Shown here one piece after another: positions 1-64,000 of a stretch of DNA of 64,000 nucleotides (positions are counted from its first letter, which is position 1; each line of letters begins with the position of its first letter). Source of the stretch: Medicago truncatula (lineage: Eukaryota; Streptophyta; Magnoliopsida; Fabales; Fabaceae); contig NC_053044.1 in the NCBI RefSeq assembly GCF_003473485.1, positions 31,252,091-31,316,090 of the forward strand. Reading direction: 5' to 3'. The translations under genes were made by a program, and so were the position numbers. A model generated the notes under the pieces. The model was not told the DNA's origin and searched no databases. It was given only the letters and a program-made list of their open reading frames with translations.

Positions 1-257
1 AATAGAGTTTGAGTAATGAGGAGGTTTTCGCTTTGATGGATTTGACCGACTTCTGTTCTTATCTTCGTCCGTGCTGTACTTATGCTTGGGGCTTGCGAAA
101 ACCTTTTTATGTTTTCTTCTGTTCTCTCCTGTCACTATTGATGGTGAATGCACGACGTACTCACCCCTCCCTGACATAAAATATAGACATTCCAATTAAG
201 ATTGGTAGTCGTACCAATGCCTTATGATGGAACTATTTATCATATATGTCCATCCAG

Positions 258-339
<82 letters not shown>

Positions 340-2819
340 AGCAGTGGCTGAGCTTGACTCTTCGCTGATATTTCATACATAAATAATAGTCAGACACAAG
401 TAACAGTATAGAGAAACAGATGAATCACCTCGAACCCAGGATTATTCCGATTTTACCTCAACAAGCTCGAACTGTCTCTTACATCTTCAGGAATTAAATT
501 TTTTGCGTTGAAGTTCCCATATGATCTAAAACATTTATGGCCACACAAAAACATAAGCTAATGCTCATCCCAAAACAAAGCATGCATCTAAGAATAATGC
601 TCATACCTTGTCCTACTGGCACCACAGAAATTAAAATCATCCTCTAATTCGTCCATCGAAAATGAAGCCAATGGCTCTGAAAATAAAGAAAAAGAGTGCA
701 ACAGTAAACAGCAGCATAGAATGGTATATAAATCACTACTTATGCCTATACATTAAAGGCTCACAAACATGTTACATGTTCATTTACATGGCATCATTTC
801 TAGCATCACATTGACTATCAATCTAGTAGATGAAATTTTAATGAGAAGTTAAAAACAACAAACATTGAAGTAGAAAATAACCATGTGTAGGGTCATAAAT
901 GCGAAAAGTTATAGCACCATCTGAGCATAACCAACAATTGTGTGGGTAAATTCTTCATAAAATATGACAAAAGGTTCACATGTTAATGAAGGTGATCAGG
1001 GAATTCTTTAAATAATAGGTGTGTGACAAAACAGAAGAGTGAAAACTTATGGTTGTGAAGTGAACTAACTAGAACGGGTAGAAATTAAATAAGTTGCTAT
1101 TAGTGTCATTGGTGTTCTATGAATACTTTTAAAAAGAGTGAATTAAATAAAAAATGATGGTCTATGGAAGCAAGCTGTACCGCCCATGTTGATATCTTTC
1201 CTAGCTGTTGATGAAGGCCTACAGAGTCATACACAACAACCATCTTTAAGGAAAAAATATCATTGTAAGAAACAAGGGAAGGTATGATGTGTGCTCAAAT
1301 ACAGCCAATAAATACCATTTCGCCGGAAGGAGGTCTTCAAAACCAAAACTTTCCATTTTGAAGGCCCCTCTTTTCAATAATTCAGGAGATCTACGATCCA
1401 TTTGAAAAGTATTCTCATATGAGGTATCATATCCTATCCCTTTGTTAAATTTCTCATCAGGGAAGATAAACCCTGCTATACACAAAACACTAAGGGATAA
1501 AATATTTTTCAAGTATCCATGAAAATTGTCATTTCATGAACCGGAAAGACTGAATATGTACCATGAAACTAGGGCAACCATGGTCTTTAAACAAATTAAG
1601 TATACTTAAAAGTTAGACATATGGACGACTTGTGCAGGTTTTAACCGAATCATTAATACATGAAATTAAACTGATACAAGTTATACAGGAATTCTACTTT
1701 TCCTTCTGTCCTTTTTGAGGAGAGGCATTATTACATTTCATATGTATTTGATAAAAGTTGTAGAACAAAAAATAGTTACTGTATTCCCAATAAGTTAGTT
1801 GAAGTTAAATATTTGAAGCAGCAACTGCATAAAGGTTATTGCTACGTGATACGAATGTAGCATAGTACAATGGAAAATAGGAAGCTTTAGATTACCATTC
1901 CACGTGTCTTCATTGTTTTCATTATCTTCGGATTTGTGGAAGAACTCTTTACTAATGGAGGGGCCATTTTTGTCCGTGTGGTCATAAAAATATTTGTGGT
2001 CTTCAATAATTGTTGAACTTTGCTTTGATTTGTTAGATGGGAAAGTTGAACTGATAGGCGAAACCCCGATATCTTGCATCATTGTATCCTATAAGAAGTG
2101 GATCACATTGCACAATTTCAATATTAAAAAGGTGGAATATGATGCTGCAATTCTACCAACTAAAGAAATAATAGGTCTAACTGGGATGTAATCAGAGGAC
2201 TAAAGTGGCAAAGAATAAAAGAACGAGATACAAGGTTTGAGAAGTAGAGTTCAGCATGCACGGGAGTGTCATGAGGGAATTACTCTTTGTTCCATGTAAT
2301 CAGATCTCACCCATTTTTTGAAAAGAAAACCCTCCCCAACTCTTTTTTTCTTACTTAAACCTTCTCAACTTTGGTTTAAGCTGAAAACATTAACTTTAGG
2401 CAACTTCCTGGTGTGTTTGTAACTCTTGCCTTTACAAGTCCAGGAAAGAATACTTTTCAATTTAGCCATATGTAAAATAAATAATAACTTTACTGGGCAA
2501 TCGAGAAAATGTTAGCTAAACCATACCAATGTCAATGTTAAAAGTAGATGATTTTGCTTTACAACTTCAATTAGGGGAGCAAGATGGTATACAGTAAATG
2601 GGGTTATATGAAAAGGTGAGAAACTGCCAGTAATTACTAAGTCAGCATCCTGCTTAAAAGAGACAGATACTCTGACTTACAAAACATGATTATATTTCAA
2701 TTTATGGGGGCTAGAGAAGGAAAAGTGAAAGCGAGATAAATATTTCATTTATGCAGATATTATTTAATTTAAGAACTTAAATGTAACCAAAAAAAGAACT
2801 TCAAATAAAAGAAATAAAT

Positions 2820-2865
<46 letters not shown>

Positions 2866-5800
2866 TTTATCATACTATGAAATTCTTATTTTAAAAAATT
2901 ACCTTCCCTCTCTTATCCTACTTTGTGTATCTTAACAGTCTGAAGTCATCAATAGCATAGTATAATTTTATACCATGGAAGAGGATATATGTCATATGAT
3001 TCTGATATAACAATTATGAGAGCACTTTAATAAAGAAAGTTTGTAAATTCTTAAGGCACAAAGCTACAAAAGGAATATTTACAATAGTTTAGGTAAGGAT
3101 ATAAAAAAAATATTTGCTTTACCACTTCAAGTTCAATGTCATCCAGCACGTGGCTAAGGTTCTGTAACTTTGTCTTCCGTCCATCCTTCAGAAACGGAGA
3201 GTGTCTGTATGTAGTTCTGCAAACCACCCATTAAAAACATGTTAAAAAAGACTCCATTTGTCTTGGCTAGCAGCCTGTGAATTTGCCATTAATGCTACAG
3301 ACCTGCTTCTGTTGTATTGTTTATTTCAGTTGTTAACCCAATAGAATTTCAATTTTTATATTCAAGAGCAACAACTTAAAAGTGGTTTTTGAATGAATGA
3401 TTAGGGTTATTTTCATGAAACTAAAGGAACGATAGTCCAAGTCACTCACAAGAAGTATATGACAAATGCTACATGGATGCTTATTTATCAGCCCAATTTT
3501 TCATCGGTGTGAATTACATACTTTGATGATACTGTGACTTTAAGCAAACTATTACATTTTGCACTAAATTTCACGTGATTAATGGTACTTTCCCTAATCA
3601 CCCACTGGGAAAGTTACAAATCTATACTGTTCACAGAATAATCTTACAAAAAGAAAGAATTACCGAGTGATCTATCTTAAATAATATCAATTTAGTTACC
3701 TAGCCCGTTGTTGTGGCGAATGGGTTGGTGTCTCTATTCCAACTTTACCCAAGCCTGGAAGGATTTTGTTGATGTTACATGGAAAAAAAATGTCAGAGTA
3801 AACATTGAAATAAATAAAGTTCCACTTTATCTGAATGTTAAAGCACGTTATGCAATCATCTAAGAAGTAATAACTGTAAGAGCAGATATATATTGAAAAT
3901 ATAAATTTCGAAACCCACATTTAATTTAAGCTACAAAGGCCAACATATAATGTTTTAAGATAATATTGTATCGAGTTTTCGACTAAGAAACTTATACAAC
4001 TTCTGGTTTCATTGCTGAATTTGAACGTCACAAACTTAATCATCATTATCAAAACTCCATTGTAACAGACAAAACTTAGTCAGCTAACTTTGCTTTCTTC
4101 CAAGTTTAAAAGGAAACAGTCCATATATGCAGTTGATGAGTGTATAACAATAAGCACAGTGATCCTAAAAATAATGCAATATGAAATGTGAGGGGATACA
4201 ATGTGAGTATAAAGAATGACTTATTACCTTCAAGGGAAAAAGAAACATGATCTTCACAGGTTGGAGGCTTTTCCTCAGCAGGATTATGCCCATCGTCACA
4301 AAGCAGATCAATGACAGATAAATCTGAGTCTGAAGAAAGAAAAATCAATAGGTGAGAGAAAGAAGTTTGGAGGCTGCAGGATAGGGTGATAAAAAAGAGT
4401 TAGATGCTAAAATTTGACTCGGTATATTCTAGTATTATGGCCTCAACAAAAAAACTGCGAGATGATCTAAAATTTGCAGATGCAAGAAACACAGTACCAG
4501 CATACGCTTGTTAAAGATCTATAATATGCTGCTTACATTGATCAGTTGTCCTCCAATGGCTGGGCGGTCCATCAAAAGCAGTATTCTGGTGATCAGGAGC
4601 ACTTGGTAAAACCCTGTCAATACGTGGTGGTTGAAGGTTAGCCTAAAATAACCAAGCCAGTCCATACAGACAAATCACCTAATAATTTCTGTAGCATTAC
4701 CCAACTCAAGTTAAAGGATTGGATCGGTTTCAAATTTTCTATTATTTGGTTTATATTTAAATTAATTTGACTAGCTTGGTCCAGACACTGGTACTAAAAT
4801 ATACCAAGTCAAAGAAACCAAGGCAACTAATGAAGAATTAAAATCTCCAACGCACACCCATAAAAGGAATGAAAAAGGCATAGTGCAGTCATCAAAAGCA
4901 TTCAAGCAACCAGTGGATGCACGTATCTTTGAGTTATGTTTCTAAATTAATTGATAAGTGAAAACACCTTTCTATCTGTTTGTTTGGCATGGATGTCTTG
5001 CTAAGTGGAGCAATAAGTTAGAAGAAACAAGTAAAATAATGCTTACAAGAAAGCAGTGCAATCTCTCTTCAACTCATAAAGAGCCACTTCTATCTACTAA
5101 GTTGATTTAAGATATAAATTTGAAGGCTCAATAACAACAACATATAAAAGTGTCCACTCACTTCTTTGGTGATGTTTCAATCTGGCCGTATAAAGGTGCT
5201 CCTGTTTCTGTATACATTCACCGTATGCTACATGTCTCAGTTCCAAATTACATTTAAATGGAACCATTAAGACTTGACAGTATACACAATTGAGCAAATG
5301 TACTAGAGCTCATACTTTCTTCTTCATATCCGCGAGTATTTACAGTAATCTCCACTTTGGTAGATATTCTTGGCTGATTTTTGGAGACACTTCCTGGCAT
5401 TGCAGCAAAGACATCTCCATCTTCCCTCCCTTTCATTAATATAGGGTAAATAGATAATTTTAGTCAACTGAACATAAACAAACAAGAAAGGAAACATGAA
5501 GCCACCAAAACAAAAGAAACAAAAAGCTACACCATAAGAAATATAATTTGACAAGGAATCCTAGATCCAAATGAATCCTATTCCCCACCATATCACATGG
5601 CTATCCTTCAGGAAGTCTATCAGAGCCTGAAGTTTTTCAGCCTAATGACTCATTAACCAAAATTGGCATCCATTTTTTAGTATATTAGAATCAATCCTAA
5701 TTCCATTCTAGTTAATAAGTAAAACATGAAAATCATAAGAAAGAAAGCAAGCGGATAATATAATGTAGGCAAGATTTATTTTCTCGAAAATCTCATGATA

Positions 5801-7012
5801 AGAAACCTTCTCTTTTTTGTAAGCAAACAGAGCCGATCCTGAATAGGTTCAACCGATATTTAACGCAGCCATCAACTATAAACAACCCTCCACTAGGAAG
5901 TATCAGTCCACGCTTCATGTATAGCCAAACAAGACAAAATTGGGAGTTGGGAAACTACTTAACTGGTCAATAGATGCCACACAAAAATAGTAGTATGTTC
6001 AAACTGACAAGCAACTCACTTTTCAAGACTATAACTGCCGCAACAAAATTACTATGCAGAGAGAATGTTAGAATCTTACCCTTCTGGCCAACAGAATTGC
6101 ATTCCTTTGCATACTGTGATAAGTTTAGCAAATTAAGAATGTCCAGAGACTGGTGTTCTTTGTAGAGTTGTCCACTGCCTGAACTTTCACCATGGTTATC
6201 TGACCCCATCATATGAACATTTTGTTGTTGTCGCTTCCTTTGTTCAAAGTATTGCTTCTGCCTGTTGGAAATAAGGATTGAATTACAAAGCCGGCACTGT
6301 ATTCCACTCGTATATGTATAATTAACATCTATGGTTTTTACCTCTTCTGTGTAGACATCCTGGACTGAAATTTCTCATCTCAGCACAATTGATACCATGC
6401 ACCAGATATATAGAACGATCCGATATCAGAAGCAAAACAAACATCATGTCAGTTTCTCGGTTCAAACATGTTGCAATTCGGAAAGACATAACAAACCAAA
6501 TATCTCTTCTACAAATAGCAAACCATTAAAATCACATTCAGAATTGTGCCAAAGGAAATAAAATGTCTAGTTTTTTTCTTCTGAAAACATCATGATTTCC
6601 AAGCATTATGTGTCGTCATCTCTTTAGTACCGACACTTCTAAAAGAAGTCATTCAGTGTCCAACACGTGTCAGTGTCGCACACCGACACATGTAATTACA
6701 CTCAATTATATCATATTTTCGAATTATTACTGGTATTGACGTGTCAGTGCCGTGTACGGAGGGTGTCTACGTCAGTACTTCATAGGTCATCATTTCAATG
6801 CAAAAAAAAAAAAATCAGCATGTACTATAGAACACTGTTAAAGTGTTAATCCTTCAAATAATATTAAGATTCTGATTTTTTTTTTCTCTAATTAAGCATT
6901 ATATCTAATTAGGATTAAAAGTATGTTAAACTAAACATCAAAGATAATTCAAATTTCAGCAAAAAGGAACAAAAAAACTCACAGCAGTAACTTTCCGTCT
7001 TGATCCTCCCAT
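1..7012 (-). CDS. Unrecognised multi-exon hydrophilic protein, 3' end beyond window
   Basis: I do not recognise the family. A chain of 14 exons keeps phase throughout (minus strand): 7012-6983, 6359-6342, 6257-6080, 5429-5316, 5089-5047, 4613-4537, 4329-4228, 3754-3700, 3216-3123, 2088-1896, 1472-1316, 1200-1181, 676-607, and 91 to beyond base 1. This gives about 414 codons so far. The start is the ATG in MGGSRRKVTADVYTEE; another ATG four bases upstream is in a frame that closes quickly. Residues about 17-27 read KQYFEQRKRQQ, a basic, glutamine-rich stretch. The rest is rich in Ser, Thr, Asp, Glu and Lys, for example SMDELEDDFNF near the current end, followed by a basic Arg/Lys/Ser part. No signal peptide or membrane segment is seen. 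A nuclear or regulatory role is only a guess. Every intron is GT-AG. Two exons are microexons of 18 and 20 bases. Confidence 0.72.
259..336. repeat. (GT)n-(GA)n compound microsatellite
   Basis: About 28 bases of GT repeat run straight into about 48 bases of GA repeat, inside an intron of the left-edge gene. Such tracts are usually length-variable. Confidence 0.95.
2826..2861. repeat. (AT)n microsatellite
   Basis: A pure AT dinucleotide tract lies in an intron of the left-edge gene, between exons 9 and 10. Confidence 0.95.
6625..6790. repeat. Dispersed repeat with GTGTCGG motifs, copy 1
   Basis: The stretch is rich in CGACAC and GTGTC motifs and lies in intron 1 of the left-edge gene. A related copy lies in the opposite orientation at about 54575-54690, in intron 1 of the DEAD-box gene. 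They share the order of motifs: GTGTCGG-type ends around a TGTAATTACA-like and AATTATTA-type middle. It is probably a small non-autonomous element; the class was not determined. Confidence 0.5.
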
Positions 7013-7320
7013 CCATTGCAACATCGTGCACAATACGATCTAAAACCTAATTCACAACAAATCAAAATCACAACGTTCAAATAAACGCATTTGAAAATTC
7101 GATTGGAAAAAGCGTGGTTCGAGAAACAAGTAGAATAATCATGAAGCGATGTTAGAGAGAGAATTTGCGATTACGGAAGAAATGATGAAGAAGATGAAAC
7201 CTGAAATGGCGAAGTGAGATTTGAAGATTGTGTATCGAAGCGTATTGAAGAAGAAGATGAACGTTGAAATGTGGAATTAATCGATAAGCTGAAGAAAAAG
7301 CCGTTACTTTGGTTTGGTTA
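7013..7320 (-). promoter_or_regulatory. 5' UTR and proximal promoter of the left-edge gene
   Basis: Read on the minus strand, this stretch upstream of the MGGSRR start is rich in CTT and TCTC runs, as plant leaders are, and may hold a leader intron. No clear TATA box was found. The limits are an estimate. Confidence 0.35.
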
Positions 7321-8265
7321 AAATTGAAATTTTCAGCTTAAGTGGCACCGCGGGAAGAGGCAAAACCTTCTACCTAATTATACTTTTTTTTTTCAAAAAG
7401 TTATACTTTTTTTTTGTTACATTTTATTTTTTTATGTGATGTCAAAGTAAAAAGTTTTACACGGTTAATACATAACACTTAATTATGTGTGGGATTTTAA
7501 AAGTGGTTATGATAAATATCAACATTTTTGGTAGTATGATAATTATGATTTTTTTTAAATGAATGTTATTATGTTAATTGTTATATTAATATTTTTATCT
7601 TTTGTTAGAATTAAAACTTTAAATATTTAACTTTTTAACTCCTCTAATCTTATAGTTTAACCCATGAACTACCCGTCCTCCATCGAACAGATCGATCAAC
7701 AATGTATTTACAATATATATGAATTAAATTCAAAAATAAAAAATGAAGTTTAGCACCGACAACAACTAAGCATGTGTTTGTTGAAGCGGTAGAAAGCAAA
7801 GAAAACCACGTTTTGTGTGAAGCTGTCTTTTGTAGCTTCTATATTTTCACTTCAAAGTTGCCTCGGGCCGCGAGAAATGGCCTTTAAACGTTGTTCCAAA
7901 CAACCTATAAATACAATAGCCTATAACTAGTTTTAATTTAAATTATTTTCATTACATGTTTTTTTCTTCGAAAGCTCAGTATCCAATCTAAGAACCAGTT
8001 AGTCTGAGAAAATAAATCTCACCGTTTATTTACGGGGGTCACATTTAAATCTAAGGCAAAACTCAATATGAATTTAGCCTTCGATATTGACATGATGGAA
8101 TATCGAACATGAGACCTTGAGAGAAGCACATTCCAAAATCTCAAATCAACCACTAGGTCAATCCCAAATTGATTTCAATATGTTTTATTAAGAATGTACA
8201 TAAATGCAATTTTTTCGGAGACTCGAGGTAGATAAATGCAATTTTTTTTTGAGACTCGTAAATCT
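7321..8265. other. Intergenic, AT-rich, no gene seen
   Basis: No coding potential, tRNA or clear terminal repeats were seen between the promoter of the left-edge gene and the first foldback element. Confidence 0.6.
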
Positions 8266-8269
8266 AAGT

Positions 8270-8525
8270 CATTGAATTTTAAACGAGTAAACTATCAAAT
8301 TGATCAATGTCTTTGTAAGTCATTCTTAAATTAGTCTCTGAGTCTATTAATATTTCAAATTAGTTCATGTCTTTATGTTTTTGTCAGATGATGAGGACCT
8401 AATTGAGAAACTTTTAACAAAGACATAGACTATTTTTAAATAGTAATAGAGTCATGGACTAATTTAAGAATATCTTACAAAGACAATAACGAATTTGATG
8501 ATTTACTCGATTTTAAACTTTTAAA
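8270..8525. mobile_element. Foldback (MITE-like) element
   Basis: The left half (AATTTTAAACGAGTAAACTA, then AAATTAGTCTCTGAGTC) is the inverted counterpart of the right half (GACTAATTTAAGAATATC, then GATTTACTCGATTTTAAA). The two arms form a long imperfect palindrome of about 250 bp. It has no ORF. Target duplications were not resolved. Confidence 0.55.
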
Positions 8526-8669
8526 TCAATAGTAAAGAAAGTAGTTTCCCTAAAAAAAAAAAAAGTAAAGAAAATAGTTGTGTGACATTTTTGCACACCG
8601 TAGTAACCTAAACCAAAAAAAGGAAATATCCACATGTCTCTGAAACCGACAAATCCATTAAAATTAAAA

Positions 8670-8988
8670 GGCAAAATTACACTTTTAGTTCCTTAACTTA
8701 ATTTTAGGTAATAGTTTGGTCCTTTATCTTTTTTTCATTTCAATTTGGTCCTTTTTGTCCATTTTCATATGAATTTTTAAGCTTAAAATTCATGATTTTA
8801 TTTTCTTATGATCCTTCAGTCTTCAATTCTATGATCCTCGTCTATGTTTGCATAAGAATATTAGATTTGAAACTTGAAAATGTATATGAAAATGGACAAT
8901 AAGGACCAAATTAAAATAAAAAAAGAAAAGATAAAGGACCAAACTGTTATCTGAAATTAAGTTAAGGGACTAAAAGTGTAATTTTATC
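8670..8988. mobile_element. Mutator-like foldback MITE with 9-bp target duplication
   Basis: The termini are GGCAAAATTACACTTTTAG and, inverted, GATAAAATTACACTTTTAG. The arms continue inward as an imperfect palindrome through paired TTTGGTCC/GGACCAAA blocks. The flanks 8661-8669 and 8989-8997 are both AAATTAAAA, a perfect 9-bp duplication, which is the size typical of Mutator-like elements. It has no ORF and depends on a transposase supplied elsewhere. Confidence 0.8.
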
Positions 8989-9614
8989 AAATTAAAATAA
9001 TGTCACATTCAGCTTTCCTAGCTTTGAGTTTTTTCCTCAAATATTGTTGATAAAAGAGCTTAACGATAGAAGTAAATTTTCTGGTTACCTGACATCCAAA
9101 TTAGTGTAAAAAAAATCAAGCCCCAATTGTCATATATAGCTAGGAATTGGTTCAAAATTCAAATTAGTCAAGCAAGTGGATACCAAAAAAATTTGGGAAG
9201 AAATTAGTGATGAAATTCTAAAAGCTACCATTGAGAGAGTGATATGGAACTTCATTCTCTCACTTTAGAATGGAACACAAACTAAGATCACACACTACCT
9301 GTTTTTCATTGATAGCAAGTTATCGTTCTAGTACTTTAGTCCATGCAGTTGCAAATTATGATATCTGTAATTTCATCCCACGTGTTCATAATAAACTTGT
9401 TTAGTGTACAAAATACATGTGCATGCATAAACTACACACTTTTTTATTCTTGTCAAATAACAATCAGAACCTTAAAAGAAAACGAAAAATTGGTCAAATA
9501 ACAATCAGAACCTTAAAAGAAAAACACGAATATATTTACCAACATCTTGCTAACATTTGTATTTATATATTAGTTAAAAAATATAGTCAAAATAAGCTAT
9601 GTGAATAGTGCACA

Positions 9615-9919
9615 CAGGGGCGGATCTCTTTAGAGACCCCCAGGTGCCACTGCACCCCCAGCCTATCATATTAGGCATGATATAACAACTTATATGTCGA
9701 TGTTGCAGTGGTTATGCAGTCTTTTTATCAGTAAAAGGTCGCGTATTTGAACCTCATGGCAACCTCTCCTACTGTGATTTGAACCCGCACCCCTCATGTC
9801 ATATTCATGCAATTGTATCATCACACCAGTTTACAATATTATATATCTTTTGAAACTTTTTAGTATATATTCTACAAATATTTGACACTCCCGAAAAATA
9901 AACTCAAGATCCGCCACTA
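9615..9919. mobile_element. Non-autonomous hAT-type MITE
   Basis: The ends are CAGGGGCGGATCT and, inverted, TAGTGGCGGATCT. The flanking 8-mers AGTGCACA (9607-9614) and AATGCACA (9920-9927) differ at one base, as expected of an older 8-bp hAT duplication. The inside includes a tRNA-like stretch around 9693-9765 and no transposase. Confidence 0.7.
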
Positions 9920-10430
9920 AATGCACATTGTAAAATTGCAACATGTATTTTGAAACAGATGAGATAGTATAAACACTATTTTCGAGTCACTCAAAAGAGT
10001 TTTAATGGACATGCAGAGCCTCATAATTAACTTTACACTAAAAATTACATTTGTTTTATCTATGCGTATACATCGGAGATTTATCACTGTACATATATAT
10101 GTCTCAAACTAAACATGCATATTTTATATGTATGTACATATATGTCGCAAATTAAATTATAATTAAGAGATGACAAATAGTTGTCTATACTTGTTTAAAA
10201 AAAATTAATAGTTGTATATACTTGTAAAAAAAAAGTTATCTATACTATATATAAATCGAGTTTTTCATTTTTTATACACTTTAAAAAATTTATCTATAAA
10301 AACATTATATTATTGATGTTATTAAAATAAAATTATATCATATTTATTTCATTGTTGGTGTCATCAAACAATACAAGCATTATGGAGTTTGGCATGTGAT
10401 AGAACCGCAAGTGCAGCAGTCTGATAATGC
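9920..10430. other. Intergenic, AT-rich
   Basis: Nothing was recognised apart from short A-runs and TATATA stretches. Confidence 0.5.
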
Positions 10431-10715
10431 ACCTCAAAATTAAGTTTTAGTCTCTATCAATATTCACAGTTTTGTTCTTAGTTCCTACAAAATAAAATCA
10501 CATTTTTTAGTCCCTGTAACATTTTTCTTAAGCATTTTAGGGACTCAAAATGTTGATGGAAATATTTTACAATGACTAAAAATGTTGATGGAATAATTTT
10601 ATAGGCACTAAAGATGCTGATGGAAAATTTTATAAAAACTAAAAAGTGTGTTTTTATTTTATAGGGACTAAAAACAAAATTCAAAATATTTATAAGGACC
10701 ATTTCCTTAATTAAT
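10430..10715. mobile_element. Foldback element with TTTTAGTCCC / GGGACTAAAA arms
   Basis: The left arm carries TTTTAGTCTC and TTTTTAGTCCCTG. The right arm carries the inverted AGGGACTAAAAACAAAA. Several GATGGAAAA-type units lie between. A related half-element lies at about 39230-39355. No ORF here is likely to be real. Confidence 0.55.
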
Positions 10716-11023
10716 CCAATTCTAAAAGCTACCACACTTTTTGTCTCTTTTTTCAATGGCAAAAAGTTATCGCTCTGAGAGTGATCATATTGAACTTCAT
10801 TCTCTAACTTTATTAAGTGGAGCACAATTATGATATTTCTATATTATTCCTTCCCACAAGTCCACAATGAACTTGTTTAGAATGGAAAATACATGCACAT
10901 GCATAAACTGCAAACTTTTTTATTCTTGTGAAATTTGATTGAAATAACAATCAGAAACATAAAAGAAAAACATTATTATATGCAGATAATATAAGACAAT
11001 GAATAAACATATATTTCAAACAG

Positions 11024-12474
11024 TCATGAATCAAATAAAAGTTTACATGTTGTAAAACCCTTTGTGGATGAAGATAATTCCATTAACATTTGGTGCTTTG
11101 CATTTATATCCACTAAGCAGGAACTTTTAATTGTCATCGTCTGCAGTACTTTTGAATTCTGCATAATATATGTTGCAAATCGAAGCTCATTTTTCGTTCC
11201 TTTGTAATCTTTAAGGCAACATGTTTTAAGTTGTGATGAAAGGCATGATGGAACAATTTGTTGATCAAACATCTCAAGTTGTGACGAAACGCATGGAACT
11301 ATTTGTTTATTATCAAACATATCATCTTCATCCACACAATCCTCTAAACATTTTAAATAATACCAATGATCTTCATCCGCACAATCCTGTAACCAATTTA
11401 CATAATTATTGATTATTATTATTATATTTTTGAAAATAAAATAGATGTATCAAAAAGAAAAGGAAAAAAAAAAAAAAAACTAAACCTGAATGGTAAGATT
11501 CTGAAGTTTGGGGCAATGTTGGAGCAATTTTAGCAACCACATCAATTTGGAAGGTTGCACTATGAATGAACCCAGTGTAAGTATAAGTTCGACGTTGATG
11601 AGATGGTGAAACATCGGAAAATCGGCATAAGAGTCTATCCAAAACTGCACGAGTTTACATAAGACAACATTAGAAATAGTGTATATACATATTTAGGAAC
11701 ATGATGATTAATTATATTCTTCATATATACCGTTTCTAGATGCAGATTCTGAACATGAGAAAGCAAAGTAATTGGAATATAAGAATCAAATATTTTTGCT
11801 TTGACCAAATTGGGTAGTAAGCCTTCAAAACTTTCTTCCCCCGAATATTTCTCGAACATGACACGTGAATGATAACCTTGCAATTCTTGTAGAATAGGAC
11901 AACTTGATAGAAGCTTGATAAGATACTTGAAACTTTCGAAAACCACACCGTTCCAATGGAGAGTTTTGAGAAGGGGAAGATCCAATTTGTTATGATCACG
12001 AGTAATATCTCTCAATATTAAATTATTTAACTTAAGAACTTGAAGTGTCCTACAACTAAAAATTGTAGGAACTAATTTGATTTCAACAACGACTCTTAGG
12101 TATAAGATTTCAGTGGATTGATCTGGCATGTGGAGGTCGAGATTCTCGAGTTGTCCCTGTTGAACAACAAGGTTAAGAAATTGATTCATATGTTTTAGAT
12201 CATAGGGAGATGATTCGTTGCTACATTTGAAGCTAAGTGAATGGATCGGTGGCGCGGTCGCGGTCTCTCTAGCGGACATGGTTGAGGACACAAAATTGGT
12301 AAAGGATTGAAAGTCTTTGAAGGTTGCGTCGTCAAAATCGAGGGTGCAAACTGAGAGCCACACCGATCTCCATCTCTTTGAGAGGATGCTTGTGGTCGCA
12401 GTGAGTTTGGTTGGAATTAAAGAGAGGATGTGACTGAGTATTGAATCAGGTAACTCGCTAATTCTATCTGCCAT
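11024..12474 (-). CDS. F-box/LRR/FBD-domain protein
   Basis: Probably a substrate-recognition subunit of an SCF E3 ubiquitin ligase; the target is unknown. Three exons on the minus strand join in phase 0: 12474-11731, 11644-11486 and 11386-11024. They encode 421 residues, near the usual size for plant FBD proteins. Residues 1-45 form the F-box (ISELPDSILSHILSLIPTK, then SKRWRSVW). Residues about 75-300 carry degenerate leucine-rich repeats. Residues about 315-395 match the FBD pattern (CLSSQLK, then ELRFATYIMQNSKVLQTMTI). The stop is TGA at 11024-11026. Both introns are short (86 and 99 bases) and GT-AG. Exon 3 holds two small internal duplications (see findings). The frame is intact. These genes form large, fast-evolving families in legumes, so orthology cannot be assigned. 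Confidence 0.88.
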
Positions 12475-13120
12475 TATTTAGGCGACAGATTTAATTTGCT
12501 GCTTCAATTCACTAATGAGAAAATAGGGTTTCTCACAAGTATAGCTTTGCACAATTAAACTCAACACATATCAATATTAATATATAGGGAAATAGATCCT
12601 TCAAAAAAAAAAAACAAATATAGGGAAATAGATCTTGTTCAAAAATATATATAGCGAAATAGATATCGTCGACCTTTTTTTTTTTTTTTGTTACAGGGGG
12701 TATGGTCGACCTTATTTTCACAACAATTTAAATGAATAAATTTATATTAAAAAGAAAGACTTATCCTATCGAAAACAACATTGTTATCTTACTCAAATAA
12801 TAAACAACCTTTACCGTCAAAAGAATAAAAACGAACAACCTTATTATCAGGCAACAAACCTAACTAACAACCTTATTAAAGGGATCTGTTTTTGAGACTA
12901 ACAAATTTGAATGATTACATTATTAAGGGCTGAGGATACAATTATTTTGTGAATGATGTCGATCATAAAAATAATTAATTTTGACTTTTTTTGAGGTAGA
13001 CTAAAATAGTAATTTGTTGTGCAGGAATTGGAAGATAAAAAAATCATGTTCTAATAATATCTATTTATCAAAAAATCTAAAACAATTTTCTGAATGGTTG
13101 TTTAAAGTTTCCACAACTAT
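12475..13120. other. F-box gene upstream region
   Basis: This is the upstream flank of the minus-strand F-box gene, with A/T runs and two close copies of an AGGGAAATAGAT unit near 12588-12635. No other gene was seen. Confidence 0.45.
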
Positions 13121-13138
13121 CTAGTAGTGGTGATTGAT

Positions 13139-13271
13139 TTTTTTTTGTCAAGTAGCCTAGTGGCTAGAGAAATTCAACTTAAAGATGAATAAATGGGGTG
13201 TCCGGGTTCGAACTCCGGCCCCTGCACAAATTGTGCATTATCCCTTACCAAATGAGGTAAGCTCATAGGGA
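13139..13271 (+). mobile_element. tRNA-derived SINE
   Basis: A poly-T end is followed by a box A-like GTAGCCTAGTGGCTAGAG and a box B-like GGTTCGAACTCC. Perfect 18-bp flanking repeats (13121-13138 and 13272-13289, starting CTAGTAGTGG) mark the target duplication. The same family is seen at 33367-33501 and probably at about 26950-27080, 41368-41466 and 53766-53900. Confidence 0.82.
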
Positions 13272-13432
13272 CTAGTAGTGGTGATTGATATTTGGAGGAA
13301 AATATATCTAATAAAGACACAGTTCAGATTTAAACTCGATAATTTAAGTTATAAGATCATCCACAATACAGCACCTCATTTGGGTGCTTAAACTGGTTCT
13401 TACTGCACCTATCATCCGTTTTATAATTAATA

Positions 13433-14175
13433 CTCCCTCCGTTCATTTTTAAGTGTCTTTTTAAGGTGAATTTTTCGTCCTAATTAACTGTCTTTTTGGT
13501 ATTTTAAAGGTACGGTTTGTCAATTATACCTTTTGTCAATTATTTTATCTTTTTCAATAAAACTAATGAATTCTCTCTATTTGAAAAACTAAAGTTTGTT
13601 TTTTTTAAACAAAGTTTGTTTGTTTTTTTTAAAACAAAGTTTGATTCTTCTAAACAAAAAAAAAATTAAACAATTTTTTTTTCAAACAATAGTTTCGAGA
13701 AGAGTTAAAATTCTATAAATAAGATGAGTGGTAATTGTTAAAAATTTCAAGTGTGATTGTAACATTGGCTGAAGTCATAGTTGAAGCCTTAACTTTGATT
13801 AAAGGAGTTGAAAGAAAGTTAATTTTTTTCTTAACTTTTGATTAATGTGAAATTGGAATAATTTTTATATTGACTTAAAATAATTAAAAAGATGTGCACA
13901 ATATTTAGAAAATTGACAATTGTTTGTTATGATAGAGAGAGTGCGCAAAAAAATAGAAATTTGTTGGAGAAAAAGTTAATAACTGATAATTGTTTGTTAC
14001 AAAAGAAAGATAACATATTATATTAAATTTATTGAAAAGATAAAATGTGTGCAAAAAAATAGGAATTTATTGGTGGATTAAAATAAGGGTATAATAGGAA
14101 TAAAATGTGCAAAAATGCACATCGTTATTTTTGTGTTAATTTTCTAAAAAAACACTTAAAAAGGAACGGATGGAG
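13433..14175. mobile_element. 743-bp TA-flanked element with CTCCCTCCGTTC ends
   Basis: Terminal inverted repeats CTCCCTCCGTTCATTTTTAA and (inverted) CTCCATCCGTTCCTTTTTAA are flanked by TA on both sides, as in Stowaway/Tc1-mariner elements. It is longer than most Stowaways. The interior is AT-rich and no transposase frame was seen. Confidence 0.68.
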
Positions 14176-14263
14176 TACATATTAAGGTGGTATGTTTTGG
14201 TTTGTTAATATATTCGTGCTCTTTTTGGTTTTTTCAAAAAAATAAAAAAAGTATTGCATGTGG

Positions 14264-14907
14264 TCGGTGACGGATCCATAAATTTTGAAAAGTGGTAGCA
14301 CCATATATATTAATCGAAAGCATTAGATATATATTTGAAAACAATGTTGTGTTGTTGTGTCATGTGTGATATTAGTGTGGGCCAAGAGATTGTGTTATAA
14401 GTATAAGTCATTTGATCTAAACTAGACCATCGACCCGTGCTGCCGCACGGGTCATCTCGATTGGAAACAAAACATGCAAATGTATTGAAATTAAATATGC
14501 TTGCGGTAGAAAATAAATTGTTTCTGGAAAAAAATACATTAAAAAAAGACCTTAAATCGGTAGATTGCGGAAAATCTCCTTATAACTACATTTGAAGTGC
14601 TATTCATGCTTTTACTATTCTCATCAGTCATTAAAATCTTCATATTCATGCTTTTACTATTCTCATCAGTCATTAAAATCTTCAACCTATTTCTGGAGGA
14701 CACCCTGAATATTGCGACGTAAAGTTGACCTCGTATGTAGTTTTATAATCAAGATACGTTGTGTATACAATTATATTTCAAAGAATTTATGTGTATAATC
14801 AAGATACGTTGTGTATACTATTACTATATTATACTACTTAAAATAATAAAATAAAAATATTTTGTGTAGGCACAAGCCCACACATCAAGACACATGCATC
14901 CGTCCCT
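14264..14907. mobile_element. hAT-like element interrupted by Helitron sequence
   Basis: Perfect 8-bp flanking repeats GCATGTGG lie at 14256-14263 and 14908-14915. The ends carry related inverted GACGGATC / GACGGATG blocks. An 8-bp duplication fits hAT. The interior holds a Helitron 3' end (separate entry), so the structure is nested. Confidence 0.6.
14422..14745 (-). mobile_element. Helitron 3' end with helicase C-terminal remnant
   Basis: On the minus strand at about 14745-14650 the sequence reads RGQLYVAIFRVSSRNRLKIL. This strongly resembles the conserved C-terminus of the Helitron Pif1-like helicase (GQLYVALSRVTSRKGLKIL type). Downstream on the same strand, 14453-14432 is a perfect GC hairpin (GACCCGTGC, inverted). 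It is followed by CTAG at 14425-14422 and then T: the classic Helitron 3' terminus. The coding part is only a fragment. A 38-40-bp tandem duplication lies at about 14606-14683. Confidence 0.8.
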
Positions 14908-14915
14908 GCATGTGG

Positions 14916-15900
14916 TGTAACGACTTTTAAAAAAAAAATGAAATCTAAAAAAATTTTAAAAATAGATAGATTTTTTAAGAGTTTAGCTAGAGAGAAAATA
15001 GGGGTCAACAGGTGGAGGTAATTTTGCAATAAAAATATCATTTTATATAGTTGTTTTTAGTTAAGCTAAAAATTGTTTTCTTAAAATAAGTGATATTTAT
15101 TATGATAAACGAACATAAAATAAATTCTAATTTTTTTAAATCTATAAAAAATAATTTTAAAGAGACTATTTGCAAGGATTAAAACATAACTAATTTTGAC
15201 GTTCAATAATTTAGAGATTTCATAAAATATATGTATCCATTTTCTATTTCTTCATAATAAAAATCTTTTTTTTTCTTCAAAGATTCAAATTCATTACAAA
15301 CACATACATTTACCAATTCAAATTATGAGAGAGAGAGAGAAGGCTGGTTTTGGCTAAAGTTAATTGGCACTAAGAAGGTGACAAGAACAGCAACTATTTT
15401 CATATAATTGATGAAATAAAGAATACAACTAAGATGTAATCAATGCAAATCATTGAGTTCTTCAACACATGATAGTTGCTGCCAAACTTCAATGCAAATA
15501 TTTGATTAGTACAAACCAATAGCAATGGTAAATTTCAAATTCAAGATAATCTCTAGAGTTTTAGCTGATAGATTGTCCCAGATAATGCCCAACATCATTT
15601 CAAAGGAGCAAAGGGGTTTCATAAAAGGCATAAACATTTTACACAACTAACATTTTACACATATGTGTCGCTTATAAGGCAACTAACATTTTATATGTGT
15701 CGCTTATAAGGCAACTAACATTTTACACAACAAAGTTTTGGTAGTAATCTATTTCTGAAAAATAGATGTAACCAAAGCTTTTATACCTTGGAGTGGTCTT
15801 TTTTGCTCAAAGTATTGAAAGGATTTAGGTTCAATCTAGTGTTCTGCAGTTGGATTGAAGCCATTTTCAAATTAGCAACTCTATCTATATATCTATTGAT
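14916..15900. other. Intergenic, AT-rich with short tandem repeat
   Basis: No gene was seen. At about 15640-15728 a unit of roughly 35 bases (TGTGTCGCTTATAAGGCAAC) is present about twice in tandem with partial flanking copies. A short GA run lies at 15327-15341. Confidence 0.5.
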
Positions 15901-16800
15901 GGTGAAATGCATGGTTACTCCAAGTGGGAACTAAAGCCATGCGCCTCGGGTGTGCCCCAACGCGCCCTAGGTGTACAAAACACTGAACAAAACCATTGTT
16001 TCTAGCACACACTAGCGGTGTGGGTGACTCCAAGTGTTGGGCACATGCGGTTCCATGAATAAACAGCTAAATGTTGTTTTTCCATCCATATTTTGAGAAA
16101 AAGCCAAGTTTTTCAACCGAAATCCACATGAAAACTTGCCTACAAATACACGAGCTTTCATTCACAAATTCTCAATAAAAACTTGGCGGTTCAAGAGGAA
16201 GACAAGCTCTAGGAGTATCAACGGATGAGTCTCTCCTCAACCATTGTTCTTATAGTATGTTTTATTTCTTTTGCAATTTGTCTTTAGTTACCACGAGTAA
16301 CTGAACACTTATTAATTAAGTTTCTAAGATGAATATCTTTCTTATTACTGGATCAAATTAATTCTAGTCTTTTATTCAATAATGTTTTGAGATATATTTA
16401 ATTTTTTATAAACAAAAGGTTTAATGCTTTCACAAATTCTAGGGAGAATGACATACTTAGAAATTTTGATTGAACTTAGAATTAGACCACAAGAGTTATT
16501 CTAATCCGTGCTTACTGAATGTTGCATATAAACTTTATTTATGCCCCTTATTAAGATATGGATAGACATATTCATTTAATCAACTAGGGACAAGTATATG
16601 TATCTGGTGAAATTCTAAGATTTTTAGGTAAAAGTGGTTCTTTTAGATGACAATTTAGAAATTTCTACTATGCATGTGTTTCAATTACTTGTGAAAGAGT
16701 TAGTGATAACAAAGTTTAACAAGTGCGCCAAATTGTTTCAAAAGCGATAAAGTAACAAGTAAAATTGTCTCCACAAGACTTCCTTAGTTTTCCTGACACT
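15900..16800 (+). mobile_element. LTR-retrotransposon relict (LTR-like fragment)
   Basis: The GC-richer start (GCGCCTCGGGTGTG, then CGCGCCCTAGG), a TATA-like CTACAAATACAC near 16140 and a leader-like stretch with GAGTCTCTCCTC resemble an LTR promoter/R region. A similar arrangement is seen at about 49440-50520. Ends were not resolved. It is an old, incomplete fossil; Ty3-type is the best guess. Confidence 0.35.
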
Positions 16801-17443
16801 TACCCTGGTCCTCCTAGTCCTTGGACTGCTTAACTAGTATCCTTGCTAGTTGTGTCCTGAACAATAATCATATTCATGCAATTCTTCTATATTTTCAAAC
16901 ACTCATTCAATACGTTATTTTCTCTATATCTCTCTTTCTAACACACGTACCACATCACTATTTTTATCTATTTTTCTCTCAAGGTATATACACCTATGTG
17001 GATGTCCACCAATCTTTTTTCTTTTTATAATGCAATTGTTGTAGAGTTTTTATATTTATACATATCTCACTTTTCAACACACACTCAACATCTAATTTTC
17101 CCTTATCTCTTTATCTCTATCACATTTTTTAAGCCACTCTATTTTTTCTCTCAATATGTAGATGGATATATATGGGTGTACATAGGTATTTTCCTTTATC
17201 TTGATAGCCTTGTAACTTAATTTCAACAGTCAACACTGCTACATCCCGGGTCAACTACGTTTTCATAAAAATAGTCCAATTGGATAAGAATTTATTCCTT
17301 TCACATTTATAAAATGTCCACGTAATGCTTGTTATAGATACTACGTACAAAGATAGATGAAAAATCCAACTTGAGCAATGACTCCATCAATTATAAATAT
17401 AAATGTCCACGTTTTATTTCTTCTCAAACAAGAAATGTACAAC

Positions 17444-17450
17444 TATAAAT
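17444..17450 (+). promoter_or_regulatory. TATA box of GST gene 1
   Basis: TATAAAT lies 88 bases before the ATG. The 5' flank, including GCTACATCCCGGGTCAACTA at 17238-17257, is duplicated before GST gene 2 (19772-19791), so the tandem duplication included promoter sequence. Confidence 0.6.
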
Positions 17451-17495
17451 AACTCAAACACCCACAAAGATTTAAATCATCTAACAACATCTTAG

Positions 17496-18711
<1,216 letters not shown>

Positions 18712-19090
18712 AGATTGTTGGGGATTGCATGGGAACCGGAGGAGAAACTATGTGTGGAGAATAATCTATTGTTAAGCTTATGTTTATTATGGTCCGGGCA
18801 AACAATTGTGTAGCTTATGGAACAAGCGCTTATGTATAAGTTTGCATAAGTTATTTTGAAATGGAAATAATGTGTTATTGGTTGGGAGTGTCAAAATAAA
18901 AGTTACATTGTAACAAAAAAAAAAAGTTACACTTATAAGCATCGAAATTAATCTTAATATGTACGTTTGGATAGCCAAAAATGATTTTGAAGACTTAACT
19001 TGGTTTTAGTTTGATTAGTAGTTCTTGACTAGAATTGTTTTTCCTTTCCTTTTCTAGAATTAATTATAAGATTTTTAAGTGAACTAATAC
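18712..19090. other. 3' flank of GST gene 1
   Basis: 3' UTR and spacer. It resembles the region after GST gene 2 (GTGTTATTGGTTGGGAGTG at about 18871 and TGTATTATTGGTTGGGAGTG at about 22891), so the duplication extends downstream of the stop codon. Confidence 0.55.
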
Positions 19091-19094
19091 ACTC

Positions 19095-19450
19095 AGGGGT
19101 GTGTTTGTTTCAAGTTTACCAAATTTATTTTTAGGAATAACATTCTTTCGAACATAAATATGAGAATTTTATTTTAAGGTATTTAGAAAAAAAAAAAATA
19201 TTTGCTTAACATTATAATATTCCTAGAAATCATAAAAATATGGATTATAACAGGTAATTACACATGAATTTGTTCTCATCTTCATGAGAATTTTATTCCC
19301 ACCCTTTTCTTTGGGAAAATTTTCCTATTTCGATGAACGTTTTATACTCGGGAATAAAATTTAGTAAACTTATAGCAAACATAGACATTTATATTTCTAT
19401 CATTTTATTCCCATAAATTTATGAATATAACTTGAAACAAACACACTCTC
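19095..19450. mobile_element. MITE with GGGTGTGTTTGTTTCAAG ends
   Basis: The left end GGGTGTGTTTGTTTCAAGTT is matched by an inverted right end (AACTTGAAACAAACACACTC). Paired internal blocks (GGAATAA.., TTATTCCC) support a foldback of about 355 bp. The terminus resembles Tourist/PIF-type MITEs, but the target duplication was not settled. It lies between the two GST genes. Confidence 0.6.
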
Positions 19451-19831
19451 AAATTTATTATTTCACTCAACGTTTTTTTTTTTTAAGGTCATACAAAAAA
19501 ACAAAAGCTAACTAGAAATTAAAAACATCAAAGTTGAGCAGTGTATAAACATAAATTATTTTACCTTAAACAAACTTTTGACTAAAATTAGTTTCACAAA
19601 ATTAAACAATTTATCACATTTTTCAACATTCACTCAACCTTTAATTTTCTTTTTATCTGTTTATTTATATTACATTATCAATCTATCACATTTTTTACAT
19701 CACCCACTATTTTCCTCTCCACGTGTACCTATAGATATTCTCCTTTATCTTGATATTCAACGGTCAACACTGCTACATCCCGGGTCAACTACATTTTCAT
19801 AAAAATTGACCAATTAGATAATAATTTATGA

Positions 19832-20400
19832 GGAAATAGTCATTTTAATCCTTGATTTTACACCTAACTGTCATTTTAATCTCCGATCCAGGATAAAATA
19901 CAATAAAGTCTTTGAATGTCTATCTCTGTTATCGGTTTAGTTCTTACCGTTAAAAACTTCTGTTAAATGGTGATGTGTCAATTATAAGGATCAAATTGAA
20001 AGTGAACTTTTTTTTATTATGAGAAAAAAAGAAAAAATTATTTTTTATTTATGATAAGAAAAAAAATCAGTTTAGTCCTTGTCATTGGCTCTGAGAATTT
20101 TTTTTTTACAAAAAAAATATATATTTTTTTTAATAAAAAAAAAAATTAAAAGCATTTAAGCCAAGAAAGAAAAAGCATTATATGTCTATGACTAAAACAT
20201 TATCTTTAACAAAAAGAGTAAGGACTGATGCCCTTTCATAATTTTCTTGGGTAGTTTCAGTCAATGATAACATAAAGAATGAAATAATTTTCAAATTAGT
20301 TTTAAAAAAAGAGTAAGGACTTATGTCTTTCACAATTTTCTTGGTCAGTTTCAGTCCCAATAAAAAAGAACACAAAAAAGTGACCTAAGCAATGACTCTA
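19832..20400. repeat. Insert between duplicated promoter blocks of GST gene 2
   Basis: The conserved upstream block ending near 19830 is directly followed by unrelated sequence: ATTTTAATCC-type repeat, A-runs, and two copies of a unit starting AAAGAGTAAGGACT / AAAGAGTAAGGACTTATG near 20213 and 20309. The proximal promoter resumes near 20400. The class of the inserted element was not determined. Confidence 0.45.
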
Positions 20401-20465
20401 TCAATGTATAGTTTATAATTATAAACTTTCCACGCTTTATTTCGTGTCAAACAAGAAATGCACAA

Positions 20466-20476
20466 CTATATATAAA
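20466..20476 (+). promoter_or_regulatory. TATA box of GST gene 2
   Basis: TATATATAAAT lies about 45 bases before the ATG, in a proximal promoter very similar to that of GST gene 1 (shared AACAAGAAATG.ACAACTATA). Confidence 0.6.
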
Positions 20477-20502
20477 TAATCCAAACACCACAAAGATCTT
20501 AA

Positions 20503-22650
<2,148 letters not shown>

Positions 22651-23480
22651 AGATTTTGTTGGGATTGCATGGGGACCGGAGAAGAACTTTGTAAGAAGAA
22701 TAATCAAACATAAGATTGAAATAGTGTATCATAAAATATGAATTAGATTGGCATCTATTGTTAGTGTAAAATAAATTTATGCTTATTATATAATAATTAA
22801 TATGTAAAATAAGATTATGTTGTCATCTGACTATAAGCTAAGACGGTAAGTATAGTCACCTCTTTTGAATCGAATTAAAAAGATGAAAAATGTATTATTG
22901 GTTGGGAGTGAAAAAGAAAAAAAAAAAGAAAAAAAGAATAGTTACATTTACAATGCATGAAAATCAATCTTAATGTGTGTTTGGATACCACAAAAATTGT
23001 TGACTTAACTTGATTTTAGTATGTTTGATAATTATGGATTAGAGTTAATTTTTTTTTTTTTGCTCTATAATTGATTATAACATGAAAGTGAGATTTTTAG
23101 TTTCTTTACTCTAAACCTATACACTTAAATTTGTTGTTCATTCACTTTTACGTGAAAATATACACATACAAATTATTTTACCTTAAACTGTTAAAAAAAG
23201 AACTAAAATTAATGTTACAAATCAATTAATTCAATTAAAATCTAAATTATACTAATTCAGTTTGTATCACTCTAAAACCAAAGACACATTGTTAAAACTA
23301 ATTTTTTTTATTAGAAAAATCATGGGTTCATGGTCATCCCATTTGACCTACACACACCTTGTAGACATTTGAGTATGGGGCTACCAAATTGAGGTATTGC
23401 TTTTTAGGCACATTGCAATTTCTCATAAAAAACACAAAACTACTGAAAATGCCCACAGATAGTTGACAAAATCAGAAGTG
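22651..23480. other. 3' flank of GST gene 2 and spacer
   Basis: Transcript end and AT-rich spacer. Nothing else was recognised before the promoter of the first ncRNA gene. Confidence 0.5.
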
Positions 23481-23635
23481 AGAATATGAAAAAGGGTGGT
23501 GTAAGTAACATTTTTACCTTTAGCTCCTTACATTCCCAACCAACCAAGCAATTTGATAAAACTAAGCCCAGAAAGCACAAACCCTAAAAATCCCTCTTCC
23601 ACATTATAAATACCACTATCCCAACTCTCATTCAG
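23480..23635 (+). promoter_or_regulatory. Promoter of ncRNA gene copy 1 (site II, telo-box, TATA)
   Basis: AGCCCA (23565-23570; site II TGGGCT on the minus strand), telo-box AAACCCTAA (23579-23587) and TATAAATA (23605-23612) lie in order. An upstream block (GGGTGGTGTAAGTAACAT) is shared with copy 2. Site II plus telo-box is a known plant combination in promoters of ribosomal-protein and snoRNA genes. Confidence 0.65.
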
Positions 23636-23945
23636 CTCAAAACCTCATAGTCATAGTGTGCCGTTTCACAAACCCTCTCTAATAATTCACCTAGATTAAT
23701 TTTTTTCACATTCATATTAGTTTTATAGTCTTTTTTTTTTTTCTTCATTATCATATTTATTTTAGATTGTTATTGTTATTTTAGGAAGTATTAAACAAAT
23801 TCGTGCACAATAAGCCGATGGTCTGGAATTAAGAATGAAGGAATCATTGCTGTGTGCACGAAAATTAAATTTTAGGTCCGCATGTCTGCCCTCTATGATC
23901 TTTGATTTGATTTTAGGGCCTGGTAACGACCTACATTTTTTTCTC
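23636..23945 (+). ncRNA. Conserved hairpin ncRNA gene, copy 1
   Basis: The conserved core is a hairpin at 23802-23860 (CGTGCACA pairing with TGTGCACG, plus an inner GATGG/TCATT stem). It is followed by a block (GGTCCGCATGTCTG) and GGGCCTG directly before GTAACG at 23923, a likely splice donor. Copies 2 (28.7 kb) and 3 (41.5 kb) share this core. No long ORF exists; a short one starting MKESLLCARKLNF (ATG 23835) is shared with copy 2. Downstream intron sequence of copies 2 and 3 is not recognisable here. This may belong to the GUT15/CR20 type of plant non-coding transcripts, but that is a recollection I cannot confirm. Transcript start and end are estimates. Confidence 0.55.
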
Positions 23946-24780
23946 GTTTATTTTATCTAATTCTCTTCTCTTGTTTGTGTGATATATCTTTATTCATTTT
24001 AAAATTATTCATACTTTATAGAAAACTTCATTTTAAATTTTGGGTTAATAGTGATTTTACAACCAAAAATTTCCGCTTGGTCGTCCCTCCTATCTGCAAG
24101 AAATAGCGTTTGTTTGTCCACACAATTGTTGTGGCATTGTGAGAAATACTCACTTATAGTTATAGTATTGTATTCTTACAATTCCGCAATGATTATATGG
24201 ACAAGTAACTGAACTGTCAGCGGATTTTAATCGAGAACCATTGAAATGTTGGTGTTTTAATACCTTCAAGGGGCTCTTGATATCATGTTTTCATTTGTAG
24301 TATGAGAAATGTTAGCCACACTTATTAGTTGTTTTTCAATACATTTTATGTATTTTTTATTTTTTGAAGGAATACATTTTATGGATGAAATCAATGGATA
24401 ATTAAGTGGAATTTATTTCTTAAGTATGAGGCCTACTATGATTTAAGTCAATTAAAAAAATTAGATGTTGAAGAGAGTGTTGTTAACATTATCCATAACT
24501 TTGCATATGTGCCCCTAATTTTCTAGGCAGTGTTGAGAGCAATACTACCGTTCATTAATTTAATTTTATAAAAATTATTAATTTATAAGAAAGAAACACA
24601 ACTTTCAAGATTTTTTTAACTTTCATTTAATTTTTGTCTTTACAATATTTAGTATTTCACAAATTTTTATGAAGGTATATTTGTAAAAATATTCAAAAAA
24701 ATTACAAGTTTGATATTTTTATATTTTTCTTCTTCTAAACATTTAAAAACTTTTTCCTTAAGGCTCTATTTACTAAACAT
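23946..24780. other. Downstream flank of ncRNA copy 1
   Basis: Presumed intron or 3' part of the ncRNA gene, then AT-rich spacer. No gene was recognised. Confidence 0.4.
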
Positions 24781-24789
24781 AGTGGATGA

Positions 24790-26310
24790 ATTAATGTATA
24801 ATTTATAATAAAATATTAACAAAACAAAAAACGTAGGGGACAAAGCCCCACCAAGAAACTGGATTAAGACTCTCAAAGGAGTGGAGTCATTGCAAACATC
24901 TCTAATAATAGAGTTATCAAATAAAAAGGAAGGTGCAGAATTATAAATACAAACATTGTGGGGATTGAAACCCTCCCTAGCCATGCATGCGGTCAGCTGC
25001 AACATTAGCATCTATGCAGAATGTTTGGCCTTCTAGTTTTGAGTCAAATTCAATGGTGAAGATTGACATACCTCTAACCTTTGTTATTTCAAGACTTTTT
25101 AAAATTGCCCAAAGTTCAGAATTTGCTATTTCAAGACTTTTAAAAATTGCCTAAAGTTCAAAATATACAACAAAACATTAAACCAATGTAGTCTCTAGCA
25201 ATCCCTCCCGCAGACAACCCTGCTACCATAATCCTTCATGGCTCCATCACAATTTAATTTGACAGTACCACAACTAGGAGGGATCCAGCTTTGAATTGAT
25301 GAATTAGCGATGTTGTTATTAGACTTAGGAATCATGAGATTCAATTCAGTCCAAGCCTCTTTGATATTAATGACCATAGCGTGTTGATTCGGATGGTAGA
25401 AGTCACAACATTCAGGATTATGTTATTGAAAATATAGTTATTTCTAGCTCACCAAAGACAATCCACATTAACTAAACTATGCTCCAACCCTCAATATCCA
25501 TTCTAGAAAGGTTTCAGAAAAGTCAATGTTGCATATCACCAAAGTTATAAAAATTTGGAGATGTGTTGCCAAGAATTTTCTTCCAATGTTGTGTGAATAA
25601 TGGGCTCTGGTTAAACGTTACATATGAGGCGCTTGCCACTTCCTGATGCACTTGTAAAGATGGGGAATGGCTAGAAGGGGAATGGTTAGCATGGGAGAAT
25701 TTGCCATCTGGAGACCTTGCCCAGGCCAGAGAATCAACTAGCGCTTCAGAGTGAGGTGCTGGTAAAGATCAAATTTACTCTATGATGTAAGGAGGGAGGA
25801 GACTTGGAAGCAAACTAAGGTTCTAATCTCCTGCATCATTTGCAAACTCCTTGAGAGTCAACATAACATCATCAATCGTAATTGGCAGGTTTGTATGAGA
25901 GTTTAGGGGGACAGCGTTTGGAACTCACATATTGCTCCAAAAATTAATGTTATCTCTTTGACCAATTATCCATATTAATGTTATCCCCAACTTCTGCATA
26001 TCTCTCACCACAGATTGGAGCCAACTTGAAGGATTTGAGGCATGATATATGATTACCACGTCTATATTTAGCTTTAATGATTTCGACCCAAAAAGCATCC
26101 ATCTTATGACTCAAGGATCATCCCACCTTCATCGTAGCAGTGAGATTCATATCGCGAGCAATTATGAGCGCCAAGTTCCCCAACTCTCCGTAACTCTTTT
26201 TGGGTGCAAATGGAAGCCCAAGAGGTGATGATGAACATATCATATGCTGCACCTTCTGAGATTTAGAAAACTCCATAGATATCACTAATTTTTTTCGATT
26301 TTGACCATAG
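24790..26310 (-). mobile_element. LINE (L1-like) fragment: zinc-binding and RNase H-like C-terminal part
   Basis: On the minus strand the translated pieces follow the order of the C-terminal part of plant LINE polyproteins. They are DAFWVEIIKAKY (about 26105-26065), WARSPDGKFS (about 25720), WIPPSCGTVKLNCDGAMKDY (about 25290-25225) and ELWAILKSLEITKVRGMSIF (about 25125-25060), the last two from the RNase H-like domain. The reverse transcriptase core is missing. The frame is broken in several places, so it is a dead 5'-truncated copy. Confidence 0.75.
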
Positions 26311-26950
26311 CTTTATACTGATGAACCCCCTTAAATTCACTAATATCCAACAGGTTATGGTGTTTCACCCTGCCATATGTTGCCATATTGATAAATTACG
26401 GTAGCACTACCCATCACCCCACTAAGAGCATAAACATCGGTTGTCTTAAGGGTGTTTTCGTCAAAACCAATAGTACTTTGTGAGGGGTGCATGGATAATT
26501 CACGTTCTTTTTATAGTTCTTATTAAGCATCGTGGTTCAACAAGGACACAATTCCTCTTTGACAATTCACTGTTGGCCATACACATATTTTATTTTAATT
26601 AAAACACTGAGATTTTATATAAAATATAAATACAAGGTATAGTATAATATTTAGTGAGACTTCTTTTAAAGTTTTGAAGAGTGTTATGAATATTTAAAAA
26701 ATATGGTTGGTTTGTTTAAATATTTTGGAAGTGTCACTACCAAAAAATAATAATTTGAAAGTCTGAAATAATGTAAAAATATTGGTTGTGGTCCATTAAA
26801 ACCACCAAATAGAGTATCATGGATTTGTATGCTCTAATAACACTTTTCACACACACGCACACACATTTTCCGGTCCTTTTCTTATCTTTTCTTTTTCGCT
26901 TAACACGAATTTTCCGTTCTTCTATTCTATGTTTAAATAAATATTAATCC
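26311..26950. other. Intergenic, no gene seen
   Basis: Continues upstream of the LINE piece; it may include more decayed LINE sequence. A short CACACA run lies near 26850. Confidence 0.4.
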
Positions 26951-27080
26951 TTATGAGCATAGTTCAGTTGACAGGAACAATGCATTGATATATGCATAGA
27001 ATGAAGTTTGAACCTTGAACACGCTACTTATTCATCTTAAAAGACGAATTCTAGTCATTAGATTACTTGACAAAAAAAAA
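26950..27080 (-). mobile_element. SINE-like fragment
   Basis: On the minus strand, a T-run is followed by GTCAAGTAATCTAATGACTAG (box A-like) and AAGGTTCAAACTTC (box B-like), as in the intact SINE at 13139. Target duplications are unclear. Confidence 0.5.
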
Positions 27081-27114
27081 GGGTATTAGAGTACATTACA
27101 AATTTTCAAAAAAA

Positions 27115-27640
27115 AAAAAAAAAGTGGAAACTCTCTCTTTTGCATTTCTCTCACTCTTGTGAGCCGTCACCGAAACCCTAATTTCTTCTTCATCCACCAA
27201 AGAGGGGTGATTTGGGGTCAATTTTGACCTAAAATCACCCATCTAACTTGGTTTCTCTCTATCCATTCTATTGAAATAAGTGTTTTTCACATCTATTCCG
27301 TTTTTGATTTTGTGATTTTTTTGTCTTAGTGCGACGTTGGTTTGTTCGGAGTAGTTTGTCTTTCTTGTTTTGTTCATATATTTGTTTGATTCAGATTGTC
27401 AGATCAGCTTTGATCTAGTGCAGATCTAATCCATGACTTTGGCGTCGTCCACGCTGTAGATCCGGAGACACGGGTATTCCGGAGACTTGAATGTGATCAC
27501 ATGTGTAGTCTTTTGTATTTTGTCGTTTTATGCTATTGACATGGATGTTGTGAGTTTGTTCGCAGATTCATTCTTTTTGTTTTTAGCGAATTAAATTGTA
27601 TCGATGTACTCTATCAATTTAAATGAATAAATATCATTTA
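27115..27640 (+). repeat. Dispersed repeat family R1, copy 1
   Basis: About 500 bases align with 52262-52727 in the same orientation. Shared blocks include GTGAGTTTGTTCGCAGATTC (27552 and 52627), TGATTTTGTGATTTTTTTGTC / TTTTTTGTGATTTCGTCGTC, and a TATCAATTTRAATGAA end. It opens with TCTCTC and AAACCCTAAT stretches like a leader. No long ORF. It may be an untranslated end of a LINE or an undescribed short element. Confidence 0.6.
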
Positions 27641-28390
27641 TTTTGTCAAAAAAATTATTATTTTTTGATAAATAAAACAAAACTTATATTTGTTGTTGGT
27701 GCACAATTATTTTTCCTTTATTTCATTATTATCATAATCTTCCATGGCTGGGTTTGTTTTAATTTATATGTATGTAATTTTTGCCTTTATTTCATTGTTA
27801 TTGCTATTGCAATTCCATAGATGACAATTAAAGTATGTATGTCTTTTAAAAGAAAATAATTAAAGTATGCATATCCCCTAAAAAAACTAAATCAAAGTAT
27901 TTATGTAAATAATTTTTTTGAGTATTTAATTTTCTAGGGTGGTATATGAAAAAGGGGATGAAGGTTTCTGGATATGGATATGAAGAAAAGGTGTGTTCAT
28001 GGAGATTGGGCATGAATAGTGAAGAAGAGAATGAAGAGAATGGAGGAGGTGTTTTGTTGGAAGAGAATGAAGAGATATGAAGAATATATGTGTGTTAAAA
28101 AAGGATGAAGATTTGAAGAGTGAAGAAGATGAACCTTTGAAGAGTCAAGAACATTCAAACATTTTATTTTTAAAAATAAAAAATTTCCTAAAACTAATAT
28201 CAAAGTATTGGTAAAAAAAAAACTGTCAAAGTAATTTATGAGTTTGTGTTTGGATGTAAGAGATCGTTGAGGATAATAAAATTATAGAAGACAATTTGAT
28301 GTATATGAAAAATTAATAGACTGATAAATTATTATAAAAAAAAAAAAAATATTGTTTATTATGAATGTGGGGGTGTAAAAAGTATTTTAG
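27641..28390. other. Intergenic with a purine-rich stretch
   Basis: 27950-28140 is strongly GA-rich on the plus strand and contains a 44-codon frame starting MKKGMKVSGYGYEE. There is no supporting homology or context, so I do not call a gene. Confidence 0.4.
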
Positions 28391-28394
28391 TAAT

Positions 28395-28560
28395 GTGAAT
28401 GTGTAAAATGGGTGGTGCAAGTAACATTGTTTATTTGACATTGGGCCAAACTTCATAAATTCCAACCCGAAACAATTTAAGCCTTAAGAAGCAGTCAAAA
28501 CCCTAAAACGCTCTCTGCCCTTCTATAAATACACTAAACTAGTTCCATTCTTCACAACTG
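28395..28560 (+). promoter_or_regulatory. Promoter of ncRNA gene copy 2 (site II, telo-box, TATA)
   Basis: TGGGCC (28442-28447), AAACCCTAAA (28498-28507) and TATAAATA (28524-28531) lie in the same order and at similar spacing as in copy 1. The upstream GGGTGGTGCAAGTAACAT is also shared. Confidence 0.68.
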
Positions 28561-29160
28561 TGGCCACTCTCTCACTCCCACATTCGTTTCACTAACTCGC
28601 ATCCAATTTTTCTTTTGCTTAGCTTATGAATTCATGTTTGTTCTATTCTCCTATAAGATCTTTCATATATTAAAATTATTATCGTTAATATTGTTATTTT
28701 TTATTTTTTTTCGAATTATTAGTGAATTCGTGCACAATAAGCCGATGCTCTGGATGAAAACAATGAAGGAAGCATTGCTGTGTGCACGAAAATTGAATTT
28801 CTTAAGGTCCGCATGTCTGCTCTCTTTGATCTTTGACTTGATTTGAGGGCCTGGTAACGACCTATATTTTTATCATATCATTATTAATTATTTGCCTGTG
28901 ATGTATGAATATTGTCCGTACCATCTGAGAGATTATTCTTTGATCGATACAATAATTCTTGAATCTGAGGCTTCTTCATTCATTTCTGTTTTGATTGAAA
29001 TAATAGGCAACAATTTAGAGTCTCTGATTTGCTTATACTATAGTGATTTCAGTGCTGTACGTTGCCGATAATAATTGGAATTGATAATTTTTTGCATCTG
29101 TCTCCTTAGGCTTATGCGTTATGTCTTTCCTACAACGTAAAAATTTTATTTAGTACATTA
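28560..29160 (+). ncRNA. Conserved hairpin ncRNA gene, copy 2 (most complete)
   Basis: This copy keeps the promoter, the hairpin exon (hairpin 28729-28788), the GGGCCTG exon end with a GT donor at 28854, and an intron to a pyrimidine-rich acceptor ending CCTTAG at 29109. Exon 2 starts GCTTATGC. The intron carries a box C/D-like unit (28894-28971) and a second hairpin, GGCAAC (29006-29011) with GTTGCC (29061-29066); both are also found in copy 3. The longest frame is 33 codons (28745-28846, MLWMKTMKEALLCARK..). The layout fits a non-coding snoRNA host gene. Ends are estimates. Confidence 0.62.
28894..28971 (+). ncRNA. Box C/D snoRNA-like unit in the ncRNA intron
   Basis: A terminal stem GCCT/AGGC (28894-28897 and 28968-28971) encloses box C-like TGATGT (28899-28904), D' CTGA (28925-28928), C'-like TGATCGA (28941-28947) and D CTGA (28965-28968), in correct order and spacing. 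Copy 3 (41615-41703) keeps the stem, box C, D' and the stretch before D, TACAATAATTCTTGAAT, unchanged. The RNA target is not identified. Box C deviates at its last base from RTGATGA. Confidence 0.55.
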
Positions 29161-29480
29161 TGATTTATTATTGCTTATATGTATTGAGAAAAAAGAAATT
29201 GTTATCAAATTCATGAAAAAAGAAAAGACATTTTGATCTGTACAATTGATTAACGTAGATGGCCATATTCATCTCTTCGACCAAAAAAAAAACCAAACTT
29301 AATCATGTGTTCATTCCAAACAAGCATCACCACACTTTATTCTTCTCTTCTAACCATATTATGTTCACAAACCTAGATTTTTTTTAAATAATTAAATAAA
29401 TCAATATCAAATCATTTAAAACTTCAGACTTGCATTACAAAAACCCAAACATCAACGGAATATGTGGATTGAAGTAACTT
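29161..29480. other. Downstream flank of ncRNA copy 2
   Basis: AT-rich; nothing recognised before the LINE fragment. Confidence 0.4.
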
Positions 29481-30175
29481 TTGAAGAGTGAAAAGAGAAG
29501 GGTTGATTCTAAGTGGAAGGGAGCACAAATTGCAAAAATTGAAGTGCTGTATCTCAAATCATTGTTAAATGTTTCTTTCTCCGCAAGTAATTCTAAGTTG
29601 CCAGCCAGTTCTGTCATTAGGGAATTTTCTATCCTAAAGGCTTTCAATGTTTCAATCCACCCTCCAAAGTTGCTTATAGTGATGGAAGTCGTCTGGAGTC
29701 CCCCAGTTTCGGGATGGATTAAAGGTAACTGCGATGGAGCTTTTGCTGTAGGGAAGGCAGTATGTGGAGCAAATTTTAGAAACTCTAAGGGTTAATTCAT
29801 GGGATGCTTTGCAGAAGGTCTGAACAATGGTAGTGGTTCAAGCTTTCAAGTCTCAAGACATTATTCCTTGGCAGCTAAGAAAAAAAATGTAGTAACTGTC
29901 TTAATATGACTTCAAGCATGAATTTCATAGTTTTTCACATCTCTTTAGGGAGGGCAATGCTTGTGCAGATGCTCTTGCTAATATAGGCTTAACTCTAGAT
30001 ACTTATGTGTATTATTACTCTTCACCTATATAAGTAAGGAGTGATTATCTTAAAAATAGGCTAGGTAGAGCTACTTTTTGGTTTAATCACTCTTGAGAAG
30101 GTTTAAGTGTTATCCCCCTTCTTTGGTTAATATACTAGGGATAATATCTCCTTGCTACTCCTTGTTTTTTAAAAA
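29481..30175 (+). mobile_element. LINE fragment: RNase H-like domain and 3' end
   Basis: VVWSPPVSGWIKGNCDGAFA (29688-29747) matches the start of the RNase H-like domain of plant LINE polyproteins. FREGNACADALANIGLTLDT (about 29946-30005) matches its C-terminus (EGNxxADxLAN). The frame is interrupted between them. An A-run at about 30171-30179 could be the tail. It is a 5'-truncated, dead copy. Confidence 0.72.
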
Positions 30176-30431
30176 AAAATTGCAAAAATTAAAGTAGAGA
30201 AGGTTGAGAGGGTAAATGGTTTAGATTGGTCGGTTGGAGAAACAAGTATGTGAAGCAAAAATTGAAAATGAAAATGATTTATACACTCAGTGTGCCACAT
30301 AAGCATACTTGCACTTCTTTACATTGTTATTATCAAAATATCATACGTGGAGTATTATGAGTGAACCAAATTGGTTTTTACATACACGGGGGCGCGCGCG
30401 CACAGTCTCTCTCTCTAAATTTGTGTTACTA

Positions 30432-30639
30432 CTCTCTCCGTCTCAAATTGTATGTCGTTTACAATATTAATAAAACATTAATGTTATTTTTCCTATCATA
30501 TCCTTAATTATTTATTACTCTCTCTTCTTTTAATTCTTTCATTTATCTATCACATATCATTTAGTAAGGATAATTTTGTAAAACAACTCATAATATCACT
30601 TTCCAACACAAAATGTCATACAATTTGGGACGGAGGGAG
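30432..30639. mobile_element. Stowaway-like MITE
   Basis: Ends CTCTCTCCGTCTCAAATTGT and (inverted) CTCCCTCCGTCCCAAATTGT lie between TA dinucleotides (30430-30431 and 30640-30641). 208 bp, no ORF. A relative lies at 44946-45191. Confidence 0.85.
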
Positions 30640-30960
30640 TATGATTTTTTTTAACAGGTACTAATATATGTTCTTTGTGTATAACATGCCATTCTTATGA
30701 TAAATGTATCAGTAGAATAATTGATTACTTTACATCATCATATTGAGTTTAGTTATAAATGTATTTTTTTTAAATGACAAAATATATTGAACCTACAATA
30801 GTCTATAGCACAAGAAAAACTAAGCCCGGTTCATAGAGTCATATATAAATCTAATAAAAAGAAGGATACTCACAAAAATAAATAAATAGTTAATACATGC
30901 AAGTTGTTGTAATATATTATTATATTTTTTTTATATTGATGACATAGTTTTCCATATCTT
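30640..30960. other. AT-rich spacer
   Basis: Nothing recognised. Confidence 0.4.
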
Positions 30961-31360
30961 ATATCAGAGAACAAATCATTTGAGGTTGTTAAAAAAATAA
31001 TATGTAGGAGAATTATAATTTGAAGTGTGAGAAAAACTGATAAGTGTTATAATATTATAACATAAGTATAAAATTACCGGCTTAAAAGTAACATAATAAC
31101 TAATTTTGAACTTATTTGGTAAAGATATTCTAACAGGCAGTAAGGTTGAAAAAATAATATGATATGCCTGAATTGAAGGACAATGTGATATCTCCAAATT
31201 TAAGACAGAGGAAGACAATCTAAATAATAATATTTTATTTTTAATTTAGTTTCATTTTTCATCTTAGACTACAATGTATAATTACGTGGTCCGTGAATAC
31301 AATAAAATAACTAAATAAAAACTCATTGAATTTTATAGTAGAATCTTAAGGGCACATCTG

Positions 31361-31660
31361 TCACGTACATGTACAATAGTTCTGTCTATTGTACATCAAA
31401 AAATATGCCTCCACACACGTTGGTTTCCAAGGAAACGTGCATATATATTCTGGACAATCAGAATCTTGTTTACATTTGCGACCTGTTGTAATGAAAAAAA
31501 AGAGTAGAAGAGTGTTATTAAAATGAGATAAAATATTATGTAGGAGGTAATTAAGGAAATTTAAAACATTCAAAAATGGATTACCTTCAACGTTCATTGA
31601 AACTAAAAATACGGAAATAAAATTAACCATAACATAAATAAATTTGATAATTTCAACCAT
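31361..31660 (-). CDS. Nodule-specific cysteine-rich (NCR / late nodulin) peptide A
   Basis: NCR peptides are secreted into the symbiosome of nodule cells and drive bacteroid differentiation. Two exons (31660-31585 and 31482-31361) join in phase 1 with a GT-AG intron of 102 bases. The 65-residue precursor starts MVEIIKFIYVMVNFISVFLV, the classic Late_nodulin signal peptide. I chose this ATG from that signature although upstream in-frame ATGs exist. The mature part has six cysteines, spaced C-x5-C-x4-C-x7-C-x13-C-x1-C, and ends YCTCT. The intron between signal and mature part is typical. A TATATATA lies upstream at 31715-31722. Expression would be expected only in nodules (family knowledge). 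Confidence 0.9.
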   Translation of the reverse strand: MVEIIKFIYVMVNFISVFLVSMNVEGNPFLNVLNFLNYLLHNILSHFNNTLLLFFFITTGRKCKQDSDCPEYICTFPWKPTCVEAYFLMYNRQNYCTCT

Positions 31661-31714
31661 ATTTTCTTCCATGTGCATGTAAGAAATAAAATATGATTTT
31701 ATCAATTTATAATC

Positions 31715-31722
31715 TATATATA
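31715..31722 (-). promoter_or_regulatory. TATA box of NCR gene A
   Basis: TATATATA lies about 55 bases before the chosen ATG. The upstream block to about 32200 is conserved in the two sister segments. Confidence 0.5.
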
Positions 31723-32214
31723 GCTTATCTTCTCCTTACATACATTAAATAGATTTTAGTGCTAATGGAGTTGTAAGAAAATGTCTCCTGGATACATCAA
31801 AGTGTCGTGTTTTTCCTTTAACATACTTATTAAACTTTCCCTCATTCTTAAAATTAGAATCATTATTAAATGTCTTTAAAATATATAACAACATTGTATC
31901 TGTCCCTTTCACATACTAGGTAAAGAGGTCACATGAAAAACTTAACATTCATAAGAATTAATTTTTATTTTTTCCAAGTTTCAATTATTTTTCATCCTTT
32001 CACTTGACGGAAAAGGGAAAATTACAAAAGAGGTATAATATTGTTGGATTTCAAGTGACTCGTAGTTTATAGTAGAGCTATAACTATTGCATAAGTTAGA
32101 TTTCAAAGTCACAAATAATTGATGAAGGTAGTATGCAAAGTTTATGATTGACTCAGATTGATGGAAATGCATGCAGTAGCAACCCAAATTTCTAAACCCT
32201 ATAATGATTATACC

Positions 32215-33093
32215 TAGGGGCGGAGCCAACTTGTATCCTGGGGATGCAGCTGAACCCCCTCACCCCTTTAATTTATTACCAATTACCAAGTGTTTTTCTA
32301 TCATGAACCTCCTAGAAAATAAGATTTGCACCATCTCTCCTGTGACCGTAAAAGTTGCACACATATTACATCATGTTGTTCAATAAGATAGCGTACACCT
32401 ATTGACTCTTTCAATTTAAGGCTAACATTAATCTTTTCTATTGACTCTTTACTTTAACGTGTTACTAGTTTACTTGCTTTTAAGTTGTTATTAGTTTACT
32501 ACTTCTGCACATCCTAAAACTTAGTATTTTAAAATGACTAGATCACTACATCAAACTAAGAACAAGATATATATTGTACAACATTCCTATATTTTTATTT
32601 TTTTTTACTATTTCTATTCCTTATATTATTTTTTAAATTCTTTTTTACTTTTTCTAGAGACTATTTCCTGTCTAATATTAGTGATATTTCTGTTATATTA
32701 TGGATGTGCATATCAGTGTTAAATTTGTATCTTTGAAAAAATAAAATGATCTTTAAAAAAAGAATTAATTGAAACTAAAAGACGTATTGTTTATCCATTC
32801 TACTGTGAAATTTTTGAAAACTAGATTAAGTATGTAATCAAAAGGAAGATGAATTGACGAACGATTGTCTCGTGACATATTGAAAGAGATATATTCGACA
32901 ACATTGATAAAGAGTTTATTACTCAACAAATCCATAACATGAAATTGGGTAGAGGACAATTGTAATGTATGTTTGCAATTTTTTAAGTACAATATAATTT
33001 TTTAATAAATATAATTTTGTATATATTATTATAATTATTAATTAAAGTTTTAAATTTTGAACCCCCTACCCCAGAGTCCTGACAACGCCACTG
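32215..33093. mobile_element. Non-autonomous hAT element, 879 bp
   Basis: The ends are TAGGGGCGGAGCC and, inverted, CAGTGGCGTTGTC. Perfect 8-bp duplications ATTATACC lie at 32207-32214 and 33094-33101. The sister segment B has the uninterrupted site (AATGATTTTACCACGTG, about 45560-45576), which proves the ends. No transposase frame was seen. Confidence 0.9.
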
Positions 33094-33366
33094 ATTATAC
33101 CACGTGCAATGTTTACATCGTCACTAACCACAAAGAGGATGAGAGAGGAAGCACATCCAATCAAACACAAATCTTATTGTTTCCTTTTAGTAAACCATGG
33201 ATGAAATTGCCTTATATATCATATCAATGTTATAACTACAATTTATTCATTTGTTCTTACGTACTATGATTAACTAGTAAACTAAAATTTATTTATTTTG
33301 TCACTATAAGCCTTTTAGTAAACCATGATGATGTACCAATTGCATGTAACGTTTAAGATATGTGTT

Positions 33367-33501
33367 ACATAAGCATAACTCAATTGATAGAGACATTGTA
33401 TAATTTATGCAGGGGTTGGGGTTCGAACTCCGGACATCCCATTTCTTACATTTAAATGTGTGAGCTCTAACCACTAGGCTACTAGACAAAAAAAAAAAAA
33501 A
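33367..33501 (-). mobile_element. tRNA-derived SINE
   Basis: On the minus strand, a T-run is followed by GTAGCCTAGTGGTTAGAG (box A-like) and GAGTTCGAACCCC (box B-like). The flanks 33358-33366 and 33502-33510 are both ATATGTGTT. Segment B lacks the insertion (near 48380). Confidence 0.85.
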
Positions 33502-33689
33502 ATATGTGTTTAAAATCATTAATTAGGTTTAACAAAGGAATATGTCATGTGTACTATAAGATTTGTGCAAGTTAAAAGTTTGTAAGACAGATATAGATAA
33601 TTTTTTATAACAAATTTAAAATTATGTAATTGTTGTCAAAAGGCGAAAAAGAAGTTTTAGGTGACAATTCTACTTTAAAAATTTACTTT

Positions 33690-34008
33690 TTGTTTTTTTA
33701 ATTTTTTTTATAAGGACGCTACTTTTTTTAACAAATAAACATAATAATTATATGGCATTGAGGCATGATAATTAAGAATATAATATTCCTTTTCTGAGTG
33801 TTAACCCTCTTGTTCGCAATTTAATTTTGCATCTAATAAATTTTTGAATAAAAGTTGCTAGAAAAAATTTGAAAAATAATTTTCCTTTTCTAAGTGTTAA
33901 CCCTCTTGTTCGTAATGTATTTTGGAGTTTGACCGAGAGATAAATAAAGTCTAACAAAAAGTTATTTCACCCATATATCAAATTTGGGTTCTTCTGAATG
34001 ATTGATAG
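33690..34008. other. Spacer with a short direct repeat
   Basis: A unit with TTTCTRAGTGTTAACCCTCT and a following TGTTCG occurs twice (about 33790 and 33890). No gene. Confidence 0.5.
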
Positions 34009-34017
34009 TATTTTCTA

Positions 34018-37000
34018 GGTTTATTAGATCGTTTGATCCCTTATTTAATTTCATGTTTTCATTTTGGTCCCACAATTAATAAATATGGCGTTTTAGTCCC
34101 TCACCTTTTCCTCCGTTTGCCAAATAAATCCTGACTGTTAACTTAACTTCAAATGTCTATGGTAGACCAATTTTAAAAGTGGTCCATCGTAGACCTTATT
34201 AATTTTGTTAATTTTAACTATTCGATCTATTTATCATAAAATGGACCGTTAGATCTTCACTTTACTGTTCTTGATCTTTATAAACTAATGCTAAAAACGT
34301 GAAATACCTTGAATACCCCTAAAGCCAAATTAAAAATCCAACTTTCTTTCTCTTCTTCTTCTCAAACGTGATCTGATTCCTTCTTCATAAACCCGGACAA
34401 ATCTTCTTCTCATAAACAGCACCACCACCACTCCGATCACCACCGTCACCATGCCGTCAACCACCACCTTAATCCTCCTTACACTGACGGCTCTGATATT
34501 CAAGATCACCACTACCACCGCAACACCAATAATCAGCCTCGATTCCCACCTAACAACCCAATCCCACACCGATCCAACAGCCACAACTGACACCTTCACC
34601 ACTCTCCCCTCCCATTTTCTTCGACAGATCTAAACACCTCTTATCTTCATAAACCCAAACGCAGGAGCAACTGTAACGCTCTTATTTCTATTTAAGCAAT
34701 TAAACATGCGAATAATACATTTATTCAAGAAATAGAGATTACGTCTTATTCAAAATTCAAAAACCGATAGACATGTATATGAACTTCAACAGTCGCAGCG
34801 GAATATAAATCAGAGTGATCAAATATATACATGCCATGAGCAAATAAATCATGTCTCAAAGATAAATCTCAAAACTCAAACATACGGGTAGTCATCAACA
34901 AAATCATAATCCAACGGAAAATATAAACAACCTAATCTAGACCGACACGACAAGCCTAGATCAGAGCCGACACGACCCGATATCGGAGAAAGCTCCCGAT
35001 ATCCCATGCAAAGACTCACCGAGCACTACTCCTTCACAACGTCTACTCACCCATACAGGCAAGTAGGCGGTTAAAACCACTGAGGGTAAGCATTACATTA
35101 TCATAATCCAGATAATAATCAAATCAATTAATATCATGTACTTGAATAATAATAGTCATGCACAAATACTTATATCACAACTTGATAGTTCATATCCACA
35201 TATATCAATCACATGAATAATTATTCAATCATAAATATTCCTTCACAACAACAATCATTATCATCATTCATTCATCTCAATTCATCATCAATCACATATT
35301 TCACATAGGACTCATGCTATGATATGCACTTATTGACTCATAAATGCATGTGGTACCAAATCTCAACAAGGTCGTCACCTTTCGATGCCACTTGCACATC
35401 GAATGTAAGGGCTCACACCTGCCTTACAATAATCTCGAAGTAAAAGAGTCATCCCTTTTACAGCAACAACGACTATGATGCATGGACATGTGTAAGGACT
35501 CGATAATGCGACAACAATTCACAATCTCAACCTCAATATATAGGACAACACCCAATTATATTGATTATCTCCACATCATTGCATTATCAAGAAAACATGC
35601 CCATACACAAATAAATCATAGTATTCACCATCATCACATTAACATGATCATCAATAATCCACAATGTTATTCAACATCAACTATCACATATAGTTCACCA
35701 ATTCGGGCATTCTCATATTCCAAGTAAGAGGGAAAACAACATCTCATGATAAATATTATATTCAACATCTACAGTTCATCATACATAAACATGATTATCA
35801 ATAATCAACAATGTCATTCAACATTATCATTCACACAATTTCACTTAACCATATGAACATTTCACCGTACCAACTTGAAACGAAACAATCATAAACAAGT
35901 TAAAACAATTAACCAATCTTAATCGACAATGTATACATGAAATAAAGTCGTCTTCGGATCATCAACATTAACCCAAGCACAACTTAAGTTCATAGAAAAA
36001 TCTCATTTTCACAACCTTTCACTTCCCACCCGAAATATCATTTTTACTTTGATTAAGATATTGACCACCCTTGCAAGCATCACCTAAGTCTATATGAGCT
36101 GTAGGTTCACTTGCAAGCCTTATTAGATTACAAAATTTGTTTTCGACAAAGTTTGGAATTCTCAAAATTTCACAAGTCAAGACTCATTTAAAAAATTACA
36201 AGTATATGCAAGCAATCATTGTTCCAGTAGGTTTTGGAGGATTAACAGTGGTTAAACATTTTTAAGACATCATTTAAGAAAACTCGGATTGGCCCCCAAA
36301 GACCCGGAACAAAAGATCAAAGTGGCTGAGACTGGAGCTGTTCGCTTAAGCGACCACCTGGTTCGCTTAAGCGAACAAGTTATAGTAGCAACTCACTTTG
36401 TTCACTTACTTGCTCGCTCACAGTTCACTTAAGCGAACTGAACCCAGAAAAGACTATGAATGTTCGCTTACCAGGTCTCTTAAGCGAACCTCTAAGCGAA
36501 CCTTCACAGGTTTGCAGAAAAAGTTATGGGTTTGGAACCCTTTCCACTCAAAATTATATCTCAAACCATCAACACATTCACATTTCCAAATACATAAATG
36601 CATACTCAATTGTTCACTCTAAGTACTTCATTAAACACAATATCAAGTTTGGAAAAGTTCCACAGCTCAAAGAAAAAGTTATGATAAGTTTTCACAAAAA
36701 TCCACATGACCCATGTGTAGTAATTTAATCATATCTCAAGTTCTAATAATTATTTGGACGTCAAACCAAAGTCATTAGAAGGCTAACAAAATTATCTACA
36801 ACTTTCATGTTTACTCCAAAGTCCAATTCAAAACAGAAACGTGTGAAAAAGACACAAGAACGCGAAATCAGAAATGCTGTCAAAAGGCATTTCGCTTAAG
36901 CGAACAGTTCTTCTCTTCACCTCTTCTCTCCCTACCTCTCCTTCTCTCTATGAAAATTGTTTTGTGAAATGAATAAACATTCTAAGACAACCCTACTGTT

Positions 37001-38057
37001 ATCCCCCTTAATGGGCTTAACTCAAAATTTTAATGGGCCTAACCCATCCTAACACAATTCAAAAGTTTCTATTCAAACCGCGGTAATAACTAACAACGGT
37101 AAAATATAACCCACGGTTACTAACGGTAAAAACTAATTACTACACTGGTAACTTAGTAAAATAAGGGTTCTCACTAATTAATAAAATAATTCTTACCAAA
37201 TTACCATTTTACCCTTACCCGCCAAATGACCAAAATACCCTTCTAATACGGCAATCCCCTTAAATGCACCCGATGACAATAAAATACACACAATCACAAA
37301 TAATCACATAATAAAAGTAATTAAATAAAACTAGCTAAAAATCGGGCTGTTACAGCAACCACAAGAGAAACGGAAGAGAGACGACAACGCCGATGTCGAA
37401 TCTTCTCTTCACACTTCGGTAGCGCTGGCGTTTTCCCCGTCTTTAAACACCTTTTTGTCTTCTCTTGTCAGTGATGAAAATGTTGAGAATGTTGAAAGGG
37501 AAAATGGATTTTTGTTAAAACTGTGATTGAGAAACTGTGAATGTTGAAACTGTGATTGTGAACTTGAGACTGTGATTGTGAAACTGTGATTGCAGAAACT
37601 GTGTTGTTGTTGATGTTGTTCACAACAATTTTTTTTAGAGAGAAAAGATGATTAGAATTTTGATGATGATAATTTTCTTTTTATGGGTTTTTTTACCTAT
37701 TATTTTTCTGGGTTTGTTTGTATGAACTTATGATTTTGTTTGTATGAATATGAATATGATTGATGAAGATGAAAATATAGAAGATGAAGAAAAAGAAAAA
37801 AAAATTAGGTGTTGGTGGTACATCGTAAGATAAAATAGACTTGCCTAATCCAATAGTTCTCTTTTTTTTTTTTAAAATCAAACAGTTAAAATTAAAATAA
37901 TTATTAGGATCTATGGTGGACCACTCTTAAGGTTGGTCCACCATAAACATAATTTAGATTAAACTTAACCATCGGAATTTATTTGACAAACGAAAGAAAA
38001 GGTGAAGGACTAAAAAGCTATTTTTATTAATTGTGGGACCAAACAATTTAATAAACC
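34018..38057. mobile_element. Mutator-like foldback element carrying a solo LTR
   Basis: The left end GGTTTATTAGATCGTTTG and the inverted right end GGTTTATTAAATTGTTTG continue inward for well over 100 bases (paired GGTCCCACAATTAATAAA, TTTAGTCC, TGGTCCACCATA-type blocks). The flanks 34009-34017 (TATTTTCTA) and 38058-38066 (TATTTTTTA) are 9-mers with one mismatch. Without the inner 2.7-kb LTR the element is about 1.35 kb. Its interior is low in complexity (34380-34620 is very rich in CACCAC) and no transposase was recognised. Confidence 0.78.
34672..37355. mobile_element. Solo LTR, probably Ty3-type, 2684 bp
   Basis: It starts TGTAACGC and ends GGCTGTTACA, with perfect 5-bp duplications GCAAC at 34667-34671 and 37356-37360. 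No internal retroelement sequence lies between, so it is a solo LTR left by recombination. It carries several TTCGCTTAAGCGAAC palindromes (36340-36500 and 36890). Large size and TGTAAC..GTTACA ends suggest an Ogre/Tat-like Ty3 family; that assignment is inference. It is a fossil inside a DNA element. Confidence 0.8.
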
Positions 38058-38066
38058 TATTTTTTA

Positions 38067-39230
38067 TATTCTTGAATGTGTATGATATATTTTGAATCAC
38101 TATATTATAAAATTTGTACAGACTTTTACATCCAGTTTTTAAATATGATTGCACTCGCTGTTTGATTATGGAAAGATCCAATATCAATAATATCATGTAT
38201 TATTGCTTATTGAATTCCATGTACAAATTCCATATTCATTCATTAGGTTGTGATATTGATAGAAAAAATTAAGATGAGCTGTAATAACATAAAAATATAA
38301 AGAGACATGATTTTTAGAACCTCGTCGTTTTTTTTTTTTTTTTTTTTTTTTATAAATAATCAACTTACCAAGATCTCGTAGAAAAAATAAGTATCTCATA
38401 GGAAACCTCATCAAACAAAGCTAAAAAAATAGTCTACATCAAAAATAAAAATAACGAAAACTAAAATGATTCACATCAAAATAAATAGCATCGATTATTC
38501 CAAGAAAACATGGTTTTTCATAAATTACATATTAATGCATCCATCATAACCATATACAGGTAGAACAGACATGAATCATACTTTACATCGTGAACAAAAA
38601 TTGTTAAACATGTATAACTTGCATGACTATCTCCATAATTTTTTCAAATGGATTAATCTCAAAGATGTTATCAGATTTTAATGAGATTGTATTTTTTTTT
38701 TTTTTTAATTTAGTAAGAATGTGTGAATGGAATAGGCAAATGAAAATGAAAATGGTGCAAGAAAGAACAACTACATATAGAGAGGAAAAAACTACCAAAT
38801 TACTTTTTTTTTTTCATTTTTGAGAGAATAAAATTACATTTGAATCCCTAATTCTAACACATAGTGATGTCATGATGAAAAAATGACACATGTTAGAATC
38901 TGATTGACTTACAAATCAAACTATGACATGTTATAAATTGATTGGTTTACAATTTAAAAAGTGACTCATGATACAATTTTATTGCCCGAAGTTTGTAATA
39001 AATTAAAATATCATGATTGATGAAAAATGTTGATGACATATAATTAACATTGATTACTTCATAAGTTGAAATTATTTATTTCCTTTTAATATTAGTTGGT
39101 AATTTAGGGTCCTTGTGAATTAATAACAAAATGATATAGTATAAAAAAAATCATATACATTTTTTTGGGAGTAATTTTTATAATATTATATACATTTCTG
39201 AACAATTTCATTAAAAAAATACAAAAGTTT
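38067..39230. other. AT-rich intergenic region
   Basis: No gene was recognised. A 27-base T-run lies at about 38330-38350. 38820-39000 includes repeated TGACACATGTTA-like phrases. Confidence 0.45.
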
Positions 39231-39355
39231 AATTAAAATAGGGACCAAAAGTAGTGATTGAAAATTTTATAAGGACTAAAAGTTGAAGAACTTTTTTAGA
39301 GGGACTAAAATAAAAATTTGATATATTTATAGGGACGAAAAACATATTTAATCCA
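39230..39355. repeat. Half-copy of the GGGACTAAAA foldback family
   Basis: It contains GGGACCAAAAG, AGGACTAAAAGTTGAAG, AGGGACTAAAAT and AGGGACGAAAAAC, like the right arm of the element at 10430-10715. Confidence 0.5.
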
Positions 39356-39394
39356 AAAAAACTATGTCAAAATATTTGTAAAAAAAAAATATTT

Positions 39395-40156
39395 TTCTGT
39401 AATTTGGGTCGGTTTTCAATTTCGTCCCTGTAAAAAAAAAAACTTTGAGTTACATCCCTGTAAAAAAAAAATTGTTTGAAAAAGGTCTCTGGCCCCACTA
39501 AAACATTGAAGTCGCATGGTTTTTGCCACGTTGCAGTTGCTGACTGTGCAACTTATGCCACGTGGCGCTGACATGCCATGCCACATAATATTAAATTTTT
39601 AAATTCTAAAAATTGTTTTTAAAATTTAAAAATTTTAAAAAAAATTAAAAAACCTGAAAAAAATTTAAAAATATTAAAATTATTTTCTGAAATTATTTTT
39701 ATCATATAATTTTCAATTTTTTTTAAATTATAAAATCTGAAATTTCTGAAATAAATTTTCAAAAATAAATGAAATGATTTTTTTAATTTTTTTTTAAAAT
39801 ATGAAGAAAAAAATATAATTTTCAAATTAAAAAAAATAATGGTCGAAAATTTAATTTTAACAATATTTTTTAATTATTTTTGAATTTATTTTCATATTTT
39901 TTTAATTTAAAAAAATAATTTTCAAAACTTTAAAAATAATTTTAATTTTTTAATTACGTGGACTGCCACGTGGCAGAAGTTGCACAGTCAGCAACTGCCA
40001 CGTGGCAAAATCCATGTCATATCATAAAAAATGTGGGGCCAGAGACCTTTTTCAAACAAGAAAATTTTTACAGGGATGTAATTCAAAGTTTTTTTTGTTA
40101 CAAGGAAGAAATTCAAAACCGACGCAAATTACAGGGACTAATATCATATTTAAGCC
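39395..40156. mobile_element. Large palindromic foldback element
   Basis: The arms pair over about 350 bases each: GGTCGGTTTT/AAAACCGAC, ACATCCCTGTAAA/TTTACAGGGATGT, GGTCTCTGGCCCCAC/GTGGGGCCAGAGACC, GTTGCTGACTGTGCAACTT/AAGTTGCACAGTCAGCAAC. They meet in an almost pure AT centre (39580-39950) that is itself self-complementary. The outer end GGCTTAAATATG (inverted at 40145-40156) resembles the GGCTTAA Mutator-like MITEs here. Target duplications were not resolved. Confidence 0.75.
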
Positions 40157-40690
40157 TTATTATAAAAGGAACCGCCATGACGAGTATATAGTTTTTATTT
40201 ATTGTGATTTCAAATTTGAATGATAATGTATATAAGAACTATGAAATATTTTATTTATTCACTTTAATTTTATAAAAAAATTGTATAAAAAAATTAAATA
40301 AAAAATCATTAAATAAGATAAACAATGTGAAAATGTCACGTGTACATTTTATGTTATGCAAGACAAATGTTTATAAATATATATGACATTTGTGCAAAAC
40401 ATATGTTCACAATTTTCCTCTAAAAAAATGTTTATAATTTTGAACTTAGAATTCATTGAAGTATTCTTTTGCTGTATGTAAATATTATTACCTTATTCAA
40501 AAAAATGTAATAAATGATACCTTTAAGTTAGGATATAAAAAATAGACTTAAAAAACTATTCTCAATGATATTGTCCACACTTTCTAAAGGGATTTTGTTC
40601 TTAATAGGTTAATTAATTACTGATAATAGGTAAAAAAAAAAGGGTTATGTACTTATGTTAGTCTATAATGGATTTTTCTTCATAACAACT
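40157..40690. other. AT-rich intergenic region
   Basis: Nothing recognised. Confidence 0.45.
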
Positions 40691-40694
40691 TAAA

Positions 40695-41300
40695 AGCCAT
40701 GGGTTTCCCCACTAACTTAATTTATGTGATTATGAGATGTGTCGCTTATGTTTCCTTTTATATTCTTATAAATGTCCAACCGTCTGACCCTTCCCCTTCC
40801 ATCCTGAAAGAGGTATCATGCAAGGAGACTCTTTATCTCTTTATCTCCTTATTTGTTCATGAAAATTGTTGTATGCACTCCTAACAAGGTTGAAATACAC
40901 AAGAAAAATACGTAAATATCCATCTACAGTTAACTGCCGTCGGTTAAAATTCATCGGTAGTTAACTGCCGATGAAATTATATTGATAAATTACTGATGTT
41001 TTTCAGTCAAACACTATGCGTGAACAACATTCTTTTTTGTTCATTTCGTTTGCTAAGGTCCTCTATGGGCCTATTAGCCTTTGTCAAAGCCAAGAAAAAA
41101 TTACAAGATTTCTATTGCTGAAGATGTTCATCCTATAACTCACCTATTTTTTGATGATGACATCTTGCTCTTTTGTAGGGCAGAAAAAGAGGAAGTTAAG
41201 AAACTAAAAATATTATAGATATCTACCAAAGTCACCAAGGTCAACAAATTAATTTGCATAAATCATAGTTAAGCTTTAGCAAGAATGTGGATGCAAATTT
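40695..41300 (+). mobile_element. LINE reverse-transcriptase fragments
   Basis: 40699-40790 reads MGFPTNLIYVIMRCVAYVSF, the block before the RQGDPLSP motif of plant LINE RT. About 41140-41180 reads HLFFDDDILLFCRAEKEEVK, the FADD catalytic block. About 150 unrelated bases with a TTAACTGCCG inverted pair (40930-40975) separate them. A dead fragment whose right edge abuts ncRNA copy 3. Confidence 0.72.
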
Positions 41301-41319
41301 GAAAAGTAGGATTCGTGAT

Positions 41320-41900
41320 TTTTCTATTCTCTTATCTAAGATCGTTTATATTAAAATTTCTATAGTTTTTTTTGGTAGATAGACGAGATGATAAAACCAT
41401 TATAAACTCACACACATAAAGTTGAGGTATTGGAATTCGAACCCCAATCATGACGTCCGGCCTAACAATTTCTATAGTTATTTTTTTGAATTATAAATGA
41501 ATATGTGCACAATAAGTCGATGCTCTGAATAAAACAATGAAGGAAGCATTGTTGTGTGCACGAAAATATGTCACTTATTTTATCATATCAAAATTATTTA
41601 ATTTTTCCTTATTGGCCTGTGATGTATGAATATTGTTTGTACCGTCTGAGCTGATTCTCTTTTAGAGTTCTCTGATTGGTACAATAATTCTTGAATTTGA
41701 GGCTTTTCCAATTATTAGTTTAGAATGTATAGGCAACAATTTAAAGTCTCTGCTTTGCTTATACTATAGTGATTTCAGTGTTGTACGTTGCCGATAATAA
41801 TTTGAATTGAATTTTATTTGCACCTGTCTTCCAAGGCTTATGCATTATCATGTTCGTACAACCTAGTAGTTTTACTTCGTTAGAGTTTTGTTACATTTTT
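41320..41900 (+). ncRNA. Conserved hairpin ncRNA gene, copy 3 (decayed)
   Basis: Homology to copy 2 starts near 41320, just after the LINE fragment, so the promoter is missing. The hairpin (41504-41562) is intact. The exon end and splice donor have been lost, but intron sequence continues, including the box C/D-like unit (41615-41703, D box changed to TTGA) and the GGCAAC/GTTGCC hairpin (41732-41737 and 41787-41792). The acceptor region ends CCAAG before GCTTATGC near 41835. Likely a pseudocopy. A SINE interrupts its 5' part. Confidence 0.6.
41368..41466 (+). mobile_element. SINE inserted in ncRNA copy 3
   Basis: A T-run with GGTAGATAGACGAGATG and a box B-like GAATTCGAACCCC is flanked by 13-bp duplications AATTTCTATAGTT (41355-41367 and 41467-41479). 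Confidence 0.75.
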
Positions 41901-42250
41901 CGTTAGATTATTGTTAAGTTTACTAAGGATGAGTATATTCGCTCATGGATTTGTTGATTTAGTTGAATTAACTCAGCTGAGAAGCAGACAGAGAAGGACT
42001 ATTGGAATGGTCTTTCAATATTTTCATGGTCCTTCTCACTCTCTCCTCGCTGAGTCAAATATCTTCATCATTCTTTTGTGATTCGGAAATGAAAATGGTG
42101 AACTCCTTGAAATGGTCTGCTTGGTTTTTTGCTATTAGGTTTTTTCTTCTTCTGAGAGGTGCGGTGCTATTAGATTTGTTGAAAATGTATCAGGTGTCTG
42201 CATTTTTTTTTTATCGTCTCTTATTGCTGATTTTCTTCATCATTTTATTA
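41900..42250. other. Spacer before segment B
   Basis: An 83-codon frame here (42002-42253) is hydrophobic, with no recognised signature or context; not called as a gene. Confidence 0.4.
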
Positions 42251-43215
42251 TGATCAAGTACTCATTGAAACTAGCTTGTTCTCTAAGTCATACTTATCTG
42301 CATCAAAAAGAAAAAAAAAGTGAAGAGATTTACCTTCTCTATAATGTCAAATATTCAACATTCAAAAGGCTAAAAGACTACGCTATATCTTTAACAAGAA
42401 ATAATAGCTTCACAGAAGATTGACGGAAGAAATAATTCGTCACTTGTTTAAAAATTTTAAAATTTTATGGTGAAGTTCTTATGAGCTTAAAACAAGCTTG
42501 CAAAACTAGGGAATGAAATTTAACTCGTGAAAATGAATAAAGGCTTCTTCCAATTACATCATTTCTATATATATATTTATAGATGTCAATGAAAAATCGG
42601 CTCAAAATTTGATTCCTAGCTGAGGTTTTCGTTGTTTTGTTTTTTGAGTTTTTCCAGCTTTAACGTCCTAAAGGTCATATTTATAGATATTTATAGATGT
42701 CACTTGTATAAAATTTTAATTTTCAGTAGAAAATCATATTTTAACGTCCTAAAGGTCAAAAATTGGAAGAATATCAAATTACAAGTTAGGTTAGAATAAG
42801 AGTTTACACAGTTGTTTTCCAGACTTTGTCAATATTATAGGGTTAATTTGAAAAATTAAAGTGTGTAAGAGAATTATAAATTGAAGTATGTGAAAAACTC
42901 ATGAGTGTAATAATATTATGACATAAGTATAAAATTTCAAGCTTAGAAGTAACATATCTTTTGAACTTATTTAGTAAAGATATTCTCATAAGGTTGGAAA
43001 GATAATGTGATATGCCTAAATTGAAGGACATAGTGATATCTCCAAAATTATGAGAGAACAAGAAAAAGAAAATCTAAATAATATTATTTTATTCCTTATT
43101 TCGTTTCATTCCTCTCATCTTAGAGTACAAAGCCATAATACACGGTCCTTGAAAATATAAAAAGATAAAATTCAAATTATTGTATTTTGTAGCGTAATCT
43201 TGGGGGGCACATCGC

Positions 43216-43518
43216 TCACGTACATGTACAATAATTATATCTTTTTATAAGGATCATCAAAAAATATGGCTCTACACACGTAGGTTTCCAAGGAAACACA
43301 CATATCTCCTTTGAACAATCAGAATTTTGTTTACATTTACGGCCTGTTGTAATGAAAAAAGAGAATGAAAGAGTGTTATTCAAATGAGAGAAAATATTAT
43401 GTATGAAGTAATTAAGGAAATTTAAAACATCCAAAAATGGATCACCTGGGTTGAAATTTGGGTTGCTCATTGCAACAAGAAATATGGAAATAAAAATAAA
43501 CTTGACTATTCTAGTCAT
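43216..43518 (-). CDS. Nodule-specific cysteine-rich (NCR / late nodulin) peptide B
   Basis: Exons 43518-43446 and 43343-43216 join in phase 1 across a 102-base GT-AG intron (donor GTGATC). The precursor has 66 residues. The signal peptide starts MTRIVKFIFISIFLVAM. The mature part has six cysteines (C-x5-C-x4-C-x7-C-x15-C-x1-C) and ends NYCTCT. It is close to peptide A in sequence and exon layout, with two more residues before the last cysteine pair and a different, Asn/Pro-rich junction after the signal peptide. The frame is intact. Expected to be nodule-specific and secreted. Confidence 0.88.
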   Translation of the reverse strand: MTRIVKFIFISIFLVAMSNPNFNPGDPFLDVLNFLNYFIHNIFSHLNNTLSFSFFITTGRKCKQNSDCSKEICVFPWKPTCVEPYFLMILIKRYNYCTCT

Positions 43519-43632
43519 ATTTTCTCCAATGTGCATTTAAGAATTAGAATATGATTTGATCACTTTATATTTTATAGAGCCTATCTTCTCCTTACGTACA
43601 TTAAATAAATTTTAGTGCTTATGGAGTTGTAA

Positions 43633-44626
43633 GACCATGTACAATGGAAAAAAATATTCAATACCCCTCAACATCCACTTTTTCAATTTCCAACACTCCA
43701 CATCATTTTCTCTCTCTTAATTCAACACCCATTCAATTTTTACCACTCCAATGGTTTTTTCATTCAACACCCTACCCCACCACCTTTTATTTCTTATTCT
43801 TATTTAATTTTATATTGTTGTTTTTATAATTAAATAAAATTACAATTATCGATTATAATTAAATTAAAATGAAGAAACACTTAACAATTTTTTTTTTTAA
43901 AAACAAAATTTATTTAAATAATTTATTTTTATTTTCTTAACTTAAATAAAATGCAATACAACAAACTAAATACGGGTCACAAATAGATTAAAATGCAAGA
44001 CAACAAACAAGCACACAACACACAAGTAATTTATGGTTGGGGAATTGATTTGGGTTTTGAGGATGTGAGTTGGGAAATTGATTTTGGTAGCTAAAAGGGT
44101 AATCTGAAGAATTTTGGGTGTTGGATTGATTGTTAGTGGGATCCATTTCACTAATTAAAGACTAAAACTTCAAAAGAAATGCTAATAATAAGATTAAGAG
44201 AGTGAAAATTATGGTTTTTTTTTTTTCTGTGTCAAAATCAAATGATCCAAGTCTCTATTTATAGAGGAAAAAAAAATCACGAATTTTGGTGAAAAAAATA
44301 AAAATAAAAATTATTTGCAATGAAATAATTGAGTCTAAAGTATTAAGAAGATAAAAATCCAGGCCAGCCAACCAGAAAGCGACGTGTGGCAGCATCTATC
44401 CAAAACAGATTCTCTCTCCGCGTCCAACTGCAACCGACGCACCTTGTCGGCATACACGCGCCGCGCAAAAAATGAGCCAATCCGAGCGCGCCATGTGGCT
44501 TCCGGCGTCAGAATTCAACCTATTGAATATATTCATCATCTCTTTCCTCCAGCTCACTTTCAACACCCCCCTCTCCAATGGTTTGCTTATTGAATATGGC
44601 TTTCAACACCCTCATTGTAGTTGGTC
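43633..44626. mobile_element. PIF/Harbinger-type element, 994 bp
   Basis: Ends GACCATGTACAATGG and (inverted) GACCAACTACAATG lie between TAA duplications (43630-43632 and 44627-44629). Segments A and C show the empty site (GTTGTAAGAAAATG and GTTATAAGAAAATG). Inside, on the minus strand from 44146, MDPTNNQSNTQNSSDYPF resembles the N-terminus of the Myb/SANT-like ORF1 protein of PIF elements, so this is an internally deleted copy. Confidence 0.85.
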
Positions 44627-44945
44627 TAAGAAAATGTCTCGTAAGTACATCAAGAGTTGTGCTTTTCCTTTAGCACACTTATTAAACTCATCCACTCCTT
44701 TCTAAATTTATAATCATTATTAAATGTCTCTAAAATATATAACAACATTGTGTTTGTCCCTTTCGGACATTTAATAAAGAGGTCACATGAAAAACTTAAC
44801 ATCATAAGAATTAATTTTTATTTTACTAAGTTTCAATAACTTTCCAACTTTTCGCATGACTGAAAAGGGAAAAGTACAAAAGAGGTATAACATTGTTGGA
44901 TTTCATGTGGTCTATAGTTTATAGCAAGGCTATAGCTATTTTATA

Positions 44946-45191
44946 TTTCCTCCGTCTTAAATTGTATGACGTTTTGGACATTTCACACATATTAAGAAAT
45001 GTAATTAATATTGTGTGGGAAAGAGATATTATGAGTTGTTTTACAAAATTATCCTTAATAAATGATATGAGAAAGATAAATGAAAGAATTGAAAAAAGAA
45101 AGAGTAATAAATAGTTAAGGATATAATAGGAAAAGTAACATTAATGTTTTATTGGTATTCTAAAGTGACATACAATTTGGGACGGAGGGAG
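44946..45191. mobile_element. Stowaway-like MITE in segment B
   Basis: CCTCCGTC..AAATTGTATGAC and inverted partner, flanked by TA. Segment A has the empty site (ATTGCATAAGTTAG near 32085). Related to 30432-30639. Confidence 0.85.
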
Positions 45192-45214
45192 TAAGTTAGA
45201 TTTCAAATTCATTA

Positions 45215-45456
45215 CTCCCTCCGTCCCTCATTAGATGACCTAGTTGACTTTGACATACATACCAATGCATATGTTTTATCTTTGATATCTTCAATTCTCT
45301 ACTAAAAAAATTATAAAAATTTAATATTTTAAAAATATTCATCGAGACGAATCCAACAACATCTTACATGATATTATTTATCTTTGTTAATTAATAGAAA
45401 AGTATGGTCAATAATGTATATTGTCAACTAGGTCATCTATTAAGGGACGGAAGGAG
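45215..45456. mobile_element. Second Stowaway-like MITE in segment B
   Basis: CTCCCTCCGTCCCTCATTAG and (inverted) CTCCTTCCGTCCCTTAATAG lie between TA dinucleotides. The inner arms pair as GATGACCTAGTTGAC/GTCAACTAGGTCATC. Absent from segment A. Confidence 0.85.
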
Positions 45457-45680
45457 TAATAATTGATCAAGGTAGCATGCAAAGTTTATGATTGGCAATG
45501 ATGTATGTTTAGATTGATGGAAATGTGTGTATTAGCAACCCAATTTTCTAAACCCTATAATGATTTTACCACGTGTCATGTTTATAGCATCACTAACCAC
45601 AAAGAGGATGAGAGAGGAAAGACATCTAATGTTATTACCATATCAATGTTATAACTACAATTTTTTTTCTAACTTACAAT

Positions 45681-48274
45681 TGAAATTAAAGGTGAGAAAA
45701 ACACAAGAATAGGGGTTGAATTGTATTAGCTTTTTCTTCTTTTTAAACTAAATTCAAAGTTCAGAGTCTGATAGAGTTCAGAGTCTGGAACAATATTCAC
45801 AGTCTAATGCAGCGGATAAAGTAAAGTTGGAGAGAGAAAAGAAAGACAAAAAGCAATTATCCTCGTTCCTTCCACAATCCGGAAGTAGTACAGTCCCCCT
45901 TGCACTTCCAAGGAGATTTCACTATAATCCAATCTGATTACAATTGTTTAAGCACAAAAGCAAGAGACTTCAAATACTCAAGCACACAAGCAAGAGATTT
46001 CCTATGCTTAAGCACAAAAACAAGAGACTTCTAAACAAACAAATTACACATAAATAAGTTTGGTTTGGACACTTGATATACAATCAGTGGTGTTAACAAT
46101 ACAAAATAAATCAGACTCTTAAGACTCTAGAATTTCTAAAATATGAAAGTTGTTAAGAAATTATAAGTATTTGTGATGAAGGATTTTTCCATCTCATAAA
46201 ACTATTTACATGTGAGTATAATAGGATCGTGTCCACAGAGAGTTGCGTATTTCATAAGCATTTTCACAATATTTGTCACGTTAAGTGTTTGGGTATAAAT
46301 TGTTTGTTTGTGTAAAACTATTTTCCTAATCGACATAAAAGTAAAGTGAGAAGAGATAGAGCTATTTCGCTTGCGGTCAGAGACATCAACCAAGCGTAAC
46401 AGCTGCAATCTCTCGATCGACTAACGGATTCTAGCTTTTTAAACTATATTATCACAATCACTCGACAATATCATTCGTGTCCAAATGATATCATTATTTC
46501 TAAGGGATCGTTTAAACATCGGTTTCCCAAACATTTAAACGATCACAAAGTTGATTGGATAGTTTAATCGACGATTTCTCAACCGATTAAATTAGCCAAA
46601 AGCATTAAGTCCTAGATTAAAAGTGATTATCAAATATTAACATCCATGTCTAGAGTGATAACTTACGATAGATTGTTATTCTATTTCTAGATTCAAAAGT
46701 ATGTGTCCATATCATTTTGAATCTCAATAAAACAATAAAAGCAAGAATAACAACAATATTGAATAAATAGCTAGAACCATATATTAAATGATCAAAAAAT
46801 TACATAATAGCTTGTTTAAATACCTCAAAACCACAAGATTGGATGTAGCTACATATGTCTATGATAGCTTTGCAAAGGATGAAGAAATGATGAAGATTCC
46901 ATGACAAGATCCATGATGTCTCAACAAATCTTGGCTTGAATCTACTCCTAACTACCTTGCTTGTGTTTCTCTCTCTAGAAAAGCCTCAGTCTCTCTCTAA
47001 AACCAGAAAAATGTAAAAGATAATGTAAAAAAAGAATGGAAAAAGAAGAGAAAACTATTTATATGGGCCACTTCTGCAAACTTTCGCTAATAGCTAACTA
47101 TTTCGCTATTAGCGAAATGTGTGAAATATGCCCCTGCACCAACGGAGTTGCTCCACGTGTCCCTTATCCACTTGAATTTCCTGACGTTCGCCTCCAACTT
47201 CGCTACTAGCGAAACTCCCTGTGAGTTTTTCGCCAATAGCGACATTTTCGCCAATGGCGAGTTTCTTGAAGTCCTGCTTCTGACTTCGCCCCCAACTTCG
47301 CTGATGGCGAAACTCCCTGTACCATTTTCGCTAGTAGAGACTTTCTTATGAACTTTGGCAATTCTTGCTCCTTACTTGTATTTTCCTGCACAAAAAGGAT
47401 AAAGTAAGGCATGCAAAGGATAAATGGCATTTAGGCACATAATTGAAGCTTTTCTATCAATAATTTGTAAAACAACTCATCAAACATGCCTAAACTAACA
47501 AGTGAATTAGATCATTTTGAGCACTTATCAGGTTGATGCACAATAATTTCAGCGTAGTTTTAGCACAGTTTAAATGTTGTTGAGTCTCTTTTTAATCTTC
47601 AAGTCTTCATTCCTTTATATAGATGTATGAAAGATACGTTGTAGAAGTGACATCACATCAAAAGAGTCATTATTGAAGCTTGATAATCACCAATGATTTG
47701 TTGCTTGATTTTGTTAATGTTCTAGGAGGGAATAATTTGAACTTCATTCCTTGTATGGAGAATTAACCAGCAGAGACATAGTTGTAGTAGTACTATGCGC
47801 ATGCATGAGTGGAGTAGTAGAGTAGTGGTTGTACAATTGTACTATTGTCCTTTCTCTGTCCATTCTTCAGCGGATAAGCATCCAATGTCTTCTAACTTCT
47901 CTGAAATAGTTGTTGCTCCATGCTTCTATTCCTTCTGCAGACTTGTGTCTTCAATAAATACAACTAACTCCATGTTCTTGACTTTAGACTCTGACAAACT
48001 TCAGACTCTGGGTGACTTTAGACTTTGGCAGTCAGCTTCTGATGGTCTTCAGACTCTGATTGTCTTCAGACTCAGACTTGTAACATAAGCTTCCTTTGTA
48101 AAAAAATTTGCTCTCATTTGTTCTTCCTGAATCAAATACTTTGTTTAAAGACTCAAAAACTTTAGTCTATGGTCCTGCATACTTGAAAAAATATTAGTAT
48201 ATCCAATTGAACTTTTAATGCCTTGTTATCATCAAAATTTAAGGTGGTAATGTTAAATAGATTTTGTTCCAACA
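45681..48274 (-). mobile_element. Solo LTR, Ty1-copia SIRE-like, with a nested insertion
   Basis: Read on the minus strand it starts TGTTGGAACAAAATC and ends CACCTTTAATTTCA, as in SIRE-type LTRs. Flanking 5-mers ACAAT (45676-45680) and AGAAT (48275-48279) differ by one base. Segment A has the uninterrupted site near 33250. Without the nested 1.35-kb element the LTR is about 1.2 kb. No internal retroelement genes. Fossil. Confidence 0.78.
46165..47520 (-). mobile_element. Nested LTR-like element, probably Ty3-type
   Basis: It interrupts the SIRE-like LTR. On the minus strand it opens TGATAAGTGCTCAAAATG and near its other end has CTGTGGACACGATCC, a phrase seen close to the 3' end of Ty3-type LTRs. 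It carries several TTCGCTATTAGCGAA-like palindromes (47085-47340). Exact ends and target duplication not resolved. Confidence 0.5.
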
Positions 48275-48592
48275 AGAATGATTAGCTAGTAAACTAAAAT
48301 ATATTTATTTTGTCATTAGTGATGACGGGCATAAGTCTTGCTCAAATCACACGATGTGTGCCAATTGAATGTTACATTTTAGATATGTGTCACATGTTGG
48401 ATGAAGTGTTTAAAATCATTAGTTATGTTTGACAATGGAAGATGTCATGTGTACTATAACATTTGTACAAGGCAAAAGTCGATTATATATATGGATAATT
48501 TTGTATAACACTTTTGAATTATGTAATAATGTATTGTTCCTAAAGGTCAAAAATAAAAGTTTTAGGTGACAATTCTGCTTTGAAAATTTAGG

Positions 48593-49013
48593 CAAAATTA
48601 CGCCAAGAGTCTTTTATCTTATTTATTTGTAACACTTGAATCCTATACTTTTTTTTGGTCTCATTCAAATCCTTTATCTCTTTGAATGTGTGCAAGTTAA
48701 TCCTTTCTTTATTTTGTTATTAAAAAAAAGTGTTGAGGTATTATAAATAGTTTTTTTCGTTTAAAAAACTCATAAAAGACAAATATTCATCTTCTTCAAT
48801 GTTCGTCGTCATCATTTTTATCAAACACATAAAATTCAAATCAAAGCAATAAGTTTTAGTGTCTGATGACATGTCGTCTTACGTTATTTTTAGCATGTCT
48901 TTTAGTCATTTTCAGTAGGTTTTACATCCAGAATAAAGGAGTAATAGAGCAGTTGCATATGATTTCGGGACATTTGTAACATTTTATATATTTGAGTATG
49001 TAATTATATTCTT
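48593..49013. other. Spacer after segment B
   Basis: AT-rich; nothing recognised. Confidence 0.4.
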
Positions 49014-49316
49014 GGCTAAAGTGCACTTTTCGCCCCCTATGTTTCAAAATGTTGCAATTTTAGCCCCCTATTAAAAAAATGGCAATTTTGGCCCCCTTCA
49101 GCCCAAAATTGTTGAGAAGACGCCACGTGTCCCAAAAAGGGGCCATAATCGCAACTTTTTGTAAAGATAAGGGGTCAAAAAGCATATTTCCCTTATGTTA
49201 GGAGGTCAAAAGAGCATATTTCCCTAAACATAGGGGGTCACTTTTGCCATTTTTTTTAATAGGGGGCCAAAATTGCAACATTTTGAAACTTAGAGGGCGA
49301 AAAGTGAAGTTTAGCC
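49014..49316. mobile_element. Mutator-like foldback MITE with 9-bp target duplication
   Basis: The ends are GGCTAAAGTGCACTTTTCGC and (inverted) GGCTAAACTTCACTTTTCGC. Perfect TATATTCTT duplications lie at 49005-49013 and 49317-49325. GGGGGCCAAAATTGC blocks pair across the centre. No ORF. Confidence 0.85.
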
Positions 49317-49439
49317 TATATTCTTTCTGAAACATAGCAATTTTAGGATATTTTGTTGTAATTCATGAAGAAATCATGCATATCGGCAAAGCAAGACATA
49401 TGAAGATTTGTGAAGACCTTAGGAAGATGAAAGAATGAA

Positions 49440-50520
49440 GATTCAAGAGGCCTCAGAATACGTTACAGAGGTAGGAAATATGTTCTCAAGTTCCAAGACA
49501 TCTTATATGGAAGCAAACACCCAAAAAGACGAAGAAATAGGCGTTTCGGGGCCCATGCAACACTCACATACGCATGACACACAATTTTGTGAGCCTAGGC
49601 ACATGATGAGGCGCCTGGCGCATGCTTCTAGGTTCATGGCGCCCGCAACTCCTCTAACATGCTCCTGGCACATGGTTCTAGACTCCTGGGACATTTTCCT
49701 TGCGGGCCAAGGCGTTGTTTTGTGAGTTTTTGGTGCAAAAAACCCAGTTTTTAGCCTAAGTTAATGTGGAAACTCTCCCTGTAAATACCACCCTCCTCAT
49801 TCATTATTTCTCATTCAGAGCAAAAGGTTCAATAGGAAGGGAAGCAATAGAAGCTTCAAGGGAGGAGTTTCTCTCCTCACTCCAAGTTTTTATGAACCTC
49901 TATTCTGGTTGTTGGATAATTTATTTGATTTAAAGTCTTTATTTAGTTATTTATTTTTGTGCTATTTAATTTTACTGTTGTTGCGTAAGATTTGTCTCCT
50001 CTGAAGCATAACTCTGACTTAGGCACTTAGGGAGGTGAGACTACTTAATATTGATGTATATATGTTTAATCATGAAGTAATTAATTAGTAACCATGGATA
50101 GAAGCCAAAAGAGAGCAAACCCTATGAGTAAGGTACCTAGGGAGGTGGCATACCTAATATTGATGTATATCTTCCAGAATCACGAAGTAACTAGTTAGTA
50201 ATTTAGGAAACAGGTTACTTCACGACTTAAATCAGCCTAGTAACTCCACTCATCTTTCACCTTGATAAGGTAGACGCTAATAGGGCTTCTCGTTTGTAGA
50301 ACTATCGAGAGGAGAGTGTGTTATGTGCTTCTAAGATTCATGAATGGGCGACCTTTAAGAACATTGAGACTACACTGATCAAAATTTAGGAAAGTCAATT
50401 TAAGTTTATGTTTCAATTACCTCTGAGAGAGTAAAACCCCACACGTACATCCGTGTGATCAGTAGGTGGAACTCGATAGCTGGAGGGGAATGAACCCATA
50501 TCTCTTAAAGAGTAAGGCTC
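49440..50520 (+). mobile_element. LTR-retrotransposon relict
   Basis: GC-richer stretch with GCGCCTGGCGCATG and CATGGCGCCCGC, then TGTAAATACCACCC near 49790 (TATA-like) and a GAGTTTCTCTCCTC leader, as at 15900-16800. Ends not resolved; an old fragment, probably Ty3-type. Confidence 0.4.
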
Positions 50521-50541
50521 CACACATAAGGATAACAATGT

Positions 50542-51998
50542 GATCAAGTACTCATTGAAACTAGCTTGTTCTCGAAGTCATACTTATCCGCATCAAAAAG
50601 AAAGAAAAGTTAAGAATATATTTTTGTTTGTTCTTGAATTTTTAAGGTCTTACCTTCTCTATATAATGCAAAATATTCAGCATTCAAAAAGGAAAAAGTA
50701 CGCACTCTATCTTTTACAAGAAATAATAGCTTCTTGGAAGATTGAAAGAAGAAATAATCTGTCACTCATTTAAAAACTTCAAAATTTTATGGTGAAGTTC
50801 TTATATGACCTTATAATCAAGCTTGCAAATTTAGGGAATGATCTTATATATTGAACAATTAAAGTTTCACTTTACGTATATTATAGTGTCAATTTAAACA
50901 ATTAAAGTGTGTAAGAGAATTATAAATTGAAGTATGTGAAAAACTCACAGTGTAATAATATTATGAATAAAATTACAGGCTTAGAAGTAATATAATAACT
51001 ACTTTTGAACTTATTTAGTAAAGATATTTTGATAGGCGGTAAGGTTGAAAAGATAATGTGATATGCCTGAATTGAAGTATATGGTGATATCTCCAAAATT
51101 AAGAGAGAACGCGAAAAAGAAAATCTAATTAATATTATTTTATTCGTTATTTCGTTTCATTACTCTTATCTCAGAGTACAAATCCATAATTACATGGTCT
51201 GTGAAAATATAAAAATACAAAATTCATATTATTGTTATTGCATGCCAACACAATAACTAAATGAAAACTCATTGAATTTTGTAGCAGAATCTTAGGGGGC
51301 ACATCGCTCACGTACATGCACAATAGTTATGTCTATGTTGATTGATCATAAGAAAATATGGCTTTACACATGTCGGTTTCCAATAAAACAGACATGTAGA
51401 TTTCGGACAATCAAAATCTTGTTCACATTCATGGTCTCTTGTAATGAAAAAAGAGAATAAAAGAGTGTTACTCAAATGAGATAAAATATTATATAGAAAG
51501 TAATTAAGGAAATTTAAAATATCCAAAAATCGATTACCTCGGCGATTCATTGCAACAAGAAATACAGAAATAAAGATAATCAGGAAAAAAAAAACTTGAC
51601 AATTTTAGCCATATTTTCTCCAAAGTGCATGTAAGAAATAGAATATGATTTTATCACTTTATAGTTTAGGAAGCTTATCTTCTGCATTAAATAAATTTTA
51701 ATGTTTATGGAGTTATAAGAAAATGTCTATTAAGTACATCAAATTGTTGTGTTTTTCCTTTAGCACAATTATTAAACTTTTTCCATCCTTTCTAAAATTA
51801 GAATCGTTATTAAATGTCTTTAATATATATAACAACATTGTGTACTCACATGAAAAACATAACATTCATAAGAATTATTTTTTATTTTACCAAAATTTCA
51901 ATTCTTTTCCAACCTTTCGTATGACGGAAAAGGGACAAGTACAAAAGATATATAATATTGTTGGATTTCATGTGATCCATAGTTTATAGTAGAGGTAA
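50542..51998. repeat. NCR-bearing duplicated segment, copy C
   Basis: It shares the NCR gene, its downstream block (50880-51180) and its upstream promoter block (51640-51998) with A and B. It lacks the PIF element of B. It ends before the region where A carries the hAT element. Confidence 0.82.
51308..51612 (-). pseudogene. NCR-like gene C, signal-peptide frame disrupted
   Basis: Exon 2 (51435-51308) is intact: six cysteines spaced C-x5-C-x4-C-x7-C-x15-C-x1-C, ending NYCACT. Exon 1 (51612-51538) begins MAKIVKF like other late nodulins, but a run of ten T follows the conserved start and the frame then closes, so a normal secreted precursor is not encoded as given. The intron is GT-AG as in A and B, with the acceptor shifted by a few bases. 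A homopolymer sequencing error cannot be excluded. If the call is wrong, this is a third functional NCR gene. Confidence 0.7.
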
Positions 51999-52262
51999 AA
52001 TGGATTCTCAAGAATCTAATTCAACATGACATTTAGTAGACGTGTCTCATGGTTACAAAACAATCAGTTGTATTTAAATTTTGTAAAAAGAAACTAAAAT
52101 CTGGTGATTCGGTTGCTAAATAAAAGGCTTACCTTGTAGAAAAAAAGTTTTTGACAAAGAGAAAAATATAGAATTCTTCGACACTTATTCACCAGTTCCG
52201 AGAATCACATTCATAAGCAAAGGAATGTAACCTCGTTTTTTTAAGGAATATAATTTTTATGG
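51999..52262. other. Spacer after segment C
   Basis: Nothing recognised. Confidence 0.4.
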
Positions 52263-52727
52263 AGCCGACCCTGGTGTTTAGTGAGAGAAACTCCACTTTC
52301 TCTCTAAGCTGTTTTTCTCTTTTAGTGAGAGAAACTCCATTTCTTTCCATCGAAATAACTGATTTTCACATATATCAAAATATCCTTTTGTGTGTTTTTT
52401 GTGATTTCGTCGTCTGAGTGCGACATTGTGTTGTTCGTTGTCTTCGCGTCTTGATGCGGTGCTCGTTTGGTTCCTATTGAAAGATTAACTTCAGTAAATA
52501 ACAAATTCAATCAATGATCTGGACGTATTCTGAAGTATTCGGAAGCATGAGTATATTCTGGTGATTTAGATTTTATCATATTATTTGTAGGCATTTTTCC
52601 GTTGCATGCTATTAACTTGGATGATGTGAGTTTGTTCGCAGATTCATCTTTTACGTTTTTAGCGATATTGATCATGTTATTGTGTCTGATGTGTTTTATC
52701 AATTTGAATGAACGGATATTGTTATGC
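52262..52727 (+). repeat. Dispersed repeat family R1, copy 2
   Basis: Homologous to 27115-27640 over most of its length, with a GTGAGAGAAACTCCA unit duplicated at its start (52280 and 52325). It abuts a LINE fragment in the opposite orientation. Confidence 0.6.
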
Positions 52728-53115
52728 ATATGAAAATGTCTCCTATTGCGATCCTTCGAAATATTAAAAAGAATTGAAATCCAAATTATGTTTAAAGCTA
52801 AACGAGACTTGTTGAAAAAACCCCCAAGACTTCCAAATTGAGTACGATGCTCAATTAACGAACCATGGAAAGTCGTAGAAAAACCTAGCCAACCCGATAT
52901 CAAAAGTCAAAGTTGACTGTAGAAAGCAAAGGTAAAAAACAAATATCCTCCACAATACCACAAGTAGCCGTGCACAATGAATCATTGTAATCCGAAATAT
53001 TTTTCTTAAAAAGATTCATTTTTGTTGTTAATCTATTAGGAACAAACACCAAATAAAAAATATTAACCTTAAGTGGAATTTGCTTAAGCTACAAAACATG
53101 ATTAAAATGGTCATC
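52727..53115 (-). mobile_element. LINE fragment: zinc-binding C-terminal part
   Basis: On the minus strand NRLTTKMNLFKKNI and SLCTATCGIVEDICFL (53050-52935) match the zinc-binding block after plant LINE reverse transcriptase. WLGFSTTFHGSLIEH and LALNIIWISILFNISKDRNR (52890-52750) match the following segment. Short and broken; truncated at the R1 repeat. Confidence 0.75.
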
Positions 53116-53428
53116 AACTCCAACTTTAAAAGTTGTCAAAAGATTATAAACATTTTTGACGGTATAATGATGGAAAGATTGAAATACTACGTATAATTTA
53201 GAAAAGGATAAACGAATTTAAGGATAAACACAATATAAGTTCATACCCACATATATATATATAAGTTCATGCCCACATATATATCATCGAACACGACTAT
53301 TTATATACAACTCAAGTTCACATTATTTAATTAACGAATTTAATTTTGTTTTCAACTCACATTTGGTTTACAAAGTAAATTCAACAAGTTAATTATTAAA
53401 TCAAACCTCAAACTTTGTTAAAAAAAAA
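53116..53428. other. AT-rich spacer
   Basis: A short ATATATAAGTTCATRCCCAC unit is tandemly repeated (53240-53285). No gene. Confidence 0.5.
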
Positions 53429-53709
53429 GGCTTAATTGTACTTTTGGAGCCCTAACTAATTTAAATACAAAACAGTCCCCTATGTTTTGATTCTTTGGCA
53501 GTTTTGGACCCCCAAGGCAAAAAAAAATAAAAATTGACACGTGGCACCTCACTTAGGGTGCCACGTCAGCGTTGACCGAGTCAACAATGGACTGGGGGTC
53601 CAAAACTGCCAAATAATCAAAACATAAGGGGCTGTTTTGTATTTAAATTAGTTAGGGGTCCATAACCGCAACTTTTGGAAAGATAGGGGTCCAAAAGTGC
53701 AATTAAGCC
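53429..53709. mobile_element. Mutator-like foldback MITE
   Basis: The ends are GGCTTAATTGTACTTTTGGA and (inverted) GGCTTAATTGCACTTTTGGA. Internal arms pair (GGTCCAAAACTGCC etc.). Flanks are A-runs that can count as a 9-bp duplication. Farther out, TCAAACCTCAAACT occurs on both sides (53401 and 53721). Confidence 0.78.
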
Positions 53710-53765
53710 AAAAAAAAAAATCAAACCTCAAACTATGTTCGAGTTAGCATGATTCATCGTTAACT

Positions 53766-53900
53766 TTTTTTTTTATCAAATAGCCTGGGAGCTAAAGATC
53801 ACACATTTTAAGTGTAGAAAAATTGAGTATCCAAAGTTCAAACCTTAGACATATTATATGCAATATTAATACAAACTGAGGTAAATTGACGATTCATTGC
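53766..53900 (+). mobile_element. SINE-like copy upstream of the helicase gene
   Basis: A T-run, AAATAGCCTGGGAGCTAAAG (box A-like) and AAAGTTCAAACCTT (box B-like) are flanked by diverged repeats starting GATTCATCG / GATTCATTG. Confidence 0.55.
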
Positions 53901-54113
53901 CAACTTTATGTTAAATATTATTATCCTAAAAAAAATAAGAAAATAAAATTGGTATGATTTATTCATCATCATTTGTTATTGTTATTGTTATCAGCATCGT
54001 TATCATTTATCAACACACTCCACCTCCTCACTCTCACTACCTTTCACTTCTTATTCTATTCATTTTCTGTTATCATCACAAAACCTCTCGAGAATTTAGA
54101 TTAACCAAAAACG

Positions 54114-63281
<9,168 letters not shown>

Positions 63282-64000
63282 AGTTTTCGATATGCCTCCC
63301 ATACATTTGATTAATGACAGTTGCTAACTGTCATCTATAGGTTTGTTGTTTGGCAGATACTGGAGATGGACGAGTTAAGTTTGCAATGTCTGCGTACTGT
63401 TTCACACGTTGTAGCTAGCACACTGGTAATGAACGAGTAGCTTCCTAGACACAATTTGTAGAGTCGTCATGTAGGTAATGCATCTCGTGTAATCATAGAA
63501 ACAAAAGTTTCATTAAATTTGTGTCGCGTCAAATCTATTAGTTAAATTTGTAGAGTTGTCAAGTTTTGGTGTAACGATGGTTTCATTTCATTCAATTTTA
63601 TCTTTTGTTTAAACTATTCATAATTGTATCTTTTTTATACCAATCAAATGACTAATTTTTTCAATCATCAGAAAATTTATAACATTATCATTTCATCCCG
63701 AAAAGTGGACATACTACTAAGCTAAGGGCAAGTTTCACTATTGCCATATATGCTTTTTGAATCTTCATATTAATACCGCAATCCAATTCTTAGATATCTA
63801 ATTTATTGATCGAGTATGTTTTCAATTGTCTTAGTAACTCGTAATTTATATTCCCTTTGTTTGTCGCATTTTTACAACGTATATATTCACATAATTTACT
63901 ATGATCATATTCTTCAATAACACAAATACAAATGTTTGTCAAAAAAGTATAAATACACATATAAGATGTCGTAAGATGTTCGATTTGCCTCGATAAATAT
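63282..64000. other. Helicase 3' UTR and downstream flank
   Basis: A 3' UTR of a few hundred bases is expected; no canonical AATAAA stands out before about 63500. The rest is AT-rich with no gene seen to the window end. Confidence 0.5.

Follow-up and report, generated by a model that had tools for sequence, protein, structure and literature searches.

A very probable polycistronic snoRNA gene in tandem copies in Medicago truncatula, with a candidate H/ACA RNA

The question raised by this locus is what kind of gene lies behind a hairpin that occurs three times within 64,000 nucleotides of the Medicago truncatula genome (the window, C3:31252091-31316090 of the assembly). An earlier note had read it as a three-copy non-coding RNA gene family with a conserved hairpin exon, a splice donor and a promoter of the snoRNA and ribosomal-protein type, perhaps of the GUT15/CR20 kind. 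The three cores, designated here copies 1, 2 and 3, do lie at 23802-23945, 28729-28860 and 41504-41570 as described, and they do have a hairpin in common. When 132 bases of copy 2 serve as the query, the assembly (430 Mb, 42 contigs) yields three matches, all within the window, with identities of 100, 88 and 94%, the third covering query bases 2-65 only. Copies 1 and 2 are 89% identical over 147 alignment columns, and the snoR100 parts of the three copies, identified below, each fold better than dinucleotide shuffles (z of -2.94, -2.98 and -3.15).

The Rfam search of the core that the earlier note had suggested identifies it as the 5' half of a box H/ACA snoRNA, snoR100 (RF01219), whose gathering score of 50 bits is reached by copies 1 and 2 and not by copy 3:

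23800-23938, plus strand: copy 1 snoR100, RF01219 match over 23833-23938 with 73.9 bits, together with its fold and boxes read from the sequence
28728-28869, plus strand: copy 2 snoR100, RF01219 match over 28761-28869 with 77.5 bits, together with its fold and the guide scan
41504-41567, plus strand: copy 3 snoR100 remnant, 5' hairpin only, from a sub-threshold Rfam score of 36 bits against 50 and from BLAST

Copy 1 displays the H/ACA anatomy in full, with a 5' hairpin, a strict H box (ANANNA in the hinge) reading AAATTA at 23862-23867, a 3' hairpin and an ACA at 23933-23935, three bases from the end. Copy 2 also has two hairpins, its H box AAATTG (28790-28795) is not strict and an ATA (28864-28866), likewise followed by three nucleotides, replaces the ACA; in copy 3 the second half is missing. 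Both full copies match the whole Rfam model above its gathering score, but the unit extends 31-33 bases upstream of it: the model starts inside the 5' hairpin, and the additional bases close a GUGCAC/GUGCAC stem, which suggests that the 5' side of the first hairpin is missing from the Rfam model (compare 28728-28760 of the window). The predicted full units measure 139 and 142 nt; for Arabidopsis, passages of PMC7464842 describe a nucleolar snoR100 with reported RNAs of ~160 and ~100 nt. A search of the assembly for this family, in which the best 52 of 45256 candidates were scored, gave at least two matches over the cut-off, both in the window; such assembly-wide family counts are lower bounds because only the best candidates are scored.

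The guide strands of the snoR100 3' pocket (28813-28819 and 28850-28857 in copy 2) are identical in copies 1 and 2 and pair 8 + 7 bases (15 bp) with UUACCAGG-U-C-CAGACAU, which we take to be the 18S sequence. This fit was equalled by 0/300 shuffled guides, in a scan whose pocket borders were chosen after the folds had been seen and in which four sequences served as targets for the real guides and two of these for the shuffles, which gave the shuffles a somewhat smaller target. On the basis of this pairing, the 3' pocket would guide 18S pseudouridylation in UUACCAGG-Psi-C-CAGACAU. Three choices of the 5' pocket gave no convincing target, being equalled by 193, 30 and 85 of 300 shuffles.

The description of a three-copy family with one core element is sound as far as it goes, but it overlooked that copies 2 and 3 each contain two more RNA units, snoR117 and a unit named here X. 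The former is a box C/D snoRNA (RF01423), and both of its copies reach the gathering score of 42 bits:

28893-28973, plus strand: copy 2 snoR117, RF01423 with 67.9 bits, complementary to the LSU consensus
41614-41705, plus strand: copy 3 snoR117, RF01423 with 47.6 bits against 42, and guide scan

The search of the assembly for this family gave at least two matches, both in the window, among the best 66 of 73315 candidates scored. The copy 2 guide (28912-28923), located upstream of the D' box CTGA (28925-28928), forms a 12-nt complement to UGGUACGGACAA of the Rfam eukaryotic LSU consensus, with a U opposite its fifth base. An Arabidopsis table in PMC8053127 assigns SnoR117 to U2114 (Um2114) of 25S, and the antisense element before D' fits this assigned site, with the fifth base opposite the methylated base. 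Base pairing thereby predicts that snoR117 guides the 2'-O-methylation of 25S rRNA at the Arabidopsis Um2114 site, the target base being the U of CUGGUACGG. The guide for the U2114 site is kept in copy 2, whereas copy 3, whose score is near the cut-off, has three changed guide bases and keeps 12 pairs with the site only by including three G-U wobbles, counted by eye.

The shared promoter claimed for two of the copies (Site II, telo-box and TATA) is present upstream of copies 1 and 2:

23565-23611, plus strand: copy 1 promoter module, with Site II AGCCCA at 23565, telo-box AAACCCTA at 23579 and TATA box TATAAAT at 23605
28442-28530, plus strand: copy 2 promoter module, with Site II TGGGCC at 28442, telo-box AAACCCTA at 28498 and TATA box TATAAAT at 28524

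In the window these are the two places where Site II, telo-box and TATAAAT come together in a span of 150 nt; none of 100 dinucleotide shuffles of the window has such a combination, and the window scan found no such module at copy 3. A BLAST comparison of copies 1 and 2 shows that the snoR100 unit and a 40-base upstream piece are shared, and the telo-boxes and TATA boxes of the two copies align. According to passages of PMC4660826, this combination of elements belongs to ribosomal protein genes and to the polycistronic snoRNA genes of plants. In parts of PMC5122169, polycistronic snoRNA precursors are described as standard in plants, with RNase III enzymes making the cuts and exonucleases trimming the products. 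The locus resembles the polycistronic genes treated in these sources in the telo-box and Site II upstream of TATA (copies 1 and 2), in the close spacing of same-strand snoRNAs, in the mixture of C/D and H/ACA types and in the presence of multiple copies. The snoRNA combination found here is not named in the passages drawn from PMC4660826 and PMC5122169, and the main text of the latter does not contain snoR100, snoR117, snoR86 or snoR116.

The locus is very probably a plant snoRNA gene in tandem copies, in which copy 2, the fullest unit, is a polycistron of snoR100, snoR117 and X, in this order, behind Site II, telo-box and TATA. Of the earlier reading, the non-coding RNA gene family and its snoRNA/ribosomal-protein type of promoter are retained, while the hairpin exon, the splice donor and the GUT15/CR20 relationship give way to the Rfam families snoR100 and snoR117. 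In copy 1, snoR100 is the one snoRNA found behind the promoter; copy 3 consists of the snoR100 remnant, snoR117 and X. From what is generally known of plant snoRNA biology, RNA polymerase II would produce one precursor, which would be cut and trimmed into single snoRNAs. A polycistron is favoured by the Rfam gathering matches in the window (two for snoR100 and two for snoR117), by the promoter modules, by the fits of the snoR117 guide, the snoR100 3' pocket and the X 5' pocket to rRNA, and by the recurrence of X in a chromosome 2 region beside snoR116 and snoR86; the variant boxes of copy 2 snoR100, the weak folding of X, without covariation, the guide pockets that gave no convincing target and the short snoR117 pairing with a 25S fragment of the assembly count against it. 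The same variant H and ACA boxes, together with a copy 3 that has neither a promoter module nor the 3' half of snoR100, would also suit a reading of all copies as decayed snoRNA pseudogenes without function. This is very unlikely, however, as copies 1 and 2 have retained their promoter, their pairing and the same 3' guide strands, and no other snoR100 match passed the cut-off among the best 52 of 45256 candidates scored. With the snoRNA gene as the preferred reading, an unexplained non-coding family becomes a set of snoRNA genes that have names and rRNA targets open to testing, to which a candidate H/ACA family is added; the locus is of a known kind with new members and is ordinary for the wider field.

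Copy 3 is probably a decaying duplicate, because it has lost the snoR100 3' half and its guides are altered, and it would represent a promoterless, partly deleted copy within a larger segmental duplication in which copy 2 also takes part. In particular, pieces of 28.7-33.7 kb, holding copy 2, match pieces of 41.5-48.6 kb, holding copy 3, mostly in the same order and with one inverted. The duplication includes 30989-31778 and 42848-43634, each with a minus-strand, NCR-like signal-peptide ORF. These related ORFs (31454-31678 and 43312-43536, minus strand) each lie downstream of a snoRNA copy, and their likeness to NCR genes is presumed; cysteine scans between copies 2 and 3 revealed nothing that would be called NCR, and the signal-peptide scan returned 31454-31678. 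An NCR-like neighbour is typical of Medicago and, like the MIR2619 match described below, fits a plant of this genus.

RNA X is a 132-base unit located after snoR117 and common to copies 2 and 3:

29006-29137, plus strand: copy 2 X, H/ACA-like, from assembly repeats, a fold (z of -1.70), alignment and covariance model; no Rfam match
41732-41863, plus strand: copy 3 X, H/ACA-like, 87% identical to copy 2, with a fold z of -0.54 and guide scan

Copy 2 X has a GGCAAC..GTTGCC hairpin, an H box ATAATA (29068-29073), a second hairpin and an ACA (29132-29134) followed by three nucleotides. H and ACA boxes are present in both window copies, whose 3' ends read ACAACG or ACAACC; in copy 3 the guide bases are changed and the fold is no better than shuffles. 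Against Rfam release 15, no match overlapping X was obtained at E up to 5 in 23300-42200. A 142-base X query found seven places in the assembly, including itself and copy 3; four are on chromosome 2 (33.120-33.134 Mb) and match over 72-88 bases, corresponding to the first hairpin and hinge, and the 3' half is found at C3:35365564. In the chromosome 2 copies, too, an ACA or ATA stands three bases before the 3' end. Rfam recognises one snoR86 in each of the three loci around the chromosome 2 matches (L015-L017), and in L015 also a snoR116, and no snoRNA family in the locus around the C3 half (L018). A covariance model built on the two window and four chromosome 2 copies, which it refinds by construction, gives 47.2 bits to L018, excluded from the building. 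The single-sequence folds of both window copies are weak, as listed above, and RNAalifold predicts 27 pairs, with a two-sided change in 0/27. Box placement, the company of snoRNA clusters and a conserved guide make X a candidate H/ACA RNA.

The chromosome 2 region, C2:33119500-33134500 (L015-L017), holds snoR116, three snoR86 and four X copies, and Site II and telo-box motifs are present in L015 and L017. L018 (C3:35364800-35366400) contains, at about 763-830 on the minus strand, a dispersed X 3' half, which lacks the 5' hairpin, has an ACA-type end and is found near a telo-box-like motif.

In the 5' pocket of X, 3 + 8 bases (11 bp, one G-U) can pair with GAGC-UU-GACUCUAG of 25S, a site that we take to be the plant one and that is present in a real LSU contig (L035, RF02543, 115.9 bits); the fit was equalled by 1/300 shuffled guides. 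No convincing target emerged for the same pocket with another border (93 of 300 shuffles as good), for the 5' pocket of copy 3 (88 of 300) or for the 3' pocket, equalled by 46 (copy 2) and 89 (chromosome 2 copy) of 300. Ten entries, two of them identical, were scored in the guide scan, and beside the fits of the snoR100 3' pocket and the X 5' pocket the other seven were equalled by 30 to 193 of 300 shuffles.

Yeast 25S carries Psi2416, guided by snR11, Um2417 and Um2421, as given in a part of PMC8307265, and these fit the spacing of UUGACU, from which we infer that the X site is the Psi2416 site. The X 5' pocket may thus guide, by its base pairing, 25S pseudouridylation at this position, GAGC-Psi-UGACU. 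Yeast snR11 would be alike in acting at the equivalent 25S site (PMC8307265), a likeness of target site that implies no homology. In Arabidopsis, 13 mapped pseudouridines in 25S domains IV and V have no known guide according to passages of PMC8351944. That X is an H/ACA snoRNA family absent from Rfam, occurring in several clusters of this legume and serving as the plant guide for the Psi2416 equivalent, seems about equally likely to hold or to fail; if it holds, the guides of two 25S sites and one 18S site, three separate rRNA positions, would all come from one promoter.

The position of X also bears on splicing. In the reading as a spliced GUT15/CR20-type lncRNA, the hairpin is a conserved exon and its likeness to a snoRNA is incidental; the GT-containing GGTAAC conserved in copies 1 and 2 (23922-23927 and 28853-28858) and the AG before 29110 speak in its favour. 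However, the proposed donor GGTAAC sits in the snoR100 3' guide pocket, where it is an H/ACA guide strand whose pairing with 18S gives a reason other than splicing for its conservation, and the proposed acceptor at 29110 falls inside the X unit, its AG belonging to the X 3' hairpin and recurring on chromosome 2. Splicing there would also remove snoR117 and cut off the 3' end of snoR100. The spliced lncRNA was rejected because both proposed splice sites lie within conserved snoRNA parts and appears extremely unlikely; a GUT15/CR20-type RNA is not supported, as judged by the Rfam naming of the core. The earlier statement that no long ORF fits is borne out for the two copies scanned, where ORFs of at least 40 aa do not exceed 53 aa (copy 1) and 70 aa (copy 2). 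A protein-coding gene was likewise rejected: three ORFs overlapping the copy 1 and 2 RNAs, with 70, 59 and 41 aa, were compared with Pfam, and none matched a family at E up to 0.1.

Regarding the rRNA of this plant, a 5.8S family search of the assembly gave three matches, of which two exceeded the cut-off with 69.7 and 66.8 bits, and an intact 18S or 25S gene was not found in the assembly by the patterns used. One of the 25S patterns is presumably not the plant form and so makes a poor test; 18S patterns and a 25S pattern found nothing in viral_contigs. The complement of the snoR117 guide matches in the window and at two other places (L025 and L026), in which Rfam finds no rRNA at gathering thresholds, and the guide scan found nothing in L028 and L029. 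L030 (C2:14602791) looks by eye like a 25S end and has no Rfam match. L031 (C3:30466875) is a degenerate 25S fragment with 160.5 bits, the Rfam consensus of which was used for the snoR117 pairing; as this fragment is itself changed, its pairing with the copy 2 snoR117 guide is limited to 7 nt.

Elsewhere in the window, at 53470-53637 and 40909-40985, MIR2619 matches above gathering and MIR2629 matches below it occur, each on both strands; these are near-perfect inverted repeats, possibly derived from transposons.
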